From: Phaeacidiphilus oryzae TH49
GTDB lineage: Bacteria; Actinomycetota; Actinomycetes; Streptomycetales; Streptomycetaceae
DNA length: 64,000 nt
Assembly: GCF_000744815.1 (NCBI RefSeq)
Contig: NZ_JQMQ01000005.1
Coordinates: 6,405,801 to 6,469,800, forward strand
Direction of reading: 5' to 3'
Shown here: positions 1 to 64,000 of the stretch, one piece after another
How positions within the stretch are numbered: position 1 is the first letter of the stretch
Layout of the letters: the number at the start of each line of letters is the position of its first letter
The notes under the pieces: generated by a model
What the model saw: only the letters and a program-made list of their open reading frames with translations
What the model was told of the DNA's origin: nothing
The model's database searches: none
Position numbers and translations under genes: made by a program

Positions 1-1
1 G

Positions 2-223
2 GTGCTGGGCGGCCAGGCGGCCCCGGCGGCCGACCGGATGCGGCAGGCCGCCTTCGTGCTGGCCGCGTTCGCCGCCTCGGCGAGCTGGCAACTGCTCCTC
101 GCGGGCGGCGGCGCGCTGCTCGGACGGACGCTGACCGGGCCGCGCGGGCGGCTGGTGACGGCCCTGTGCTCAAGCCTGGTGATGGCCGTGCTGGCCGGCC
201 GCCTGCTGCTGGCGAGCCCCTGA
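2..223 (+). CDS. C-terminal part of a LysE-like membrane exporter (partial)
   Basis: The 5' end lies at or beyond the window edge, so the true start cannot be seen; a GTG at position 2 is only the first in-frame codon available. The visible 73 residues contain two hydrophobic stretches (about 14-36 and 50-71) separated by a short basic loop (GRTLTGPRGR). This ending, with a Trp-containing penultimate helix, a basic loop and a final helix, resembles the C-terminus of LysE/RhtB/ArgO-type amino-acid exporters. That identification rests on a short fragment and is tentative; the fragment could be the tail of another small multi-pass membrane protein. It ends 31 bases before the convergent phosphotransferase gene. 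Confidence 0.45.
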   Translation: MLGGQAAPAADRMRQAAFVLAAFAASASWQLLLAGGGALLGRTLTGPRGRLVTALCSSLVMAVLAGRLLLASP

Positions 224-254
224 GGCGCGGACCACCCCGGGTCCCCGATGCGGC

Positions 255-1322
255 CTACGGGCGCCTGGCCGGGAGCGGTTCGAGGCCCGGCCAGCGGGCG
301 AGGATCCGCTCGCGCATGGCGGCGGAGAGGACGGCCAGCCGGGCCAGCGGCCCGTCGGCCGGGGCGGTGCGGGCGACCACGCCCAGGCGGTGGGCCAGCC
401 GCTGGCGGGCGGTGGCCAGGCCCCATTCCCAGTCGCCGCGGGGGAGTCGGGCCAGATGGTCGGCGGTGCCCCTGAGGGCCCTCTCCACCAGGGCGTCGCC
501 CCGGATCAGCCAGCCCGCGCAGGCGTCCGTGAGGTCGCCGGTCACCTCGGTGCCGGCCGCCGCGCGCCAGGCCGCGCGGTACGCGGACTCGGCCGCGTCG
601 AGGATCGGCCGGGGCACCGCCATGGAGCCCCAGCAGGTGGGGAAGCCGATCCGGAGATAGGCGAGTTCGACGACGCCGTCGCCGAGCGAGGCCTGCTCGA
701 AGTCGATGAAGCGGATTCCGGCGGGGGTGTGGAGGTCGTTGCCGGGACAGGGGTCGCCGTGGAGGAGGGCGCCGCCGGGGAGGTCCGCCAGCCGGGACAG
801 CAGGTCCTCCAGTTCGGTGCGGGCGCCCGGCGGGACGGCGCAGCCGAGGGTGCCGGCCAGGGCGAGGAAGGAGTCGACGTCGGCGCCGGTCGGCCCGGAC
901 CAGGCGGGAAGCGCGCCGTCCGGGGCGGGGGCGCCGCCGGCGGTGGCCGCGTGCAGCCGGGCCAGCGCCTCCGCGTAGGGGACCACCCAGTCCTCGGCGA
1001 ACTCCCCGCGGTGCTCCAGGTGCTCCAGGACCAGCAGCCGTTCGGAGGGATCGGTGCCGAGCAGCCGCGGTACCACGGGCGGTTCGACCCGGCCCGCGAG
1101 CCGCAGCGCGGCGACCTCGCGGGCGTACCGCTCGGCGGCCTCGGGACCGGTGCCGACCAGCTGCTTCACCACCACCGGCATCCCGGAGAGCTCGGCGTAC
1201 CAGACGCGCGAGCGCGGACTGCTGTCCAGCGGCCGCGGATGGCGCGGGACGCCCAGGCGCTGCCGGAGCTCGTCACCGAACGGGGGGCGGCCGGACGGGA
1301 GGAACGGGAGGGGCGAGGTCAC
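255..1322 (-). CDS. Aminoglycoside phosphotransferase (APH)-family kinase
   Basis: A 355-residue protein of the APH/choline-kinase-like fold. The nucleotide-binding lobe contains GMPVVVKQLVG with the ATP-anchoring Lys. The catalytic loop reads LLHGDPCPGND (HxDxxxxN) and is followed by the metal-binding IRFIDFEQASLGD. Such kinases phosphorylate small hydroxylated substrates (aminoglycosides, choline, homoserine, sugars); substrate cannot be assigned and nothing nearby suggests resistance. The GTG at 1322 was chosen because the reading frame upstream is low-complexity and runs into the divergent gene at 1405. A leader of about 80 bp separates the divergent genes. Confidence 0.85.
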   Translation of the reverse strand: MTSPLPFLPSGRPPFGDELRQRLGVPRHPRPLDSSPRSRVWYAELSGMPVVVKQLVGTGPEAAERYAREVAALRLAGRVEPPVVPRLLGTDPSERLLVLEHLEHRGEFAEDWVVPYAEALARLHAATAGGAPAPDGALPAWSGPTGADVDSFLALAGTLGCAVPPGARTELEDLLSRLADLPGGALLHGDPCPGNDLHTPAGIRFIDFEQASLGDGVVELAYLRIGFPTCWGSMAVPRPILDAAESAYRAAWRAAAGTEVTGDLTDACAGWLIRGDALVERALRGTADHLARLPRGDWEWGLATARQRLAHRLGVVARTAPADGPLARLAVLSAAMRERILARWPGLEPLPARRP

Positions 1323-1404
1323 CGGCGCATCCTCGCAGCCCGGCGCGCGCGGGCACCAGCGAATACCGGGTAGGGGGGCGGCCGGCGGGGGTAGGGTCGC
1401 CGCC

Positions 1405-1902
1405 GTGGTGACTGATACGGGGGCCGGGCGGAAGCCCGGGATGCTCGCGCCGGTGGCGCATCGGGGCTGGTGGATCTTCTGCGGCCTGCTGCTGCAGATC
1501 GCGGGGGTCGGCGGGCCCCTCGTCCATGTGCTGACCAAGGCCAGGCACGAGGACATCGGCGGGGTGGTCTCGGTCGCCACCTTCCGCCTCGCCTGGCACG
1601 AGTCGCTGCACGCCAGGGCCGGCGTCCTGCTGCCGGCGGCCGGGACGGCGGTGTTCGTGGCCGGCTGCGTGCTGCTGGCCAGGCCGTTCGTCGGGCGGAG
1701 GCGGACACTGCTGATCGCGGTGCCGCTGGCCGCGGTGGTCGGGGTGCTGGTGGCGGGGGTGGCCGCGATCGTGGTCGCCCTGGTCGTCGTCGCCTTCGAG
1801 AGCGGCGGCAGCGGGGGCGGCGGCGGAGGAGGCGTCGGCAACCTCGACTTCGACCTCCCGAGCGGCTCCAGGCGCCGCGCCCGCAAGCAGAACGTCGGCT
1901 GA
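1405..1902 (+). CDS. Small membrane protein, function unknown
   Basis: About 165 residues. An N-terminal hydrophobic segment (WWIFCGLLLQIAGVGGPLVHVL) is followed by a polar loop, then two closely spaced hydrophobic segments (about residues 70-90 and 95-125), and a Gly-rich, basic C-terminal tail ending in a cluster of Arg and Lys. This predicts three membrane passes with a cytoplasmic tail. I do not recognise a family. Start choice is uncertain: tandem GTGs at 1405 and 1408 or ATG at 1441 are all in frame; GTG 1405 keeps the whole hydrophilic N-terminus. It ends 32 bases before the isochorismatase-like gene and is probably co-transcribed with it. Confidence 0.7.
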   Translation: MVTDTGAGRKPGMLAPVAHRGWWIFCGLLLQIAGVGGPLVHVLTKARHEDIGGVVSVATFRLAWHESLHARAGVLLPAAGTAVFVAGCVLLARPFVGRRRTLLIAVPLAAVVGVLVAGVAAIVVALVVVAFESGGSGGGGGGGVGNLDFDLPSGSRRRARKQNVG

Positions 1903-1934
1903 GCCGCCGTACCCGACAGGAAGAGGACCCCGCC

Positions 1935-2555
1935 ATGCCCCACTCGCTGGCCGACCTCGTGGACCCGCCGACGACCGTGCTGCTGACCCAGGAGGTGCAG
2001 CGCGGGGTGGTCGGCAGGGACAGCGCGCTGCCCGAACTCGCCCGGGCGGCACGGGAGTCGGGGGCGCTGGCCAATATCGGGCGGCTGGTCGCGGCGGCGC
2101 GGCCGGCCGGGGTGCAGGTGCTGCACGCGATCGCGGTCCGCCGCGCGGACGGGCGGGGCGCCAACCGCAACGCGCGGCTGTTCCGCTTCGCCGAGCGCAG
2201 CCCGGTGCAGCAGCTGGTGGGCTCGGAGGCGGTGCGGACGGCCGAGGAGATCCCGGAGGACGCCCGCGACCTGGTCAGCACCCGGCTGCACGGGCTCTCG
2301 CCGATCGCCGGCACCGACGTGGACGCGCTGCTGCGCAACCTGGGCTGCCGGACGCTGGTGGTCACCGGCGTCTCGGCGAACATCGCCATCCCCAACGCCG
2401 TCTTCGACGCGGTCAACCTGGGCTACCAGGTGGTGGTGGTCAGGGACGCGGTGGCGGGCGTCCCGCCCGGCTACGCCGACCAGGTGATCGAGCACTCCCT
2501 CTCGCTGGTGGCCACCGTGGCCACCACCGAGGAACTGCTGGCCTGCTGGCGGTAG
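1935..2555 (+). CDS. Isochorismatase-fold protein lacking the canonical catalytic triad
   Basis: A 206-residue protein with the overall isochorismatase/cysteine-hydrolase layout: an N-terminal strand (TTVLLTQEVQ), a central G-T-D-V-D-x-L-L element, and the strand-turn RTLVVTGVSANIAIPNAV. In active family members the first strand ends in Asp (IDMQ), a Lys precedes the GTDLD element, and the last motif is GVATNVCV with the nucleophilic Cys. Here the Asp position is Glu, no Lys occupies the expected place, and Ala stands where Cys is expected. The protein is therefore either a non-catalytic homologue or uses a different mechanism. The ATG at 1935 is preceded by an AGGAAGAGGA ribosome-binding stretch. 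It probably forms an operon with the upstream membrane protein. Confidence 0.8.
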   Translation: MPHSLADLVDPPTTVLLTQEVQRGVVGRDSALPELARAARESGALANIGRLVAAARPAGVQVLHAIAVRRADGRGANRNARLFRFAERSPVQQLVGSEAVRTAEEIPEDARDLVSTRLHGLSPIAGTDVDALLRNLGCRTLVVTGVSANIAIPNAVFDAVNLGYQVVVVRDAVAGVPPGYADQVIEHSLSLVATVATTEELLACWR

Positions 2556-2591
2556 CGGGCGGGCGGCGGCCGGCGGCCGGTCCCCCGGCCC

Positions 2592-3296
2592 CTAGGCCGG
2601 CACCCGGGCCGCCGCCTGCTTCCGCCAGAGCTTGACGACCGCCGCGCCATGACGGTCCATCAGCTCGCCGAAGCGGGCGGCGGCGGCCTCGCCGTCGCGC
2701 TCGCGCAGCGCGCGGGCGATGTCGGCGAGCGCCTTCTTCTGGGCCGTGCGGCTGCCGGCGACCTCGGCGAAGAAGTTGCCGGGGACGAGGTTCCCGAGCT
2801 GGCGGGAGACGGCCTTGAGGCGGGTGGAGTCGGCCAGGTTGAACATCTGGCGCAGGAACAGGTCGTTGCGCCGGTAGAACTCGTCCACGTCCCGGGCCGC
2901 CGCGGCCTGCCGCTGGAGCTCCGCCAGGCGGTCCAGGCCGTCCGCGTCCGCGCGCTCGGCCGCCCGCCGGGCCACCAGCCCGTAGAGGGTGCCGATCAGC
3001 GCGTAGTGGTCGACGATGGTGCGTTCGTCGAGGCCCTGGACGAAGGCCCCGCGGTGCGGCTCGATGGAGATCCAGCCCTCCGCCTCCAGCGCGATCAGCG
3101 CCTCCCGCACGGGGATCCGGCTCACCCCGAGCTCCGCCGCGATCTCGTCCTGCCGGACGTGGTCGCCCTGCTGGAGGCGGCCCTGGAAGATCAGGCCGCG
3201 CAGGTGCTCGGCGACCTGATCGCCGTTGCTCGGGCGCTGGAGGCGGGCGCCCGGGTAGCCGTCGTCGCCCATGGGGCGGCGGGTGCGGTGTGCCAT
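2592..3296 (-). CDS. GntR-family (FCD subfamily) transcriptional regulator
   Basis: 234 residues. The N-terminal winged helix-turn-helix (about residues 25-90) contains the GntR signature QDEIAAELGVSRIPVREAL and the wing EGWISIEPHRGAFV. The C-terminal all-helical FCD domain (about 95-225) contains the spaced His/Asn residues (RRNDLFLRQMFNLA and DRHGAAV) that usually bind a metal and a carboxylate effector. It lies 58 bases downstream of, and in the same direction as, the coupled acyl-CoA operon 8303-3355, so it is the likely local repressor of that operon. Its own promoter would lie in 3297-3354, where an ACTATACAAAG sequence is present. Confidence 0.9.
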   Translation of the reverse strand: MAHRTRRPMGDDGYPGARLQRPSNGDQVAEHLRGLIFQGRLQQGDHVRQDEIAAELGVSRIPVREALIALEAEGWISIEPHRGAFVQGLDERTIVDHYALIGTLYGLVARRAAERADADGLDRLAELQRQAAAARDVDEFYRRNDLFLRQMFNLADSTRLKAVSRQLGNLVPGNFFAEVAGSRTAQKKALADIARALRERDGEAAAARFGELMDRHGAAVVKLWRKQAAARVPA

Positions 3297-3354
3297 GGGT
3301 GGCGATCCTGTTCGGGTATGCGGTGCCGGAATGGATCAACTATACAAAGCACGG

Positions 3355-4209
3355 TCACACCCCGCGGAAGCGCGGCGGCCGGCGTTCGACGAAGGACCGG
3401 ACGCCCTCCTGGCTGTCCCAGGTGCGGGAGAGGGCGTCCACCGCCCAGGCCTCCTCCTGCGCCAGCACCTCGCGGCCGACGTCGAGGGAGTGGTTGAGCA
3501 TCCACTTGTTGACGGCGTGGGCGCGGGTCGGCCCGTCCGCCAGCCGGCGGGCCAACGCCTCGGTGGCGGCGGCGAGTTCGCCGCCCGGGACGACCCGGTT
3601 GACCAGGCCGGCCCGGAGGGCCTCGGCCGCCGGGAGGTCCTCCGCGAGCAGCACCAGTTCCTTCGCCCGCCGCAGTCCGACCAGCCGCGGCAGCAGCCAG
3701 GCGCCCAGCCCGTCGGCCGCGAGCCCCCGGCGGGCGAAGACCTCGATGAACCTGGCCTCCTCGGCCGCCACCACCAGGTCGCAGGCCAGGGCGAGATGCG
3801 CGCCGATCCCGGCGGCGGTGCCCTGGACGGCGGCCACCACCGGGCGGTCGCAGTCCAGCACGGCGCTGATCAGGCGGATGGCGCCGCCGAGCAGCATCCG
3901 CCGCACCTCGCCGACCGGCCTCTCCTGCCGGGCGGGCGGGGCCGCGTCCCCGGCGCCTGACCTCGGCCCGCGCAGGTCGGCCCCGGTGCAGAAGAACCGG
4001 CCCTCGGCCCCGAGGACCACGCAGCGGGTCGACGGGTCCTCGCTCGCCCGCTCCAGGGCGCCGATGATCCGCTCGCGCGCGGCGGCGTCGATGGTGTTGG
4101 CGGCCTCCGGGCGGGCGAGGGTGATCCAGGAGACGCCGTCCTCGACGCGCACCCGGACGCCGTCCTCGGCCGGCTTCCCCCCGTCGATCGCCGCAGCGGT
4201 GTCGCTCAC
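3355..4209 (-). CDS. Enoyl-CoA hydratase/isomerase family protein
   Basis: 284 residues with a crotonase fold. The CoA-binding/oxyanion motif is FFCTGADLRG and the second oxyanion region is VQGTAAGIGAHLALACD. The usual first catalytic Glu of hydratases (GGGxEL) is replaced by His here and the second is not obvious, so isomerase or another crotonase chemistry is as likely as classical hydration. The GTG start at 4209 overlaps the stop of the preceding CoA-transferase in a GTGA arrangement, which indicates translational coupling. It is the last enzyme of the leftward acyl-CoA operon. Residues 1-15 are likely disordered. Confidence 0.9.
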   Translation of the reverse strand: MSDTAAAIDGGKPAEDGVRVRVEDGVSWITLARPEAANTIDAAARERIIGALERASEDPSTRCVVLGAEGRFFCTGADLRGPRSGAGDAAPPARQERPVGEVRRMLLGGAIRLISAVLDCDRPVVAAVQGTAAGIGAHLALACDLVVAAEEARFIEVFARRGLAADGLGAWLLPRLVGLRRAKELVLLAEDLPAAEALRAGLVNRVVPGGELAAATEALARRLADGPTRAHAVNKWMLNHSLDVGREVLAQEEAWAVDALSRTWDSQEGVRSFVERRPPRFRGV

Positions 4210-5495
4210 TTCGCCCTCTCCCTCTCCTCGGCCGGTGCGGGGCCCGAGGCGCCGAGCGCTCCCGCCGACCGCAGCTCCGCCAGGCGCGCGTCGTCGTAGC
4301 CGAGGAGTTCGCGCAGCACCGCCTCGGTGTGCTGGCCCACCTCGGGGGCGCGGGCCGGATGCGGCAGCTCCTCGCCGACGAACCGCAGGGGGGTGGGCAG
4401 TTGGTCGGCGCCCAGCTCCTCCTTGGGCAGCAGCGGCATCCTGGCCTTCAGCTGCGGGTCGTCGAGCAGCGTCCGCGGGGTGTTGACCGGGGCGATCGGG
4501 ACGTTCTCCCGCTCCCCGAAGTCGATCCACTCGGCGCTGGTGCGCCCGGCGAAGATGTCCCGCAGCTCCTCGCGCAGCTCGGTGTTGCCGCGGGCGTGGT
4601 CGCCGTACTGCGAGCCGGGCCAGCGCTCGAAGAAGTCCGGGCGGCCGACCGCCGTGCAGAAGTTCCGCCAGAGCGAGCGCTCGGAGGCCATGAAGAGGAC
4701 GAAACCGTCCTTGGTCCGGTAGATCTGGTACCGGACGCCCTCCTTCATCCCGGCGATGCCGGGCGCCCGCCGCTGGTAGCCGTCCGCCGCGTTGCCGGTG
4801 ACCTCGGACTCCGGCCGCTCGTACGCCTTGTAGGTCTCCGAGCGCAGCCAGTCGACGGCGGCGGCGGAGTCCGACTGGGCGATGTCGATCTCCGCCCCGA
4901 CCCCTGTCTCCCGGGCCCGCAGCAGCGCGGCCAGGATGCCCAGCGCCCCGTACAGCGGGCCGGCGTTGATGCCGATCGAGGTGTGCTCGGAGATGTAGGT
5001 GTGGCCGTCCTCGGTGACCCCGGGGGTGACGATCCCGGCCCAGGTGTCGTACGCGATGCCGTGGCTGGGCAGGTCGCGGTACGGGCCGGTGGCGCCGTAG
5101 CCGGAGATGGTGCAGAACACCAGCCGCGGGTTGACCTCGAGGAGTCGCCGGTAGCCGACGCCCCGGCGCTCCAGGCCGCCCGGGCGCATCGCCTCGACGA
5201 CCACGTCCGCGCCGGCGACCAGCTCCTTGAAGACCGCGATCCCCTCCGGGGTGCGGAGGTCGAGGACGACCGACCGCTTGCCGCGGTTGACATGGAGATG
5301 GAGGAGGGAGGTGCCCTCGACGATCGGCCAGGTCATCCGGCGGCCGTAGTCGCCCTGCGGGGGCTCGACCTTGACCACCTCGGCGCCCAGGTCGACCAGC
5401 GCCGAGGTGACCGCGGCCGGGCCGAGCATGGAGCACTCGATGATCCGCACCCCGGCCAGCGGAGGGGCCGGGGCCTGCTGGGGGTGCGCCGTCAT
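4206..5495 (-). CDS. Class III (CaiB/BaiF) CoA-transferase
   Basis: 429 residues, the standard length for family III CoA-transferases. The N-terminal Rossmann-like half begins GVRIIECSMLGPAAV and carries the conserved VDLGAEVVKVEPPQGD. The region GYGATGPYRDLPSHGIAYDTWAG followed by YISEHTSIGINAG is where the catalytic Asp normally lies (GDxxTG/A); here the segment is divergent, so the catalytic Asp position is uncertain. The family transfers CoA between carboxylic acids, often activating a substrate at the start of a degradation route. ATGA overlaps with both neighbours tie it to the thiolase upstream and the enoyl-CoA hydratase downstream, so it probably activates the acid degraded by this operon. 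Confidence 0.92.
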   Translation of the reverse strand: MTAHPQQAPAPPLAGVRIIECSMLGPAAVTSALVDLGAEVVKVEPPQGDYGRRMTWPIVEGTSLLHLHVNRGKRSVVLDLRTPEGIAVFKELVAGADVVVEAMRPGGLERRGVGYRRLLEVNPRLVFCTISGYGATGPYRDLPSHGIAYDTWAGIVTPGVTEDGHTYISEHTSIGINAGPLYGALGILAALLRARETGVGAEIDIAQSDSAAAVDWLRSETYKAYERPESEVTGNAADGYQRRAPGIAGMKEGVRYQIYRTKDGFVLFMASERSLWRNFCTAVGRPDFFERWPGSQYGDHARGNTELREELRDIFAGRTSAEWIDFGERENVPIAPVNTPRTLLDDPQLKARMPLLPKEELGADQLPTPLRFVGEELPHPARAPEVGQHTEAVLRELLGYDDARLAELRSAGALGASGPAPAEERERAK

Positions 5496-6691
5496 GCCGA
5501 ATCCCTTTCGGTGCCGAGGATGGAGACGAAGGAGACCATGTCGCCGGGGTAGCCGCCGAGGTTGTGGGTGAGGGCGAGCCGCCGGCCGGTGTCCGGGATC
5601 CGCCGCTCCTCCGGCGCCTCGCCGCGGAGTTGCAGCCAGGCCTCGAACATCATCCGCAGGCCGGAGGCGCCCACCGGGTGGCCGAAGCTCTTCAGCCCGC
5701 CGTCCGGGTTGACCGGCAGCCGGCCGTCCAGGTCGAAGGCGCCGGCCAGGACGTCCTTCCAGGCGGTGCCGCGCTCGGCGAAGCCCAGGTCCTCCATCAG
5801 CACCAGTTCGGTGGGGGTGAAGCAGTCGTGGACCTCGGCCATCGCCAACTCGGCCGCCGGGTCGGTGATCCCGGCCTGGCGGTAGGCGTCCCGGGCGGTG
5901 GCGGCGATCTCCGGGAAGTGGGTGTAGTCGTAGTCGGGGTCGATCACCCCGGAGCCGTTGCCGGCGATCAGCGACAACGCCTTGATGTAGAGCGGCCTGT
6001 CGGTGTAGCGGTGGGCGTCCTCGGCGCGGACCACGACCGCGGCGGCGGCCCCGTCGGCGACCCCGGCGCAGTCGAAGACCGTCAACTCCCCGGCCACCCG
6101 CGGCATCGCGGAGATCTTCTCGGGGGCGATCTCCCGGCGGAACTGGGCGCGCGGATTGCGGGCGCCGTTGCGGTGGTTCTTGGCGGCGATCCGGGAGAGC
6201 ACCTCGCGCATCTGATCCGTCGTCAGGCCGTAGCGCCGCGCGTACGCGGGGACCACCAGCGCGAACATGGCGGCGGCGGTGAGGGTGCGCTGGGTGCCGT
6301 CGCCGGGGATGTGGACCGGGCTCAGGCCCTGGTAGCCGCTGTCCTTGACCTTCTCCACGCCGACCGCGAGCGCCGTGTCGTACGCTCCCGAGGCGACCGC
6401 GTAGGCCGCCTGGCGCAGGGCCTCCGAGCCGGTGGCGCACATGTTCTCGACCCGGGTGACCGGGCGGTCGCGGAGCTGGAGCGGCCGGGCCAGGGTGCCG
6501 CCGGACAGGCCGGAGCCGACCGTGCCCAGCCAGTAGGCGTCGATCTCCTGCTTGTCCAGTCCGGCGCCGGCCAGCGCCTGGCCGGTGGCGTCCAGCAGCA
6601 GGTCGTCGGTGCCCTGCTGCCAGTGCTCGGCGAAGCGGGTGCAGCCCATGCCGACGATGGCCACCCGGTCGCGGATTCCGTGCGAGCCCAT
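5492..6691 (-). CDS. Thiolase-like acetyl-CoA acetyltransferase (SCP2-type lipid-transfer subfamily)
   Basis: 399 residues with a thiolase fold. The nucleophilic Cys is in RVENMCATGSEAL (C85), the catalytic HDCFTPTEL motif is present and the C-terminal His lies in GLKSFGHPVGASG. The last motif, NLGGYPGD, lacks the second Cys of classical biosynthetic thiolases, as is typical of SCP2-type thiolases and of Ltp2-like aldolases that work with a DUF35 partner. The upstream neighbour, ending 1 base before this start, contributes exactly such a DUF35/OB-fold domain, so the two proteins probably form a complex. Thiolytic or retro-aldol cleavage of a branched acyl-CoA is the likely role; the choice cannot be made from sequence. 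Confidence 0.92.
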   Translation of the reverse strand: MGSHGIRDRVAIVGMGCTRFAEHWQQGTDDLLLDATGQALAGAGLDKQEIDAYWLGTVGSGLSGGTLARPLQLRDRPVTRVENMCATGSEALRQAAYAVASGAYDTALAVGVEKVKDSGYQGLSPVHIPGDGTQRTLTAAAMFALVVPAYARRYGLTTDQMREVLSRIAAKNHRNGARNPRAQFRREIAPEKISAMPRVAGELTVFDCAGVADGAAAAVVVRAEDAHRYTDRPLYIKALSLIAGNGSGVIDPDYDYTHFPEIAATARDAYRQAGITDPAAELAMAEVHDCFTPTELVLMEDLGFAERGTAWKDVLAGAFDLDGRLPVNPDGGLKSFGHPVGASGLRMMFEAWLQLRGEAPEERRIPDTGRRLALTHNLGGYPGDMVSFVSILGTERDSA

Positions 6692-6692
6692 C

Positions 6693-8303
6693 TCAGTCCT
6701 CCGCCGGAGTCTCGGCCGCGCGTATCGGGCGGGCCTTCCAGAAGTAGTTGACGATCCCGTCGGCGCTGCCCAGGCGGCGGAAGGCGGGCTCGACCCGGTC
6801 GCCGATGGCGACCTGCCCGGCGTCCACGTCGGTGAGCTCGACCGGCAGCCGGCCGCCCCCGTCGAAGTCCACCACCGCCAGCACCACGGGCGGGCTGGGC
6901 GACCAGGCCATGCGGTCCACGGTGAAGGTGCGGACGGTGCCGGCGGCCTCGGCCATCGGGGCCGGGTCCATCTCGTCCTGGGCGTCGCCGCGCATCGAGA
7001 CCCGCTGCGGCGGGAGGTGGACGGCGCCGGAGGAACGGTCCCGGGAGCCGGTGAAGCCGTACTTCCACTCGACGGACCGGGCGGCCGCGGAGGAGGAGGT
7101 GCGGGCCGGCTCGGGGCGGCGCGGGGGCTCCGGGCGGAGCTCGCCGCGCCAGGCGAGGAAGCGGCCGTAGGGGATGGCACCGCCCGTGGCGATCTGCGCG
7201 TCCACGCTGCGGGCCGGCCGGTGGGCGGCGAGCGCCGGGGTGGTGCGGAAGAGGAGGACGTCGGCGCCGTCGGCGAGGAGGACGAGGGCGAGGACCCGGT
7301 CGGCGGGGGCGGCACCGGAGCCCGCCGGGCCGGCGCCGGAGCCCGCCGGGCCGGCGCCGGAGCCCGCCGGGCCGGCGCCGGAGCCCGCCGGGCCGGAACC
7401 CGCGGGGCCTGAACCGGCCGGGCCGGAGCCCGCCGGGCCGGCCGCGAACCGCTCCAGCTCGCGGGCCAGCAGGAGGCCCGGATGGGCGGCGCCGGTGACC
7501 CCGGTCAGGGCCTCCAGGCCGTCGGCGAGGGCGCCGTCCGGCACGCCGAGGCTCCGGCGCAGGCCCGCCACCGCCCGGGCGTGGAGGCCGGTGACGAGGA
7601 CGCGGTCGACCTGATCCGCCGTCAGGCCGGTGGCCTTGAGGGCGTCCTGCCAGGCGCGGCGGCCGGCGGCGAGGTAGCGCTGCTCGCCGAAGCGCTCCTC
7701 CCACAGGGAGGAGTGCCGCTCGCCGGGGGCCCGCCAGCGGTCGGTGAACTCGGCGGTGACGGTGGCCCCGCCGAGGTACGCGGCCAGCAGCGGCCCGTCC
7801 GCCTCACCGCCGATCAGCAGCGCCGATCCGCCGTCGCCCCCCGCGGACTCGTCCGGACCGCCGGGCCGGCCGGTGCGGATGTCTCCCGCGGCCACCAGCG
7901 TGCAGCCGGGGGCGGCGCCGGCCGCCGGCCCGCTCTCCAGAGCCAGCCGCAGCAGCCCGGTCGCCGCCCGTACCGAGCCGGCCGCGTCCATCGCGGGCGC
8001 CGCCGCGTCCAGGCCGAGGACGGCGTGGACGGCGGTGGCGTTGGTGCGGTCCGCGTAGGCGGGGGAGGAGGTGGCGAAGAGGAGCCGGCCGACCGCCGGG
8101 CCGGGCGCCGCGCGCAGCGCCAGCCGGGCCGCCTCGGCCGCCATGGTGGTGCTGTCCTCGTCGTAGGAGGCCACCGAGCGCTGCCCGCGCCCGCCGCCGC
8201 CACCCGCCACGGCGGCGATCGCCGAGCGCTCCAGCCGGCGGTACGGGACGTACCCGGCGAAGCCCAGCAACCCTCGTACAGAGGTCTCCTGACGTTTCGT
8301 CAT
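6693..8303 (-). CDS. HMG-CoA-synthase-like ketosynthase fused to a C-terminal OB-fold (DUF35) domain
   Basis: 536 residues in three parts. Residues about 8-285 resemble the HMG-CoA synthase/KAS III fold (GLLGFAGYVPYRRLERSAI at the start; LLFATSSPAYADRTNATAV). Residues 288-332 are a (GPAGSG/GAGPAGS)n linker. After a further 335-400 segment that returns to ketosynthase-like sequence, residues about 410-527 form the DUF35 OB-fold (VEWKYGFTGSRD, TFTVDRMAWSPSPPVV, GDRVEPAFRRL). At the position of the catalytic Cys (ACxAG in active enzymes) the sequence is AAGSVRAAT, with Ser110. It heads the leftward operon; in archaea separate thiolase, HMGCS and DUF35 proteins form one channelled complex, and this operon encodes the same three folds in two adjacent genes. 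Confidence 0.85.
   Translation of the reverse strand: MTKRQETSVRGLLGFAGYVPYRRLERSAIAAVAGGGGGRGQRSVASYDEDSTTMAAEAARLALRAAPGPAVGRLLFATSSPAYADRTNATAVHAVLGLDAAAPAMDAAGSVRAATGLLRLALESGPAAGAAPGCTLVAAGDIRTGRPGGPDESAGGDGGSALLIGGEADGPLLAAYLGGATVTAEFTDRWRAPGERHSSLWEERFGEQRYLAAGRRAWQDALKATGLTADQVDRVLVTGLHARAVAGLRRSLGVPDGALADGLEALTGVTGAAHPGLLLARELERFAAGPAGSGPAGSGPAGSGPAGSGAGPAGSGAGPAGSGAGPAGSGAAPADRVLALVLLADGADVLLFRTTPALAAHRPARSVDAQIATGGAIPYGRFLAWRGELRPEPPRRPEPARTSSSAAARSVEWKYGFTGSRDRSSGAVHLPPQRVSMRGDAQDEMDPAPMAEAAGTVRTFTVDRMAWSPSPPVVLAVVDFDGGGRLPVELTDVDAGQVAIGDRVEPAFRRLGSADGIVNYFWKARPIRAAETPAED
7313..7441 (-). repeat. In-frame GC-rich minisatellite encoding a Gly-Pro-Ala-Ser linker
   Basis: Tandem copies of a unit encoding GAGPAGS (21 bp, three copies) merge into shorter units encoding GPAGS (15 bp, about four copies). 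All lie inside the HMGCS-like/DUF35 fusion gene and stay in frame. Unit lengths are multiples of three, so copy-number change would alter linker length without breaking the protein. Confidence 0.85.
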
Positions 8304-8329
8304 CTACCGACTCTCCCTACCGCCGTGCG

Positions 8330-8358
8330 CCGACTTAGGTCGGATAATGTATATACAT
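8330..8358. promoter_or_regulatory. Two adjacent palindromes in the divergent acyl-CoA promoter region
   Basis: The first is a 5-4-5 inverted repeat, CCGAC-TTAG-GTCGG (8330-8343). It is followed at once by the perfect 12-bp palindrome ATGTATATACAT (8347-8358). They sit in the 104-bp gap between the leftward HMGCS/DUF35 operon (start 8303) and the rightward enoyl-CoA hydratase (start 8408). The A/T-rich palindrome fits a GntR-FCD type operator (TGTATACA-like core), which suits the GntR encoded at 2592-3296; this is inferred. Confidence 0.6.
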
Positions 8359-8379
8359 CGCCCGCCGCTCTGGTCCCCC

Positions 8380-8395
8380 AGATTGGATATAATCT
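8380..8395 (+). promoter_or_regulatory. Consensus -10 box TATAAT inside an inverted repeat
   Basis: TATAAT occurs at 8388-8393, a perfect sigma-70-type -10 hexamer, embedded in AGATT-6 nt-AATCT (8380-8395). Transcription would be expected to start near 8400, only about 8 bases before the GTG of the downstream gene. No good -35 hexamer is visible at the usual distance. The inverted repeat over the -10 box would let a bound repressor block polymerase directly. Confidence 0.55.
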
Positions 8396-8407
8396 ACGTT
8401 AGGGAGG

Positions 8408-9244
8408 GTGACCAACGACTACAAGACCATCCGCTACGAGGAGCGCGACCGGGTCGCCTGGGTGACCCTGGACCGCCCCGAGGTGCACAACGCCTTCAAC
8501 ATGGAGATGCTCCGGGAGATCCGGCACTGCTGGCGCTCTCTCCGGGACAACGACGACATCGGGGCCGTCGTGGTCACCGGGGCGGGCGACAAGGCCTTCT
8601 GCGCCGGCCTGGACCGCGCGGACATCGCGGACCCGGACGGCGTCCGGGACATCCCGGAGCGCACCGAGATCCGGGTGCACGGCCACACCCCGCTGCACTT
8701 CGACGACCCCAGCGACTGGATCTCCCCCAAGACCGGCGCCGACCTCTGGAAGCCGATGATCGCCGCGGTCAACGGCATGGCCTGCGCCGGCGCCTTCTAC
8801 CTCCTCGGCCAGGTGGAGTTCATCATCGCCTCGGACGACGCCACCTTCTTCGACCCGCACACCGCCTACGGCATGCCCGCCGTCTACGAGCCGATGTCCA
8901 TGCTCCAGCGGATGCCGATCGGCGAGGTGATGCGGATGACCCTGATGGGCGACCGCGAGCGGCTCTCCGCGGCCCGCGCCCACCAGATCGGCCTGGTGCA
9001 GGAGGTGGTGCCGAGGGAGCGGCTGCACGAGGCGGCCCACCGGGCCGCGGCGATCATCGCCGACCAGCCGGACCTCGCCGTGCAGACCACCGTCCGGGCC
9101 GTCTGGTACGCCCAGGAGATGGGCTACCGCCAGGCCCTGGACGTGGCCCGCACCCTCGTCCAGCTCGGCACCGGCGACGAGGCCCTGGCGGAGGGCCAGC
9201 GCCGGTTCGGCAGCGGCCGGCGCCCGCCCTGGACACTGCGCTGA
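8408..9244 (+). CDS. Enoyl-CoA hydratase/isomerase family protein
   Basis: 278 residues, crotonase superfamily. The CoA/oxyanion motif AFCAGLDRADI is near residue 60, and the second oxyanion loop reads VNGMACAGAFYLLG. The usual paired Glu residues are not clearly conserved, so the exact reaction is open. The GTG start follows an AGGGAGG tract with no spacer, so ordinary Shine-Dalgarno initiation is unlikely at this codon; with the -10 box at 8388-8393 the mRNA may have an extremely short leader. It is transcribed away from the leftward acyl-CoA operon and toward a second class III CoA-transferase 197 bp downstream, with which it probably forms a unit. Confidence 0.9.
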   Translation: MTNDYKTIRYEERDRVAWVTLDRPEVHNAFNMEMLREIRHCWRSLRDNDDIGAVVVTGAGDKAFCAGLDRADIADPDGVRDIPERTEIRVHGHTPLHFDDPSDWISPKTGADLWKPMIAAVNGMACAGAFYLLGQVEFIIASDDATFFDPHTAYGMPAVYEPMSMLQRMPIGEVMRMTLMGDRERLSAARAHQIGLVQEVVPRERLHEAAHRAAAIIADQPDLAVQTTVRAVWYAQEMGYRQALDVARTLVQLGTGDEALAEGQRRFGSGRRPPWTLR

Positions 9245-9288
9245 CACCCGGCCCCGCCCTCCCGCCGGGGCGCCGACCTCAGCCGACG

Positions 9289-9420
9289 CGACCGCAGTCC
9301 GACCCGCAGTCCGACCCGCAGTCCGACCCGCAGACCGACCCGCAGTCCGAGCCGCGGACCGGACCGCAGACCGACCCGCAGTCCGAGCCGCGGACCGGAC
9401 CGCGGACCGACCCGCAGACC
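9289..9420. repeat. 12-bp tandem repeat array (11 units), intergenic
   Basis: Eleven consecutive 12-bp units related to GACCCGCAGTCC fill most of the gap between the enoyl-CoA hydratase and the CoA-transferase. The three units at 9337-9372 and those at 9373-9408 form a 36-bp higher-order repeat differing at one base. The array lies between the stop at 9244 and the ATG at 9442. It is open in the downstream reading frame (DPQS-type tetrapeptides), but the AAAGG ribosome-binding site at 9427-9431 and the conserved family start favour an untranslated spacer. Confidence 0.9.
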
Positions 9421-9441
9421 GATCCGAAAGGCGACCACCGC

Positions 9442-10764
9442 ATGCGCATCGGAGAGACCGCCAACGACCGGGCCGCCGCCTGGGGCAAGCCCCTGGACGG
9501 GGTGCGGGTCCTCGCCCTGGAGCAGATGCAGGCCCTCCCGTACGCCACCCAGCTGCTGGCCCGGCTGGGCGCGGACGTGGTGAAGGTCGAGCCGCCGCGG
9601 ACCGGCGAGTCCGGGCGCGGCTCGCTGCCCGCGATGCTGGACCCGGAGGGCCGGAAGGTCGGGATCACCTTCACCCGCAACAACTTCGGCAAGCGCAGCA
9701 TCGGCGTCGACCTCAAGCGGCCCGAGGGGCGGGACCTCGTCCTGCGCCTGGCCCCCCGCTTCGACGTGGTCGCCGAGAACTTCAAGCCCGGCACCGCCGA
9801 CCGCCTCGGGCTCGGCTACGCCGACATCGCGGCGGTCCACCCCCGTGGGGTCTACCTCTCCGTCTCCGGCTTCGGCAACGGCGACTCCCCGTACCGGGGC
9901 TGGCCGGCCTACGCGCCGATCGCCGAGGCGATGGCCGGGCTCTACGACTTCAAACGGGACCCGGAGACCCCGCCGGTGGTCTCCCCGCTCGGCGCCCTCG
10001 GCGACACCGGTGCCGCGCTCTTCGCGGTGATCGGCGTCCTGGCGGCGCTGCGCCACCGGGAGCGGACGGGGGAGGGGCAGCACGTCGACATAGCGATGTA
10101 CGACGCCATGGTCGCCTTCGGCGACGCCGGGCTGAACTACTGGTCGATGGGTCTGGAGCGGCCGGGGAACGCCCCCGGAATCAACCACTCCTTCCGCTGC
10201 GCGGACGGCTTCTTCATCCTCCAGTGCGGACGGCCGCACATGTTCGAGCGGCTGGCCCGGACGGTCGGCCGGCCGGACTGGACGGCGGATCCGCGGCTGG
10301 CCGGACCGCAGGACTGGTTCGACCGGCTGGAGGAGCTGATCCGGCCTGGGATCGAGGAGTGGGCAAGGGAGTTGACGGGACGTCAGGCCACTGCGGCGCT
10401 GGCCGCGGCGGGCGTGGCCGCTGGACCCGTGCAGTCCCCGGCGGCGGTCGCCGCCGACGAGCATGTGCGCCGGCGCGCCATGCTGGTCGAGTACGACCGC
10501 CCGGACGGGGTGGACCGCCCGATCCTCTCCCCGGGCAATCCGGTCAAGCTCTCCAGGATGACCGAGGGCCCGCTGCGCCGGATGCCCTGGCTCGGCGAGC
10601 ACACCGCGACCGTGCTGCGCGAGGAACTCGACCTGGACGAGGCGGAGTTGCACCGGCTGGCCGAGTCCCTCACGATCGGCGGCCCGGGCGTGGCCGCCGA
10701 CCGCCCCGGCGTGGCCGATGACCGCCCCGGCATACCCGACGGTCCCGGATCGCGCCTCAGTTGA
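9442..10764 (+). CDS. Class III (CaiB/BaiF) CoA-transferase
   Basis: 440 residues. The N-terminal half includes [36 protein letters not shown] and the NNFGKRSIGVDLKRPEG block conserved in this family. The catalytic Asp lies in LGALGDTGAALFA. The dimer-swapped second domain includes EGQHVDIAMYDAMVAF. Residues about 415-440 form a poorly conserved tail with repeated RPGVADD-like units. The ATG at 9442 follows an AAAGG site at a suitable distance. It overlaps the convergent CPBP gene by 8 bp. The enzyme probably transfers CoA onto, or between, substrates of the adjacent hydratase; the acid is unknown. Confidence 0.92.
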   Translation: MRIGETANDRAAAWGKPLDGVRVLALEQMQALPYATQLLARLGADVVKVEPPRTGESGRGSLPAMLDPEGRKVGITFTRNNFGKRSIGVDLKRPEGRDLVLRLAPRFDVVAENFKPGTADRLGLGYADIAAVHPRGVYLSVSGFGNGDSPYRGWPAYAPIAEAMAGLYDFKRDPETPPVVSPLGALGDTGAALFAVIGVLAALRHRERTGEGQHVDIAMYDAMVAFGDAGLNYWSMGLERPGNAPGINHSFRCADGFFILQCGRPHMFERLARTVGRPDWTADPRLAGPQDWFDRLEELIRPGIEEWARELTGRQATAALAAAGVAAGPVQSPAAVAADEHVRRRAMLVEYDRPDGVDRPILSPGNPVKLSRMTEGPLRRMPWLGEHTATVLREELDLDEAELHRLAESLTIGGPGVAADRPGVADDRPGIPDGPGSRLS

Positions 10765-11557
10765 AGGTCCAGTGGAGGACCACCATCAGGGCCACCACGC
10801 TGAGCATCGCGGCCAGCGCCAGCTGCGTCCCGGCGGAGCCGTAGTGCGGGAGACAGGCCCCGCAGAGGTTGAGGGTGGCATGGCACAGGACGGCCGGCAG
10901 CGCGCTGCCCACCCCCGCCCAGAGCCGGACGATCACCACCCTCGCCGCGACGGTGGAGACGAACCAGCCGAGCGTCCACGCCGCCGAGCGACCGGCCTCC
11001 GCCAGCGGCACCAGATGCCAGACCGCCCAGGCCACGCCGAGCAGCAGCGCGGTCGGCAGCAGGCCGATCCGCCGGCGCAGGCCCGGAGTCGCGTACCCGG
11101 TCCAGCCAGCCTCCTCGCAGCCGGCCGCGAGCACGAAGACCAGCGCCAGCAGCGGCAGTTGCCCCGGCCGCGCGGCCCCCGGGCCGGTGGCCTCGGGCGA
11201 GCCGGCCCAGCGGAGATACCCGTACGCCGCCACCGCCGCCGCCGGCACCACCAGCACGCTGACCGCGTACCAGCCGGCCGCCCGGGACGACCCCCAGCGG
11301 GGCCGGAAGACCTCCGCCAGCCAGCGGCCGCGGGACCCGCCGGGGAGCGGGCGCAGCACGATCAGCGCGGCCGCGAGAGGGCAGACGAACTGCAGGGCGC
11401 TCACCGGCAGGCCCATCGGCAGGCCCGCCGGGCGGGACACCGCCGCGCCCGCGACCCAGAAGGGCAGCGAGAGCAGCAGCACCCAGCAGAAGAAGCCGGG
11501 CAGCCCGCGCGGGCCCGGTGACCCGCGTTCCCCCCGCACCACCGGCGACGGCCGCAT
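10757..11557 (-). CDS. CPBP-family (CAAX protease/bacteriocin-processing-like) intramembrane metalloprotease
   Basis: 266 residues with about seven or eight hydrophobic segments. The motif I pair is AAGCEEAGWTGYATPGL (EExxxW followed by a Tyr), motif II is AVWHLVPL and motif III is VLCHATLN; the two Glu and two His are the metal-coordinating and catalytic residues of the Abi/CPBP/Rce1 fold. All four are present, so the protein should be active. Substrates of stand-alone actinobacterial CPBP proteases are mostly unknown; the genomic context (metabolic genes on both sides) gives no clue. The ATG at 11557 starts a short basic cytoplasmic N-terminus. Confidence 0.88.
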   Translation of the reverse strand: MRPSPVVRGERGSPGPRGLPGFFCWVLLLSLPFWVAGAAVSRPAGLPMGLPVSALQFVCPLAAALIVLRPLPGGSRGRWLAEVFRPRWGSSRAAGWYAVSVLVVPAAAVAAYGYLRWAGSPEATGPGAARPGQLPLLALVFVLAAGCEEAGWTGYATPGLRRRIGLLPTALLLGVAWAVWHLVPLAEAGRSAAWTLGWFVSTVAARVVIVRLWAGVGSALPAVLCHATLNLCGACLPHYGSAGTQLALAAMLSVVALMVVLHWTFN

Positions 11558-11667
11558 CGATTCGCATCCCCCTCGACTCGCCGTCAGCTTCCGTGGCCGT
11601 GGAGCGCCGTGTCAACAGGGGACGGAAGCGGGCGGGGGCGCGGACGGCGGCGCGCACCCGGGCGGGT

Positions 11668-13986
11668 TCAACCGCGCGGAAGCCCCAGGACGCGCTCGGC
11701 TATCACATTGAGTTGGATCTCCATGGTCCCGCCGCCGATCAGCCGGCTGGGAAGGAGCAGCTCGACACCGGCCGCGTCCACCGGCCCGCCGCCGCCCTCG
11801 AAGCCGCCGTCGCGGCCGTCGCGGCCGTCGCCGGGGCCGCCGTCGCCGGGGCCGCTGTCGCCGGGGCCGCCGCCGTAGCCCGCCGGCCGTACGGCCGCCT
11901 CGGGGCCGGCCAGCGCGAGGGCCGCCTCCGCGGCCTCGCGGTCGAGTTCGGCCGCCGCCACCTTGCTGAGGCTGGCCCCGGCACCGGGCTGCTGCCCGTC
12001 CAGGCGGCGCAGCGTCTCCCGCAGGTTGAGCGCGGCCAGCGCGCCCGCCCTGGCCTCGATCCGGCCGAGGGCGCGCAGTCCGGCCTCGCGGGCCGGGCCC
12101 CCGGCGTCGGCGACCAGCCGGCGGATCGGCTCGGTCAGTCCGCTGCTCATCGAGGAGCTGATGGTCAGCCGCTCGTTCCCGAGGGTGGTGAGGGAGGCCC
12201 GCCACCCGGCGCCCGGCTCGCCGACCAGGCAGTCGTCCGGTACGAACACGCCGTCCAGGAAGACCTCGTTGAAGCCGGACTCCCCGGTGGCCTGCCGCAG
12301 CGGGCGGACCTCGACCCCGGGGGCGGACATGTCCACCAGGAAGCAGCTCAGCCCGCGATGCCTGGGCGCGTCGGGGTCGGTCCTGGCCAGGCAGAAGCCC
12401 CAGTCGGCGGCGTGCGCCCCGGAGGTCCACACCTTCTGCCCGTTCAGCAGCCAGCCGCCGTGGGTCCGCTCCGCCCGGGTGGCGAGTCCCGCCAGGTCGG
12501 AGCCGGCCCCGGGCTCGCTGAAGAGCTGGCACCACCGCACCCCGGCCCGCAGGGTGCCCGGGACGAACCGCTCGATCTGCTCCGGACTGCCGTGCGCCAG
12601 CAGGGTCGGCAGCACCCAGGCGCCGATGGCGAGCGAGGGCGCGGCAAGCCCCCGGCGCTCCAACTCCTCGGCCACCACCAGCTGCTGGACCGGGGTGGCG
12701 GCCAGCCCCCAGGGCTTTGGGTAGTGCGGGGCGACCAGGCCCGCCGCGGCCAGCCGGTCGCGTCGCGGGCCGAAGTCGGCGCCGAGGTGGCCTGGGGAGT
12801 CCGGGGGGAGCTCGCGGACCTCGTCGAGGACCTCGGCGACCCGGGCGCGGAACGGGGCGGTCCGCCGCTCCTCGTCCTCGTCCAGCGCGATGCGGTGCCG
12901 CCTGCGCTCCGTCAGGGCGGCCTCGCCGAGCCGCCGCTGCCAGATCTCCGGGGCACCGGCCAGCGCGGCCAGACTGATCGCCCGGCGCCAGTAGAGATGG
13001 GCGTCGTGCTCCCAGGTGAAGCCGATGCCGCCGAGGGCCAGGATGGTGTCCAGCAGCGCCCCGGCCGCTCGGCCCTGGGCGGCCAGGGCGGCGCCGGCCA
13101 CCGCGATCCGCCGCTGCCCCGCAGGTTCGCCGAGGGCCTGGACGGCGTCCCAGGCCGAGGCGGCGGCCAGTTCCGCGCCCACCCGCAGCCTGGCCAGCCG
13201 GTGCTTGACCGCCTGGAAGGAGCCGATCGGGCGGCCGAACTGCTCGCGCACCCTGGCGTGTTCGACGGCGGTCTCCACGCCCCAGCGCATCACCCCGGCC
13301 GCCTCGCAGGCGGCCAGCGCGACCGCGGCGGAGGCGGCGAAGTCGGCGTACTGCGGCGGGAGTTCGCCGAGGTCGGCGGCGGTGGCGGGGACGCCAGCGG
13401 CGGGCAGCCGCAACCGCCCGATGTCCCGGGTGAGGTCGACGCCGGTCTCGGGAACCCGCCGGAGCCCGAGGGGGCCCGCCGCCTCCGGGTCGACGCGCAG
13501 CCACCGGATGCGCCCGGTGGCGCCGTCCGCGACCCCGACGATCAGCAGCTCGGCGGAGAGGAGGCCGAGCACCGGTGGGCCGTCGGCGTCCTCGGCGCCG
13601 TCCCCGCCCGCCGGCGGCACCAGCGCCGCCGTCGCGCCTCCGGCCAGCTCCTTCAGCAGTTCCGAGCGGGCCTCGCCGGCCGGCAGCCGTACCGCGAGGG
13701 CGCCGGCGACTGCCGTCGGCAGCAGCGGTCCCGGCAGCAGCCCATGGGCGGACTGCTCCAGGACGACGGCCAGATCGGCGAGGGTGCCGCCCTGGCCGCC
13801 GACCTCCTCGGGGAGGTGGACGGCGTGCAGCCCCTGCCGCAGCAGTGCGTCCCAGTGCGCGGGCCGCCCGCCGCGGGCCAGCCGGTCGAACGCCGAGCGG
13901 GTGTCGGCGAGGGCGGCGTGCCGCCCGACGAAACCGCGTACCGCGTCGGCGAGTTCCCGCTCCGTGCCGCTGAGGGCGATCCCCAT
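11668..13986 (-). CDS. Double-domain (fused) acyl-CoA dehydrogenase, FadE34-like
   Basis: 772 residues, twice the usual length, with two acyl-CoA dehydrogenase units. The N-terminal unit (about 1-380) includes the flavin-proximal FGRPIGSFQAVKHRLA and the ending LGGIGFTWEHDAHLYWRRA. The C-terminal unit (about 385-772) includes WCQLFSEPGAGSDLAGLATR, NGQKVWTSGAHAADWG and the final LIGGGTMEIQLNVIAERVLG, where Gly replaces the YEG Glu. Mycobacterial FadE34/ChsE3 in steroid side-chain oxidation has this fused layout, so a branched or steroid-like acyl-CoA is a reasonable but unproven substrate. A Gly/Asp-rich insertion (about 695-722) is encoded by GGCCCCGGCGAC-type repeats. The TetR gene diverges from it. 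Confidence 0.92.
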   Translation of the reverse strand: MGIALSGTERELADAVRGFVGRHAALADTRSAFDRLARGGRPAHWDALLRQGLHAVHLPEEVGGQGGTLADLAVVLEQSAHGLLPGPLLPTAVAGALAVRLPAGEARSELLKELAGGATAALVPPAGGDGAEDADGPPVLGLLSAELLIVGVADGATGRIRWLRVDPEAAGPLGLRRVPETGVDLTRDIGRLRLPAAGVPATAADLGELPPQYADFAASAAVALAACEAAGVMRWGVETAVEHARVREQFGRPIGSFQAVKHRLARLRVGAELAAASAWDAVQALGEPAGQRRIAVAGAALAAQGRAAGALLDTILALGGIGFTWEHDAHLYWRRAISLAALAGAPEIWQRRLGEAALTERRRHRIALDEDEERRTAPFRARVAEVLDEVRELPPDSPGHLGADFGPRRDRLAAAGLVAPHYPKPWGLAATPVQQLVVAEELERRGLAAPSLAIGAWVLPTLLAHGSPEQIERFVPGTLRAGVRWCQLFSEPGAGSDLAGLATRAERTHGGWLLNGQKVWTSGAHAADWGFCLARTDPDAPRHRGLSCFLVDMSAPGVEVRPLRQATGESGFNEVFLDGVFVPDDCLVGEPGAGWRASLTTLGNERLTISSSMSSGLTEPIRRLVADAGGPAREAGLRALGRIEARAGALAALNLRETLRRLDGQQPGAGASLSKVAAAELDREAAEAALALAGPEAAVRPAGYGGGPGDSGPGDGGPGDGRDGRDGGFEGGGGPVDAAGVELLLPSRLIGGGTMEIQLNVIAERVLGLPRG

Positions 13987-14435
13987 CGTGGTCAGTCTCC
14001 GTCCTGGGCCGAACGCTTCGAGAGGAACAGGCCGTTGTCGCGCATCACGCTCCGGTATGCGGCGGGCTCGATTCCGATCGGCGCTGGCTCCGACGCCTAG
14101 CCGAAACTAGACCTGGAGTCTTAGTCTGGTCAACTGTGGCGTGTATCTGATACTCCATCAAATGTGTTGTATAACAAGCATTCTGACGCAGCGTCAGGTA
14201 AATAGCTGCCGAATGAAGGGGCGGAGAGGCCGCTCCCCGGCGGCTCTCGCTCACCCGGCAACGACTGCCACCGGCCGTGGTCGTCTCCGCCAGGTCCGGC
14301 GACGGCCGCCGCGCGGCCGCGGTGGACGCGGTTGACGCGGTTAACCTGGTGCCGCCCCGGCACCGGCGACCAGGACGCCCCGCCCGGGATGCTCAACTCC
14401 CCAGCAGCGCAGGTCCCTTCACCCCGAGGCGAGCC
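13987..14435. promoter_or_regulatory. 449-bp divergent intergenic region with a 15-bp palindromic operator
   Basis: No gene was found here. The stretch 14100-14210 is markedly A/T-richer than its surroundings. It contains CTGACGCAGCGTCAG at 14183-14197, a perfect 7-1-7 palindrome, and AGAC-CTGGA-GTCT at 14109-14121. The region lies between the fused acyl-CoA dehydrogenase (leftward) and the TetR regulator (rightward), so the palindrome is the likely binding site of that TetR. Confidence 0.7.
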
Positions 14436-15098
14436 ATGACAGAGCAGCAGGCCCCGCGGACGGCGGCCGCCCGGCCCGCCGCCGGCGGAGACGGAGGCAA
14501 CGGTGGAGGCGGAGGCCACCTCCCCACCGAGGGGATGCCGGACTGGCAGCTCGCCCGCCGGCGCCGGATCGTCGAGGCGGCCCTCCGGGTCCTCACCGCC
14601 CGCGACTACGACCGGATCCAGATCACCGATGTCCTCGCCGAGGCCAAGGTCGCCCGCGGCACGATGTACCGCTACTTCGCCTCCAAGGACCACCTCTACG
14701 CGGTGGTGCTCAGCGAGTGGGCCGGGATGGGCGCGGAGGGGCGGGCCCCGGCGCGGCTCACCTCGGCCACCGCCGAGGCGGAGACCCGGGCCCGGGTCCG
14801 GGGGATCGTCCGCGCCTTCGAGCGCAAGCCGCAGTTCTTCAAGGCCTTCGTCGACCTCCAGGACAGCCCCGACCGCAACGCCGTCGCCGCCATGGCCGAC
14901 CTCAACAAGGCCGCCACCCGCGACCTGGCCCGCTACTTCGCCGCCCTCGGCGACGAGCGCGCCGAGGACACCGCCAACATGCTCTGGTCCATGATCGGCA
15001 ACCTGCTGATCCGTGCCGTCTACCACGACGGCACCATGGCGGACGTCTACCGCCTGGCCGACCGCTTCGTCGACTTCGCCGCCCAAAGCCTGCGCTGA
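14436..15098 (+). CDS. TetR-family transcriptional regulator
   Basis: 220 residues. After a disordered Gly-rich N-terminus (1-30), the helix-turn-helix spans about 42-85, with the recognition region ITDVLAEAKVARGTMYRYFASKDHLYAVV. The C-terminal ligand domain (about 90-215) has no recognisable subfamily signature but resembles TetRs of lipid catabolism (KstR/FadR-like size). It is divergent from the fused acyl-CoA dehydrogenase with palindromes between them, so autoregulation and repression of fadE by an acyl-CoA effector are the simplest reading. The ATG at 14436 was chosen because the upstream frame is intergenic-like; no strong ribosome-binding site beyond GAGGCGAG is seen. Confidence 0.9.
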   Translation: MTEQQAPRTAAARPAAGGDGGNGGGGGHLPTEGMPDWQLARRRRIVEAALRVLTARDYDRIQITDVLAEAKVARGTMYRYFASKDHLYAVVLSEWAGMGAEGRAPARLTSATAEAETRARVRGIVRAFERKPQFFKAFVDLQDSPDRNAVAAMADLNKAATRDLARYFAALGDERAEDTANMLWSMIGNLLIRAVYHDGTMADVYRLADRFVDFAAQSLR

Positions 15099-15285
15099 GG
15101 CCGAGCGGCGGCCGGCGCGCCGAGGGGCGGCCGGCGCGCCGAGGGGCAGGCGCGCCCCGCCTCGGGCTCCGCGCCGTCGCCGTCGCCGTCGCAGACCGTA
15201 TCGCGACCGGGACCTCCGCCGAGCCCGGCCGGAGGGGCGCCGGAAATCGGTCGGCGGGCCGCGTGGCCGGGCATAGCCTGGGCCG

Positions 15286-15834
15286 ATGGCGACTCAGGTG
15301 ATCGTGCTCAACGGGGGCTCCAGCTCCGGGAAGTCGGGGATCGCGCGCTGCCTCCAGGCGGTGCTGCCCGACCCCTGGCTGGCGCTCGGCACGGACGTCC
15401 TCGTCGAGGCGATGCCGGCCGCCATGCGGTCCTCCGAGGGCGGGATCGAGCTGGCCCCGGACGGGGAGGTGACCGTCGGGCCGGAGTTCCGGAGCCTGGA
15501 GGCGGCCTGGATCGACGGGGTGGCCGCGATGGCCAGGTCCGGCGCCAGGATCGTGGTGGACGAGGTCTTCCTCGGAGGTTCGGAGTCGCAGCGGCGCTGG
15601 CGGCAGGCGCTGGACGGGCTGCGGGTGCTGTGGGTCGGCGTCCGCTGCGAGGCGGCCGTCGCCGCCGGCCGGGAGACCGCCCGGGGCGATCGGGTTCCCG
15701 GGATGGCCGCCCGCCAGGCCGAGCTGGTCCACCGGGGAGTCCACTACGACCTGGAGGTGGACACCACCCGTACGGAGTCCCTGGAGTGCGCCCGGATCAT
15801 CGCGGCCCGGATCATCGCCGCCCGGGTCGGCTGA
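15286..15834 (+). CDS. Chloramphenicol phosphotransferase-like (CPT) kinase
   Basis: 182 residues. The P-loop is GGSSSGKS (residues 10-17). The Asp of [10 protein letters not shown] falls at residue 37, the same position as the catalytic Asp37 of Streptomyces venezuelae chloramphenicol 3-O-phosphotransferase. Later elements [12 protein letters not shown] and [14 protein letters not shown] match the family's lid and Walker B-like regions. CPT-like proteins are common in actinomycetes and most are not proven resistance genes, so the substrate is open. The gene stands alone between a TetR and a PPOX-family gene. The C-terminus holds a duplicated IIAAR element. Confidence 0.82.
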
Positions 15835-15925
15835 GGCGCGAACGCGAAGGCGAACGCGAACGCGAAGGCGCGGGAGCCGCCGTGTGCCGCCGGGATTGTC
15901 AGACCCCCTTGGCAGACTCCCCTCC

Positions 15926-16378
15926 ATGGCGACATGGGAGCGGTTCGAGAAGGAGGCCCCGGAGCTCGCGAGGGTGGTCCGGGCCCGGTTCGAGGCGGCG
16001 GAGACGCATGTGCTGGCCACCCTGCGGAAGGACGGCTCACCGCGGGTGAGCGGCTCCGAGGTGGACTTCCGGGGGCCCGATCTGTCCTTCGGATCGATGC
16101 TGGGCGCGAGGAAGGCCCACGACCTGCAGCGGGACGGCCGCTGCGCGATCCACGCCCATCCGAGCGGGGACGGGGACGCCAAGGTGGCCGGGGTGGCGCT
16201 GGAGGTGGTGGACCCCGGGGAGAAGCGGGACTACACCACAGGCAGCGAGCCGCCGGGCGACTTCCACGCCTTCCGCCTCGACCTCACCGAGGCGGTGCTG
16301 ACCGCGGTGGAGAACGACGAGCTGGTGATACGGGTGTGGCGTCCCGGCCGCGCCGTGGAGACCCTCCGCCGCCGATGA
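15926..16378 (+). CDS. Pyridoxamine 5'-phosphate oxidase (PPOX/split-barrel) family protein
   Basis: 150 residues of the FMN- or F420-binding split beta-barrel fold. It begins with a helix (WERFEKEAPELARVVRARF), then the barrel strands THVLATLRKDGSPRVSGSEVDF and the phosphate-contacting GSMLGARKAHDLQRDGRCAIHAH. Homologues of this subgroup are usually annotated as PPOX-class F420-dependent or general-stress proteins with unknown substrate. ATG at 15926 is preferred because homology-like sequence begins there, although no Shine-Dalgarno sequence precedes it; an in-frame GTG at 15884 would add 14 residues. Short GAACGC/GAAGGC hexamer repeats (about 15838-15872) lie just upstream. Confidence 0.82.
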   Translation: MATWERFEKEAPELARVVRARFEAAETHVLATLRKDGSPRVSGSEVDFRGPDLSFGSMLGARKAHDLQRDGRCAIHAHPSGDGDAKVAGVALEVVDPGEKRDYTTGSEPPGDFHAFRLDLTEAVLTAVENDELVIRVWRPGRAVETLRRR

Positions 16379-16476
16379 GCGCGGCCGCCGGGCTGACGGG
16401 GTGTTGACGTGGCGCTGTGACAAAGTGACACTCGCCGTATCACCATGGCCGGTCGAGCTGAAGGGCGCCAACCACC

Positions 16477-17694
<1,218 letters not shown>

Positions 17695-17761
17695 CGCCCC
17701 GTCACGTCACCACCCCCGCCGCAGCGCACCTCAGGCCCGCACCTCAGGAGACCCCAAGAGC

Positions 17762-19987
17762 ATGAGCAGCAGCACCGAGACGATCCGCTGGGAGCAGGAC
17801 CGGGACGGCGTGGTCACGCTGACCCTGGACGACCCCACCCAGTCGGTCAACACCATGACCGAGGCCTTCACCGCCTCCCTCGAATCCGCCGTGGCCCGCC
17901 TCCAGGAGGCCCTGGGGGCGGGGGAGTTGACGGGGGTTCTGGTCACCTCCGGCAAGAAGACCTTCTTCGCCGGCGGCGACCTCCGCCTCCTCTCCAGCGC
18001 GGGGCCGGACGCCGCCGCCGAGGTCACCGAGGCCGGGATGCGGGTCAAGCGCGCCCTGCGGACCATGGAGACCCTCGGCGTCCCGGTCGTGGCGGCCGTC
18101 AACGGCTCCGCCCTCGGCGGCGGTCTGGAGATCGCCCTCGCCTGCCACCACCGGGTGGTGTTCGACGACCCGTCGATCAAGCTGGGCCTGCCCGAGGTCA
18201 CCCTCGGCCTGCTGCCGGGCGGCGGCGGGGTCGTCCGCACGGTGCGGATGCTGGGCCTGGCCGACGCGCTGACGAAGGTGCTGTTGGAGGGCAAGCAGTA
18301 CCGTCCGGCCGCGGCGCGGGAGCTCGGCCTGGTCGACGAACTCGCCGCCGACCGCGAGGAACTGCTCGCGAAGGCCAGGGCCTGGATCGCCGCCCACCCG
18401 GAGTCCCGGCAGCCCTGGGACGCCAAGGGCTACCGCATCCCCGGCGGCACCCCGGCCGACCCCCGCTTCGCGGCCGGCCTCCCGGCCTTCCCGGCCAATC
18501 TGAAGAAGCAGCTCAAGGGCGCCCCCTACCCGGCCCCGCGGAACATCCTGGCCGCGGCGGTCGAGTCGGCCCAGGTGGACGTGGAGACCGCGTTCCGGAT
18601 CGAGGCCCAGTACCTGACCGAGCTGGTGCTCGGGCAGACCGCCAAGAACATGATCCAGGCCTTCTTCTTCGACATGCAGGCGGTCAACTCCGGTGCGAAC
18701 CGCCCCCAGGGCGTGGCGCCGCGGAAGGTGCGGAGGGCCGCCGTCCTCGGCGCCGGGATGATGGGCGCCGGCATCGCCTACTCCTGCGCCCGGGCCGGGA
18801 TCGAGGTCGTCCTCAAGGACGTCTCGGTGGAGGCCGCCGAGAAGGGCAAGGGCTACTCGGCCCGGCTGGTGGCCGAGTCCGTCGAGCGCGGCCGCAGTTC
18901 GCAGGCCGACGCGGACGCCCTGCTGGCCCGGATCACCCCGACCGCGGACCCCGCCGACCTGGCCGGCTGCGACGCGGTCATCGAGGCGGTCTTCGAGGAC
19001 CCGGCGCTCAAGCACAAGGTCTTCCAGGAGATCCAGGAGGTCGTCGCCCCCGACGCGCTGCTCTGCTCCAACACCTCCACCCTGCCGATCACCCTCCTCG
19101 CCGAGGGGGTGCGGCGCCGGGAAAACTTCATCGGCCTGCACTTCTTCTCGCCGGTGGACAGGATGCCGCTGGTCGAGATCATCAAGGGCGAGCACACCGG
19201 CGACGAGGCGCTGGCCCGCGCCTTCGACCTGGTCCGGCAGATCCGCAAGACGCCGATCGTGGTCAACGACTCCCGCGGCTTCTTCACCTCCCGGGTGATC
19301 GGCCAGTTCATCAACGAGGGGGTGGCGATGGTCGGCGAGGGCGTCGACCCGCAGTCCGTCGAGCAGGCCGCCGCCCAGGCCGGCTACCCGGCCAAGGTCC
19401 TCTCCCTGATGGACGAGCTGACCCTGACCCTGCCCCGCAGGATCCGGGACGAGGGCCGCCGGGCCGCCGAGGCCGCGGGCCGGCAGTGGACCGAGCACCC
19501 GGCGGACCGGGTGATCGACCGGATGGTCGACGAGTTCGGCCGCCCGGGCCGCAGCGGCAGCGGCGGCTTCTACGAGTACGGGGAGGACGGCCGGCGGAAG
19601 GGCCTGTGGCCGGGCCTCCGCGAGCACTTCACCGCCGCCGCCAGCACCGCCGCCGCCACCGCCGAGGCCGCCGCCGACGGGCCCGGGGCCGGGATCCCGT
19701 TCCGCGACATGCGGGAGCGGATGCTCTTCGCCGAGGCTCTGGACTCCGTCCGCTGCCTTGAGGAGGGCGTGCTGACCTCGGTCGCGGACGCCAACATCGG
19801 CTCCATCCTCGGCATCGGCTTCCCCGGCTGGACGGGCGGCGTCCTCCAGTACATCAACGGCCACCAGGGCGGCGTGGCCGGTTTCGCCGAGCGGGCGAGG
19901 GAGCTGGCGGCCGCGTACGGCGAGCGCTTCACCCCGCCCGCGCTGCTGGAGCGGTACGCCGCGGAGGGCCGCGAGTTCCGCGACTGA
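17762..19987 (+). CDS. fadB: Multifunctional 3-hydroxyacyl-CoA dehydrogenase/enoyl-CoA hydratase (FadB/FadJ-type)
   Basis: 741 residues. The N-terminal crotonase domain (about 1-200) has oxyanion motifs FFAGGDLRLL and VNGSALGGGLEIALACH; the two catalytic Glu residues are E123 and E145 (GLPEVTLG). A linker leads to the NAD-binding Rossmann domain (about 320-500) with AVLGAGMMGAGIAYSCARAG and the HFFSPVDRMPLVEI catalytic His region. C-terminal helical dimerisation domains follow (about 505-740). It performs hydration and NAD-dependent oxidation of enoyl-CoAs. AGGAG precedes the ATG, and a strong hairpin at 20015-20040 follows the stop. With the adjacent thiolase it makes a complete trifunctional set. 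Confidence 0.95.
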   Translation: MSSSTETIRWEQDRDGVVTLTLDDPTQSVNTMTEAFTASLESAVARLQEALGAGELTGVLVTSGKKTFFAGGDLRLLSSAGPDAAAEVTEAGMRVKRALRTMETLGVPVVAAVNGSALGGGLEIALACHHRVVFDDPSIKLGLPEVTLGLLPGGGGVVRTVRMLGLADALTKVLLEGKQYRPAAARELGLVDELAADREELLAKARAWIAAHPESRQPWDAKGYRIPGGTPADPRFAAGLPAFPANLKKQLKGAPYPAPRNILAAAVESAQVDVETAFRIEAQYLTELVLGQTAKNMIQAFFFDMQAVNSGANRPQGVAPRKVRRAAVLGAGMMGAGIAYSCARAGIEVVLKDVSVEAAEKGKGYSARLVAESVERGRSSQADADALLARITPTADPADLAGCDAVIEAVFEDPALKHKVFQEIQEVVAPDALLCSNTSTLPITLLAEGVRRRENFIGLHFFSPVDRMPLVEIIKGEHTGDEALARAFDLVRQIRKTPIVVNDSRGFFTSRVIGQFINEGVAMVGEGVDPQSVEQAAAQAGYPAKVLSLMDELTLTLPRRIRDEGRRAAEAAGRQWTEHPADRVIDRMVDEFGRPGRSGSGGFYEYGEDGRRKGLWPGLREHFTAAASTAAATAEAAADGPGAGIPFRDMRERMLFAEALDSVRCLEEGVLTSVADANIGSILGIGFPGWTGGVLQYINGHQGGVAGFAERARELAAAYGERFTPPALLERYAAEGREFRD

Positions 19988-20014
19988 GCCGGCCGCCGCG
20001 CCCGGAGGCGCGCT

Positions 20015-20040
20015 GCCCCGGCGCCGCCGAGCGCCGGGGC
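20015..20040 (+). terminator. GC-rich hairpin after fadB
   Basis: A perfect 10-bp stem, GCCCCGGCGC pairing with GCGCCGGGGC around a 6-base loop, begins 28 bases after the fadB stop. There is no U-run, as is common for actinomycete terminators. Confidence 0.75.
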
Positions 20041-20137
20041 GGTCATACTTCTCCAGGGGCGCACAGCAGGAGCACGCAGCGGACACGGCCAGGCCACGGC
20101 AGGAATCAGGCCGCGGCAGGAATGGGGAGCCGACACG

Positions 20138-20761
20138 ATGGCGAACACAACCGAGGGGGCGTCGCTGCTCGCGCGTGCGCTGGACGCCGACCCGAGGGTC
20201 GAGGAGGACCCGGCCGCGGACCGGATCCTGGACGCGGCGCTCGAGCAGTTCGTCCGCTTCGGCCTCCGCCGCTCCACCGTGGACGACGTGGCCAAACGGG
20301 CCGGCGTCTCCCGGGTCACCGTCTACCGCCGGTTCGGCAACAAGGACGGCCTGGTCTCGGCCTGCCTGATGCGCGAGTCCCGGCGGTTCCTGGACGAGCT
20401 GGACGCCGCGGTCGGCGGGCTGCCGCGGATGGAGGACCGGGTGGTGGAGGGGTTCGTGGTGTCCCTCCGCGCCATGCAGTCGCATCCGCTGATGGGCGGT
20501 CTGCTGCGGCTGGAGCCCGAGGTGGTGCTGCCGTTCCTGACCACCGAGGGCGGGGCGGTGCTGGTCGCGATGCGGGAGTATCTGGTCCGCCACTTCCGGG
20601 AGACCAGCGACGTCACCGCCGACCCGGGGCCGGTGGCCGAGCTGATGGTCCGGGTCGTGGTCTCCTTCCTCCTCAACCCCGAGAGCTGCATCGAGGTCAC
20701 CGACGACGACCAGGCCCGCACCTTCGCCCGCCGCTACCTGGCCCCGCTGCTGCGGCAGTAG
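20138..20761 (+). CDS. TetR-family transcriptional regulator
   Basis: 207 residues. The DNA-binding domain spans about 25-72 (RILDAALEQFVRFGLRRSTV and DDVAKRAGVSRVTVYRRFGN). The ligand domain (75-205) carries the element SHPLMGGLLRLEPEVVLPFL, often found in actinobacterial TetRs near fatty-acid genes. It lies 150 bp downstream of fadB, beyond a terminator, so it has its own promoter in 20041-20137 and may control fadAB; this is inferred from proximity. A GGGGAG site precedes ATG 20138. Confidence 0.9.
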   Translation: MANTTEGASLLARALDADPRVEEDPAADRILDAALEQFVRFGLRRSTVDDVAKRAGVSRVTVYRRFGNKDGLVSACLMRESRRFLDELDAAVGGLPRMEDRVVEGFVVSLRAMQSHPLMGGLLRLEPEVVLPFLTTEGGAVLVAMREYLVRHFRETSDVTADPGPVAELMVRVVVSFLLNPESCIEVTDDDQARTFARRYLAPLLRQ

Positions 20762-20809
20762 CCGGGCGGCTGCCGCGCGCGCCCGTGTCGAGTGCCGGAT
20801 GCCGCCGCG

Positions 20810-21409
20810 TCAGCGCCGCACCCGATAGAGGAGATGCAGTACCCGGTCGCCGGGGATGACCACCTCGGGGTCCTCCAGCATCAGATGGCCCTTGGCGAGC
20901 GAGCCGAAGTAGGGCTTCCCGCTGCCGAAGACGACCGGCACCACGTCGATCGCCACCCGGTCGATCAGCCCCAGGGCCAGCGCCTGCCCGCCGATGTCGC
21001 CCGCGGTCACCGCGATCTCCCCGCCGTCGGCCAGCTCCTCGGCCTTCGCCATCCCCTCCTCGACCGAGCGGGCGAAGTGGTACGGCGCCTCCGGGCGCCA
21101 GCCCTCGGGGCGCGGCCGGTGCGAGACCACCACGACGTGATCGGCGGCCGGCGGCTTGCCCTCCCAGCCGTCGGTCAGGTCGAACAGCCGCCGCCCCATG
21201 ACCGCGACCTTCTGCCGCGCCCACATCCCGCGCACGTACTCGGCCGAGGCCGCCGAGACCCGGAACGGCGAACCGCCGTGGAGCTCCGGCCGGTCCACGT
21301 CGACGATGGGGTGGTCCCCGTTGAAGTACCAGTCGTGGAGCGGCCCCACGCCGTCGTCCTCATGGGCGATGTAGCCGTCCAGCGATGCCACCGCATGCAG
21401 ATATCTCAT
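20810..21409 (-). CDS. Dihydrofolate reductase-fold (RibD C-terminal-like) protein
   Basis: 199 residues. It begins MRYLHAVASLDGYIA, the hallmark opening of the DHFR/RibD-C family with the substrate-binding SxDG motif. It also has MGRRLFDLTDGW (NADPH phosphate contact) and VTAGDIGGQALALGLIDRV with the late VVPVVFGSGKPYF strand. These stand-alone proteins reduce small heterocycles or nitro-compounds with NADPH; many have no known substrate. Antibiotic or folate function should not be assumed. The gene is convergent with the preceding TetR (48 bp between stops) and divergent from the adenosine deaminase. Confidence 0.88.
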   Translation of the reverse strand: MRYLHAVASLDGYIAHEDDGVGPLHDWYFNGDHPIVDVDRPELHGGSPFRVSAASAEYVRGMWARQKVAVMGRRLFDLTDGWEGKPPAADHVVVVSHRPRPEGWRPEAPYHFARSVEEGMAKAEELADGGEIAVTAGDIGGQALALGLIDRVAIDVVPVVFGSGKPYFGSLAKGHLMLEDPEVVIPGDRVLHLLYRVRR

Positions 21410-21448
21410 ACCCCTACCGACTCCTCTCGCCGCCCGGACTCATCGGGG

Positions 21449-21520
21449 ACCGCGCCGATCGCGCGGACCGCGCCGATCGCTCCGACCGCTCCGACCGCTC
21501 CGACCGCGCCGATCGCTCCG
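21449..21520. repeat. 9-bp GC-rich tandem repeat
   Basis: About eight degenerate copies of a 9-bp unit (CCGACCGCT/CCGATCGCG) occupy the spacer between the DHFR-like gene and the adenosine deaminase. The unit contains CGATCG palindromes. No regulatory role can be shown; the array may disturb or define the divergent promoters. Confidence 0.75.
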
Positions 21521-21604
21521 TTTCCTGTGGACGGCATCCGTACCACCGCTCGTGCCCCTCGAATCCCTCCGGCGGCGGCGCCGACTCCTCTACACTCCGG
21601 ACCG

Positions 21605-22552
21605 GTGAAGGACGTCCGCACGCTCCCCAAGGCCCATCTCCACACCCATCTCGAGAGCACCGTCCGTCCCGGCACGATCCGCGACCTCGGCGGCGAACCC
21701 GCCGTCCAGCAGCGGCCGTTCGGCAGCTTCCGGGAGTTCGGCGACGCCCGGGCCGAGGTCCGGGCACTGCTCCGCGAGCCCTCGCACTTCCGCCGGATCG
21801 CCGAGGAGTTCTGCGCGGACGAGGCCGCGCAGGGCGTCGGCCACGTCGAGGTCAGCTTCACCGCCGCCGCGCACGGCGAGCGCCTCGGCGATCCCGAGAT
21901 GCCGCTGGCCGCGGTGCTCGAAGGGCTGGCGGCCGGGGCGGAGCGGTACGGCATCAGTACCGCGGTGATCCTCGACCACTCCCGCCGCCGCCCGGTGGAA
22001 CGCCTCCGCAGCAGCCTCCGGCTCGCCCTCCGGCACCGGCCGCAGGTGGTCGCCATCGGGCTGGCCGGCGACGAGGCGTACCCGGCGGAGCCGTTCGCCG
22101 AGGTCTGCGCCGAGGCCCAGGAGGCCGGCGTCCACCTCGTCCACCACGCGGGGGAGGCGGCGGGCCCGGAAAGCGTCCGCGAGGTGCTGACCCTCGGCCG
22201 CGCCGAGCGGATCGGCCACGGCATCCGGGTTCTGGAGGACCCGGACCTGGTGGCCGAACTCGCCGCCCGGCGCGTCCCGTTGGAGGTCTGCCCGACCTCC
22301 AACCTGCTCCTCGGCCTGGTCCCCTCGCTGGCCGAGCACCCGCTCCCGCGCCTCCTCGCGGCCGGCCTGCTGGTCACCCTGAACACGGACGGCGAGACGG
22401 CCCTCGCGGACGAGTACCGGCGCGCCCGCGACCACCTCGGCCGCACCGACGCCGACCTGGCCGCCCTCGCCCGCGCCTCGGTAGCGGCCTCCTTCGCCCC
22501 CGCCGAGGTCAAGGCCGCCCTGCTGGCCGGGATCGACGACTGGGCGCGCTGA
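21605..22552 (+). CDS. Adenosine deaminase-family hydrolase
   Basis: 315 residues. The metal-binding HxH is LHTHLES near the N-terminus. The catalytic region has VHLVHHAGEAAG (His/Glu) and ERIGHGIRV, and the second metal Asp lies in LVTLNTDGET. In canonical adenosine deaminases the first motif is HLDG and the last NTDDP; here HLES and NTDGE differ, which is typical of divergent family members that deaminate adenine, aminofutalosine or modified adenosines. At 315 residues it is shorter than the usual 340-370 because the N-terminal substrate-lid region is reduced. GTG at 21605 is the only sensible start near the HxH motif. Confidence 0.85.
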   Translation: MKDVRTLPKAHLHTHLESTVRPGTIRDLGGEPAVQQRPFGSFREFGDARAEVRALLREPSHFRRIAEEFCADEAAQGVGHVEVSFTAAAHGERLGDPEMPLAAVLEGLAAGAERYGISTAVILDHSRRRPVERLRSSLRLALRHRPQVVAIGLAGDEAYPAEPFAEVCAEAQEAGVHLVHHAGEAAGPESVREVLTLGRAERIGHGIRVLEDPDLVAELAARRVPLEVCPTSNLLLGLVPSLAEHPLPRLLAAGLLVTLNTDGETALADEYRRARDHLGRTDADLAALARASVAASFAPAEVKAALLAGIDDWAR

Positions 22553-22654
22553 GACGCGGGTCACAGGGCGGCGTGTCACAGGGCGGTGGGCCGTCTCGTC
22601 TCAAGGGTGTCGGCAACGGCGACCCAGACCCGCATCCAGACCCAGGAGCACACC

Positions 22655-23128
22655 ATGGAAGCCCGTATCAACGTGATGGCCAGCCCGGTCGCGGCGAAGG
22701 CCCTGAAGCACCTGATCGCCGCGGGGCAGGTACTCGCCGAGTCCACCGTCCCCTCCGCGACGCTGGAACTGGTGAAGATCCGCGCCAGCCAGATCAACGG
22801 CTGCGCCGGCTGCATCGACATGCACACCAAGGAGGCCGCGGCGGCGGGGGAGACCGCGGTCCGCCTCAACCTGGTCGCCGCCTGGCGGGAGGCCACGGTC
22901 TACACCGAGGCCGAGCGCGCCGCGCTGGAGCTCGCCGAGGAGGGCACCCGCATCGCCGACGCGGCCGGCGGCGTCCCGGACGAGGTGTGGGCCAACGCCG
23001 CCAAGCACTTCGACGAGGACGAGCTGGCCGCCCTGGTACTGCAGATCGCCGTCATCAACGCCTTCAACCGGGGCAACGTCCTCACCCGCCAGCCGGCCGG
23101 CCACTACGAGGTCGGCATGGTGCACTAG
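22655..23128 (+). CDS. Carboxymuconolactone decarboxylase/AhpD-family protein
   Basis: 157 residues. The AhpD-type redox motif is INGCAGCIDMHTKEA (CxxC followed by Ile-Asp-Met-His), with the general-base Glu upstream (ELVKIRASQING). This pattern marks alkylhydroperoxidase-like proteins rather than true CMD enzymes. The likely role is peroxide or reactive-intermediate detoxification, with electrons from a thiol carrier. AGGAG precedes ATG 22655 at about 8 bases. It follows the adenosine deaminase by 102 bp and probably has its own promoter. Confidence 0.88.
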   Translation: MEARINVMASPVAAKALKHLIAAGQVLAESTVPSATLELVKIRASQINGCAGCIDMHTKEAAAAGETAVRLNLVAAWREATVYTEAERAALELAEEGTRIADAAGGVPDEVWANAAKHFDEDELAALVLQIAVINAFNRGNVLTRQPAGHYEVGMVH

Positions 23129-23258
23129 GGGGCGTTCCCTGGCCCCTGCCATCCGCCTTCCTTCCGCCTGTCGGGGGTCCGGACCCCACCGGCCGAGCAC
23201 CCGGGGCAGCGGCCGGGAAACCCTCCCGGTGCCGTTCCGATGACGGTATTCTGAGGCC

Positions 23259-23300
23259 ATGCCTCACATGTCAGGTCTGAACTGGTGGCGCTCCAGGTAG
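23259..23300 (+). CDS. Trp leader peptide (MPHMSGLNWWRSR)
   Basis: A 13-residue reading frame, ATG to TAG, with consecutive Trp codons 9 and 10. It ends 27 bases before the terminator hairpin and 134 bases before trpS. No Shine-Dalgarno sequence precedes it and a possible -10 box ends 6 bases upstream, so it may be translated from a leaderless mRNA. Confidence 0.85.
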   Translation: MPHMSGLNWWRSR

Positions 23301-23326
23301 GAGCGGCCACCACTCGGACATGACCA

Positions 23327-23354
23327 GAAGGGCCGTTCGGACGGACGGCCCTTC
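23327..23354 (+). terminator. Attenuator terminator hairpin before trpS
   Basis: A perfect 10-bp stem GAAGGGCCGT/ACGGCCCTTC around an 8-base loop is followed by a T-rich stretch (TTCGTGTTCC). It lies downstream of the Trp leader peptide and upstream of the trpS start, the position expected for an attenuator. Confidence 0.88.
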
Positions 23355-23434
23355 TTCGTGTTCCTGGACCCGGGGCGCGTCGTCCGGCGGCTCGCGACAT
23401 CACACCTACCGCGATTCCGGACCTGGGAGACGCC

Positions 23435-24538
23435 ATGACGCAGGCTGTCGAGACCGCCCCCGCCCCGACCCTCGAGGAGCGGGTGCTCCGCGACCCCGGA
23501 CGGTTCCGGGTGCTGACCGGGGACCGCCCCACCGGGCCGCTGCATCTGGGCCACTACTTCGGGACGCTGCGGAACCGGGTGCGGCTGCAGAACCTCGGTG
23601 TGGAGGTGTTCGTGCTGCTCGCCGACTACCAGGTGCTGACCGACCGGGACGTCGCCGAGAACCTCGGCCGGCACGTCGAGGAACAGGTGCTGGACTACCT
23701 CGCCGTCGGCATCGACCCGGCGCGCAGCACCGTCTTCGCGCACAGCGCCGTGCCCGCCCTCAACCAGCTGATGCTGCCCTTCCTCAGCCTGGTCTCGGTC
23801 GCCGAGCTGCACCGCAACCCGACCGTCAAGGACGAGATCGCCCACTCCCGGCAGTCCGCCGTCAGCGGGCTGATGCTGACCTATCCGGTGCACCAGGCCG
23901 CCGACATCCTCTCCTGCAAGGCGGGCCTGGTACCGGTCGGACAGGACCAGCTGCCGCACCTGGAGCTCACCCGCACCATCGCCCGCCGCTTCAACGAGCG
24001 GTACGGGGGCGGTGGCGGGGGCGCCGCCGGCGGTGCCGGTGTAGGTGGCGGTGTCGGTACCGGTGCCGGTGTCTTCCCGGTGCCGGAGGCCCTCCTCTCC
24101 AGCGCGCCACTGCTGCTCGGCACGGACGGCGGGAAGATGAGCAAGAGCCGCGGCAACGCGATCGCCCTCGGGGCGAGCCCGGACGAGACGGCCCGGCTGC
24201 TCCGAGGTGCCAGGACGGACGCCGACCGGCACATCACCTACGATCCGGCGAACCGCCCCGAGGTCTCCTCGCTGCTCCTGCTTGCCGCCCTCTGCTCCGG
24301 CCGGACCCCCGAGGAGATCGCCGCCGAGACCGGCGCCGCGGGCGCGGCCGCGCTGAAGCGGACGGTCACGGAGGCGGTCAACGAGTACCTGGCGCCGATC
24401 CGGGCCCGGCGGGCCGAGTACGCCGCGGACCGCGCCCACCTGCGCCGCGTACTGGCGGAGGGCAACGAGCGGGCGCGGGCGGTGGCCGAGACCACCCTCG
24501 CCGAGGTGCGCGCGGCCATGGGGAGCGACTACCGCTGA
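23435..24538 (+). CDS. trpS: Tryptophanyl-tRNA synthetase (auxiliary, attenuation-controlled type)
   Basis: 367 residues, class Ic aminoacyl-tRNA synthetase. The HIGH motif is PLHLGHYFG (H37-H40) and the KMSKS loop is GGKMSKSRGN (K234-S238). The Trp-binding region includes LADYQVLTD and PVGQDQLPHLELTR. A Gly-rich low-complexity insertion (about 191-213) sits between NERY and VFPVPEALL just before the catalytic C-terminal part; it is unusual for the family and codes from GGTGGCGGG-type repeats. The Trp-leader attenuator upstream matches the indolmycin-resistant auxiliary TrpRS1 of S. coelicolor, so a second housekeeping trpS is expected elsewhere in the genome. Confidence 0.93.
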   Translation: MTQAVETAPAPTLEERVLRDPGRFRVLTGDRPTGPLHLGHYFGTLRNRVRLQNLGVEVFVLLADYQVLTDRDVAENLGRHVEEQVLDYLAVGIDPARSTVFAHSAVPALNQLMLPFLSLVSVAELHRNPTVKDEIAHSRQSAVSGLMLTYPVHQAADILSCKAGLVPVGQDQLPHLELTRTIARRFNERYGGGGGGAAGGAGVGGGVGTGAGVFPVPEALLSSAPLLLGTDGGKMSKSRGNAIALGASPDETARLLRGARTDADRHITYDPANRPEVSSLLLLAALCSGRTPEEIAAETGAAGAAALKRTVTEAVNEYLAPIRARRAEYAADRAHLRRVLAEGNERARAVAETTLAEVRAAMGSDYR

Positions 24539-24544
24539 CCCGCG

Positions 24545-24579
24545 CGGCGGGGCGGGGCCCCGCTGACCCCGCCCCGCCG
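24545..24579. terminator. Bidirectional hairpin between trpS and the SDR gene
   Basis: A 13-bp perfect stem, CGGCGGGGCGGGG pairing with CCCCGCCCCGCCG, starts 7 bases after the trpS stop. It lies between convergent genes and could serve both. Confidence 0.75.
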
Positions 24580-24650
24580 GGTGGCCGCCCTCAGCGGCGA
24601 CGGCGGACGCCGCTCACTGCTCGCCGCTGGACCGTCGGCCGGGCCACGAT

Positions 24651-25415
24651 TCACTGCTGGGCCGTCGGCCGTACCACGATCTCGTTCACGTCCACCTCGC
24701 GCGGCTGCTCGATCGCGAAGCGGATCGCCCGGGCCACCGCCTCCGGCGGGATCGCCTTCCGCTTCATCTCCTCCAGCCGCTCGCGCAGCGCCGGGTCCTT
24801 GACGTGGTCCGCGAACTCGGTGGCCACGAAGCCCGGTGACACCATCGACACCCGGATCGACGGGCCGGCCTCCTGCCGCAGCCCCTCGGTGAGGGTCCGC
24901 GCGGCCGTCTTCGACGCCGAGTAGACCACCTGCCCGGGGACGGTCCGGTACGCGGCGGTGGAGACGGTGTGGACGAACTGCCCGCCCTCGGGCTGCTCCC
25001 GGAACACCGGCAGTGCGGCCGCGATGCCGTACAGCAGGCCCTTCACATGGACGTCGATCATCGCCTCCCAGTCGTCCACCGGCAGGTCGTCCAGCGGCGC
25101 CACCCGCCCGATCCCGGCATTGCCGACCAGCACGTCCAGCCGCCCGAACCGCTCCCGGGCCGTCGCCACCAGCGCCGCGAGGTCCTGACGCCGCGTCACA
25201 TCGCAGACGCTGTAGACCGCCTCGCCGCCCTCCGCGACCAGCTCGCCGACCAGGTCGGCGAGCCGATCCTCACGGCGCCCGGCCAGCACCACCCTGGCCC
25301 CGCCCTCGGCGAGGAGGCGCGCGGTGGCGGCACCGATCCCGCTCCCGGCGCCCGTGATCGCGACGACCTTTCCGCGGATCCCGTCGGTGCCGCTGCCCTG
25401 CCGCACTGCTGTCAT
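24651..25415 (-). CDS. Short-chain dehydrogenase/reductase (SDR)
   Basis: 254 residues. The NAD(P)-binding TGAGSGIGAATARLL is followed by AGRREDR, which favours NADP. NAGIG is the structural motif, the catalytic Ser lies in HTVSTAAY, and the Tyr/Lys pair is VVYSASKTA. A complete classical SDR; substrate unknown. ATG 25415 was chosen over the in-frame ATG at 25478 because the latter would place the start at the edge of the operator region. It is divergent from a TetR gene across two perfect palindromes, a standard arrangement in which the TetR represses both genes until an electrophile or hydrophobic ligand binds. Confidence 0.9.
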   Translation of the reverse strand: MTAVRQGSGTDGIRGKVVAITGAGSGIGAATARLLAEGGARVVLAGRREDRLADLVGELVAEGGEAVYSVCDVTRRQDLAALVATARERFGRLDVLVGNAGIGRVAPLDDLPVDDWEAMIDVHVKGLLYGIAAALPVFREQPEGGQFVHTVSTAAYRTVPGQVVYSASKTAARTLTEGLRQEAGPSIRVSMVSPGFVATEFADHVKDPALRERLEEMKRKAIPPEAVARAIRFAIEQPREVDVNEIVVRPTAQQ

Positions 25416-25481
25416 CACCGTCACCCGTCCCTGCTGTCGTCCGCCCGGGCCGGAAGCCGTAGACTTCCTGCAAGCCACTAG

Positions 25482-25533
25482 GCGGACACGTGTCCGCTAA
25501 AACTGCCCCCACCCTAGCGGACATATGTCCGCT
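25482..25533. promoter_or_regulatory. Two near-identical perfect TetR-type operators
   Basis: GCGGACACGTGTCCGC (25482-25497) and AGCGGACATATGTCCGCT (25516-25533) are perfect palindromes sharing GCGGACA/TGTCCGC half-sites, with centres about 35 bp apart. They lie between the divergent SDR (start 25415) and TetR (start 25576) genes. The sequences are strong candidates for the operators of that TetR, controlling both directions. Confidence 0.85.
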
Positions 25534-25575
25534 TAGTCGACCGCCACCGCCGCCCGCCTTTCCTCCGGAGTCCGC

Positions 25576-26169
25576 ATGGCCACCCAGCCGCGCCGCCGCG
25601 CCCCGCGCTCGGACGCGCAGGGCAACCGCGCCCGCATCATCGAGCTCGCGCGCGAGGCCTTCACAGAGAACCCGGGGGCGACCCTCCAGTCCATCGCGAA
25701 GTCGGCCGGGGTCGGCCAGGGCACCATGTACCGGCACTTCCCGCACCGCGAGGCGCTGCTGATCGCCGTCTACCGGGAGGACGTCGAGGCCCTGATCGAG
25801 GCGGCGCCGCGGCTGCTCAGCGCTCACCGGGACGACCCGGTCGAGGCGCTCCGCCGCTGGCTCGACCTCCTCGCCGCCTACGGCCGCATCAAGCACGGCG
25901 CCTCGCTCGCCGTCGAGGCCGCCACCCGGGCCGACCTGGGCAGCCAGTACTACCCGCCGGTCATCGAGGCCCTCGGTTCCCTCCTGGCCGCCGGGCAGCG
26001 GGCCGGCCGGCTGCGGCCGGACCTCGACCCGGACGAGGTCCTGCTCCTCGTCTCGTTCCTCTGGCGCGGCGACAACGGCCCCGACTGGCAGCCCCGTACC
26101 CGCCACATGCTGGACCTGGTCCTCGACGGACTGCGGGTACGCCCGCCTCAGCCCTCCGGCGCCAGGTAG
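25576..26169 (+). CDS. TetR-family transcriptional regulator
   Basis: 197 residues. Residues 15-65 form the helix-turn-helix domain (RARIIELAREAFTENPGATL, then SIAKSAGVGQGTMYRHFPHREAL). The C-terminal domain (70-190) has the FLWRGD element common in TetRs that control SDR or oxidoreductase genes (TetR_C_13-like). It is divergent from the SDR and faces the twin operators 25482-25533, so it is almost certainly the repressor of that pair. Its 3' end overlaps the convergent kptA gene by 22 bp. Confidence 0.92.
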   Translation: MATQPRRRAPRSDAQGNRARIIELAREAFTENPGATLQSIAKSAGVGQGTMYRHFPHREALLIAVYREDVEALIEAAPRLLSAHRDDPVEALRRWLDLLAAYGRIKHGASLAVEAATRADLGSQYYPPVIEALGSLLAAGQRAGRLRPDLDPDEVLLLVSFLWRGDNGPDWQPRTRHMLDLVLDGLRVRPPQPSGAR

Positions 26170-26696
26170 GCCGGCGGCACCGCCTCGACCAGCCACACCC
26201 CGTTGGCCGACACCTCGAATCGGTAGCCGTCCCGGGCCATCCGGGCCGCGTCCACCCGCAGCACCACCGGCCGGCCGCGCCGGGCGCCCACCCGGGCCGC
26301 GCTCCCGGCCTCGGCGGAGAGGTGGACGGCGTGCCGCGTCATCGGCCGCAGCCCCTCCCGCAGGATCGCGTCCACCGCCCCGCCGTGCGTCCCGTGGAAC
26401 AGCAGGTCAGGCGGCACGGCCGGCGCATACCCCAGCTCCACGGCCACGCTGTGCCCTTGGCTGGCCCGGATCCGCGCCGTCGCGCCCGTCCCCTCCACCT
26501 CGAACCGCCGCTTGTCGTTGGTCGCGACGATCTCGTCCAACTCCGCCCGCGACAGCGGCCGTCCATCCTCCGCGAGTGCCGCCAGCAGCCGGTCGACCGC
26601 CACCCAGCCGGCGGAGTCGAGTTGGATTCCCACCAGCTCGGGCCGATGGCGAAGGACCAGAGCCAGGAACCTGGACGACGGGGCACGGCGGGGCAT
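26148..26696 (-). CDS. kptA: RNA 2'-phosphotransferase (Tpt1/KptA family)
   Basis: 182 residues, close to the usual length. The N-terminal winged-helix part contains FLALVLRHRPELVGIQLDSAGWV with the first essential Arg. The NAD-binding half contains RASQGHSVAVEL (essential His), LLFHGTHGGAVDAILREGLRPM and HAVHLS, and ends with FEVSANGVWLVEAVPPAYL. The four family-defining Arg/His/Arg/Arg positions appear intact. Tpt1 removes a 2'-phosphate from RNA with NAD+; bacteria lack the tRNA-splicing pathway that creates this mark in eukaryotes, so the physiological substrate here is unknown (2'-phosphorylated RNA damage or ADP-ribosyl transfer are candidates). Confidence 0.93.
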   Translation of the reverse strand: MPRRAPSSRFLALVLRHRPELVGIQLDSAGWVAVDRLLAALAEDGRPLSRAELDEIVATNDKRRFEVEGTGATARIRASQGHSVAVELGYAPAVPPDLLFHGTHGGAVDAILREGLRPMTRHAVHLSAEAGSAARVGARRGRPVVLRVDAARMARDGYRFEVSANGVWLVEAVPPAYLAPEG

Positions 26697-26733
26697 CCCC
26701 GGACGATAACAGCGGGGTGCGGCCGCGGGCCCG

Positions 26734-27723
26734 CTATTTCAGCCGGGGCAGCACCCGCTCCGCGAACAGCCGCAGGCTGCGCCACCCGTCCTCCACCGGC
26801 ATCCCGCCCACCAGCGGATGGAGGATCACCGAGCCCAGCGGCCCCTGGGCCTCCGCGTCCGCCACGCACTCGTCCGGCGTGAGGCAGCAGTACACCCCCT
26901 CCGCCCGCAGCTCCTCCACCGTGCCGGTCGCATGCGAGGCCACCGCCGAGCTGATCTCGGCCCGCTGCCAGGAGGCGTAGGTCCGGGCCTCGTGGAGGAA
27001 GTACTCCCCGTACCGCGCCCACGCCTGCTCCGGATCCTCCGTGCAGTAAACGAACTTGGACCGCTCGGGCGGCAGCAGCGCGAAGCCGCCGTCCCAGCCC
27101 GCCTCGGCGCTCAACTTCTGGTACGCGTCGGCCAGTTCGGGCAGATTGTCGGCCGAGAAGAACGGCAGCCGCAGCCGTACGGCCCGCTTCACCGCGGCCA
27201 TCGACGTCCCGCCGACCAGCAGCGGCGGATGCGGCTCGGTGTACGGCGGCGGAGTGATCCGCACCGTCCGCCCCCGGTACTCGAACGGTGACCCGGTCCA
27301 GGCGGCGAGCAGCGTCTCCAGCACCTCGTCCTGGATCCTGCCCCGCCGCCTCCACTCCACCCCGAACGCCTCGTACTCGGCCGGCCGGTACCCGATCCCG
27401 GCCACCACCGTCAGCCGCCCGCGCCCGATGTGATCGAGGACGGCGATCTCCTCGGCCAGCCGCAGCGGGTCGTACAACGGCGTGATCAGCGCCGACACCA
27501 TCACCGCGATCCGCTCGGTCCGCCCGAGCACCGCCCCCGCGGTGGCCAGCGGAGCCGGACTCCACCCGTCCTCCGCGCAGTGATGCTCCTCCAGCGTCAC
27601 CAGGTCCACCCCGGCCTCTTCGGCGAACGCCGCCATCTCCACCGTCGCCCGATACCGCCCCGAGACATCCCCCCGCCCCAGCCCGGGCGCCACTTGGTTG
27701 AACCGCACTACGGTGCTCGCCAT
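26734..27723 (-). CDS. LLM-class (luciferase-like) flavin/F420-dependent monooxygenase
   Basis: 329 residues with the bacterial luciferase-like TIM barrel. Recognisable elements are EEAGVDLVTLEEHH, the conserved RTERIAVMVSALITPLYDPL, EEIAVLDHIGRGRLTVVAGIGYR and PPLLVGGTSMAAVKRA. It would oxidise a substrate with reduced flavin or use F420. ATG 27723 is preferred over the ATG at 27741, because GGGAAGG precedes it at a good distance and the 27741 codon lies inside a palindromic operator (27741-27757). It stands alone, facing the low-GC island. Residues near the end (EDGWRSLRLFAERVLPRLK) match the family C-terminus. Confidence 0.9.
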   Translation of the reverse strand: MASTVVRFNQVAPGLGRGDVSGRYRATVEMAAFAEEAGVDLVTLEEHHCAEDGWSPAPLATAGAVLGRTERIAVMVSALITPLYDPLRLAEEIAVLDHIGRGRLTVVAGIGYRPAEYEAFGVEWRRRGRIQDEVLETLLAAWTGSPFEYRGRTVRITPPPYTEPHPPLLVGGTSMAAVKRAVRLRLPFFSADNLPELADAYQKLSAEAGWDGGFALLPPERSKFVYCTEDPEQAWARYGEYFLHEARTYASWQRAEISSAVASHATGTVEELRAEGVYCCLTPDECVADAEAQGPLGSVILHPLVGGMPVEDGWRSLRLFAERVLPRLK

Positions 27724-27740
27724 ACCGGGCCTTCCCATCA

Positions 27741-27757
27741 TCTGACGGTACGTCAGA
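27741..27757. promoter_or_regulatory. 17-bp perfect palindrome upstream of the LLM gene
   Basis: TCTGACG-GTA-CGTCAGA, a 7-3-7 palindrome, lies 17 bases upstream of the preferred start. It resembles the TGACG/CGTCA operator at 14183-14197 but has a longer centre. A TetR-type repressor is the likely binder; no such regulator gene is adjacent, so it must be encoded elsewhere. Confidence 0.7.
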
Positions 27758-27924
27758 AACTGGGTGTATCACTCCCCGATCGAGACAGCAAGCGTCGTAC
27801 TTCCCCCGGGTTTCACCAGTTTGGTCAAGTCGCCACCACCGCAAGGTAGTTGCTGGCAGCATTCATCCTCGTTCCAATCGATCAGCCTCCGGCGGGAGCC
27901 GGGAGATCAGCGTCTGGGGGGTAC

Positions 27925-28272
27925 GTGGAGGCGGAGATCCGACTCGTTGATGCGGACGGTTCGAGCAGCTTGGTTGATCTTGGCCGATGGCTGAGTGGTC
28001 AGCGCGGTCTAGTTGGCAGGGTTCGACAAGTACGTGGAGCGGTTGGTGAGCAGGAGCTGAGTGGTGGGGCCGTAGAGCTCCTCATGGTGGCTGTGGGGTC
28101 CGGCGGTACAATCTCCGTCCTGTCCAACGCGTTGAGCGCCTGGCTGGGAAGCCGGAACGAGACCATTCGCATCGCGAACGGAGATACGACGGCGGAATTT
28201 CCCGCAGGCACCGATCCGCAGACGTTGGAGAAATACCTCAACTTGCTCCGGAGTGACGCAGATGGCGGGTGA
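27925..28272 (+). CDS. EACC1-like effector-associated constant component
   Basis: 115 residues. The pattern MEAEIRLVDADG, then ELLMVAVGSGGTISVLSNALSAW followed by RNETIRIANGDTTAEF matches the small alpha/beta EACC1 proteins (effector-associated constant component 1) described next to caspase-like and other protease genes in actinobacterial conflict systems: a hydrophobic strand, GSGG turn, helix ending W-L, then two strands. GTG 27925 is preceded by a G-rich tract and starts where family similarity begins; ATG 27850 would add 25 unlike residues. It overlaps the caspase gene by 11 bp, implying stoichiometric co-translation. Its role is presumed regulatory: controlling or tethering the protease. 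Confidence 0.8.
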   Translation: MEAEIRLVDADGSSSLVDLGRWLSGQRGLVGRVRQVRGAVGEQELSGGAVELLMVAVGSGGTISVLSNALSAWLGSRNETIRIANGDTTAEFPAGTDPQTLEKYLNLLRSDADGG

Positions 28273-29428
28273 AGTAATCGACTTCGATCGGTCTCGAGCC
28301 ATCCTCATCGGCGTCGCTCACTACGACGATAAGAGATTCCGCGAGATTCCAGCCGCCGAAAATAGCGTTGCTCGCATGCATGCAGTGCTGACTGACCCTT
28401 CCTTGGGTGGCTGGCCGGAGCCGCGAGTTTCGGTCCATGTGGACCCGCGTGCTACTGGCTCCTTCGCGGCAGATCTGGCCGATCTCGCTGTGACCGCTGA
28501 GGAAGCCCTATTTTTCTACTTTGTGGGCCACGGGGCACTTAGTACCATGAACGAGTTATGTTTGGCACTCAGTGACACACGCTGGGATCACGTGGAACCG
28601 ACGGGCTTGCATTACGCCGCAGTAAAGAGAATCCTCAAGCATAGCGCCGCACGCCTTAAGGCCGTGATTCTTGATTGCTGCTACTCCGGCCAGGCAATAG
28701 AGGCGCTTAGTGGAAATGTGATCGATAGCCTTGCGCTATCAGGAAGCACCGTTATCACCGCGGCTGACCAAGCCGCACATGTAGTTCCGCTGGAGCAGCA
28801 GGCCACGGCGTGCACGTCGTTCACTCATCATCTGTTGAGCATCCTCGAAGAGGGGCGCTCGCATGGTCCGGATGTGCTCACGTTGCAGGAGGTCTATCCG
28901 ATCCTGCAGAATCGGCTTCGCGAGCATGATCTGCCAGCCCCGAACCAGCGCACGACTGAGTCCGCTGGACTCTTTCCGCTCGCTCGGAACCGTGCTGTAG
29001 CTATAGCGTCGCTGAGGGTGACTGCAACGGCCGCGCAACTTCCAGTCGGCGAGCGATTTGCCTTGGTTATCTGGCGAACTAGCAGTTCCTATCTAGTCGA
29101 TGCCGACGGCCGACGTTACGACGAAACGGACGACGACGAGGAAGCCCTGCTTGAGGATGACCGCCAGTGGTGGTCCATTGCCCGTTGGCGGACGCCAAAT
29201 CTCAAAGCTTTGGTTGTAGTCACCGACGGCAGGGTCGGACGCATCCGCGAAGTGCAGGGGGTGGACGAGAAAACCACCGCCGCGGGCAGGAATAGCAAAC
29301 TCGTGCTGATGGTGAGTCCGCCGCTGGACTCAGACGGCGTGGTGCGGGCTCTGCCGGGGCTACCCTTCGCGCTCGGCGACGCGTACCCGGCCGTCCAGGG
29401 AAAACTGCGAGAGTACATCACTTTCTGA
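28262..29428 (+). CDS. Caspase-family (C14, metacaspase-like) cysteine protease
   Basis: 388 residues. The caspase fold spans about 10-245: AILIGVAHYDD at the first strand, the catalytic His in FYFVGHGAL (H90) and the catalytic Cys in VILDCCYSGQA (C140). Both are intact. Residues 250-388 form a second, beta-rich domain with an acidic stretch (DETDDDEEALLEDDRQWW) that I do not recognise; it may sense or bind the partner. ATG 28262 has a GGAG site 8 bases upstream; GTG 28253 does not. Codon 99 is TTA (28556-28558), the leucine codon read by bldA tRNA in Streptomyces. GC content is far below that of neighbours. Confidence 0.88.
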   Translation: MAGEVIDFDRSRAILIGVAHYDDKRFREIPAAENSVARMHAVLTDPSLGGWPEPRVSVHVDPRATGSFAADLADLAVTAEEALFFYFVGHGALSTMNELCLALSDTRWDHVEPTGLHYAAVKRILKHSAARLKAVILDCCYSGQAIEALSGNVIDSLALSGSTVITAADQAAHVVPLEQQATACTSFTHHLLSILEEGRSHGPDVLTLQEVYPILQNRLREHDLPAPNQRTTESAGLFPLARNRAVAIASLRVTATAAQLPVGERFALVIWRTSSSYLVDADGRRYDETDDDEEALLEDDRQWWSIARWRTPNLKALVVVTDGRVGRIREVQGVDEKTTAAGRNSKLVLMVSPPLDSDGVVRALPGLPFALGDAYPAVQGKLREYITF

Positions 29429-29492
29429 GGCCGACCGGATGTGGTAAGCATCAGAGGTACGGGAAAAGACCAAGAGGAAATCAGGAGTTGCT

Positions 29493-32400
29493 GTGACCGA
29501 CGCTCTCGACGGGCGCGAGCCAGTGGCCGGCGTGTATGAGCAACTGGTGACCGATGTGCTTGAAGCACAGGTCGGTCCGCTGCGGGAGACCGGCTGGCAG
29601 ATCGTGGAAGGGGCGGTCGGCCAAGAGTCGGTTCCGCATGTATTGGCTCGACATGTCGGACGGCGTACGGCGCGGGCGCTGGGAGCGCTGCCTGCGGAAC
29701 GGCGGGTCGAAGTGGCCAACCGTTTGCTGCGGCTGCTCCAGGAAGCGGCAGAAGATGAGAGAGCTGAGCAGATCGTCGAGGGTCCGCGGCAGTTGCTTGC
29801 TCTTGCTGAGAAGGAAGCGCCTGGTGTTTATGCGATCCGCCCGGCGACGCCGCTTTCTGAATCGGCGCTCCTCACCAACGCCCCGGAGGACCCGAGCCTG
29901 GGGACAGAGTTGCGAGCCGAGCTTGCCACGGCAGACCGGGTTGATCTGATCTGCGCCTTCGTCAAGTGGTACGGCCTGCGCGTGTTGGAGGAGTCTCTGC
30001 GCGCAGTGGCGGCTCGCGGAGTACCCATTCGTGTGGTGACCACCACCTATATGGGTGCCACTGAGCGCCGTGCCCTGGACCGGTTGGTCCGTGAGTTTGG
30101 CGCAGAGGTGAAGATCAACTATGAGCTTCGCTCTACCCGGCTGCACGCCAAGGCTTGGCTCTTTCGCCGCGGCAGCGGTTTTGACACCGCCTACGTTGGC
30201 AGTTCCAACCTATCCCGAGCCGCCCTGCTCGACGGCATGGAGTGGAACGTCCGGCTGTCCTCGGTGAGTACTCCTGACGTCCTCAAGAAATTCGAAGCCA
30301 CCTTTGACTCGTATTGGAGTGAGTCGTCTTTCGAGACCTATCATCCGGATCATGACGCGGAGAGACTGGACGACGCACTAGCGTCCGCGTCGGGGCGAAC
30401 GCAGGCCGGTGCCGAGTCGGGGTCGAGAAGCATCAGTCTCTCGGGTCTGGAAGTGCGTCCCTACAAGCATCAAGAGGACATGCTCAGCCAATTGGCCGCA
30501 GAGCGGGACATCCACTCGCGGCACCGAAATCTGCTGGTCGCGGCGACCGGCACGGGCAAAACGGTGATGGCAGCACTCGACTACCGTGGGCTGCTCCGCA
30601 AGCTCGGCCGAAGGCCGGATCAGCTCTCGCTGCTCTTTGTGGCACACCGTCAGGAAATTCTGCGGCAGTCACTGCGTACCTACCAGGACGTGCTAATCGA
30701 CGCCAACTTCGGTGAGCTGCTGGTGGATGGTGAGGAACCGAGCAATTGGCGGCACGTCTTCGCCAGTACGAGGTCGCTCAATCCTGCCCGGCTGGAGGCC
30801 CTCGCCTCTGACCACTTCGACGTCATCGTCATTGATGAGTTCCATCACAGCGTTGCTCCCACCTACCGTCGGATTATCGACCACTTTCAGCCGATGGAGC
30901 TCTTGGGTCTGACTGCGACTCCCGAGCGCGCTGACGGTCGGCACGTTCATCTGGAGTACTTCGACGGCCGAATTGCCGCCGAGATGCGTCTCTGGGAGGC
31001 GTTGGAGAACGACCTGCTTAGCCCCTTCCACTACTTCGGGATCGCAGACAACACCGATCTGTCCGCAGTGGCCTGGCGTCAAGGAGCGTACGATGCTGCC
31101 GATCTCGACCGGCTATTCACCGGGAACGAGGCTCGCGCCAGGCTAATTGTGAAGGCATTGCACGACAAGGTCAGTCAGCCGCAGCAGATGCGCGCCCTGG
31201 GTTTTTGTACCTCGGTCGGCCACGCGCGCTTCATGGCCGCGTACTTTCAGCGAGCGAATATTAACGCGGTCGCATTGGACGGCACCACCCCAAGCAGGGA
31301 ACGGAAGCAGGCTTTGGAGCAGCTACGAAACGGGGCTCTGCAAGTTCTGTTCTCCGTGGATCTATTCAATGAGGGCCTGGATATTCCGGACGTCGATACC
31401 CTGCTGCTGCTCCGGCCCACGCAGAGCGCAACGGTCTTCTTGCAGCAGTTGGGGCGTGGACTTCGTAGGACCGAAAACAAGCCTGTGTTGACCGTCCTTG
31501 ATTTCGTCGGCCATCATAGGGCGGAGTTTCGCATCGAGGAGCAATTTCGGGCGCTGACCAACCTGACGCGACGTCGACTGGAAGAGCACGTTAAGCTGGA
31601 TTTCCCACAGTTGCCTTCGGGCTGCCAGATCATTTTGGATCGGAAGTCGAAGGAAGCAGTTCTCGAGAACATTCAGGCGCAACTGAAACTGGGCATCAAG
31701 GGCTTGACCGCCGAAGTGCGCGAGTATGCACGACCCGAGATGGCCGACTACCTACTCGAAAGCCGTCGGGAGCCGGCCGATCTCTACCGGGGGAGCAGCA
31801 GTTGGACGGTACTGCTGAGGCGGTCAGGGCTACTTGAGGGGCAAGCGCCGGAGGGCGAAGCGGCGCTGCTCAAGCGGATGCCCGCGTTTCTCCATGCTGC
31901 GGACCCTTTGAGGGTCTCGGCCTATACCGAGCTGCTGGAGGACGATGCGCGCCCGTACGGCGAGTTGACGGAGAAAGAGCAGGGATTCGCCCGCATGCTC
32001 TTCTTCACGCTCTGGCCGACCGGAGGTGGCTTCGCCGACTACCAAGCGGGATTCGAAAGTCTCCGCGAGCAGCGGGCCTTCCGTAGCGAAGCACGGCAAC
32101 TGCTGGCGTGGAACCTTGACCATACACGGCGTCCCACTTACCCGCTCCTTGGAGCGCACGCCACGGTCCCACTCGCGGTGCACGCAGACTACTCACGTGA
32201 GGAGATCTTGCCCGCTCTGGGAGCCTCTCAGCTCGGCGGTTTTCTGCCGGGGACCTTTCGGGAGGGGGCGAAGTGGTGCTCGGCCACCGACACCGATGCG
32301 CTACTAGTCACGCTTACCAAGGACGAGAAGGATTTCAGTCCGACCACACGCTACCGCGATTACGCGCTCAGTCCGAAACTGTTCCACTGGGAGTCCCAGA

Positions 32401-32648
32401 ACAGCACATCTCCAAGCTCTGGTGTTGGTTTGCGCTATCAGCACCATAAAGAGCAGGGGACCCATGTCCTGCTCTTTGTGCGGCGGTTCAAGAAAACCGA
32501 CTCCGGCGGTCCCCAGCCTTGGACGCTTCTCGGGCCGGTGGATTACAAGTCACATGAGGGCAGTAAACCGATGGCTATCGTCTGGCAACTGCACCGGGAA
32601 CTACCGCCGGACATCGAGCTCCTCTCGGCGGTTGCGGGGGTCGGTTGA
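29493..32648 (+). CDS. PLD-nuclease/SF2-helicase protein with C-terminal DUF3427
   Basis: 1051 residues. An N-terminal helical region (1-130) is followed by a PLD-type nuclease domain (about 135-280) with TRLHAKAWLF (H218, K220) and VGSSNLS (S237-N239), a single HKD half. The superfamily 2 helicase (about 320-690) has Walker A ATGTGKT (G353-T357), DEFHH as motif II (D448-H451), TATPER (474-479), and motif VI QQLGRGLRRT (651-660). Residues about 745-1045 form DUF3427. This fusion is widespread in bacterial defence islands and is expected to bind and cut or unwind invading DNA. AGGAG precedes GTG 29493. Codon use is low-GC like the two upstream genes; 64 bp separate it from the protease. Confidence 0.92.
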   Translation: MTDALDGREPVAGVYEQLVTDVLEAQVGPLRETGWQIVEGAVGQESVPHVLARHVGRRTARALGALPAERRVEVANRLLRLLQEAAEDERAEQIVEGPRQLLALAEKEAPGVYAIRPATPLSESALLTNAPEDPSLGTELRAELATADRVDLICAFVKWYGLRVLEESLRAVAARGVPIRVVTTTYMGATERRALDRLVREFGAEVKINYELRSTRLHAKAWLFRRGSGFDTAYVGSSNLSRAALLDGMEWNVRLSSVSTPDVLKKFEATFDSYWSESSFETYHPDHDAERLDDALASASGRTQAGAESGSRSISLSGLEVRPYKHQEDMLSQLAAERDIHSRHRNLLVAATGTGKTVMAALDYRGLLRKLGRRPDQLSLLFVAHRQEILRQSLRTYQDVLIDANFGELLVDGEEPSNWRHVFASTRSLNPARLEALASDHFDVIVIDEFHHSVAPTYRRIIDHFQPMELLGLTATPERADGRHVHLEYFDGRIAAEMRLWEALENDLLSPFHYFGIADNTDLSAVAWRQGAYDAADLDRLFTGNEARARLIVKALHDKVSQPQQMRALGFCTSVGHARFMAAYFQRANINAVALDGTTPSRERKQALEQLRNGALQVLFSVDLFNEGLDIPDVDTLLLLRPTQSATVFLQQLGRGLRRTENKPVLTVLDFVGHHRAEFRIEEQFRALTNLTRRRLEEHVKLDFPQLPSGCQIILDRKSKEAVLENIQAQLKLGIKGLTAEVREYARPEMADYLLESRREPADLYRGSSSWTVLLRRSGLLEGQAPEGEAALLKRMPAFLHAADPLRVSAYTELLEDDARPYGELTEKEQGFARMLFFTLWPTGGGFADYQAGFESLREQRAFRSEARQLLAWNLDHTRRPTYPLLGAHATVPLAVHADYSREEILPALGASQLGGFLPGTFREGAKWCSATDTDALLVTLTKDEKDFSPTTRYRDYALSPKLFHWESQNSTSPSSGVGLRYQHHKEQGTHVLLFVRRFKKTDSGGPQPWTLLGPVDYKSHEGSKPMAIVWQLHRELPPDIELLSAVAGVG

Positions 32649-32656
32649 TCGTCGGC

Positions 32657-34048
32657 CTAGCGGTTCCCCCGGTTGATGCGGGCCGGTAGGCCGTCTGGGC
32701 TGGTGGCGGGGATGAGGGAGCCGTAGCCGGTGGCGGACCAGGGGCTTCGGGCGGGGGGGAGTTCGAAGTACGGGGTGGGGGTGCCGTCGGCGGCCTCGTC
32801 GGTGAGGACCTCCGGGGCGCGGTGGCTGCGGAGGGCGTCGGCGCACGGGGGGCAGGTGGCCACGTCGAGGTGGTCGCGTCGGCCCAGGGGGCGCCAGTTG
32901 ATGAGTTCGGCGGCGCGGCCGTGGAGGGGGTTGAAGAAGCAGAGGGGGAGGGCCTCGTCGGGTTCGATGCCCGGGTCGAGGGCGTCGTGGCCGGTGGTGA
33001 CGAGGGAGAGGACGCCGGCGAGGTCGGGGAGGCCGTGGGCAGTGTCGAGCACCTTCTCGGCGGCGGCGTAGGAGTCCAGGGCGAGTTGGAGGTGGGGCGT
33101 CCGCGCGGGCGCGGCCTGCTGGATGGCCTCGCCGAGGGCGAGCACCTCCGCCTCGGCGTGGCGGCGGAGTTCCGTCGCGTCGGCGTCCCTGGCGGCGGCG
33201 AAGACCGCCCGGGGGAAGGTGAACGGCTTGGCGTCCCGGCGGGAGCGGCCGGTGGCCACCCCGCGGCGGGCCCTGGTCTGGATCCGGCGCAGCGTCAGAA
33301 GCAGGGCGAGGACCAGCAGTACGGCGACCACGATGCCGCCGGCGACCAGGGAGGAGGTGGAGCCCTTGCGGCCGCCGGCGGAGTGGGAGGAGGCCGAGTC
33401 GGAGCTGCCGGAGTCCAGCGAGGCGGTGGCCTGCTGGTACACCTTGGTGCCGTCGCCCTGCTTGATCAGCTGGACGGCCTTGGCCACCCGGTCGGCCAGC
33501 CCGGCGTTCTGGTAGGCGGGGAGGAAGCCGACCGCGCTGACCGCGTCCGCCGCCTGATACTGCCCGTACGGCCAGGAATGGCCGTTGAGTTCGTCGTTGC
33601 CCAGATCGCCGAGGGTGATCACCACCATCGGCGTGCGGCTCATCCGGTCGTGGACCACCTCGGCGAGGTTGTCGGGGGAGCCGTTGAAGGAGTCGCCCTT
33701 CACCAGGGGGAGGAGGACGGCGTAGATAGGGAGATGGGTGGCCCGGATCTGCTGGGCCAACTGCCGCTGCCGCGCGGGCGGCACGGCGCTGGCGAAGGAC
33801 GGGTCCACGTAGACGGGGTCGCCGCGGAGGGCGTCCGCGATCCGCTGGCCGGGGCTGACGGAGCCTGGAGCGGAGGCGGGGACGGAAGCGGAGGCGGGGC
33901 CGGCGGCCGGGGCGTGCGAGGGGGAGGGGGACGCGGCAGCGGCATCGGCGCCGGCAGCGCCGCCCAGCGCGAGCCCCGACCCGAGCCCCAGTGTGAGCGC
34001 GAGCCCCGAGAGCAGCCGGACGAGGCGGCGGACACGGTCATTGGACAC
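32657..34048 (-). CDS. Membrane protein with TPM-like exported domain and cytoplasmic Cys motif, function unknown
   Basis: 463 residues. A signal-anchor (residues about 8-37, LVRLLSGLALTLGLGSGLAL) is followed by an Ala/Ser/Pro-rich linker. The extracytoplasmic domain (about 65-215) contains DPVYVDPSFASAVPPARQRQ, HLPIYAVLLPL and VVHDRMSRTPMVVITLGD. A transmembrane segment (about 233-255) is followed by a cytoplasmic domain with LCFFNPLHGRA and CPPCADAL. The exported domain resembles TPM-type domains. The four Cys residues could form a small metal site. It overlaps the 3' end of its paralogue at 34038-36248 by 11 bp, so the pair is coupled. No function is known to me. Confidence 0.8.
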   Translation of the reverse strand: MSNDRVRRLVRLLSGLALTLGLGSGLALGGAAGADAAAASPSPSHAPAAGPASASVPASAPGSVSPGQRIADALRGDPVYVDPSFASAVPPARQRQLAQQIRATHLPIYAVLLPLVKGDSFNGSPDNLAEVVHDRMSRTPMVVITLGDLGNDELNGHSWPYGQYQAADAVSAVGFLPAYQNAGLADRVAKAVQLIKQGDGTKVYQQATASLDSGSSDSASSHSAGGRKGSTSSLVAGGIVVAVLLVLALLLTLRRIQTRARRGVATGRSRRDAKPFTFPRAVFAAARDADATELRRHAEAEVLALGEAIQQAAPARTPHLQLALDSYAAAEKVLDTAHGLPDLAGVLSLVTTGHDALDPGIEPDEALPLCFFNPLHGRAAELINWRPLGRRDHLDVATCPPCADALRSHRAPEVLTDEAADGTPTPYFELPPARSPWSATGYGSLIPATSPDGLPARINRGNR

Positions 34049-36248
34049 TGGCCGATTCCCTTGCCTTGGAGATCAGTTGGGGGATTCCGTCCCGGACGGC
34101 CCGCAGGATGCCGGGGGGCTCCAGGTAGGGGACGCGCTGGGAGAGCGGGGCGCCGGGCGGGGGCGGCAGCGTGAGTCGGCCCCGGCCGGTCGCTTCGCTG
34201 CCGGCGTTCGCGCGGCAGGCGGCGCAGCTCCGCGCGCGCCGGACGCCCTGGGCGGTGGGGCCGTGCAGCGGGTTGACGGTGCAGCAGCGGTCGTACGCGT
34301 CGCCGCGCAGCGCGGAGGTGCCGGCCCGGGCCAGGACGATGGCGGCCAGCAGGTCGGCGGGGGCGGCGTCGGGGTCCACCTGGCCGTCGGGGTCGCGGTC
34401 GACGAGGAGGAGGGCGGCGTCCAGGCAGTCCCAGGCCCGGTTCCGGTGGGAGGGAGAGGGAGATGTCGCGGAGGCGGACGCGGACGGGGACGGGGACGGA
34501 GGAGGGGACGGGGACGGGGACGCGGCGGGCGAACCGGCCGGTCCGGGGGCGTCGGCGGCGGCCAAGTCCTCACCCAGGGCGTCGAGTTCGTGTTGGGCGG
34601 TGGTGCGGAGCCAGCGCACGGAGGGCGCGGCGGGAGCCTTGTGGGCGGGCACGGCACCGGCGGCGGCGCCGTCCCCCGCGGCCCCGCCCTCGCCCGGCGC
34701 CGGCCGGCCGGCCGGTCTCCGCGCCAGCCGTAGGCCGCCGGCCGCCAGCAGCCGCAGCGCCAGCGCCGCGAGCACGCCCACCACCGCGCCGCCCGGGAAC
34801 TGGCCGCTCCAGAGGGAGGGCAGCACGTGGTCGTCCAGGGGCGGCGGCGGGGTGTCCAGCCCGCGCTCGACGCCGTCCGTGAGCGGCAGCCGGGACAGGA
34901 AGACCGTCAACTGGTCCAGCCGGGGCCCGAGTCGGGAGTCGCCCGCCGAGGCGGCCTCGGCGGGCGGGGCGGTGATGGAGTCCGGCAGATCGAAGAGGAT
35001 CTGCAGGCCGCTGATCCGCAGCCCGTACGCGTCCGCGGTGATCTCACCGGTCAGCGGGTCGGCCAGGACGTAGACGGCGGGGCGGCCGAGCCTGTGGTGG
35101 AGGGCGCTGAGGGTGGCTTCCTCGTCGCCTTCCGACTCGTCGTCCAAGAGCGAGGGGATCAGCGCGAACAGGATCGGGCCCGGCTTGAACGCGCGTGACC
35201 GGCGCTCGAGTTCGGCGGTCTGGGCCGCGGTGAGCGTATCCGGCGACTCGGGGTCGGCGTAGACCGGCGACCGGCTCAGGCCGGCGGCGACGCGGTCGAG
35301 ACGGGCGTCGAGGTCGGCTCGGGTCGGGGTGGGGGCGGCGCTGTCCCGGGTCTGGTCGAAGACCTGCCCGGCGCCGAAGGCCACCGCTCCGGCCAGCACG
35401 GTCGCCACCGCGCAGGTGATCGCGAAGCCCCGGCGGCCGGAGCGCGCTGGGCCGGAGCGGGCCGGGCCGGGTCGGCGCGAGCGCCGTACCAGCCCGCTGA
35501 ACAGGAGCACCGCGACCGGCGTCCCGACCACCAGCAGACCGGTGGTGAACTGCTGGTTGCCGCGGTCCGCCCGGTCGGGATAGGTGTACTGGCCGACCCG
35601 CGCGCTGGGGTGCCGCTGCTCCCGCTGGGCCAGGGCGGCGGCCTTGGCCGGGCCCAGGGCGACGGTGTCGGCGAAGACCTGGAACTTGCGCAGCGGCCCG
35701 GCGTCGTAGGTGACCGCGTAGGTCACCACTGTCTGGGCGTCGTCCGCGGGCGCGGAGACCCCGAAGGTCTGGGCGTCGTCGAGGGACTGCGGCCCGACGA
35801 GGACGTAGAGCCCCGGCCGGCCGAGCCGGTCGTGGACGGCGCTGAGCAGCCCGGTGGGCTGCCCGTCCGGCAGGACCAGTACATACGTCGGAACGCCGGT
35901 GCGCTTCGCCGCCGCGGCGAAGCTCGGGGCGAGGGACCGGGGTACGGTGCGCGGCAGCTGGTCGGAGAGGTAGATCGGGTTCCGCCGGAGGAGGGCGGCC
36001 AGTCGCTGGGACTGCGGGCCCGCCGCCGCCGAGGGCCCGGCCGCCCGGGCCCCGGGGGCCGCGGCGACCGTGATTCCGAGCACCAGCAGTACCAGCAGCA
36101 CCAGCGTCAACAGCAGCGCCAGGGCCGCGGCGAGGCGCGTGCCCGCGCCCCCGCCCCCGCCTCCGCCTCCGCCCCTCGTGCGCACAGCCGTCGCAGCCAC
36201 CCCGTACCGACCCCCGAACTCGGACACCACGCCTTCGCGAGCTGTCAC
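34038..36248 (-). CDS. Large paralogue of the downstream membrane protein, function unknown
   Basis: 736 residues. A Gly tract (24-34) precedes a strong transmembrane segment (about 39-66). Two exported modules follow: NPIYLSDQLPRTVP with AVHDRLGRPGLYVLVGP (about 90-155), and SPVYADPESPDTLT with ALHHRLGRPAVYVLADP (about 327-398). Transmembrane segments are predicted at about 236-255, 275-296 and 484-506. The C-terminal cytoplasmic region has CCTVNPLHG (C655, C656) and SCAACRAN (C675, C678), the same pattern as in the neighbour. Residues 560-620 are a Pro/Ser-rich low-complexity stretch encoded by GGGGAC-type repeats. GTG 36248 is the upstream-most sensible start. It may form a complex with the downstream protein. 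Confidence 0.78.
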   Translation of the reverse strand: MTAREGVVSEFGGRYGVAATAVRTRGGGGGGGGGAGTRLAAALALLLTLVLLVLLVLGITVAAAPGARAAGPSAAAGPQSQRLAALLRRNPIYLSDQLPRTVPRSLAPSFAAAAKRTGVPTYVLVLPDGQPTGLLSAVHDRLGRPGLYVLVGPQSLDDAQTFGVSAPADDAQTVVTYAVTYDAGPLRKFQVFADTVALGPAKAAALAQREQRHPSARVGQYTYPDRADRGNQQFTTGLLVVGTPVAVLLFSGLVRRSRRPGPARSGPARSGRRGFAITCAVATVLAGAVAFGAGQVFDQTRDSAAPTPTRADLDARLDRVAAGLSRSPVYADPESPDTLTAAQTAELERRSRAFKPGPILFALIPSLLDDESEGDEEATLSALHHRLGRPAVYVLADPLTGEITADAYGLRISGLQILFDLPDSITAPPAEAASAGDSRLGPRLDQLTVFLSRLPLTDGVERGLDTPPPPLDDHVLPSLWSGQFPGGAVVGVLAALALRLLAAGGLRLARRPAGRPAPGEGGAAGDGAAAGAVPAHKAPAAPSVRWLRTTAQHELDALGEDLAAADAPGPAGSPAASPSPSPPPSPSPSASASATSPSPSHRNRAWDCLDAALLLVDRDPDGQVDPDAAPADLLAAIVLARAGTSALRGDAYDRCCTVNPLHGPTAQGVRRARSCAACRANAGSEATGRGRLTLPPPPGAPLSQRVPYLEPPGILRAVRDGIPQLISKARESASVQ

Positions 36249-36287
36249 CCTACCGATCCGGAGGCCTCCGGCCCAGCGGCAGCACCC

Positions 36288-37661
36288 TCAGCCCAGCAGC
36301 GGCAGCACCCTCGGCCCAGCAGCGGCCGCGCCGCCCTCAGCGCGGCAGCGGCAGCACCGCGAGCGCCGCCCCGCCGCCGCGCCCCCGGGCGGCACCACGG
36401 CCAGGCCGTCGGCCAGCGCCGCACCGCGCAGCATCGCCGGGCCGTCGTGGGGAAGGGGCTCGAGCCGGCCGTCCAGCATCCGCGCCGGGCTCAGCCGGGT
36501 GTCGTACGGGTGCCCGGGGAACGCGGTCGCGGCGGGCAGCAGCGCGGGCGGCGCCGGATCGGCGTGCCCGGCAAGGCGGCGAATCACCGGTGCGGCCAGG
36601 GTGAGGAGGCCGGCGAGGGCGGCGAGAGGGTTGCCAGGGAGGCCGACCAGCAGCCGCGGCCGGGCGGAGGTGCGGGTGCCCGCCCGCGGCGGCAGCTCCG
36701 CCAGCAGCATCGGGTGCCCCGGCCGGACGGCGACGCCGTCCACCAGCAGCCGGGCGCCGAGCTCGGCCAGGACCCCGTGCAGCAGGTCCGCCTGGCCGGC
36801 CGAGGTGCTGCCGGTGGTGAGGAAGAGGTCGGGCTCGGCGGCGAGCAGCTCCGCCCGCAGCGGTGCCGGGCTGTCCTCCAGCAGGCGGGCCCCGCCCCCG
36901 AGCACCCGGGCGCCGAGCGCGCGGAGGGCGGGCAGCAGGGCGGGGCTGAGGGCGTCCCGCACCCGGCCGGCCTGCGGGATGCCGGACTCCACCAGTTCGT
37001 CCCCGGTGACCAGCAGCCGTACCGCCGGCCGGCGGTGGACCCGCAGCCGGTCGTGTCCGGCCGCGGCGGCCAGCCCGAGGGCGGCGGGGGCGAGGGGCGC
37101 TCCGGCCGGCAGCAACGGGGCCCCGGTGCGGCACTCCTGGCCGCGCGGGCGGATGTCCTTGCCGGGGGCCAGCGGTTCGCGCGAGCGCAGCAGTCCGTCG
37201 GCCTCGGCCTCGAAGCCGTGCTCGACCCGGAGCACGGCCGTGGTGCCGGCCGGTACGGGGGCGCCGGTGGCGATCCGGTGGGCGGTTCCGCCCGGCAGGG
37301 GCGCGCCGAGTTCGCCGGCCGGCAGCAGCCCCGGACGGATCCGCCAAGGCCCGGCGCCGGCGACGGCCCAGCCGTCCATCGCCGCGGTGTCGAAGGCGGG
37401 CAGGTCGGTCAGCGCGGTCAGGGGCTCGGCGAGGGCGTGGCCGACCGCGTCCGCGAGCGGGCGGAGCACGGCGGGCAGCGGGGCGGCGGCCGCCGCCTCC
37501 CGCGCGGTGTGGTGGGCGAGTCCCCAGGAGAGCCGCCGGACCTCCTCCCGGGCCGCCGACGGGCGGAGCGGGGTCCGGCCCGGGGCTCTGGCCGAAGTCG
37601 CCGACGCTTGCGCGGTGTTGGGCACGGGGTCCTCCGGTCGTCTCGGCCGCCCTCTGGACAT
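36288..37661 (-). CDS. moeA: Molybdopterin molybdenumtransferase MoeA, with apparent 3' frameshift
   Basis: 457 residues as read. MoeA hallmarks are all present: [64 protein letters not shown] and [15 protein letters not shown]. It inserts molybdate into adenylylated molybdopterin to finish Mo cofactor. The reading frame changes near the end: after [13 protein letters not shown] it continues as [13 protein letters not shown], whereas one extra base in the CCCC run at 36369-36372 would give [11 protein letters not shown] and a stop at 36337-36339, the normal MoeA ending. The loss of a few C-terminal residues may be tolerated, or may be a sequencing error. It is divergent from frc; Mo cofactor is needed by the nearby formate dehydrogenase. 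Confidence 0.9.
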
Positions 37662-37693
37662 CCAGCGCTTCCGGCGCCAGGATTAAGTCTACT

Positions 37694-37731
37694 CCATACG
37701 GTATGCAATCTGCAGGGTGCTGCAGCTGCAG
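37694..37731 (+). promoter_or_regulatory. Oxalate-regulon operator (frc copy) plus CTGCAG repeats
   Basis: CATACGGTATG, an 11-bp perfect palindrome (37695-37705), followed by CAAT gives the copy CATACGGTATGCAAT of the motif seen at five other sites of the locus. It is 43 bases upstream of the frc ATG. Downstream lie three CTGCAG hexamers (37710, 37720, 37726), a further symmetric feature of unknown meaning. Confidence 0.75.
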
Positions 37732-37747
37732 GGCAGAGGGAGAACAC

Positions 37748-38986
37748 ATGGCATCGCACGGAAGCGCGCTGTCCGGGGTCCGCGTCATCGACATGACACA
37801 TGTCCAGTCCGGGCCCAGCGCGACGCAGATGCTCGCCTGGCTCGGCGCGGACGTGGTGAAGGTGGAGGTCCCCGGCCGCGGCGACATCACCCGGAGCCAG
37901 CTGCGGGACGTCCCGGACGCCGACAGCCTGTACTTCACGATGCTGAACTGCAACAAGCGCAGCATCACCCTGAACATGAAGTCGGAGCAGGGCAAGGAGC
38001 TCTTCCGGCAGCTGGTCTCCGGGGCCGACGTGCTGGTGGAGAACTTCGGGCCCGGTGTGGTCGACCGCTTCGGCTTCAGCTGGCAGACGCTGCAGGAGCT
38101 CAACCCGCGGCTGGTGTACGCGTCCATCAAGGGCTTCGGCCCGGGGAAGTACGCCCACTTCAAGGCGTACGAGGTGATCGCCCAGGCGATGGGCGGCTCG
38201 ATGGCCACCACCGGCTTCGAGGAGGGCCCGCCGACCGCGACCGGCGCCCAGATCGGCGACTCCGGTACCGGCGTCCACCTGGTGGCCGGCATCCTCGCCG
38301 CGCTCTACCAGCGGGGCTCCACCGGACGCGGGCAGCGGGTCGAAGTGGCCATGCAGGAGGCGGTGCTGAACCTCTGCCGGGTCAAGCTCCGCGACCAGCA
38401 GCGGCTCGCCCACGGCCCCCTCGGCGAGTACCCGAACGCCCACTTCGGCGACGAGGTGCCGCGCTCCGGCAACGCCTCCGGCGGCGGCCAGCCCGGCTGG
38501 GCGGTGCGCTGCGCCCCCGGTGGCCCCAACGACTACATCTACGTGATCGTCCAGCCGCCCGGCTGGGCCCCGCTGGCCCGCCTGATCGGCCGTCCGGAGC
38601 TGGTCGAGGACCCGGCCTGGTCCACGCCGGAGGCGCGGCTGCCCAAGCTGGACAAGATGTTCGCGATGGTCGAGGAGTGGACCGAGCACCACTCCAAGCG
38701 CGAGGTGATGGAGGCGCTCAACGCCCACGACATCCCCTGCGGCCCGATCATGTCCACCCGCGAGCTGATCGAGGACGAGACCCTCGCCGAACTCGGGGCC
38801 GTGGTCGAGGTCGACCACCCCGAACGCGGGAGCTTCAAGACGGTGGCCAGCCCGCTGCGGCTGTCCGACACCGCCGTCCCGGTCCAACGGCCGCCGCTCC
38901 TCGGCGAGCACAACGACGAGGTCTACGCCGAACTCGGCTACAGCGAGGAGCAGTTGGCCGAGCTGCGAGCGGCCGGAGCCATCTGA
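37748..38986 (+). CDS. frc: Formyl-CoA:oxalate CoA-transferase
   Basis: 412 residues of family III CoA-transferase. The catalytic Asp is D171 in [13 protein letters not shown], and the glycine loop specific to formyl-CoA transferases is present as [10 protein letters not shown] (GGGQ at 245-248). These features, with length and the nearby oxalyl-CoA decarboxylase, formate dehydrogenase and OFA transporter, make the assignment strong. It moves CoA from formyl-CoA to oxalate, giving oxalyl-CoA and formate in the cytoplasm. GGGAG precedes ATG 37748. The upstream operator suggests joint control with the rest of the oxalate genes; a divergent moeA shares the 86-bp promoter region. Confidence 0.95.
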
Positions 38987-39085
38987 CCGCCGCCTCCGCG
39001 GCATCCCTCCACACACACGTCCCGCCGCCCCCGGTCGCCGGCCGAGCCGCCGCTGCCGGGGGCGGCCGTTCCCGAAGGGCCGCTG

Positions 39086-39970
39086 ATGTCGCAGCGCATC
39101 GATTCCGACCGTTCCCCCGCCTCCCCCCGTCCACCCGCCTCTCTCTCCGCGCCCGTCGCCGCACCCGTCGCCCCACCGGTCGCCGCACCCCTCGCCGCAC
39201 CCGCAGCTCCGGACGGCCGCGGCTCCGACCGCTCGTTCCGGTCCGCGCTCGCCCGGGTGCTGGACACCGTGGTCGCGCCCTGCGCCGAGCGCGCCGCCAG
39301 GCACGACGCCTTCCCGCGGTCCTCGGTGGACGCGCTGGGCCGGGCGGGGCTGCTCGGCCTCACCGCCTCGGCCGAACTCGGCGGCGGGGGACAGGGGGTG
39401 GCGGAGGCCGCCGAGGTGGTCGCCGAGGTGGCCCGCGCCTGCCCGGCGACCGCCGCGGTGCTCCGCTCCCACTACGCGGCTGCCGCCGTCATCGAGGCAC
39501 ACGGCACCCGCTGGCTGCGCGGTGAGCTGGCGGCCGGGCGGCACCTCTCCACCCTCGCCCTCTCCGACCAGACCGACGGCGCCGAGCCGGCGCCCACCGC
39601 CACCCGGTACGGCAACGTGGTGGCGCTGCGGGGCTGCAAGCGGCCGGTGGTCGCGGCCGGCGAGGCCGACAGCTACGTCTGGTCCTCGCGGGCGCTGGAC
39701 GGGGCCGAGGGGCTGACGCTGTGGCTGGTGCCGGCCTTCGCCCCGGGCCTCTTCGTCCCCTTCCGCCCGGACGGCGACGCCCCGCGCGGCAGCGCCACCT
39801 CCACCGTCCGCGCCGACCCGGCCCGCATCCCGGCCGCCGCCCAACTCGGAGGCAACGGCCTGGCGCTGGAGACCGTCCTGGACACGGTCACGCCCTGGCT
39901 CGCCGCCCACGAAGCGGCGGCGGAGGCGGCGGCGGAGGCCGAGGCGGCGGCGGTGCCCTCCCGAGCCTGA
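39086..39970 (+). CDS. Acyl-CoA dehydrogenase-like protein without the C-terminal domain
   Basis: 294 residues. A Pro/Ala-rich N-terminal tail (1-45), encoded by GTCGCCGCACCC-type repeats, precedes an acyl-CoA dehydrogenase N-terminal domain (about 50-150, with LGRAGLLGLTASAELGGGGQ and ARACPATAAVLRSHYAA). The middle beta-domain (about 155-245) follows, with LALSDQTDGAEPAPTATR in place of the usual flavin-binding TEP(G/A)GSD. It ends after the middle domain; the helical C-terminal domain that holds the catalytic base is missing, replaced by an Ala/Glu-rich tail (about 272-294). The protein is therefore unlikely to be a standard dehydrogenase. It lies 99 bp after frc in the same direction. Confidence 0.75.
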   Translation: MSQRIDSDRSPASPRPPASLSAPVAAPVAPPVAAPLAAPAAPDGRGSDRSFRSALARVLDTVVAPCAERAARHDAFPRSSVDALGRAGLLGLTASAELGGGGQGVAEAAEVVAEVARACPATAAVLRSHYAAAAVIEAHGTRWLRGELAAGRHLSTLALSDQTDGAEPAPTATRYGNVVALRGCKRPVVAAGEADSYVWSSRALDGAEGLTLWLVPAFAPGLFVPFRPDGDAPRGSATSTVRADPARIPAAAQLGGNGLALETVLDTVTPWLAAHEAAAEAAAEAEAAAVPSRA

Positions 39971-40066
39971 ACCGACCGAACCGGTCTCGAACCCGTGCCC
40001 GGCCTCCGCACCCGCGGGGGCCGGGCCGGTTACGCTTCCGGTGACGGTTCGTCAACGGGAGGACGC

Positions 40067-40531
40067 ATGCCGCAGGTCGTCGATTTCGTGAACGTGTCCA
40101 CCGCCGGCCTGGAGTCCTCGCCGGTGGCGGACGCCCTCGCCGGGCTGCGGGCCAACGAGGCGCGGTACTACAAGAACAAGTACGACCACGTCTTCACGGT
40201 CAGCCCGGCCGGCGAGGAACCGGAGACCCTCGCCTGGGTGAACCGGATCCTGGCGGAGGAGCGCGACATCGCCATCGCCTCCCGCCCCCTCGAAGTGACC
40301 TCCTTCGAGGTCGAGGGCATCCGGATGGCCTACGTCTTCTACGAGTCCGGACTCTCGGTCAACGTCATGTACAGCATCGAGGACGGGGGGAAGCGCGCGG
40401 TCGGGTTCAAGCTCTCGGAGGGGATGGAGGTCCCCGAGGAGCTGGCCGCGCGCTTCAAGTTCGCCCGTCAGAAGTCGAAGCTGGCCGGGGTGATCCGGGG
40501 CTCTTACTTCGTGGTCAAGGGCGAGTACTGA
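40067..40531 (+). CDS. Conserved hypothetical protein
   Basis: 154 residues, no recognised family. It is hydrophilic, without signal peptide or membrane segment, with a mixed alpha/beta pattern: LRANEARYYKNKYDHVFTVSPAG near the start, RPLEVTSFEVEGIRMAYVFYESGLSVNVMYSIE in the middle and a basic ending, KFARQKSKLAGVIRGSYFVVKGEY. Possible coding is supported by a good GGGAGGA site before ATG 40067 and by uniform high GC at third positions. It is co-directional with frc and the ACAD-like gene and stops 24 bp before the convergent pntB stop. A role in the oxalate locus is possible but unsupported. Confidence 0.75.
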   Translation: MPQVVDFVNVSTAGLESSPVADALAGLRANEARYYKNKYDHVFTVSPAGEEPETLAWVNRILAEERDIAIASRPLEVTSFEVEGIRMAYVFYESGLSVNVMYSIEDGGKRAVGFKLSEGMEVPEELAARFKFARQKSKLAGVIRGSYFVVKGEY

Positions 40532-40555
40532 GGTCCCGCCCGCGGGTCACGGCGG

Positions 40556-41959
40556 TCAGAGCGCCTTCAGCTCCTCGGTGATCTCGGCGACCGAGGACTT
40601 GGCGTCGCCGAAGAGCATGGCGGTCTTGGGGTGGTAGTAGAGCTCGTTGTCGACACCGGCGAAGCCCGGGCTCATCGAGCGCTTGAGGACGATGACCGAG
40701 TCCGCGTGGTCGACGTCGAGGATCGGCATGCCGAAGATCGGCGAGCTCGGGTCGGACCGGGCCGCCGGGTTGGTGACGTCGTTGGCGCCGATCACCAGGG
40801 CCACCTGGGTCCGGCTGAACTCCTCGTTGATCTCGTCCATCTCCTTGAGCTGCTCGTAGGGCACGTCCGCCTCCGCGAGCAGCACGTTCATATGACCGGG
40901 CATCCGGCCGGCCACCGGGTGGATGGCGTGCTTGACCTCCACCCCGCGGCTCTCCAGCAGCTTGGACATCTCCCGCACCGCGTGCTGCGCCTGGGCGACG
41001 GCCATCCCGTAGCCGGGGACGACGACCACCTGCCCGGCGTACGCCATCTGCACCGCCGCGTCCGCCGCGCTGGTCCGCCGGACCGTCTGATCGGGTCCGG
41101 GGCCGCCGGGGCGGCCGGCCACGGTCGCCCCGCCGCCGCCGAACCCGCCGGCCACGATCGCCGGGATGCACCGGTTCATGGCCTTGGCCATCAGGTTGGT
41201 GAGGATCGAGCCGGAGGCGCCGACGATCATTCCGGCCACGATCAGCGCCGTGTTGTCCAGCGCCAGGCCGGTCGCCGCCGCCGACAGCCCGGTGAAGGCG
41301 TTGAGGAGGGAGATGACGACCGGCATGTCCGCCCCGCCGATCGGCAGCACCACCAGCACCCCCAGCACGGCGGCCACCACCAGCACCCCGACGACCAGCG
41401 CCTCGTGCCGCTGCCCGGCGCCGATCAGCGCCGCCGCGGCCACCGCCAGCGCCAGCAGCACGAGGTTCAGTGGCTGCTGCCCCCGGCCGAGGCTGAGCGG
41501 CCGCCCCGGCAGCAGCTCGTGGAGCTTGCCGAAGGCCACCAGCGAGCCCCAGAACGACACCGATCCGACGATCGCGGCGAAGAGCGAGGCGACCGCCACA
41601 TAGCCGGCCACCGAGGCGTAGCCGCCGGTGTCCCGGAACTCCACCCAGGAGACCAGTGCCACCGAGCCGCCGCCGACCCCGTTGAAGAGCGCCACCATCT
41701 GCGGCATGGCGGTCATCCTGACCCGCCGCGCGGCCGGTACGCCCACCACCGCGCCGAGGGCGACGCCGAGGAGGATCAGCCACCAGTTCCCCATCCCAGG
41801 GGTGAGGAGGGTGGCGGCGATCGCGAGGACCATCCCTGCCGCCGCCACCCAGTTGCCGCGAACCGCCGTACGCGGGCCGGTCAGCCCGGTGAGTCCATGG
41901 ATGAAGAGGGCGAAGGCGAGAATGTAGAGGACCGCCGTCAGATCACCCACGGCTTCCAC
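40556..41959 (-). CDS. pntB: NAD(P) transhydrogenase subunit beta
   Basis: 467 residues. Nine or so hydrophobic segments occupy the first 270 residues, followed by the soluble NADP(H)-binding domain dIII (about 285-467) with VPGYGMAVAQAQHAV, HPVAGRMPGHMNVLLAEA and the NADP-binding VIGANDVTNPAAR. The enzyme uses the proton gradient to drive hydride transfer from NADH to NADP+. Together with the two alpha-subunit genes it forms the three-gene form of the complex. GTG 41959 overlaps the preceding pntA2 by 17 bp. In this locus NADH from formate oxidation would be the hydride source. Confidence 0.95.
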   Translation of the reverse strand: MEAVGDLTAVLYILAFALFIHGLTGLTGPRTAVRGNWVAAAGMVLAIAATLLTPGMGNWWLILLGVALGAVVGVPAARRVRMTAMPQMVALFNGVGGGSVALVSWVEFRDTGGYASVAGYVAVASLFAAIVGSVSFWGSLVAFGKLHELLPGRPLSLGRGQQPLNLVLLALAVAAAALIGAGQRHEALVVGVLVVAAVLGVLVVLPIGGADMPVVISLLNAFTGLSAAATGLALDNTALIVAGMIVGASGSILTNLMAKAMNRCIPAIVAGGFGGGGATVAGRPGGPGPDQTVRRTSAADAAVQMAYAGQVVVVPGYGMAVAQAQHAVREMSKLLESRGVEVKHAIHPVAGRMPGHMNVLLAEADVPYEQLKEMDEINEEFSRTQVALVIGANDVTNPAARSDPSSPIFGMPILDVDHADSVIVLKRSMSPGFAGVDNELYYHPKTAMLFGDAKSSVAEITEELKAL

Positions 41960-42272
41960 CGCCGTCCCCGCTTCGCTCCCCGTTCCGCTCGGCCGCCGGG
42001 CGCTGCTTGAACATCCCGAGCATCCGGTCGGTGACCAGGAAGCCGCCGACCACGTTGATGGTGCCGAAGGCGATCGCCACCACCAGCAGCAGCTTGTCCA
42101 GGACGCCGTGGGCGTCGAGGCCGAGCAGCACCACCCCGGCCAGCAGCACGATCCCGTGGATCGCGTTGGTGCCCGACATCAGCGGGGTGTGGAGGGTGTT
42201 GGGCACCTTGGAGATCACCGCGAAGCCGACGAAGCCGGCCAGCACCGCGATCGCCAGATCAGGGAGGAACAT
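41943..42272 (-). CDS. pntA2: NAD(P) transhydrogenase subunit alpha 2 (membrane part)
   Basis: 109 residues. It contains the three-helix alpha C-terminal domain (LAIAVLAGFVGFAVIS; GIVLLAGVVLLGL; LLLVVAIAFGTINVVGGFLV) with the conserved KVPNTLHTPLMSGTNAIHG loop. In split-type transhydrogenases this short subunit completes the membrane channel. ATG 42272 overlaps the pntA1 stop (ATGA), and the stop lies inside the pntB start region, so the three subunits are translated as a block. The polar tail after the helices (RPAAERNGERSG) is not conserved. Confidence 0.94.
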   Translation of the reverse strand: MFLPDLAIAVLAGFVGFAVISKVPNTLHTPLMSGTNAIHGIVLLAGVVLLGLDAHGVLDKLLLVVAIAFGTINVVGGFLVTDRMLGMFKQRPAAERNGERSGDGGGSRG

Positions 42273-43516
42273 CAGGCCTCCGAAGCATGGTCGGGAATGG
42301 GGTCCTGGGCGGGGGAGCCGGCCACGTCCCGGGTGACGCAGGCGCCGGCCAGGACGGCGTCCGAGAAGTCGGGGGCCGCCTTCCCGTCCACCAGGATCAG
42401 GTCGAGCAGCGCCCGCACGTTGCGGGCGTAGAGCTCGCTGGCGTGCTCGGGCAGCGAGGCGGGGAGGTTGAGCGGAGCGGCGACGGTCACGTCGTGCCGC
42501 CGGACCGTCTCGCCGGGGACGCTCGACTCGCAGTTGCCGCCGGCCTCCCCGGCCAGGTCGACCACCACACCGCCGGCCCGCATCCGGCGTACCGCCTCCT
42601 CGGTGACCAGCCGGGGCGCAGGCCGGCCGGGCACCAGGGCGGTGGTGATCACCACGTCGAAGTCGGCGATCGCATCGGTCAGCCGGCGCTGCTGCTCCTC
42701 CTGCTCCTCTGCGGTGAGGGCCCGGGCGTAGCCGCCCTCGCCGCTCGCCCGCACCCCGAGGTCCAGCCACCTCGCGCCCAGCGACCGCACCTGCTCGGCG
42801 ACCTCGGGCCGGACGTCGAAGCCCGTGGTGCGCGCCCCCAGGCGCTTGGCGGTGGCCAGCGCCTGCAATCCGGCCACACCGACGCCGAGCACCAGCACGG
42901 TGGCCGGCTTCACCGTCCCGGCGGCCGTGGTGAGCATCGGGAAGAACCGGGTGGACTCCGAGGCCGCGACCAGCACCGCCCGGTAGCCGGCCACATTGGC
43001 CTGCGAGGAGAGGGCGTCCATGGCCTGCGCCCGGGAGATCCGCGGTACCGCCTCCATGGCGAAGCCGGTCACGCCGAGCTCGGCCAGCCGGGCCGCGACC
43101 CCGGGCTCGGTGCGCGGGGCGAGGAAGCCGATCAGGGTGCCGCCGGGGGCGAGCCGGTCCATCTCCTCCGCGCTGGGCGGGTTGACCTTGACGAGGACGT
43201 CGGCCGGCCACGGGTCGCCGAGCACCGCGCCGGCCTCCCGGTAGCGCTCGTCCGGGATCAGCGCCGCCGCCCCGGCGCCGGGCTCGATCACCACCTCAAG
43301 GCCGTCGGCGGTGAGCCGCTGGACGACGGCGGGGACCAGGGCGACCCGGCGCTCGCCGGCGACGGACTCCCGGGGGACCCCGATCGACGTCCGGTCGCCT
43401 GGCGTCCGGTCGCCTGGCGTCCGGCCGATCGACGGCTGGCCGTCCGACGCCTGGCCGTTCGACGGCCGGTCGCCCGGCGTCCGGCCGGGCGCGGCGGGGT
43501 CGACGGGCTCGCTCAT
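42272..43516 (-). CDS. pntA1: NAD(P) transhydrogenase subunit alpha 1 (NAD-binding part)
   Basis: 414 residues. The soluble dI domain with alanine-dehydrogenase-like fold begins [16 protein letters not shown]; later motifs are [22 protein letters not shown] (NAD Rossmann), the RQD-loop equivalent [15 protein letters not shown], and [14 protein letters not shown]. The first about 46 residues are an unusual extension of repeated TPGDR/SIG/NGQ units encoded by a GC-rich tandem repeat (about 43385-43490). A start at the IGVPRE position would be the usual one, but no start codon is obvious there, whereas ATG 43516 overlaps the sucD stop (ATGA). Functional NAD binding is expected. Confidence 0.92.
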
Positions 43517-44409
43517 GCCACCGCCTTGCGGACCAGCAGTGCCGCCTCACTGGGCGTCCGGCCCACCGTCACCCCGGCCGCCTCCAGCGCGGCCCGCTTG
43601 GCCTCCGCGGTGCCCGAGGAGCCGGAGACGATCGCCCCGGCGTGGCCCATGGTGCGGCCCTCGGGAGCGGTGAAACCGGCGACGTAGCCGATCACCGGCT
43701 TGTCGACGTGCTCCCGGATGTAGGCGGCGGCCCGCTCCTCGGCGTCCCCGCCGATCTCCCCGATCATCACGATCAGGTCGGTCTCGGGGTCCTCCTGGAA
43801 GGCGGCCAGCGCGTCGATGTGGGTGGTGCCGACGACCGGGTCGCCGCCGATGCCCACACAGGTCGAGAAGCCGATGTCGCGCAGCTCGTACATCAACTGG
43901 TAGGTCAGCGTGCCGGACTTGGACACCAGGCCGATCCGGCCCGGGCCGGTGATGTCGGCCGGGATGATGCCGGCGTTGGACCTGCCGGGGCTGATCACGC
44001 CGGGGCAGTTGGGGCCGATGATGCGGGTCGCCGGCCGGCCGTCCCCGCCCCGCGTGGCCTGCGCGTGCGCCCAGAACGCGGCGGTGTCGTGCACCGGAAC
44101 GCCCTCGGTGATCACCACGCACATCCCGATCCGCGCGTCCACCGCCTCGATCACCGCGTCCCTGGTGGCGGCGGCGGGGACCAGTACCACGCTCACGTCC
44201 GCCCCGGTGGCCGCCACCGCCTCCGCCACACTGCCGAAGACCGGCAGTGCCCGGCCCTCGATCCGCACGCTCCGCCCGGCCTTGCGCGGGTTCACCCCGC
44301 CGACCACGGTGGTACCGGAGCGCAGCATCTTCGCCGTGTGCCTCATTCCCTCGGCGCCGGTCATGCCCTGGACCAGCACCCGGCTGCCCTCGTCGAGGAA
44401 GATCGCCAT
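43513..44409 (-). CDS. sucD: Succinyl-CoA ligase (ADP/GDP-forming) alpha subunit
   Basis: 298 residues. The CoA-binding domain has [19 protein letters not shown] and GGVNPRKAG. The ligase domain has the conserved [27 protein letters not shown] and [10 protein letters not shown]. The phosphorylated His is H256 in [14 protein letters not shown]. With SucC it converts succinyl-CoA, ADP and phosphate to succinate, CoA and ATP, reversibly. This is likely a second copy besides the TCA-cycle enzyme. In an oxalate locus it could supply succinyl-CoA as CoA donor for priming oxalate, or conserve energy; this is inferred. ATG 44409 lies 5 bases after the sucC stop. Confidence 0.94.
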
Positions 44410-44414
44410 CGTCG

Positions 44415-45638
44415 TCACCCTCCCGCGGCCGCGAGCTCGCCGGCCCGCTCCGCCGCGCTGTCCATGGTCTCCAGCTGCTGCACACCGGGCAGGCCCGCCT
44501 CGGTGAGGATCCGCCGCCCCAGCTCGGCGTTGTTGCCGTCCAGGCGGACCACCACCGGGCGGTCCACCGGTTCGCCGCGCTCCGCGAGCAGCGCGTACGC
44601 CCTGACGATCCCCTCGGCCACCGCGTCGCAGGCGGTGATCCCGCCGAAGACGTTGACCAGGACGCTGCGGACGGCCGGGTCGGCGAGGACCACCTCCAGG
44701 CCGTCGGCCATCACCTCGGCGGAGGCGCCGCCGCCGATGTCCAGGAAGTCCGCGGGGGCGGCCCCGCCGTGCCGCTCGCCGGCCTGGGCGACCACGTCCA
44801 GGGTGGACATCACCAGGCCGGCCCCGTTGCCGATGATCCCCACGCCCGCGCCGCCACTGTCCAGGCGGACGTAGTTGAGGCCCTTGGCGCGGGCTCTGGC
44901 CTCCAGCGGATCGCCGCCTCCAGCGGCGGCGGCACCGGCGGCCGAGCCGTCGGCGGCACCGGCGGCGAAGCGCGAGCGCCCGGGGTGCCTGAACTCCGCG
45001 TTGTCGTCCAGGGTGACCTTGCCGTCCAGCGCGAGTATCCGCCCGTCGCCGTCCCGGACCAGCGGGTTGACCTCCACCAGCAGCGCGTCCTCGGCGGCGG
45101 CCACTTGCCACAGTGCGCGGAAGACCTCCGCCACGGCCTCCGCCGACCCGGCGGGGAAGCCGGCCTGCCGGACGATCTCCCGGGCGGTCGGGCCGTCGAT
45201 CCCGCGGGCCGGGTCGATCGGCACCCTGGCCAGTGCCTCCGGGCGCTCGGCGGCGATCTGCTCGATCTCCATCCCGCCCTGCGCCGAGGCGAGGGCGAGG
45301 AAGCCGCGAGTGGCGCGGTCCAGCAGTACGGCGGCGTAGTACTCGTCGGCGATCTCACTGGCGGGGGTGACCAGGACACTGTGGACGGTGTGGCCCTTGA
45401 TGTCCATGCCGAGGATGTCCGCGGCGGCGGCCTCCGCAGCCTCGGGGCCGGCGGCGTGCCGTACACCGCCGGCCTTGCCCCGGCCGCCGGTCTTGACCTG
45501 GGCCTTGACCATGACCGCCGATCCGAGGCGGTCGGCGGCGGCCCGCGCCTGCGCGGGGTCGGTGGCCAGCTCGCCCGGGGGGACTGGCACTCCGTGTGCG
45601 GCGAAGAGGTCTCTTGCCTGGTGCTCGTACAAGTCCAT
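44415..45638 (-). CDS. sucC: Succinyl-CoA ligase (ADP/GDP-forming) beta subunit
   Basis: 407 residues. The ATP-grasp domain (about 1-235) starts [20 protein letters not shown] and includes [21 protein letters not shown] and KVTLDDNA carry Mg-binding acidic residues. The C-terminal CoA-ligase domain has [23 protein letters not shown] and [12 protein letters not shown]. An Ala/Gly-rich insertion (about 225-243) is a lineage-specific loop. It heads a leftward operon sucC-sucD-pntA1-pntA2-pntB with overlapping or near-overlapping starts and stops. The promoter is in 45639-45748, which contains a copy of the oxalate-locus operator. Confidence 0.94.
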
Positions 45639-45701
45639 ACGGGGACGTCCGTCCTTGGAGGTGGATTCTGCGGCGAGGGTACCGAGAATACGGGCGACCG
45701 A

Positions 45702-45717
45702 ATACTGTATGCAATAC
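45702..45717 (+). promoter_or_regulatory. Oxalate-regulon operator (sucC/panE-like copy)
   Basis: ATACTGTATGCAATAC lies in the 110-bp gap between sucC (leftward, start 45638) and the ketopantoate-reductase-like gene (rightward, start 45749), at a position able to control both. An additional upstream GAATACGG (45687-45694) may be a half-site. It matches the motif at the other five sites nearly base for base. Confidence 0.78.
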
Positions 45718-45748
45718 CAATCCCCATCCCTCGGCGGACGGAGAAGCC

Positions 45749-46732
45749 ATGCGGATCGCAGTCGTCGGCGCCGGAGCGATCGGTGCCTATGTCGGAGCCG
45801 CCCTCGACCGCGGCGGCGCCGACGTGCACCTGGTGGCCCGGGGCGAGCACCTGCGCGCCATGCAGCGGAACGGTGTGCGGGTGCTCAGCCCCCGCGGGGA
45901 CTTCACGGCCCACCCCCACGCCACCGACGACCCGGCCGAGATCGGCCCGGTCGACTATGTGTTCCTCGGCCTGAAGGCCCACAGCTACCCCTCCAGCGGT
46001 TCGCTGATCGCCCCACTGCTCGGTGCGGAGACGGCGGTGGTGGCCGGGCAGAACGGCATCCCGTGGTGGTACTTCCACGAGCTCAGCGGTCCCTACCGGG
46101 GGCGGCGGATCGAGGCCGTCGACCCCGGCGGGGCCACCAGCCGGGTGCTGCCCCCGGAGCGGGCCATCGGCTGTGTGGTCTACCCCGCGACGGTGATCGA
46201 GGAGCCGGGGGTGATCCGGCATCTGGAGGGCACCCGGTTCTCCATCGGCGAGCCGGCCGGCGGTGTCTCCGCGCGCTGTGCCGCGCTGAGCGCCGCCATG
46301 GTCGCCGGCGGCCTCAAGTGCCCGGTGGAGGAGCAGCTGCGGGACGACATCTGGATCAAGCTGATGGGCAATGTCGCCCTCAATCCGCTCAGTGCCCTCA
46401 CCGGCGCGACCATGGCGGAGATCTGCGGCCATCCGCACACCCGCCGACTGGTGGCCACGATGATGGCCGAGACGCTGGAGATCGCCGCCAGTGTGGGCAG
46501 CACTCCGGACATCTCCATCGAGAAGCGGCTGGCCGGTGCCGAGCGGGTGGGCCACCACAAGACCTCGATGCTTCAGGATCTGGAGGCGGGCAAGCGGCTG
46601 GAGCTGGACGCACTGGTGACCGCGGTGGTGGAGATCGCCGACATGACCGGGGTGGCGGCGCCGGTGCTGCGCGCCCTCCACGCGGCCACCGACCTGCTGG
46701 CGCAGCGGAGCCAGAGCCCCGCCCTGGCGTAG
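45749..46732 (+). CDS. Ketopantoate reductase (ApbA/PanE)-family dehydrogenase
   Basis: 327 residues. The N-terminal NADP-binding region is [22 protein letters not shown] with VARGEH. The catalytic Lys is in [11 protein letters not shown], and the C-terminal helical domain contains [24 protein letters not shown], typical of the family. An element near [13 protein letters not shown] marks a subgroup of longer PanE-like proteins of unknown substrate. Vitamin biosynthesis is unlikely here; a 2-oxoacid or hydroxyacid linked to oxalate/glyoxylate metabolism is a reasonable guess. GGAG precedes ATG 45749. It is co-regulated with sucC by the shared operator. Confidence 0.86.
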
Positions 46733-46883
46733 CCGGCGGCGGTGCGGCGGGGGCCCGGCGGGGCTGCGGTCGGGAAGCGCAAGGGCGCGGTCGGGTGCGC
46801 CGCGGGCGGGCGGCGTAAAGGTCGGTACAAGGGTCGGTTCAAGGGGTGGACACCGGCCGGGGCCAGGCGTAGAAGCTTGTACT

Positions 46884-46899
46884 CATACTGTATGCAGTC
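46884..46899 (+). promoter_or_regulatory. Oxalate-regulon operator (transporter copy)
   Basis: CATACTGTATGCAGTC lies about 96-111 bases upstream of the OFA transporter start. It differs from the sucC copy only in the last few bases. The 262-bp spacer 46733-46994 otherwise contains no gene. Confidence 0.75.
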
Positions 46900-46994
46900 T
46901 TCAGGATTCTGATTGCTGCGGTATGCCGTAAATGCCGCGACCCACCCAAGAGCCGCAGTATGCGCCCGATCCGCGCTAGGGAAAGGCGAGTACA

Positions 46995-48284
46995 TTGACG
47001 GACGGCCTCACCACCCGAGTCACGGGGGCCCGCTCCGGAGCCGGGAGTTCCGAGCTCACAGGCCTGCACAACCGCCGGCTGCAGGCGGTCATCGCGCTGA
47101 TCGTGATGCTCATGATCAGCCCCTACGAGTACACGTTCACCGTCTTCGAGAAGCCCATCGCCAAGGCATGGCACGCCGCCCTGCCGCAGGTGGCCCTGAC
47201 GTTCACCATCTATGTGGTGGTCGCCGGGCTGTTCATGATCCCCAGCGGCCGCTGGTCCGACCGCTGGCAGCCGCGCTGGTTCACCACCGCCGCCGGGGTG
47301 GTGACCGGCGCCGGCTGGCTGCTCAGCGCCCAGGCGAACAGCACCTGGGAGCTGTGGCTGGCCTACGGCTTCGGGGCGCTCGGTCCCGGCTACATCTACG
47401 CCAACTGCGTCAACAACGCGCTGAAGTGGTTCCCCGAGGCGCGCAAGCGCGGATTCACCGTCGGCTTCATCGACATGGGCTTCGGGGCCGGCTCCGCGCT
47501 GTTCATCCCCTTCCTCGCGGCGATGGTGGACCACGGCGAGAACGGCTTCCGGCAGGCCTTCACCGTCATGGGGATCGCCATGCTGGTGGTCATCGTGATC
47601 GCCGCCCAGTTCCTCCGCTATCCGCCCAAGGGCTGGCTGCCGGCGGGCTACGACCCGGCGCAGGACAGCCTCGGCCGCACCCGCTCCGACAACCGGGACT
47701 ACACCCCCGGCCAGATGCTCCGCACCTGGCAGTGCTACGTCTCCTGGGGCGGCCTCACGCTGATCACCGGCGCCGGCCTGATGGTCACCGCCCACATCGC
47801 CGAGATGTCCACCACCACCGCCGGTCTCGGCGCGGCGGTGGGCGTCGCCGCGGCCACCTACAGCCGCATCCCCAACGGGGTGATGCGCTGGCTGGGCGGC
47901 GCCTTCTCCGACCGGATCGGCCGCGAGCTGTCCATGTTCCTGTGCTTCACCCTGATGGGGCTGATGCTGCTGGCGATGACGGCCACCCACAACGGGCCGC
48001 TCTTCGTCGTCGAGACGCTGGTCTCGATGGGCTGCTGGGGACCGCTGTTCTCGCTCTACCCGGCACTGGTCGGGGACTACTGGGGGCGGGCCAACTCCGG
48101 TGTCAACTACGGCATCGTGTACACCGGCAAGGCGGCGGGCGGGGTCTACGCCGGGTATCTGGCCGCCTTCCTCTTCGGGGTCAGCGGCTCCTGGAACCTG
48201 GACTTCTACATCGCGGCGGGCTCCGCCGTCCTGGCGGGCCTGAGCGCGCTGGTGCTGCGCAGGCCGGGCGCCCGCACCGGCTGA
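46995..48284 (+). CDS. OFA-family major facilitator: oxalate/formate antiporter
   Basis: 429 residues with about twelve transmembrane segments. Features matching the OFA family include the opening LIVMLMISPYEYTFTVFEKPI, the RWSDRWQPRW loop motif, GFGALGPGYIYANCVNNALKWFPEARKRGFTVGF, and the later GAFSDRIGRELSMFL. It should exchange external oxalate for internal formate; because decarboxylation consumes a proton inside, this exchange can build a proton gradient. TTG 46995 is preceded by AAAGG and is the only start upstream of the first helix. It is divergent from no gene but convergent with fdsD across a bidirectional terminator. Confidence 0.92.
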   Translation: MTDGLTTRVTGARSGAGSSELTGLHNRRLQAVIALIVMLMISPYEYTFTVFEKPIAKAWHAALPQVALTFTIYVVVAGLFMIPSGRWSDRWQPRWFTTAAGVVTGAGWLLSAQANSTWELWLAYGFGALGPGYIYANCVNNALKWFPEARKRGFTVGFIDMGFGAGSALFIPFLAAMVDHGENGFRQAFTVMGIAMLVVIVIAAQFLRYPPKGWLPAGYDPAQDSLGRTRSDNRDYTPGQMLRTWQCYVSWGGLTLITGAGLMVTAHIAEMSTTTAGLGAAVGVAAATYSRIPNGVMRWLGGAFSDRIGRELSMFLCFTLMGLMLLAMTATHNGPLFVVETLVSMGCWGPLFSLYPALVGDYWGRANSGVNYGIVYTGKAAGGVYAGYLAAFLFGVSGSWNLDFYIAAGSAVLAGLSALVLRRPGARTG

Positions 48285-48343
48285 CGGAACGTCAGCTCCT
48301 CGGTCCTCAACCCGCGGATCGCACCACCCACCGCACGCCGAGG

Positions 48344-48385
48344 CGCCGGGCCCCGCCCCCGAGAACCGGGGGACGGGGCCCGGCG
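48344..48385. terminator. Bidirectional hairpin between the OFA gene and fdsD
   Basis: A 12-bp perfect stem, CGCCGGGCCCCG with CGGGGCCCGGCG, extended by CCCCC/GGGGG after one bulge, lies between convergent stops at 48284 and 48410. Confidence 0.8.
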
Positions 48386-48409
48386 TCGCCGTTGGCCGGC
48401 GCCTGGCGG

Positions 48410-48655
48410 TCAGGTCAGCAGCCGGGCGGCCGCCAGCGCCAGCGGGTCCAGACCGTGCCCGCCGCCGGCACCACCGGCACCGTCGGCGAGCAGGCCGCGC
48501 AGGCGGGCCCGCATGGACGGGTCCCAGAACCGGCGGATGTGGTCCGCGACCGCCTCGGCGGCCCGCTCCCCGGCCGCCCGCCCGAAGTGCGCGGCGATCC
48601 CGTTGGCCATCCGCACCTCGGGGAGGACGGCGGTGTGCTGCTGCTCTCCGGCCAT
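48410..48655 (-). CDS. fdsD: Formate dehydrogenase delta subunit (FdsD-like)
   Basis: 81 residues. Small proteins of this type, with the start VRMANGIAAHFG and the DHIRRFWDPSMRARL motif, are the delta subunits of soluble NAD-linked Mo formate dehydrogenases (FdsD). It is the last gene of the fdsG-B-A-D operon, beginning 1 base after the fdsA stop. FdsD is thought to help assembly or maturation rather than catalysis. The C-terminus is Gly/Ala-rich. Confidence 0.88.
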   Translation of the reverse strand: MAGEQQHTAVLPEVRMANGIAAHFGRAAGERAAEAVADHIRRFWDPSMRARLRGLLADGAGGAGGGHGLDPLALAAARLLT

Positions 48656-48656
48656 C

Positions 48657-51482
48657 TCAGTTCACCGCCTCGACGCTGGCCGCCGCCGGCCGCCGGACGC
48701 CGTCCGCGGGAAGCGGCGCGGCCGGCCCGACCTGAACGGCCGTCACCTTGTACTCCGGGCAGTTGGTCGCCCAGTCGGAGTTCTCCGTGGTCACCACGTT
48801 CGCCCCGCTGACCGGGTGATGGAAGGTGGTGTACACCACCCCGGCCGGCATCCGGTCGGAGATCCGGGCGTGGAGTTCGGTCCGCCCGACCCGGCTGCTG
48901 ACGGCCACCAGGTCGCCGTCCCGGATCCCCCGGTCCTCGGCGTCGTGCGGATGGATCTCCAGCACGTCCTCGGCATGCCAGGCGATGTTCCCGGTACGGC
49001 GGGTCTGCGCACCCACGTTGTACTGGCTGAGGATCCGCCCGGTGGTGAGGATCAGCGGGAAGCGGCGGGTGCTGCGCTCCTCGGTCGGCACGAACGGGGT
49101 CGGCATGAACCGGCCCTTGCCCCGGACGAACTCCTCCACGTGCATCACCGGGGTGCCGGCCGGCGCGGCCTCGTTGCACGGCCACTGTACGCTGCCCAGC
49201 TTGTCCAGGAGGTCGAAGGAGACCCCGGCGAAGGTCGGGGTGGTGGCGGCGATCTCGTCCAGGATCTGCCCGGGGTGGTCGTAGGACATCGGGTAGCCCA
49301 TGGCGGTGGCCAGTTCGCAGACGATCTCCCACTCGTGCTTCCCGGCCTTCGGCGGCATCACCGCGCGCACCCGGTTGACCCGGCGCTCGGCGTTGGTGAA
49401 GGTGCCGTCCTTCTCCAGGAAGGAGGCCCCGGGCAGGAAGACGTGGGCGAACCTCGCCGTCTCGTTGAGGAACAGGTCCTGGACCACGACCAGCTCCATC
49501 GCCTCCAGCGCCGCGGTGACGTGCTGGAGGTTGGGGTCGGACTGGGCGATGTCCTCGCCCTGCACGAACAGCCCGCGGAAGCCGCCGCCGATCGCCGCGT
49601 CGAACATGTTGGGGATCCGCAGGCCCGGCTCGGCGAGCAGGGTCTCGCCCCACAGCTCCTCGAAGATCCCGCGCACGGCGTCGTCCGAGACATGCCGGTA
49701 GCCGGGCAGCTCGTGGGGGAAGGAGCCCATGTCGCAGGAGCCCTGGACGTTGTTCTGCCCGCGCATCGGGTTCACCCCGACGCCGTCCCGGCCGATGTTG
49801 CCGGTGGCCATGGCCAGGTTGGCCATCCCCATCACCATGGTCGAGCCCTGGCTGTGCTCGGTGACGCCGAGGCCGTAGTAGATGGCGCCGTTGCGGGCGG
49901 TGGCGTAGAGGCGGGCGGCGGCCCGCAGCTCCTCGGCCGGCACTCCGGTGATCGGCTCGACCGCCTCCGGGCTGTTCTCCGGGCGGGCGACGAACTCCGC
50001 CCACTCCTCGTAGCCCTCGCAGCGCGCGGCCGTGAACTCCCGGTCCACCAGGCCCTCGGTGACGGCCACGTACGCCATCGCGTTGACCACCGCCACATTG
50101 GTGCCGGGGCGGAGCTGGAGGTGGTGCTCGGCCTCGATGTGCGGGCTGCGGACCAGGTCGATCCTGCGCGGGTCGACGACGATCAGCTTGGCGCCCTCGC
50201 GCAGCCGCCGCTTCATCCGGGAGGCGAAGACTGGGTGGCCGTCGGTCGGGTTGGCCCCGATGACCACGATCACGTCGGCCTCGGCCACACTGCGGAAGTC
50301 CTGGGTGCCGGCCGACTCGCCGAAGGTCTGCTTCAGCCCGTAGCCGGTGGGGGAGTGGCAGACCCGGGCGCAGGTGTCCACGTTGTTGTTGCGGAAGGCC
50401 GCCCGGACCATCTTCTGGACGACGAAGACCTCCTCGTTGGTGCAGCGCGAGGAGGAGATGGCGCCGATCGAGCCGGTGCCGTGGCGCTGCTGGATCTCGC
50501 GGAGGCGGCGGGCGGTGTAGCCGATCGCCTCCTCCCACTCCACCTCGCGCCAGGGGTCGCTGGTGCTCTCCCGCAGCATCGGCCTGAGCCTGCGGTCGCG
50601 GTGGGTGGCGTAGCCGAAGGCGAACCGGCCCTTGACGCAGCTGTGGCCCTCGTTGGCGCCGCCGTCCTTGTAGGGGACCATCCGCACCAGCTCGTCGCCG
50701 CGCAGCTCGGCCTTGAAGGAGCAGCCGACACCGCAGTAGGCGCAGGTGGTGACGACGGAGCGGGTGGGCATCCCGAGGTCCACCACCGAGCGCTCCTGGA
50801 GGGTGGAGGTCGGGCAGGCCTGGACGCAGGCGCCGCAGGAGACGCACTCGGAGTCCAGGAAGGACTCGCCGGCGCCGGGGGAGACCTTGGACTCGAAGCC
50901 GCGGCCCTCGATGGTGAGGGCGAAGGTGCCCTGGATCTCGTCGCAGGCCCGGACGCAGCGCGAGCAGGCGATGCACTTCGCCGGGTCGAAGTCGAAGTAC
51001 GGGTTGCTGGTGTCGGGCTGGGCGTCCAGGTGGTTGGCGCCGGGGTCCTCGGGGGTGCCGTAGCGGACCTCGCGGAGGCCCACCACCCCGGCCATGTCCT
51101 GGAGTTCGCAGTCCCCGTTGGCGGGGCAGGTCAGGCAGTCCAGGGGGTGGTCGGAGATGTACAGCTCCATGGTGTTGCGGCGGAGCCGGGCGAGCCGGGG
51201 CGACTGGGTGCTGATCCGCATCCCGGACTCGACCGGGGTGGTGCAGGAGGCGGGGGTGCCGCGCCTGCCGTCGATCTCCACCAGGCAGAGCCGGCAGGAG
51301 CCGAAGGCCTCCATGCTGTCGGTGGCGCAGAGCTTGGGGATCTGTACCCCGGCCTCGGCGGCGGCGCGGAGCACCGAGGTGCCCTCGGGGACGCGTACCG
51401 GCAGGCCGTCCACCGAGACGTCGACGGTGGCCGGTCCCGGACGCTCCGGGGTGCCGAAGTCGGGTTCCTTGAGCAGGGTCAT
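48657..51482 (-). CDS. fdsA: NAD-dependent Mo formate dehydrogenase, catalytic alpha subunit
   Basis: 941 residues, cytoplasmic (no Tat signal). The N-terminus carries a 2Fe-2S domain (C52, C63, C66, C80), a His/Cys cluster (about 111-125, DHPLDCLTCPANGDC), two 4Fe-4S ferredoxin clusters (C170-C180 and C213-C223) and the proximal 4Fe-4S site (C247, C250, C254, C282). The bis-MGD domain follows. The Mo ligand is Cys375 in CARVCHSPTG, not selenocysteine. His376 follows as in known formate dehydrogenases. It oxidises formate to CO2 and passes electrons to FdsB/FdsG for NAD reduction. The start overlaps the fdsB stop (ATGA). Confidence 0.95.
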   Translation of the reverse strand: MTLLKEPDFGTPERPGPATVDVSVDGLPVRVPEGTSVLRAAAEAGVQIPKLCATDSMEAFGSCRLCLVEIDGRRGTPASCTTPVESGMRISTQSPRLARLRRNTMELYISDHPLDCLTCPANGDCELQDMAGVVGLREVRYGTPEDPGANHLDAQPDTSNPYFDFDPAKCIACSRCVRACDEIQGTFALTIEGRGFESKVSPGAGESFLDSECVSCGACVQACPTSTLQERSVVDLGMPTRSVVTTCAYCGVGCSFKAELRGDELVRMVPYKDGGANEGHSCVKGRFAFGYATHRDRRLRPMLRESTSDPWREVEWEEAIGYTARRLREIQQRHGTGSIGAISSSRCTNEEVFVVQKMVRAAFRNNNVDTCARVCHSPTGYGLKQTFGESAGTQDFRSVAEADVIVVIGANPTDGHPVFASRMKRRLREGAKLIVVDPRRIDLVRSPHIEAEHHLQLRPGTNVAVVNAMAYVAVTEGLVDREFTAARCEGYEEWAEFVARPENSPEAVEPITGVPAEELRAAARLYATARNGAIYYGLGVTEHSQGSTMVMGMANLAMATGNIGRDGVGVNPMRGQNNVQGSCDMGSFPHELPGYRHVSDDAVRGIFEELWGETLLAEPGLRIPNMFDAAIGGGFRGLFVQGEDIAQSDPNLQHVTAALEAMELVVVQDLFLNETARFAHVFLPGASFLEKDGTFTNAERRVNRVRAVMPPKAGKHEWEIVCELATAMGYPMSYDHPGQILDEIAATTPTFAGVSFDLLDKLGSVQWPCNEAAPAGTPVMHVEEFVRGKGRFMPTPFVPTEERSTRRFPLILTTGRILSQYNVGAQTRRTGNIAWHAEDVLEIHPHDAEDRGIRDGDLVAVSSRVGRTELHARISDRMPAGVVYTTFHHPVSGANVVTTENSDWATNCPEYKVTAVQVGPAAPLPADGVRRPAAASVEAVN

Positions 51483-53110
51483 GCCGTGTCCTCCGCTGTG
51501 CTGTGCGGGCGGTCCGCCTCGGCTGGGGCGCCAGTGGGGGCCTCGCGGGAGAGGAAGTCGTCGGGGAAGTGGGTGAGGGCGCTGCGCACCGGCATCGGCG
51601 TCAGGCCGCCCATGGCGCAGAGGGAGCCCTCGGTCATCAGCTCGCAGAGGTCCTCGAGGAGTGCGAGGTCGGCCTCCTGGTGGTCCTTCATGATCCGGTC
51701 TATGACCTCCACCCCGCGCACCGAGCCGATCCGGCAGGGGGTGCACTTGCCGCAGGACTCCTCGGCGCAGAACTCCATGGCGAACCGGGCCTGCGCGGCC
51801 ATGTCCACGGTGTCGTCGAAGACCACCACACCGCCGTGCCCGACCATCGCGCCGGCCTCGGCGAACGCCTCGTAGTCCATCGGCAGGCCGAACCGGGAGA
51901 CCGGCAGGTACGCCCCCAGCGGGCCGCCGACCTGCACCGCGCGTACCGGGCGTCCACTGCGGGTGCCGCCGCCGTACTCCTCCACCAGGTCGCCGAGGGT
52001 GACGCCGAAGGCGGTCTCCACGATGCCGCCGCGGGCGACGTTGCCGGCCAGCTGGAAGACCTGGGTGCCGCGCGAGCGCCCGACCCCCAGTGCCGCGTAC
52101 GCCTCGGCGCCCTCGGCGAGGACGGTCGGCACGGCGGCCAGTGTGAGGACGTTGTTGATCACGGTCGGGCGGCCGAAGAGGCCGTGCAGTGCCGGGATCG
52201 GCGGTTTGGCGCGGACCTGCCCGCGCCTTCCCTCCAGGCTGTCCAGCATGGAGGTCTCCTCGCCGCAGATGTACGCCCCGCCGCCGACCCGGACCTCCAG
52301 GTCGAAGCGGAGCGGCGAGCCGAGGACGCCCTCGCCCAACCAGCCCTGGGCGTAGGCGATGTCGACGGCGGCCCGCATGGTGGCGACGGCGTCCGGGTAC
52401 TCCGAGCGGATGTAGACGAACCCCTCGCGGGCGCCCACCGCGTGGGCGGCGATCAGCATCCCCTCGATGAGGAGGAAGGGGTCGCCCTCCATCAGCATCC
52501 GGTCGGCGAAGGTCCCGCTGTCGCCCTCGTCCGCGTTGCAGCAGACGAACTTGACGCCGTCCAGGGCGGATTCGCAGTCCGAGCCGGTGTCCAGCACGGT
52601 CTTCCACTTGACGCCGGCCGGGAAGCCGGCGCCGCCCCGCCCGCGCAGCCCGGACGCGGTGACCCGGTCGACGACCTCCGTCGGGCAGAGGGCGAGGGCC
52701 GCGCGGAGGCCGTCCATCCCGCCGTGGGCGAGGTAGTCCTCGGGGGAGAGCGGGTCGGTGACGCCGACCCGGGCGAAGGTGACCCGGTGCTGCCGGGCCA
52801 GCCAGGGGAGTTCGCCGACCGGGCCGAGCCGCAGCGGGTGCTCGCCGCCGTCCAGCAGGCCCGCGTCCAGCAGTGCCGGGACGTCCTCCGGGGCCACCGG
52901 CCCGTAGCCGATCCGGCCCTCCGCGGTGGCGACCTCGACCAGTGGCTCCAGCCAGAGGGCGCCGTGTGAGCCGTTGCGGACCAGCCGGATGGCGCGGCCC
53001 GCGGCCGCGGCACCCGTGCGCAGTGCCTCGGCGACCTCGTCCGCGCCGACGGACCGGGCCGCCGAATCGCGCGGGACGTAGACGGTGACCGCTTCCTGAC
53101 GACCCGTCAT
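51479..53110 (-). CDS. fdsB: Formate dehydrogenase beta subunit (NuoF-like, NADH/FMN)
   Basis: 543 residues. An N-terminal thioredoxin-like ferredoxin region (about 1-110) precedes the NuoF core: GLRGRGGAGFPAGVKW (NADH site), CCNADEGDSGTFADRMLMEGDP (FMN), GGGAYICGEETSMLDSLEGRRG, and the 4Fe-4S motif ESCGKCTPCRIG. It transfers electrons from Fe-S clusters to FMN and NAD+. Coupled by ATGA overlaps to both fdsA and fdsG. The about 100-residue N-terminal extension is characteristic of this formate dehydrogenase subtype, where NuoE-like and NuoF-like parts are fused or adjacent. Confidence 0.95.
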   Translation of the reverse strand: MTGRQEAVTVYVPRDSAARSVGADEVAEALRTGAAAAGRAIRLVRNGSHGALWLEPLVEVATAEGRIGYGPVAPEDVPALLDAGLLDGGEHPLRLGPVGELPWLARQHRVTFARVGVTDPLSPEDYLAHGGMDGLRAALALCPTEVVDRVTASGLRGRGGAGFPAGVKWKTVLDTGSDCESALDGVKFVCCNADEGDSGTFADRMLMEGDPFLLIEGMLIAAHAVGAREGFVYIRSEYPDAVATMRAAVDIAYAQGWLGEGVLGSPLRFDLEVRVGGGAYICGEETSMLDSLEGRRGQVRAKPPIPALHGLFGRPTVINNVLTLAAVPTVLAEGAEAYAALGVGRSRGTQVFQLAGNVARGGIVETAFGVTLGDLVEEYGGGTRSGRPVRAVQVGGPLGAYLPVSRFGLPMDYEAFAEAGAMVGHGGVVVFDDTVDMAAQARFAMEFCAEESCGKCTPCRIGSVRGVEVIDRIMKDHQEADLALLEDLCELMTEGSLCAMGGLTPMPVRSALTHFPDDFLSREAPTGAPAEADRPHSTAEDTA

Positions 53111-53601
53111 GAGTTCACCGCCGTCCGGAGGACGGTGCGCAGCCCGGCGGGCGCCATCCGGCCGCGTACCGCGCCGTCGATCTGGACGGACGGGCCCAGG
53201 GCGCAGTTGCCCAGGCAGAAGACCTGGTCCACGGTGAGCGCTCCGTCCGCGGAGGTCTGGCCCGGCTCCAGGCCGGTCTCGGCGCCGGCGCAGCGCACCA
53301 GCTCCTCGGCGCCGACGGCCTGGCAGGCCTCGGCCCGGCAGATCCGCACCACGGTGCGGCCGGCGGGCTCCCGGCGGAAGTCCCGGTAGAAGGTGACGAC
53401 ACCGTGGACGTCGGCCCGGGAGAGGTTCAACTCCTCGGCTATCACCGGGATCGCGGACGGCGGTACGCAGCCCAGGGCGTTCAGGACGTCGTGCAGGATC
53501 GGGAGCAGTGCCCCGCGCCGGTTCCGATGGCGGGCCGTGATCTCCCGGATCTGGCTGGTCTGTCTGGCGCTTGCTTCATCGCTCGTTCGACTGGCGGGCA
53601 T
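53107..53601 (-). CDS. fdsG: Formate dehydrogenase gamma subunit (NuoE-like 2Fe-2S)
   Basis: 164 residues. The thioredoxin-like ferredoxin holds one 2Fe-2S cluster, coordinated by VRICRAEACQAVG and CLGNCALGP. The N-terminal helical part has ALLPILHDVLNALGCVPPSAIPVIAEELNLSRADVHGVVTFY. ATG 53601 is preceded by AGGAGG with proper spacing; starts further upstream would run into the operator region. It is the first gene of fdsGBAD, whose promoter lies in 53602-53742 under the operator at 53659-53683. Confidence 0.94.
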   Translation of the reverse strand: MPASRTSDEASARQTSQIREITARHRNRRGALLPILHDVLNALGCVPPSAIPVIAEELNLSRADVHGVVTFYRDFRREPAGRTVVRICRAEACQAVGAEELVRCAGAETGLEPGQTSADGALTVDQVFCLGNCALGPSVQIDGAVRGRMAPAGLRTVLRTAVNS

Positions 53602-53658
53602 CCGGTGCCTCCTGACGTAGAAGTCGCCGCACCACCCGACCACGCTACCGGATGCAGC

Positions 53659-53683
53659 CATACTGTATACAGAGTCCAGTATG
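53659..53683 (-). promoter_or_regulatory. Oxalate-regulon operator (fds copy) with nested palindromes
   Basis: CATACTGTATACAGAGTCC starts at 53659. It contains CTGTATACAG (53663-53672), a perfect 10-bp palindrome of the GntR-FCD type, and the wider inverted repeat ATACT to AGTAT (53660 and 53678-53682). It lies 58 bases upstream of fdsG and is the most symmetrical copy, so it probably shows the true half-sites. Confidence 0.8.
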
Positions 53684-53742
53684 TGCTTTTCTGCTTCGAT
53701 CTCGGCGGCCCCGCTGAGCCGGCCTCGCTCAGCCGGCTCCGC

Positions 53743-54465
53743 TCAGGCGGTCCTGCCCTCCGCCTCCTGCGAGGCCTCCGCGTAGGCGTGCCGAGTGGTC
53801 TCGGCGTGCCGGCGCATGAGCTCGCCGGCGCGCTGCGCCTTGTGCGCGGCCACCGCGCGGATGATCGCCGCGTGCTCGTCCCAGGCCTTGCGGCCCCGGC
53901 CCTGCGCGATCGGGGCGTAGTACCAGCGCATCCGCCGGTCCACCATGGAGATGTGCTCGGTGAGCACCTGGTTTCCGGCGATCTCCACCAGCCGGCGGTG
54001 GAGGTTGGCGTTCGCCTCGACCAGCGCCTCGGTGTTGTCCGCCTGCTCCAGCGCGGCCTCGCCGATCCGCTGCAGCTCCCAGAGGTCCTCGATCTCCTCC
54101 GGGGTGGCGCGCTCGGCGGCGAGGGTGGCCGACTCGGCCTCCAGCATGGCGCGGACCGCCATCAGCTGGTCGGCCTCCTCCTCGGTGGGGACGTGGACGA
54201 AGGCGCCCTGGGCCGGGCGGAGGTCCACCCAGCCCTCGGTGTGCAGCCGCTGCAGGGCCTCCCGTACGGGCTGCCGGCTCACGCCCAGCTCGCCGGCCAA
54301 CTCGATCTCCACCAGGTGCTCCCCGGGCTGGAGTTCGCGGGTGATGATCATGTCCGCGATGGCGTTGTAGACCGCCTGGCGCAGCGGTACCGGCCGGGCG
54401 ACGGCGCGCGTGCTGCTCTTCGCGCGGCGGGCGGGGGTGGGTGAGGCGCTGGCTGCTTCGGTCAT
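53743..54465 (-). CDS. GntR-family (FCD subfamily) regulator of the oxalate/formate locus (predicted)
   Basis: 240 residues. The winged helix (about 25-95) contains EIELAGELGVSRQPVREALQRL and EGWVDLRPAQGAFV. The FCD domain (about 100-230) contains ANANLHRRLVEIAGN and the final MRRHAETTRHAYAEA with metal-binding His. FCD regulators sense small carboxylates and bind operators built on TGTATACA-like cores, matching the site at 53659-53683. It sits between fdsG and lysR. It is the best candidate controller of the six-site motif. Whether it represses or activates cannot be told from sequence. Confidence 0.92.
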   Translation of the reverse strand: MTEAASASPTPARRAKSSTRAVARPVPLRQAVYNAIADMIITRELQPGEHLVEIELAGELGVSRQPVREALQRLHTEGWVDLRPAQGAFVHVPTEEEADQLMAVRAMLEAESATLAAERATPEEIEDLWELQRIGEAALEQADNTEALVEANANLHRRLVEIAGNQVLTEHISMVDRRMRWYYAPIAQGRGRKAWDEHAAIIRAVAAHKAQRAGELMRRHAETTRHAYAEASQEAEGRTA

Positions 54466-54499
54466 GGCCTACTCCGTAAGTCCAGGGGAACTGTTTTGA

Positions 54500-54508
54500 G
54501 CATACAGT
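54500..54508 (-). promoter_or_regulatory. Oxalate-regulon operator half (gntR copy)
   Basis: On the minus strand ACTGTATGC, the core of the shared motif, lies 34 bases upstream of the gntR start, suggesting autoregulation. Only the central nine bases match. Confidence 0.6.
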
Positions 54509-54596
54509 CGACGAAGTGCCGTCTTCGGCTGTTCGCCGTCCCCGCTCCCGGAAAGCCCGTCCGACATCTTGCTGAACTCGATCTACGAATCGGAGA

Positions 54597-54610
54597 ATAC
54601 TGGATACAAT
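54597..54610 (+). promoter_or_regulatory. Oxalate-regulon operator (lysR copy)
   Basis: ATACTGGATACAAT lies 56 bases upstream of the lysR ATG at 54666 and differs from the sucC copy at two positions. Together with the gntR half-site it fills the 200-bp gntR/lysR divergent region. Confidence 0.72.
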
Positions 54611-54665
54611 GTTCAGCGTGACGCCGTCGCCCGGGGGCACCGGGCCGGGCCAAGGGGAGCCGCCC

Positions 54666-55673
54666 ATGTTGTTCCGTCAGCTCGAGTACTTCGTGGCGGT
54701 GGCCAGGGAGCGGCACTTCGCTCGGGCCGCGGAGGCCTGCTTCGTCTCCCAGCCCGCCCTCTCCACGGCCATCGCCAAGCTGGAGCGCGAGCTCAACGTC
54801 ATGCTGATCAACCGGGGCCACAACTTCGAGGGACTCACCCCGGAGGGCGAGCGGCTGGTCGTCTGGGCCAAGCGAATCCTCGCCGAGCACGACACCTTCA
54901 AGACCGAGGTGGCGGCGATGCGGTCGGGGATCACCGGCACCCTGCGGCTGGGCACCGAACCCACCGTCTCGACGGTCACCGGGCTCCCGGTGGCCGCCTT
55001 CTGCGCCACCCACCCGCTGGCCAGGGTCAAGGTCTGCGCGGGGCTGTCCGCCGCCGAACTCCGCCGCCGGCTCCGGGACTTCGAACTGGACGCGGCCATC
55101 GCCCACTTCGCCCCGGACGAGCGGGAGGGGCTGGAGGTGATGCCGCTCTACCGGGAGCGGTACGTCCTCATCGTCTCCGGCGAGCAGCTGGTCCCCGGCG
55201 GCGACCCGATCGGCTGGGCCGAGGCCGCGCAGCTGCCGCTCGCCCTCCTCACCCCGGACCTGAAGTTCCGCCAGCTCATCGACGCGGCCTTCGCCCGCAC
55301 CGGCCTGGCCCCGACCCCGCAGGTCGAGGCCGACTCGCTGGCCACCCTCTACGCCCTGGTGGCCACCGGCTCCTGGGTCGGGGTGGTCCCGCAGACGTGG
55401 CTGCGCACCATGCCGATGACCGCCGGGATGCGGGCCCTTCCCCTGGTCGACCCGGAGGCGGGGGCGGGGCTGGGTTCGGGTGCGGGTTCGGGTGCGGCAC
55501 CGGGCCTGGAGCCGGAGCCGGCCGGTCGGGAGGAGATCTCGCTGGCGATCAACGCCGGCCGGCCGGGCTCCGTCCTCGCCCGCGCCTTCCTCCGGGCGGC
55601 GGTCGGGCTGGCCCTGGACGAGCGGCTGGGCGCGCAGGGCCGCGACCTCGCGCGGGCGCGGCAGGCGGCGTGA
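54666..55673 (+). CDS. LysR-family transcriptional regulator
   Basis: 335 residues. The winged helix-turn-helix (about 1-62) reads LEYFVAVARERHFARAAEACFVSQPALSTAIAKLERELNV. The effector domain (about 90-320) has the usual LRLGTEPTVSTVTGLPVAAF and VATGSWVGVVPQTW. An insertion of repeated Gly/Ala/Ser (about 264-277) interrupts the second lobe, which is unusual. It is upstream of, and co-directional with, oxc (211 bp), so activation of oxc in response to an oxalate-related ligand is likely. ATG 54666 follows GGGGAG; the upstream GTG/ATG codons lie too near the operator. Confidence 0.9.
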   Translation: MLFRQLEYFVAVARERHFARAAEACFVSQPALSTAIAKLERELNVMLINRGHNFEGLTPEGERLVVWAKRILAEHDTFKTEVAAMRSGITGTLRLGTEPTVSTVTGLPVAAFCATHPLARVKVCAGLSAAELRRRLRDFELDAAIAHFAPDEREGLEVMPLYRERYVLIVSGEQLVPGGDPIGWAEAAQLPLALLTPDLKFRQLIDAAFARTGLAPTPQVEADSLATLYALVATGSWVGVVPQTWLRTMPMTAGMRALPLVDPEAGAGLGSGAGSGAAPGLEPEPAGREEISLAINAGRPGSVLARAFLRAAVGLALDERLGAQGRDLARARQAA

Positions 55674-55714
55674 GAACTCCGCGGGAGCGGCCGGACTCCG
55701 CTCAGGGCCCGCTT

Positions 55715-55731
55715 GATAAACGGCGTCTATC
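55715..55731 (+). promoter_or_regulatory. Possible LysR-type binding site before oxc
   Basis: GATA-9 nt-TATC (55715-55731), with the T-N11-A geometry typical for LysR-type sites, lies about 155-170 bases upstream of oxc and 42 bases after lysR. It is the only clear dyad in the lysR-oxc spacer apart from ACACCGAGCAC-type direct repeats (about 55784-55835). Confidence 0.45.
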
Positions 55732-55884
55732 GGCCGGTTCGCAGCAGATCTTGGACGGCTCCGGGCCCGGCGCGGAGAGTGGGGAGCACCGAGCACAGGA
55801 CACCGAGCACCGGGCACGGAACACCGAACAGCAGTAGTCGCACAGGCAGCAGCACAGAGGCAGCACCCAGGAAGGGGCCTGACC

Positions 55885-57618
55885 ATGACCGCCGTATCGA
55901 AGCCGGCCGGGGAACCGGAGGGCACGGCCGAGCAGGCCGCGCTGACCGACGGGATCCATCTGGTCGTCGACGCGCTCAAGATCAACGAGGTCGAGAACGT
56001 CTACGGCGTCGTCGGCATCCCGATCACCGACCTGGCGCGGGTCGCCCAGGCCTCCGGCATCCGGTACATCGGCTTCCGCCACGAGAGCGACGCCGGCCAC
56101 GCGGCGGCCGCGGCGGGCTTCCTCACCAAGAAGCCGGGCATCTGCCTGACGGTCTCCGCGCCCGGCTTCCTCAACGGCCTGGTGGCGCTGGCCAACGCCA
56201 CCACCAACTGCTTCCCGATGGTGCAGATATCGGGCTCCAGCGAGCGCCACCTGGTCGACCTCCAGCGCGGCGACTACGAGGAGCTGGACCAGCTGGCCGC
56301 CGCCAAGCCCTTCGTGAAGGCCGCCTACCGGGTGCACCGCGCCGAGGACATCGGCCGCGGCATCGCCCGCGCCATCCGCACCGCCGCCTCCGGCCGGCCC
56401 GGCGGCGTCTACCTGGACATCCCGGCCGCGGTACTCGGCGAGGTGATCGACGCGGAGAAGGGCGCGGCCTCGCTGTGGAAGGTCGTCGACCCGGCCCCCG
56501 CCCAGCTGCCCTCGCACGAGGCGGTGGACCGCGCGATCGACCTGCTGGCGAGCGCCGAGCGGCCGCTGATCGTCCTCGGCAAGGGCGCCGCGTACGCCCA
56601 GGCCGACTCCCAGGTACGGGAATTCGTGGAGAGCACCGGCATCCCGTACCTCCCGATGTCGATGGCCAAGGGCCTGCTGCCGGACGACCACCCGCAGTCC
56701 GCGGCCACCGCGCGCTCGCTGGCGCTGAAGCGGGCCGACGTGGTCCTGCTGGTCGGCGCGCGGCTCAACTGGCTGCTGGGGCACGGCGAGGCGCCGCAGT
56801 GGAACCCGGACGCCAAGTTCATCCAGGTGGACATCGCGGCCAACGAGATGGACAGCAACCAGCCGATCGCGGCGCCGCTCGTCGGCGACGTCGGCTCGGT
56901 GCTGGAGGCGCTGGCCGAGCGGACCAAGCCCGGGCAGATCTCGGTCTCCGCGGAGTGGAAGGACGAACTCGCCGACCGCACCCGGAAGAACGTCGACCGG
57001 ATGGCCGGCAAGCTGGCCGCCGCCCGCGAGGCCGCGCCCATGCAGTTCCTCGGCGCCCTGCAGGCCGTCCGGGACGTCCTGGCCGAGCACCCGAACGTCA
57101 AACTGGTCAACGAGGGGGCCAACGCGCTGGACAAGGCGCGCAGCACGATCGGCATGCAGCGGCCGCGGCACCGCCTGGACGTCGGCACCTGGGGCGTGAT
57201 GGGCATCGGCATGGGCTACGCCATCGCCGCCGCCGTGGAGACCGGCGACCCGGTGGTCGCGGTCGAGGGCGACAGCGCCTTCGGCTTCAGCGGGATGGAG
57301 ATCGAGACGGTCTGCCGCTACCGCCTGCCGATCGTCACCCTGGTCCTCAACAACAGCGGCGTCTACCGCGGCGACGAGGCCTCCACCACCGACGACCCGG
57401 CGCCGACCGCCCTCGGCGCCCGGCACGAGCGGATGATCGAGGCCTTCGGCGGCAAGGGCTACCGGGCCACCACCCCCGACGAGGTGGCCACCGCCCTGCG
57501 GGAGGCACTGGCCGCCGGCGAGCCGGCTCTGATCGACTGCGTCATCGACCCGGCCGACGGCACCGAGAGCGGCAACATCGCCCACCTCAACCCGAAGGGG
57601 ATCAGCGCCAAGCAGTGA
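55885..57618 (+). CDS. oxc: Oxalyl-CoA decarboxylase
   Basis: 577 residues, a thiamine-diphosphate enzyme. The N-terminal PYR domain has VENVYGVVGIPITDLARVAQ and the ThDP-activating Glu region GFRHESDAGHAAAAAGF. The C-terminal PP domain has the ThDP-Mg motif from GDSAFGFSG (G462-) to LNNSGVY (N489, N490). Residues around 200-350 form the central domain, including the ADP-binding-like LVGARLNWLLGHG. Length and motifs match oxalyl-CoA decarboxylase rather than acetolactate synthase. It converts oxalyl-CoA to formyl-CoA and CO2. GGAAGGGG precedes ATG 55885. Formyl-CoA then re-enters the Frc cycle. Confidence 0.96.
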   Translation: MTAVSKPAGEPEGTAEQAALTDGIHLVVDALKINEVENVYGVVGIPITDLARVAQASGIRYIGFRHESDAGHAAAAAGFLTKKPGICLTVSAPGFLNGLVALANATTNCFPMVQISGSSERHLVDLQRGDYEELDQLAAAKPFVKAAYRVHRAEDIGRGIARAIRTAASGRPGGVYLDIPAAVLGEVIDAEKGAASLWKVVDPAPAQLPSHEAVDRAIDLLASAERPLIVLGKGAAYAQADSQVREFVESTGIPYLPMSMAKGLLPDDHPQSAATARSLALKRADVVLLVGARLNWLLGHGEAPQWNPDAKFIQVDIAANEMDSNQPIAAPLVGDVGSVLEALAERTKPGQISVSAEWKDELADRTRKNVDRMAGKLAAAREAAPMQFLGALQAVRDVLAEHPNVKLVNEGANALDKARSTIGMQRPRHRLDVGTWGVMGIGMGYAIAAAVETGDPVVAVEGDSAFGFSGMEIETVCRYRLPIVTLVLNNSGVYRGDEASTTDDPAPTALGARHERMIEAFGGKGYRATTPDEVATALREALAAGEPALIDCVIDPADGTESGNIAHLNPKGISAKQ

Positions 57619-57712
57619 GGGCGCGGCGGTTGGCTGTATCGGCCCGCAGCGCCGGGCGAACCAGAGGCGGGGGCACTGGCACTGCGCGACGACCCCCCCA
57701 TCCGTCGTGGTG

Positions 57713-57757
57713 CCGCGCCCGTCGGCGGTCGGAGAGATCGGCCGCCGACGGGCGCGG
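57713..57757 (+). terminator. Strong hairpin after oxc
   Basis: A perfect 16-bp stem (57713-57728 with 57742-57757, core GCGCCCGTCGGCGG) and a 13-base loop, 95 bases after the oxc stop. A G/A-rich GGGAGACGGGG repeat tract (57780-57836) follows. Confidence 0.8.
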
Positions 57758-57845
57758 AGGCGCGCAGCGGGCCGCTCGCGGGGGAGACGGGGGACGCGGA
57801 GACGGGGAGATTGGGAGACGGGGAGGTCGGGGGAGTGGCCCGGCC

Positions 57846-58469
57846 TCAGGCCCGGTCGCCGGTGGCGAGCCACCGGGCCCAGCCGCTGGAGAGGACGATC
57901 CCGGCCAGCCGGCGGTAGCCGCCGGAGGCGGGGTGGGCGCCGTCGCCGGCCAGGGCCTCCGTGCGCCAGGCGGGGTCCTCGGCGAGGGCGTCGGTGGTGG
58001 GGACGAAGGGGAGTCCGCGCTTCTCGCAGAGCGCGGCCATCCGCTCGGCGAGCGCCCGGGTGCGCAGCAGATGCGGCTCGCCCGCGTCGATCACCGGCGG
58101 CGGGCCGACCACCAGCGCGGCGGCCCGCAGCCGCGCGGCCTCCTCCAGGACGGCGTCGAGGTTCTCCAGCGTGCGGTCGGCCTCGACGCGGAGCCGGCCC
58201 TCCTCCTCGACCATGTCGTTGCTGCCGAACGAGACCACCAGCCGGTTGTCCGCGCCCGGCACCAGGCGCGGCGCCAACTCCCGCCCGAGCCGGCGCCGGA
58301 CGTCCTCGGAGGTGTTGCGGCGGATCCCGAGGTTGAACCCTGTCGGAGCGGGCTCCGGCCCCCCGGCGGTGGACTGGAGCACCCGGCCGACCCAGCCGCG
58401 GTACTCGGGGTCGCCGACACCCTGGACGAAGGAGTCGCCGACGAAGCTGATGCGGATGTCCCTGTTCAC
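57846..58469 (-). CDS. SGNH/GDSL-family hydrolase
   Basis: 207 residues. Block I is ISFVGDSFVQGVGD (catalytic Ser), block II FNLGIRRNTS (Gly), block III SFGSNDMV (Asn), and block V DGAHPASGGY (Asp and His). All four catalytic or oxyanion residues are present, so esterase/lipase activity is expected; substrate unknown. There is no signal peptide, so it acts in the cytoplasm. GTG 58469 lies just upstream of the first strand. It is followed in the opposite direction by the oxc terminator, so it is the last gene of its own transcript, 32 bp from the YHS-protein gene. Confidence 0.9.
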   Translation of the reverse strand: MNRDIRISFVGDSFVQGVGDPEYRGWVGRVLQSTAGGPEPAPTGFNLGIRRNTSEDVRRRLGRELAPRLVPGADNRLVVSFGSNDMVEEEGRLRVEADRTLENLDAVLEEAARLRAAALVVGPPPVIDAGEPHLLRTRALAERMAALCEKRGLPFVPTTDALAEDPAWRTEALAGDGAHPASGGYRRLAGIVLSSGWARWLATGDRA

Positions 58470-58501
58470 CCGGCTCAGCCTACGGGGCGGCCGGGCGCCG
58501 C

Positions 58502-59173
58502 TCAGGCCCCTCCGGCGGCCTCGCGCTCCCGCTCCCGCTCCAGATAGGTCTCCCGGCAGCCCGTGGCGCAGAAGCCGACGGTGCCGTCCTCGCGCTCCAG
58601 GGTGATGGCGCCGGGGCCGAGGCGGACCCGCATGCCGCAGACCGGGTCGATGACCACGCCCTCCGGAAGCGCCTCGTCGGGGGTGCTCTCGGCGGAAGCG
58701 CTCTCGGCGGAAGTCCTCTCGGTGGAGGCGCGGTAGTCCTCCGTCATGTAGGCGACCACGCCGGTCGCGGTGGTCGGCTTGCCGTTCAGGCCGATGCTGC
58801 CGTCCGCCACACCCAGCACGTTGATCCACACGTCCCCGCCCGGCCGGACGAACCCGTGCTTCCGGTCGTACGCCCGCAGCGCCTTCCGCACCACGGCGAC
58901 CGACTGCCGGGACATCTCCTCCCGCCAGGCCTCCGGCACGGTCATGGTGACCAGGAACGGCGGGGGCGCGTCCGGCGCCACCGGGCCGTCACCGGTGTGC
59001 CAGCCGCGCGCCTCGTGGAAGAGCACATGGGTCATCCGCCGGGCCCGGCCCATCGTCTCGGCCGGCGCCTCGCCGGCCGCGGTCATCAGGCCGGTGGTGA
59101 TCAGGCCGGCGATCTCGGCCTGCTCGGCCTCCGCCAGCGCCCCTGCCGGGTGGCTGATCTCGATCAGTATCAT
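58502..59173 (-). CDS. Tautomerase-like protein with C-terminal YHS domain
   Basis: 223 residues. The N-terminal part (about 1-130) begins MILIEISHPAGAL and resembles the tautomerase/MIF-like fold (two beta-alpha-beta units, with VLFHEARGWHTGDG and WINVLGVADGS), but Pro at position 2, the usual catalytic base, is missing, so activity is uncertain. After an acidic Ser/Glu-rich linker (150-168), residues 170-215 form a YHS domain, EGVVIDPVCGMRVRLG and TVGFCATGCRETYLE, which binds metal in copper or heavy-metal proteins. It is divergent from a TetR gene over a palindromic operator. I could not name its substrate or metal. Confidence 0.78.
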   Translation of the reverse strand: MILIEISHPAGALAEAEQAEIAGLITTGLMTAAGEAPAETMGRARRMTHVLFHEARGWHTGDGPVAPDAPPPFLVTMTVPEAWREEMSRQSVAVVRKALRAYDRKHGFVRPGGDVWINVLGVADGSIGLNGKPTTATGVVAYMTEDYRASTERTSAESASAESTPDEALPEGVVIDPVCGMRVRLGPGAITLEREDGTVGFCATGCRETYLEREREREAAGGA

Positions 59174-59192
59174 CGCACGCTCACATTCATTG

Positions 59193-59208
59193 ACGTACGG
59201 TTGTACGT
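59193..59208. promoter_or_regulatory. TetR-type operator between the YHS gene and the TetR gene
   Basis: ACGTAC-GGTT-GTACGT is a perfect 6-4-6 inverted repeat lying between the divergent starts (59173 and 59242). Placement and symmetry make it the probable binding site of the adjacent TetR. Confidence 0.72.
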
Positions 59209-59241
59209 GAATAGTAGATCGAGCCGAGGGAGAGTCAAGGG

Positions 59242-59889
59242 GTGGGACGCCGACCGCGGTTCAGCCGCGCCGAGGTGGAGGACGCGGCCCTGGCGGTGCT
59301 GGACGACCACGGCCAGCCGGGGCTGACCCTGCGGGCGGTCGCGGCCCGGCTGGGCACCGGGCCGATGACCCTCTACACCTACGTGGACGACCGCGCCGGG
59401 CTGGAGGGCTGCGCGGTGGACGCGGTGCTGCGGGCGGTCCGCCTGCCGTCCGCGCCGGACCCGGAGGAGGACTGGCGGGCGGAGGCCCTCCGGATCGCCG
59501 AGGGGGTGTGGCGGGCGGTACGCGAGCACCCCCAGGCGGTCCCGCTGATCCTCGCCCGGCGGAGCCGGTCCGCCGCCTTCCTGGACATCGCGGAGGCGCT
59601 GCTCGCGGCGCTCTCCCGGGGTGGCCTGACCGGCCGGCGGCTCCTCACCGCCTTCCGCGCGGTCAGCACCATGGCCACCGCCTTCGCCCAGACCGAGCTC
59701 GCCGGACCGCTCAGCACCCCGGAGGGCGGCGGACCGGGGGCCGCCGAGTCCACCATCGCCCGCTTCCGCGCACTGCCGGGCGACCGCTACCCGCGACTGG
59801 TCGAGATCGCCGGCGCGGCTCGCGACAGCACGCCCGAGGCGGAGTTCCGTGCCGGGATGCGCGCGCTGCTCGACGGGCTGGCGCGCTGA
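59242..59889 (+). CDS. TetR-family regulator (TetR_C_1-like)
   Basis: 215 residues. The helix-turn-helix (about 8-52) is EVEDAALAVLDDHGQPGLTL with RAVAARLGTGPMTLYTYVDD, the sequence style of the TetR/tetracycline-type subgroup. The C-terminal domain (60-213) fits that group. The divergent YHS protein is its likely target. GAGGGAG precedes GTG 59242. A palindrome lies between the two genes. No efflux pump is adjacent, so tetracycline resistance should not be inferred. Confidence 0.9.
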   Translation: MGRRPRFSRAEVEDAALAVLDDHGQPGLTLRAVAARLGTGPMTLYTYVDDRAGLEGCAVDAVLRAVRLPSAPDPEEDWRAEALRIAEGVWRAVREHPQAVPLILARRSRSAAFLDIAEALLAALSRGGLTGRRLLTAFRAVSTMATAFAQTELAGPLSTPEGGGPGAAESTIARFRALPGDRYPRLVEIAGAARDSTPEAEFRAGMRALLDGLAR

Positions 59890-60028
59890 GCGGCCGCGGC
59901 CGTCCGCGAACCCGTCCTCGGCGGGCGAGTTGAGGGGCTCACCGATTCGGAGCAACCCCGGCGGCCCGGGGAATCCCCGCCCGGCGGCGGGCGTTGCCGA
60001 GTTCCGACACCGAGCAGGGGAGCATGTG

Positions 60029-60475
60029 ATGGGCAGTCAGGACGCCGAGCGGGACGCCGCGTTGCGCAAGCTGATCGGATCGCGCCGACTGGGCGCGCTG
60101 GTCACGCTGAAGCGGGACGGCCGCCCGCAGATCTCCAACATCAACTACGCCTACTTCCCGGACGAGGACACGGTCCGGATCTCCGTCACCGATTCCCGCG
60201 CCAAGGTCCGCAACGCGCGGCGGGACCCGCGGGTCTCGCTGCACGTGATGAGCGAGGACGGCTGGCAGTGGGCGGTCGCCGAGGGCGACGCCGAGCTCTC
60301 CGCCGTCGCCGCGGAGCCGGACGACGCCGCGGTGGAGGAGCTGATCACCCTCTACCGCGCGGTCCAGGGCGAGCACCCCGACTGGGCGGACTACCGCGCC
60401 GCCATGGTCCGCGACCAGCGGCTGGTGCTCCGGCTCCGGATCAAGCGGGTGTACGGGCAGGTCGGCCAGGGCTGA
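60029..60475 (+). CDS. PPOX-class (F420-dependent) oxidoreductase-like protein
   Basis: 148 residues with the split-barrel fold. The characteristic opening is KLIGSRRLGALVTLKRDGRPQISNINYAYF, followed by DTVRISVTDSRAKVRNARRDPRVSLHV. The conserved Arg/Lys contacts for a phosphate tail (R-D-G-R-P, and S-R-A-K-V-R-N) resemble the F420-binding subgroup. It is separate from the PPOX gene at 15926. ATG 60029 (or GTG 60026) follows GGGGAG. It lies between a TetR and an SDR gene, which suggests a redox-related unit, but the reaction is unknown. Confidence 0.86.
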   Translation: MGSQDAERDAALRKLIGSRRLGALVTLKRDGRPQISNINYAYFPDEDTVRISVTDSRAKVRNARRDPRVSLHVMSEDGWQWAVAEGDAELSAVAAEPDDAAVEELITLYRAVQGEHPDWADYRAAMVRDQRLVLRLRIKRVYGQVGQG

Positions 60476-60531
60476 GCCGCCCGGTAGGGTGTCTCCCGCC
60501 AGCGACGGAACGAGCCCCGGGGTACAGCGCG

Positions 60532-61326
60532 ATGACGGAACGCAAGGTGGCGGTGGTCACCGGAGCCAGCAGCGGGATCGGCGCCGCCTCCGCCCGGCGG
60601 CTCGCCGCCGACGGCTACCGGGTGGTGCTCACCGCCCGGCGGGCGGCCAGGCTGGAGGCCCTCGCCAAGGAGCTCAACGCGGCGGACGGCCTCACCGGCG
60701 CCGACGCCCACCTGGCGTACCCGCTGGACGTCACCGACCGGGCCGCCGTGCGCGCCTTCGCGGACTCCCTGGGCCGGGTGGACGTGCTGGTCAACGACGC
60801 CGGCGGGGCCTTCGGCGCGGAGTACGTGGAGGAGGCCGACCCGGCCGACTGGGAGCGGATGTTCCAGGTCAACGTGCTCGGCGTACTCCAGGTCACGCAG
60901 TCGCTGCTGCCCGCGCTGCGGGCCTCCGGCGCCGGCACCGTGGTGATCGTCTCCTCCACCGCCGCGCAGGTGGCGTACGAGGGCGGCGGCGGGTACGCGG
61001 CGGCCAAGCACGGCGTCCACGCCCTGGCCGGAAGCCTCCGCCTGGAGCTGTGCGGGGAGCCGATCCGGGTGATCGAGATCGCGCCGGGAATGGTGCAGAC
61101 CGACGAGTTCGCCCTCACCCGCTACCGCGGCGACGCCGACAAGGCGGCGGCCGTCTACGCCGGCGTCGAGCGGCCGCTCACCGCGGACGACGTGGCCGAC
61201 ACCGTCTCCTGGGCGGTCACCCGGCCCCCGCACGTCAACGTGGACCTGCTGGTCGTCCGCCCGGTCGCCCAGGCCGCACAGCACAAGGTCGCCCGCAGGC
61301 CCGCGGACGGAACCGAGGCGCACTGA
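60532..61326 (+). CDS. Short-chain dehydrogenase/reductase (SDR)
   Basis: 264 residues. The coenzyme site is VVTGASSGIGAASARRLA with LTARRAARLEAL (NADP preference). Structural NDAGGAFG, catalytic Ser VIVSSTAAQ, and Tyr/Lys GGYAAAKHG are all present. It starts 56 bp after the PPOX gene, so the two are likely co-transcribed. The substrate cannot be assigned. The C-terminus includes HVNVDLLVVRPVAQ, the typical end of the YdfG-like subgroup of SDRs (small alcohols or 3-hydroxy acids). Confidence 0.9.
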   Translation: MTERKVAVVTGASSGIGAASARRLAADGYRVVLTARRAARLEALAKELNAADGLTGADAHLAYPLDVTDRAAVRAFADSLGRVDVLVNDAGGAFGAEYVEEADPADWERMFQVNVLGVLQVTQSLLPALRASGAGTVVIVSSTAAQVAYEGGGGYAAAKHGVHALAGSLRLELCGEPIRVIEIAPGMVQTDEFALTRYRGDADKAAAVYAGVERPLTADDVADTVSWAVTRPPHVNVDLLVVRPVAQAAQHKVARRPADGTEAH

Positions 61327-61481
61327 GTTCCGCGGCGTGATGTCGCGCCCCCGGTGCAGCGCCGGAGGCGCGAGTAGGGGGCGCGGGAAACCGTACGGCC
61401 AGCCATCCGCTCTGCGGCACTCGGCTGCGAAATTCGGGTGGCAACCCGAGTGCCGTCGCCGGGTGCGGCGCCGTTTCGCAC

Positions 61482-61505
61482 GGGGCGCGCAGTTCCCCGC
61501 GCCCC
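61482..61505. repeat. Streptomyces-type intergenic repeat in a 336-bp gene-free spacer
   Basis: The spacer 61327-61662 contains no convincing gene. Within it lies a 24-base element starting GGGGCGCGCAGTT and ending CCGCGCCCC, whose reverse complement is the GGGGCGCGGGGAACT-GCGCG sequence seen many times in Streptomyces intergenic regions. It can fold as an imperfect hairpin (GGGGCGCG/CGCGCCCC). Confidence 0.75.
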
Positions 61506-61662
61506 TGGTTCGCGCCTGCGGCGCTGCCTCCGGGGCGGCGGCATCGCGGCGCGAAGCCCAGTAGACCCTGGCGGGTGCCGGCTCCGGAGCGCTACACTCG
61601 GCGGCGATGATCACTCAATCTCTCGCTGGATTGGGGGCACCGGTCGCACAAGGCGAGTGCTG

Positions 61663-62985
61663 ATGGGCACTCAGAACGCCGACCCGACCGGGGACGCCCG
61701 ACTTCTCTGCTGGCGGCGCGTGCGCGAGTTCGCCGTACCGCCCTCCATGATCGAGACCGCAACCGCCCATCGCCTGCGCGGCGACTGGGCGGGCGCCTGC
61801 GCCGCCGCACGGGTGGACGCCGATCTCGACCTGCGCCGGATCGCCCGCACCCACGGCCGCGGCCTCGCCGCGCGGATCCGCGCCGACCTCCGCCGGCTCG
61901 CCCCCGAACTGCTGCGCTGGCACCTTCCGAGGACCCTCCCGGACGGACTGCTCCGGCCCGGCCTGACGGTGGCGCTGGCCCGCTACGGCGGAGACCCGGC
62001 CGCCGCCGGCCGCCTCCACCTCGTCGCCCGTACGCCCCCGGCCTGGGCGGCCGGCGGGCAGCGGATCAGCCTCGCGCTGTGGGAGGGGGGAGGGGGCCGG
62101 CATCCCGACCGCCGGTTCCGGCTCGACCTGCACCGCCACCTCTGGGATGCGGACCGAGCCGGCGAGCTGCGCCTGCGCAGCGGTGCGGACCGGACGTCTG
62201 CCGGGGGCGCCGAGGCCGCCGAGCTCGCCGAGGCCGCCGGGCTGGCCGAGTGGGAGTTCGCGCGGTGCGCGGTGGAACGCTGGTCGGAGGAGGCGCGGAT
62301 CCTCCTGCGTGCCGAGGGGGGCCTCCCCGGGCCGGTCGCGGTCCGCCTCGGACGAGGTCGCCGACTGCTGCTGACCCCGGACGGGGGCCGCACCGAGGAG
62401 GACGGCCGGAACGGGCCGCCTCCGCCCCTGCTCCCCGACGCCGCGACCTGGGGGCTGCCCGATCTGGCGCTGCTGCGGGCCGGGTTGATCGAGCCCGACC
62501 GGCTGCATCCGCTGGTCGCCGAGGCGTTGGCGCCGCAGGCGCAGGCGCAGGCCCGGCGGGGGCCGCAGACCCGCCGACCGGGCGCGACCGGCCCCGGCCG
62601 GGATCCGCTGCTGGTCGACTGCCGGGGTGTCGAGCACCGCGTCGCCCTGGTCGGCGGCCGGCTCACCGCCCTCGACCACGGTCCTGAGGAGATCCGCCGA
62701 GAGGAACTGCTCGCCGCGCTGTCCGGCCGGCCGCTGCCCTGCCTGGACTTCATCGACCGAGCGCACCGTGCACCGGAGGAACTGGCCGACATCCGCGAGC
62801 GACTGCGGCACGGCGACACCTCAGGCGCCCTGGCGGTCGTCGAGGCCCTGCTGGGCGCGGACGCACTGCTCCGGGACGGCCCCCTGCGGGACGCGCTGGA
62901 GGAAGCAGTGCGGGGGCGGATCGCCCACGGGCTCTTCCGCGCCGGCCTCGCCTGTTCGGGCCCGCCACCCGGGCGCCGATACTGA
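61663..62985 (+). CDS. Conserved hypothetical protein preceding a MoxR-type ATPase
   Basis: 440 residues, not recognised. No signal peptide or membrane helices. It is rich in Arg, Leu and Ala, with amphipathic helices (for instance ADLRRLAPELLRWHLPRTL) and beta-like stretches with GRLHLVARTPP and RRLLLTPDGG, suggesting a multi-domain regulatory or scaffolding protein. ATG 61663 follows AAGGCGAG; GTG 61657 is also possible. The ATPase gene starts 20 bp after its stop. In actinomycetes similar long, divergent proteins sit before MoxR-AAA and VWA-domain genes, so a role in a MoxR-VWA chaperone-like system is likely. Confidence 0.78.
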   Translation: MGTQNADPTGDARLLCWRRVREFAVPPSMIETATAHRLRGDWAGACAAARVDADLDLRRIARTHGRGLAARIRADLRRLAPELLRWHLPRTLPDGLLRPGLTVALARYGGDPAAAGRLHLVARTPPAWAAGGQRISLALWEGGGGRHPDRRFRLDLHRHLWDADRAGELRLRSGADRTSAGGAEAAELAEAAGLAEWEFARCAVERWSEEARILLRAEGGLPGPVAVRLGRGRRLLLTPDGGRTEEDGRNGPPPPLLPDAATWGLPDLALLRAGLIEPDRLHPLVAEALAPQAQAQARRGPQTRRPGATGPGRDPLLVDCRGVEHRVALVGGRLTALDHGPEEIRREELLAALSGRPLPCLDFIDRAHRAPEELADIRERLRHGDTSGALAVVEALLGADALLRDGPLRDALEEAVRGRIAHGLFRAGLACSGPPPGRRY

Positions 62986-63005
62986 CCCCCCGTCACCGAC
63001 CCCCC

Positions 63006-64000
63006 ATGAGACCGATGCCGCATATGAATGGAGTCACCATCACCGCAAGCGCAACCGCCCCCACCGCCTCCCGCCCCCGCCCCCGGGTCGACGTGGCCGA
63101 AGCCCTCCTCGCGCTCCTCGGCGACACCCGCACCGAACCGCGCCCCGACACCCAGTTGGAGGCGCTCACCCTCGCCGTCGCCGCCGACCTCCCGGTGCTC
63201 CTCTGGGGAGAGCCGGGGATCGGCAAGACCGCGGCGATCACCCAGCTCGCCGAGGCCCTGGAGATGCCGCTGACCACCGTCATCGCCAGCGTCCACGAGC
63301 CCTCCGACTTCGCCGGACTGCCGGTGGTCGGCGCCGATCCGACGACCGAGGGCGTCCCGATGGCCCCACCCGACTGGGCGGTCCGACTGGTGCGGGACGG
63401 GCGCGGGCTGCTCTTCCTCGACGAGCTGTCCACGGCCCCGCCGGCCGTGCAGGCCGCCCTGCTCCGGCTGGTGCTGGAGCGCAGGGTCGGCTCGCTCCGG
63501 CTCCCGCCCGGGGTGCGGATCGTGGCCGCCGCCAACCCCAGGGCCTCGGCGGCCGACGGCTGGGAGCTGAGCCCGCCGCTGGCCAACCGCTTCGTCCACC
63601 TCCCCTGGGCGCACGACCACGAGGTGGTGGTCCGCGGCCTCGGCGGTGTCTGGCCGCGGGCCGACCTGCCCGCGCTGGACCCGGACCGGCTGCCCGCCGC
63701 GGTCCCCTTCGCCCGCCGCGCGGTCTGCGGACTGCTCGCGGCCCGGCCCGCTCTCGTCCACCGGCTGCCGAGCCGGGAGACCCAGCAGGGCGGGGCCTGG
63801 CCCTCGCCCCGCAGCTGGGAGATGACGCTCCGTCTGATCGCCTTCGCCGAGGCCGCCGGCACCTCCCGGGAGGTGCTGTCGCTGCTGGTCAGGGGGGCGG
63901 TCGGGGACGGCCCCGGCCTGGAACTGCTGGCCTCGATCGACCGGATGGACCTCCCCGATCCGGAGGCGCTGCTCGCCGACCCGCTGTCCGCCGAGCTTCC
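63006..64000 (+). CDS. MoxR-like AAA+ ATPase (partial, cut by window end)
   Basis: About 331 visible residues; the 3' end lies beyond 64000. The AAA+ core begins near residue 60: Walker A LLWGEPGIGKTAAI, Walker B LLFLDELSTAPPAVQAALL, sensor 1 VRIVAAANPRASAADGWEL, and LANRFVHLPW, which is the sensor/Arg-finger region of the MoxR group. The preceding stretch (FAGLPVVGADPTTEGVPMAPPDW) is the MoxR-type loop for substrate access. MoxR ATPases work with VWA proteins as chaperones for metal insertion or complex assembly. Three in-frame ATGs (63006, 63015, 63024) compete; none has a good ribosome-binding site. Confidence 0.9.
   Translation, partial: MRPMPHMNGVTITASATAPTASRPRPRVDVAEALLALLGDTRTEPRPDTQLEALTLAVAADLPVLLWGEPGIGKTAAITQLAEALEMPLTTVIASVHEPSDFAGLPVVGADPTTEGVPMAPPDWAVRLVRDGRGLLFLDELSTAPPAVQAALLRLVLERRVGSLRLPPGVRIVAAANPRASAADGWELSPPLANRFVHLPWAHDHEVVVRGLGGVWPRADLPALDPDRLPAAVPFARRAVCGLLAARPALVHRLPSRETQQGGAWPSPRSWEMTLRLIAFAEAAGTSREVLSLLVRGAVGDGPGLELLASIDRMDLPDPEALLADPLSAEL

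What the first reader, a model, noticed from the sequence alone, without database searches (positions are those of the whole stretch)
6693..8303. Ketosynthase-like/OB-fold fusion with Ser in place of the catalytic Cys and a minisatellite linker
The protein joins an HMG-CoA-synthase-like domain to a DUF35 OB-fold, and a repeat (residues 288-332) interrupts the ketosynthase-like domain. The expected active-site Cys position reads AAGSVRAAT. A Ser (S110) would give no Claisen condensation of the known type. Together with the coupled SCP2-type thiolase, this is reminiscent of the archaeal thiolase/HMGCS/DUF35 complex, but possibly acting as a structural or substrate-channelling partner or as an Ltp2-like aldolase unit.
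Basis: partly seen in the sequence, partly recalled or inferred. Interest (0 to 1): 0.6.

Follow-up and report, generated by a model that had tools for sequence, protein, structure and literature searches.

The report
Dead ketosynthase fused to thiolase scaffold
This gene encodes a widespread but uncharacterised actinobacterial protein in which a ketosynthase-like domain that has lost its whole catalytic triad is fused to a thiolase-binding OB-fold domain and is always encoded next to an intact thiolase, so it is most likely a non-catalytic half of a two-protein thiolase complex.

Summary
The ORF, the HMG-CoA-synthase(HMGCS)-like/DUF35 fusion and the in-frame repeat are real. The headline residue is misassigned: S110 aligns with the Ala before the catalytic Cys, and the Cys position is V111. 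That position is A/V/P/T/G/L/I/E and never Cys in 90 relatives, and not Cys in 30 more. The catalytic Glu (S79 here) and His (T238 here) are lost too, and no Ser, Cys, Thr or His is invariant. The domain is therefore a family-wide pseudoenzyme, not a Ser-for-Cys enzyme.

The 46-residue repeat is private to this genome and modelled as disordered. The fusion gene is followed by an SCP2-type thiolase gene in every relative whose contig extends far enough. That thiolase keeps Cys85, HDCF, GHPxG and NLGG, so it is not Ltp2-like (YDHF). The closest structures are subunits of archaeal thiolase/HMGCS/DUF35, PhlABC, CsATase and MucABC; PhlA, also Cys- and Glu-less, is the precedent.

Best reading: a two-polypeptide thiolase complex whose fused pseudo-HMGCS–OB protein is assembly partner and CoA/substrate-pocket wall, within a CoA-transferase/dehydrogenase/hydratase cluster. 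The window's clade has also lost the DUF35 zinc site, in one event. New variant of a known kind; substrate unknown.

The parts
6693..8303 (-). pseudo-HMGCS / DUF35 (OB-fold) fusion protein, 536 aa
7131..8282 (-). HMGCS/KAS III-like domain, residues 8-391 (aligns to 6ESQ HMGCS chain, Z 40.1, 334 residues, rmsd 1.9)
7971..7973 (-). V111, position of the HMGCS catalytic Cys (S110 is codon 7974-7976)
8067..8069 (-). S79, position of the HMGCS catalytic Glu; A/T/S/V in 90 family rows
7590..7592 (-). T238, position of the HMGCS catalytic His; A/T/V/S/C in 90 family rows
7308..7445 (-). in-frame minisatellite insert (3 x GPAGS, 4 x GPAGSGA), residues 287-332, only in this copy, modelled disordered
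6696..7118 (-). DUF35 part (residues 396-536): OB fold; the four zinc-ribbon Cys of 6ESQ_E are D422, S425, S436, G439
5492..6691 (-). partner SCP2-type thiolase, start codon 1 bp after the fusion's stop codon; C85, H288-D-C290-F, H338, N377LGG
4206..5495 (-). CaiB/BaiF (family III) CoA-transferase, overlaps the thiolase stop
3355..4182 (-). enoyl-CoA hydratase/isomerase family protein
2592..3296 (-). GntR/FCD regulator at the end of the same-strand gene run
8347..8358 (.). perfect 12-bp palindrome ATGTATATACAT in the divergent intergenic region; operator-like (inferred)
8408..9244 (+). enoyl-CoA hydratase/isomerase family protein, divergent
9427..10740 (+). second CaiB/BaiF CoA-transferase (CaiB2); its homologue lies within 3.5 kb of the fusion in 21 of 86 loci scanned
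11668..13986 (-). two acyl-CoA dehydrogenases in one polypeptide (pimeloyl-CoA dehydrogenase-like), probable pathway member

Best explanation
The protein is a catalytically dead HMG-CoA-synthase-like domain fused to a DUF35 OB domain. It forms an obligate complex with the thiolase encoded 1 bp downstream. The thiolase carries out the chemistry: acyl transfer on Cys85, with His288/Cys290/His338 as acid-base residues. The OB half clamps onto the thiolase. The pseudo-HMGCS half serves as assembly partner and as a wall of the shared CoA/acyl pocket, as PhlA and PhlB do for PhlC. In this genome the complex most likely performs thiolytic cleavage (or its reverse) of a beta-keto acyl-CoA made by the neighbouring CoA-transferases, acyl-CoA dehydrogenase pair and enoyl-CoA hydratases. 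Shown here: fusion, loss of the triad throughout the family, retained thiolase residues, strict genetic linkage, structural kinship to the three-component complexes. Inferred: complex formation, pocket role, direction and substrate.
For: Triad columns contain no Cys, Glu or His at their respective positions in 90 family rows, nor in 30 phylum-wide relatives. No Ser/Cys/Thr/His is invariant in 49 aligned sequences, while 43 other positions are. The thiolase has invariant C85, HDCF, GHP.G and NLGG and is far more conserved (75% versus 43% mean column identity). Thiolase gene downstream on the same strand in 79 of 80 loci, the exception being cut at the contig end; in an even sample of 198 genomes of the phylum all 26 thiolase copies lie beside a fusion gene and 29 of 30 fusions examined have the thiolase, the other being at a contig end. 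Best structural matches are 6ESQ HMGCS (Z 40.1), CsATase PhlA-type chain (38.4), PhlA (37.1) and MucA (35.1) for the fusion, and 6ESQ thiolase (52.8), BbsB (52.6), SCP2 thiolase (50.1) and PhlC (49.2) for the partner. Precedent: PhlA lacks Cys and Glu, only PhlC residues act in acyl transfer, and a functional enzyme needs co-expression of all three genes (PMC6392133).
Against: No complex could be modelled or measured. The neighbouring genes beyond the thiolase vary between clades, so the substrate and even catabolic direction are weakly supported. Conserved D106, R112, D157 and W201 could belong to an unknown activity. The window's copy has the longest branch in its close clade (0.36) and carries an insert that could impair it.
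Confidence: 0.72

Rival explanations
1. A PhlABC-like C-acyltransferase: the complex moves an acyl group from one carbon or CoA donor to another acceptor through thiolase Cys85 rather than performing thiolysis.
For: The closest three-component complexes with a dead HMGCS-like subunit (PhlABC, CsATase, MucABC) are acyltransferases.
Against: The partner has HDCF, the SCP2-thiolase motif, whereas PhlC is described with Tyr298 lining its site; the partner's best relatives are 6ESQ thiolase and BbsB. Genes around it are CoA-dependent beta-oxidation types.
Confidence: 0.15
2. An Ltp2/Sal-like retro-aldolase complex acting on side chains of a polycyclic substrate.
For: The DUF35 plus SCP2-thiolase-fold arrangement is shared with Ltp2-ChsH2 and Sal-Shy (6OK1 Z 44.1, 9MYR Z 43.7); a TetR regulator with weak KstR similarity lies nearby.
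Against: The partner keeps Cys85 and HDCF in all aligned sequences; Ltp2 uses YDHF and Sal YDCY. No MaoC-type hydratase domain was found in the neighbouring genes scanned.
Confidence: 0.05
3. An active condensing enzyme that uses S110 as nucleophile (DpsC-like), as the finding suggests.
For: Some KAS III homologues use Ser (DpsC; own knowledge); S110 is adjacent to the Cys position.
Against: S110 is one residue off; Ser in 44, Ala in 30, Thr/Gly/Pro in 16 of 90 family rows; Glu and His also absent.
Confidence: 0.02

Closest known systems
[quoted passage not shown]
   Same: All three domains have its chains as top solved relatives; thiolase catalytic set kept
   Different: HMGCS triad lost; HMGCS and DUF35 fused into one chain; zinc ribbon lost in the window's clade; no sign of the mevalonate pathway in the genes examined
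PhlABC / CsATase Friedel-Crafts acyltransferase (PDB 5M3K, 5MG5, 9SKH)
   Same: HMGCS-like subunit without Cys or Glu, DUF35 subunit, catalytic thiolase-like subunit with Cys
   Different: Three separate polypeptides, phenolic substrates, CoA-independent, PhlC Tyr298 versus HDCF here; biosynthetic cluster
MucABC acyltransferase (PDB 9VBO, 9VBT)
   Same: Same three-part architecture; in the printed alignment MucA also has no Cys at the nucleophile position (Glu there)
   Different: Lower similarity (16-22%), acetylates tetramates, separate polypeptides
Benzoylsuccinyl-CoA thiolase BbsAB (PDB 7PXP)
   Same: SCP2-type thiolase plus DUF35 partner; its pathway also uses a CaiB-type CoA-transferase and an acyl-CoA dehydrogenase (own knowledge)
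   Different: No HMGCS-like domain; anaerobic toluene pathway
Ltp2-ChsH2(DUF35) and Sal-Shy(DUF35) aldolases (6OK1, 9MYR)
   Same: Thiolase fold plus DUF35 clamp
   Different: Tyr-based catalytic motif (YDHF/YDCY); hydratase rather than HMGCS-like partner

Membership tests
HMG-CoA synthase | catalytic Cys nucleophile | tested here: not met
   V111 at that column; 0 of 90 family rows have Cys; 0 of 30 further relatives
HMG-CoA synthase | catalytic Glu and His | tested here: not met
   S79 and T238; no Glu or His in the respective column
HMG-CoA synthase | curated family score | tested here: not met
   87.7 bits versus 244; 53.1 versus 353
HMG-CoA synthase | overall fold | tested here: met
   Z 40.1, rmsd 1.9, 334 residues to 6ESQ_J
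DUF35 (PF01796 plus zinc ribbon) | OB-fold domain | tested here: met
   51.1 bits, cut-off 27.1
DUF35 (PF01796 plus zinc ribbon) | four-Cys zinc ribbon | tested here: not met
   D422, S425, S436, G439; kept in 25 of 90 family rows and in the deeper branch, one change on the tree
SCP2-type thiolase (partner 5492-6691) | nucleophilic Cys, HDCF, GHPxG, NLGG | tested here: met
   C85, H288-D-C-F, G337-H-P-x-G341, N377-L-G-G invariant in 42 sequences
Ltp2-type aldolase | YDHF motif and second catalytic Tyr | tested here: not met
   HDCF in all; motif from PMC12329534
PhlABC-type acyltransferase | HMGCS-like subunit lacking Cys and Glu, with DUF35 and thiolase-like partner | tested here: met
PhlABC-type acyltransferase | CoA-independent C-acyl transfer | not testable with these tools
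   needs purified complex
thiolase/HMGCS-like/DUF35 complex | physical three-domain assembly | not testable with these tools
   no multi-chain prediction available; gene adjacency and fold kinship only

The most novel reading that the evidence does not exclude
An ancient, phylum-wide class of thiolase that obligatorily carries a fused pseudo-ketosynthase/OB subunit, in which the dead ketosynthase pocket has become a substrate- or CoA-presenting (possibly regulatory) site for a dedicated, still unknown acyl-CoA pathway, with the zinc clamp dispensed with once in evolution.
Probability: 0.3. Interest if true: 0.6.

Novelty: new variant of a known kind. Interest (0 to 1): 0.4.

Why it matters
It gives a natural, widespread example of a condensing-enzyme domain turned into a permanent non-catalytic partner of a thiolase, on one chain with its clamp. 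That makes the open question of what the HMGCS-like and DUF35 subunits do in such complexes (scaffold, CoA site, channel) testable in a simple two-protein system. It also warns against annotating these genes as HMG-CoA synthase or the pair as an aldolase.

Tried and rejected
Ser-for-Cys reading: rejected by alignment (off by one, not conserved). Ltp2-like aldolase: rejected by the HDCF motif. Mevalonate-type HMG-CoA synthase: rejected by triad loss and family cut-offs. Repeat as functional linker of the family: rejected, present only in this copy. Common pathway from gene neighbourhood: not resolved; CaiB-type transferase linkage holds in 21 of 86 loci scanned, a mycobacterial locus instead has a Rieske oxygenase, three enoyl-CoA hydratases and a second thiolase, one close relative has B12-binding/MutE-like genes nearby and several have unrelated SpoIIE/PfkB genes. 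The archaeal complex paper is not held. My first gene caller missed frames and was replaced. Sigma-70 and terminator scan of the divergent region gave nothing. Literature search found no paper describing this fusion, which covers open-licence papers only.

Full report
Observation. The open frame 8303..6693 on the minus strand is 536 aa long and starts with ATG. Pfam finds the ChsH2-type OB domain at residues 454-509 (E 1.3e-13). NCBIfam finds archaeal-type HMG-CoA synthase similarity at residues 11-285, below the curated cut-offs. The best solved relatives are 6ESQ_I (HMG-CoA synthase) for the front and 6ESQ_E (DUF35) for the back. The stop codon is followed after one base by the start codon of the partner thiolase, and the thiolase stop overlaps the next start, so the fusion, thiolase, CoA-transferase, enoyl-CoA hydratase and GntR genes look like one transcription unit (inference).

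The Ser claim. In ungapped alignment, HMGCS 'DLEFACKAGT' matches 'DAAGSVRAAT': the catalytic Cys faces V111 and S110 faces the preceding Ala. The alignment has an external check: it places Gly and Cys of the CsATase PhlA-type chain on the nucleophile and Glu columns, and the PhlA crystal structure paper states that Gly115 and Cys83 take the places of the Cys and Glu in PhlA (PMC6392133). Over 90 family rows (the window's included) the nucleophile column is A 29, V 25, P 10, T 9, G 9, L 4, I 2, E 2; the Glu column is A, T, S or V; the His column is A, T, V, S, and Cys once. Column 110 is Ser in 44 and Ala in 30. Among 49 aligned sequences no Ser, Thr, Cys or His is invariant, although 43 other positions are. 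Thirty further members from an even sample of the phylum, including a much deeper branch, likewise lack all three residues. The domain is a pseudoenzyme across the family.

The repeat. TRF reports 7306-7442 with periods 21 and 15. In protein it is three GPAGS and four GPAGSGA units, 46 residues where 87 of 90 rows have one residue and two have five or six. The predicted structure (mean pLDDT 87, pTM 0.89) has its centre disordered, in the loop before the last strand pair of the ketosynthase-like domain. It is a recent private expansion and says nothing about the family.

The partner. The thiolase 5492-6691 is above the cut-off of NCBIfam PRK06157 (588 bits, cut-off 403). C85, H288, D289, C290, F291, H338, N377, L378, G379 and G380 are invariant in 42 homologues. 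SCP2 thiolases carry HDCF, Ltp2 YDHF and Sal YDCY (PMC12329534), so this is a competent thiolase by motif and not an Ltp2-type aldolase. Its model (pLDDT 89) is closest to the archaeal complex thiolase (Z 52.8, 375 residues, rmsd 1.9) and to BbsB (Z 52.6, tied), ahead of PhlC (49.2) and Ltp2 (44.1).

Linkage. Among 80 fusion loci of public genomes, 79 have the thiolase downstream on the same strand; the other is cut at the contig end, and in one (L064) the thiolase lies about 1.7 kb further on. In an even sample of 198 genomes of the phylum, 31 have the fusion and 25 have this thiolase at E 1e-120, and each of the 26 thiolase copies lies directly beside a fusion gene. With a looser cut-off 29 of 30 fusion genes examined have the thiolase next to them, the remaining one being at a contig end. 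Such linkage is what an obligate complex predicts.

Structure. At the top of the list the fusion's ketosynthase-like half matches subunits of thiolase/HMGCS/DUF35 assemblies: 6ESQ (Z 40.1), CsATase (38.4), PhlABC (37.1), MucABC (35.1), then stand-alone HMG-CoA synthases (33.9 and below). In PhlABC only PhlC residues act in acyl transfer and a functional enzyme needs expression of the whole operon; PhlB mediates binding of the other two.

Zinc. The four zinc cysteines of the 6ESQ DUF35 chain are D422, S425, S436 and G439 here. They are all present in 25 rows (mycobacteria, Conexibacter, Pseudofrankia and others) and absent in 65, with no intermediate, and the tree needs a single change. Deeper relatives keep the cysteines, so loss is the likely derived state: the triad died first, the zinc site went later.

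Pathway. Next to the pair lie two CaiB-type CoA-transferases, two enoyl-CoA hydratase-family genes, a double acyl-CoA dehydrogenase and GntR and TetR regulators. In close relatives the order is CaiB2, fusion, thiolase on one strand; in several Acidimicrobiia CaiB2 is divergent. A perfect 12-bp palindrome sits in the divergent intergenic region, expected 0.01 times in the window even with two mismatches allowed. These suggest a regulated CoA-dependent catabolic module ending in thiolysis; substrate and direction are inference. A mycobacterial copy sits with a Rieske oxygenase and three hydratases, so the complex probably serves different pathways.

Verdict. The finding's residue claim is wrong by one position and its aldolase option fails, but its structural-partner idea is well supported. 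The system is a fused, pseudoenzyme variant of a known complex type; I found no description of it in the open literature searched.

Noticed in passing
window 8347-8358: Perfect palindrome ATGTATATACAT between the divergent fusion and hydratase genes, the only such site in 64 kb; candidate operator for the GntR/FCD regulator at 2592-3296.
   Followed up: partly
window 28001-32648: GC dips to 0.61 against about 0.74 around it; it holds a 1051-aa ResIII/helicase protein with PLD-like and DUF3427 domains (29493-32648), possibly an acquired defence-type gene.
   Followed up: partly
window 9290-9426: Another tandem repeat (36/12 bp units) just before the CaiB2 gene; with 7306-7442 it is a second minisatellite in the same cluster.
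   Followed up: no
window 11668-13986: Two acyl-CoA dehydrogenases fused in one 772-aa polypeptide (resembling PimD-like and PimC-like halves), with a Gly/Asp-rich low-complexity stretch near the end.
   Followed up: no
window 36288-52607: MoeA, a third CaiB-type CoA-transferase (37703-38986) and a molybdopterin oxidoreductase with NADH-dehydrogenase-type iron-sulfur domains (48657-52607), perhaps an oxalate/formate module.
   Followed up: no
L101 12220-14476: A B12-binding protein and a MutE-type glutamate mutase subunit lie beside the CaiB2-fusion-thiolase operon in one close relative.
   Followed up: no
L108 and L109: One relative (G017) carries two more copies of the fusion (46-49% identical) in other acyl-CoA clusters.
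   Followed up: partly

Follow-up and report, generated by a model that had tools for sequence, protein, structure and literature searches.

A predicted trp-type attenuator with a probably leaderless leader ORF lies upstream of an auxiliary tryptophanyl-tRNA synthetase gene in Phaeacidiphilus oryzae

We analyzed a 64,000-nucleotide stretch of the Phaeacidiphilus oryzae TH49 genome (hereafter the window; contig NZ_JQMQ01000005.1, positions 6,405,801 to 6,469,800, with coordinates below counted from its first base) that carries trpS, a gene encoding a tryptophanyl-tRNA synthetase (TrpRS). The 5' neighbor of trpS lies on the same strand and encodes a carboxymuconolactone-decarboxylase-family protein; the 3' neighbor, on the opposite strand, encodes a short-chain dehydrogenase. 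A preliminary description of this DNA, made from the sequence alone, had reported a leader peptide with two adjacent Trp codons and a hairpin overlapping these codons ahead of trpS. Both are present between 23247 and 23434, as judged from the sequence and the minimum-energy fold, and a TATTCT hexamer does end 6 bases 5' of the leader ATG, as that description had stated. The features of the region are collected in Table 1.

Table 1. Features of the region upstream of trpS, with window coordinates.
Feature	Position	Strand	Basis and remarks
-10 box TATTCT	23247-23252	+	read from sequence; no recognisable -35
Gap GAGGCC between -10 box and leader ATG	23253-23258	+	6 nt
Leader peptide ORF MPHMSGLNWWRSR and stop TAG	23259-23300	+	ATG 23259-23261, 13 codons, TAG 23298-23300
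Predicted transcription start, A of leader ATG	23259	+	inferred from 6-nt gap; pyrimidine at -1, purine at +1
Tandem regulatory Trp codons UGG UGG (codons 9 and 10)	23283-23288	+	read from sequence
Helix 1:2	arms 23283-23294 / 23300-23312	+	G23305 bulged; minimum-energy fold
Antiterminator helix 2:3	arms 23301-23308 (GAGCGGCC) / 23331-23338 (GGCCGUUC)	+	8-base pairing
Terminator hairpin 3:4	arms 23326-23338 / 23343-23355	+	minimum-energy fold; weak U-tract behind
Shine-Dalgarno-like GGGAG of trpS	23425-23429	+	read from sequence
trpS, auxiliary TrpRS-II-like tryptophanyl-tRNA synthetase, 367 aa	23435-24538	+	ATG 23435, stop ends 24538

The genome has two TrpRS genes, the window trpS and L002, whose products are 36% identical. 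In a best-match ranking (not a tree), the PDB entries closest to the window enzyme were 1yi8 (235.6 bits) and 2a4m (232.2 bits), with the next match at 182.7 bits; both entries are D. radiodurans TrpRS II.

For comparison, we assembled 81 loci with a window-type trpS, comprising 80 relatives and the window itself. A short ORF with regulatory Trp codons (MPHMSGLNWWRSR in the window) precedes trpS in 73 of these loci, with six families represented. The 73 leader rows are mutually related and fall into 47 clusters at 85% identity. Tandem UGGUGG is found in 72 leaders, and the first Trp codon sits 8 codons past the start in all leaders except that of L062, where the distance is 7. The remaining leader, in L064 (L064:1241-1279), has a single Trp codon: its second UGG has become CGG, and a matching change on the opposite side keeps the hairpin pair. 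Two Microbispora leaders (L056:1276 and L073:1270) have GTG as start codon, likewise at the 6-nt spacing. No leader was found in eight loci (L014, L025, L031, L038, L042, L044, L046, and L071), of which L014 and L046 are the Micromonospora copies. The L031 contig extends only 234 nt upstream, and the other seven loci were checked over ~420 nt 5' of the match. These seven trpS relatives may be expressed constitutively or be under other control.

The position of the putative promoter relative to the leader is nearly invariant. A TANNNT hexamer ends 6 nt (56/73) or 7 nt (17/73) before the leader start codon, and none of the 73 leaders has one at gaps of 0-5 or 8-18. As background, TANNNT occurred at 6 of 9950 upstream positions at gaps 12-149, and among other ATGs in the same loci (n = 2132) only 16 have TANNNT at the leader distance, while 843 follow a pyrimidine. 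The choice of leader starts partly preferred those with a TANNNT hexamer, and rows with alternative in-frame starts were listed; this preference cannot create the spacing result, because in 72 of the 73 rows the distance from the chosen start to the first Trp codon is exactly 8 codons. The base at -1 of the leader start is a pyrimidine (C or T) in 73/73 leaders, compared to 38/73 for the base at -2. Transcription usually starts on a purine that follows a pyrimidine, so the first base of the start codon is the likely +1. For S. lividans, one transcription start site (TSS) study gives a mean distance of 6.3 nt from -10 box to TSS, with 97.1% of leaderless starts beginning with a purine (PMC8079986).

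Signals for conventional initiation are scarce at the leader. A Shine-Dalgarno match of at least 5 bases precedes 1/73 leaders versus 58/73 trpS starts, a comparison that favors the trpS side in that the best in-frame trpS start was taken per locus. The GAGG at 23253-23256, 2 nt before the window's leader ATG, is too close for a normal Shine-Dalgarno and is unconserved. No -35 element stands clearly above background, with matches of at least 4/6 in 12/73 leaders versus 129/1460 random places, and a sigma-70 promoter scan gave no match at the leader, as expected for a promoter lacking a recognisable -35. The earlier proposal that transcription begins at or next to the leader ATG, leaving no ribosome-binding site, agrees with the hexamer spacing, the -1 pyrimidine and the near absence of Shine-Dalgarno matches, and on these sequence features the window's leader is very probably leaderless. 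A GC-rich inverted repeat adjoins the -10 box in L003, L008, and L012 (arms, e.g., GCCCCGCGG and CCGCGGGGC in L012) and is a possible operator or upstream terminator.

Folding 111 nt of the transcript, starting one base inside the ATG, placed the Trp-codon hairpin and the terminator hairpin side by side, with an energy of -60 kcal/mol compared to a mean of -40.5 for shuffled sequences (z -5.1; 0/200 shuffles as good). A third helix, overlooked by the preliminary description, competes with these two and corresponds to an antiterminator (helix 2:3). This helix would complete a three-state switch with mutually exclusive pairings 1:2, 2:3, and 3:4, arm 1 of which overlaps the Trp codons.

Over the 73 aligned leaders, the two sides can pair in 89.0% of cells for helix 1:2, 98.8% for 2:3, and 86.2% for 3:4. 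The figure for 1:2 is lowered by 18 leaders in which GGCCGTCC follows the first Trp codons; these leaders have no bulge and, in our reading of the alignment, form the helix offset by one position. Both sides of helix 2:3 have changed in 24 cells, and its pair 45/88 is A-U in 48 rows and G-C in 23 (n = 73). Within helix 1:2, pair 28/52 has C-G in place of U-A in one row, L064. The covariation scores of 1:2, 2:3, and 3:4 each exceeded all 500 shuffles and every slid register, with shuffle controls that leave the kinship of the rows in place. The number of further pair types was not above chance, with 289, 500, and 59 of 500 shuffles reaching at least the observed value for 1:2, 2:3, and 3:4, respectively. 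Antiterminator energies differed in the expected direction between own and swapped combinations (own -17.3, swapped -16.5 and -16.0). Single rows (L017, L020, and L076) had a better energy swapped than own, and we therefore put weight on the pair counts rather than on the energies.

The terminator had been described as perfect, which is too strong in view of its U-tract. The conserved 3:4 stem has 13 pairs, one of them G-U; the U-tract behind it is poor (UCGUGUUCC), and a terminator scan requiring 5 T in 8 gave no match at this hairpin. At least 5 T are found in the 12 nt past the stem in 62/73 rows. The hairpin ends ~80 nt before the trpS start.

We considered whether the same attenuator could instead be driven by a more distal upstream promoter, with a ribosome-binding site of normal or low strength serving the leader and TATTCT being incidental. 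The GAGG directly before the leader ATG and the unrecognisable -35 would fit such an arrangement, as would GGAGGA runs ~20 nt upstream in some relatives (e.g., L033, L055, and L068), but these runs sit 5' of the -10 box. A promoter further upstream also leaves unexplained why TANNNT lies exactly 6 or 7 nt before all 73 leaders and almost nowhere else upstream, and it accounts poorly for a -1 pyrimidine in every leader and a Shine-Dalgarno match in just one. We consider this arrangement improbable. Somewhat less improbable, though still unlikely, is that Rho or the translation of trpS provides the control and that the 3:4 hairpin is merely a pause or roadblock rather than an intrinsic terminator. 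The weak U-tract, the negative terminator scan and the distance between hairpin and trpS are in keeping with this, and sequence alone cannot tell how transcription is stopped. Against it, the GC-rich 3:4 stem is retained across the alignment, T-rich stretches follow it in most rows, and arm 2 is complementary to exactly the 5' arm of the 3:4 stem in nearly every cell.

A T-box sensing tRNA, or another leader sensing a protein or ligand, can be given very little credence. In other bacteria, synthetase genes are found under T-box control (PMC1262725), but no Rfam family matched 22500-24500 at E values up to 1, and the start, frame and Trp codons conserved in 73 leaders are not needed by a T-box. 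We rejected a T-box identity on the basis of the Rfam result and the conserved leader ORF.

The aligned loci thus contain the sequence elements themselves, their conservation, mutually exclusive helices and a fixed promoter-to-start spacing, and we are confident, on sequence grounds, in reading them as a trp-type, ribosome-mediated transcription attenuator with a leaderless leader ORF ahead of trpS. The steps that follow, from the precise 5' end and 70S loading through stalling and termination to the Trp response, are our inference. RNA polymerase would start no more than one base away from the leader AUG (23259), and a ribosome, presumably a 70S, would load onto this 5'-terminal AUG and read the 13 codons. 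With charged Trp-tRNA available, the ribosome would reach the UAG ending at 23300 and cover arm 2, such that the terminator 3:4 can form and end transcription. A shortage of charged Trp-tRNA, caused either by Trp starvation or by inhibition of the housekeeping TrpRS, would make the ribosome stall at UGG UGG and mask arm 1, leaving arm 2 to pair with arm 3; no terminator would then form and the auxiliary trpS would be transcribed. In the absence of translation, 1:2 and 3:4 would form together, keeping trpS off.

To see how common this arrangement is, we scanned genomes for TANNNT-N6-ATG-N21-TGGTGG. The genome of the window (7.8 Mb) has a single match to this pattern and none to its reversed control; TGGTGGTGG has 700 sites in the whole genome and is too common to be informative. 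Three short tandem-Trp ORFs in the window passed a loose filter, and only the leader has TANNNT at the 6-nt spacing within the 20 bases viewed before each ORF. The other two, at 16538 (+) and 59773 (-), are without TANNNT at this spacing and are probably chance occurrences. The pattern matched 117 of 297 family genomes, a count that includes visible unrelated repeats and is to be read alongside a reversed control that also matches in several genomes. Among the 30 matches listed, 15 lie before trpS, 11 have a leader with WWW, and 4 are something else. The WWW leaders read MHAPHTHSWWW-, MFAPMNQNWWW- and similar, and those of L103, L109, L110, and L116 belong to the MHAPHTHSWWWASP- type and share the leaderless geometry. 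For two of the 11 WWW loci, L109 and L110, we scanned the next genes, which encode chorismate-binding enzymes with scores below the curated model cut-offs. Chorismate-binding enzymes include anthranilate, aminodeoxychorismate and isochorismate synthases. In the window's own genome, trpE (L083) is preceded by an ORF that by eye resembles hisI, and scanning L083 for TANNNT, 5-8 nt, a start codon and a short ORF revealed no leader before it; L084 is another chorismate-binding gene of this genome.

Leaders of a related kind have been mapped experimentally. In S. lividans TK24, native 5'-end RNA-seq led to TrpL1 (before trpE) and TrpL2 (before trpS) being called leaderless (PMC8079986). A pattern derived from TrpL2 matched in 8 of 394 family genomes. 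In seven of the eight, TANNNT is followed after 7 nt by GTG and then by the ATG at the start of the pattern; the eighth, L120, has ACG where the others have ATG and the same TANNNT, 7 nt and GTG before it. The preliminary description had suggested comparing the leader regions of trpRS1 orthologues, and those of the TrpL2 (presumed trpRS1) type do have the same kind of spacing. The sign of leaderlessness is therefore also present at the type of leader whose 5' end was measured.

The enzymes encoded behind TrpL2-type leaders, which we presume from gene numbering to be of the S. coelicolor trpRS1 type, are 33-36% identical to the window TrpRS and ~50% identical to L002 (low-complexity filter off). 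In a protein tree that took in five of the eight TrpL2-type loci and nine of the 80 relatives, they separate from the window clade with 100/100 support. On this basis we rejected orthology of the window gene to trpRS1. The earlier likening to trpRS1 thus stands for the mode of control, which is alike, and fails for orthology (about 34% identity, separate clade); by sequence, we assign the window gene to an auxiliary, TrpRS-II-like clade and not to the S. coelicolor trpRS1 type.

E. coli trpL shares its Trp-codon position and helix logic with the window: its tandem Trp codons come about nine codons into the ORF, and helices 1:2, 2:3, and 3:4 alternate in the same way. Unlike the window's leader, it is transcribed with a 5' UTR and translated from a ribosome-binding site. 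In both S. lividans trpL2-trpS and the window, a Trp leader precedes trpS, and trpL2 is reported as leaderless from TSS mapping; its leader, MMTRTCTQLWRAA, has one Trp codon, unlike the window's two. S. lividans trpL1, leaderless in the same account, likewise has its first Trp at codon 9, but differs from the window in having three Trp codons and in preceding an anthranilate synthase gene. Leaders resembling trpL1 and sharing its geometry were among the matches to TANNNT-N6-ATG-N21-TGGTGG in the family genomes. For S. avermitilis trpS2, a classical attenuator was predicted (Seliverstov et al., 2005; PMC1262725); there, as in the window, the attenuator precedes a second trpS, and leaderless transcription is not a subject of the passages that describe it. 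In mycobacteria, leaderless short ORFs rich in consecutive cysteine codons are reported to act as attenuators (Canestrari et al., 2020, as reviewed in PMC9031893; PMC4633059). A leaderless leader ORF serving as an attenuator is common to these and the window, whereas the mycobacterial leaders use cysteine codons, precede other genes and, in the accessible parts of these sources, have no described trp-type three-helix switch.

Leaderless attenuation is thus a published mechanism, in S. lividans and mycobacteria, and is not new here. Our literature search, which covered mostly papers available without subscription, found no report of it for the TrpRS-II-like clade. The attenuator before these TrpRS-II-like trpS genes adds a case with an unusually rigid and conserved geometry. 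We tentatively entertain a broader idea, which we regard as possible rather than likely: that actinobacterial Trp attenuators before auxiliary trpS and anthranilate-synthase-type genes share this layout (pyrimidine at -1, start codon at +1, Trp at codon 9) as a functional design. A single 70S would load at the emerging 5' end and stall so near to it that no second ribosome could follow, and the switch would thereby read one ribosome per transcript.

With the control mode already in print, the surprise is limited. That 73 related leaders keep such a fixed geometry suggests selection on the spacing, and the locus offers a compact natural system for the coupling of transcription and translation when a ribosome has no ribosome-binding site and must load onto a nascent 5' end. 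The locus also points to a way in which many actinobacteria may activate an auxiliary TrpRS, possibly one resistant to inhibitors, once the main TrpRS fails.
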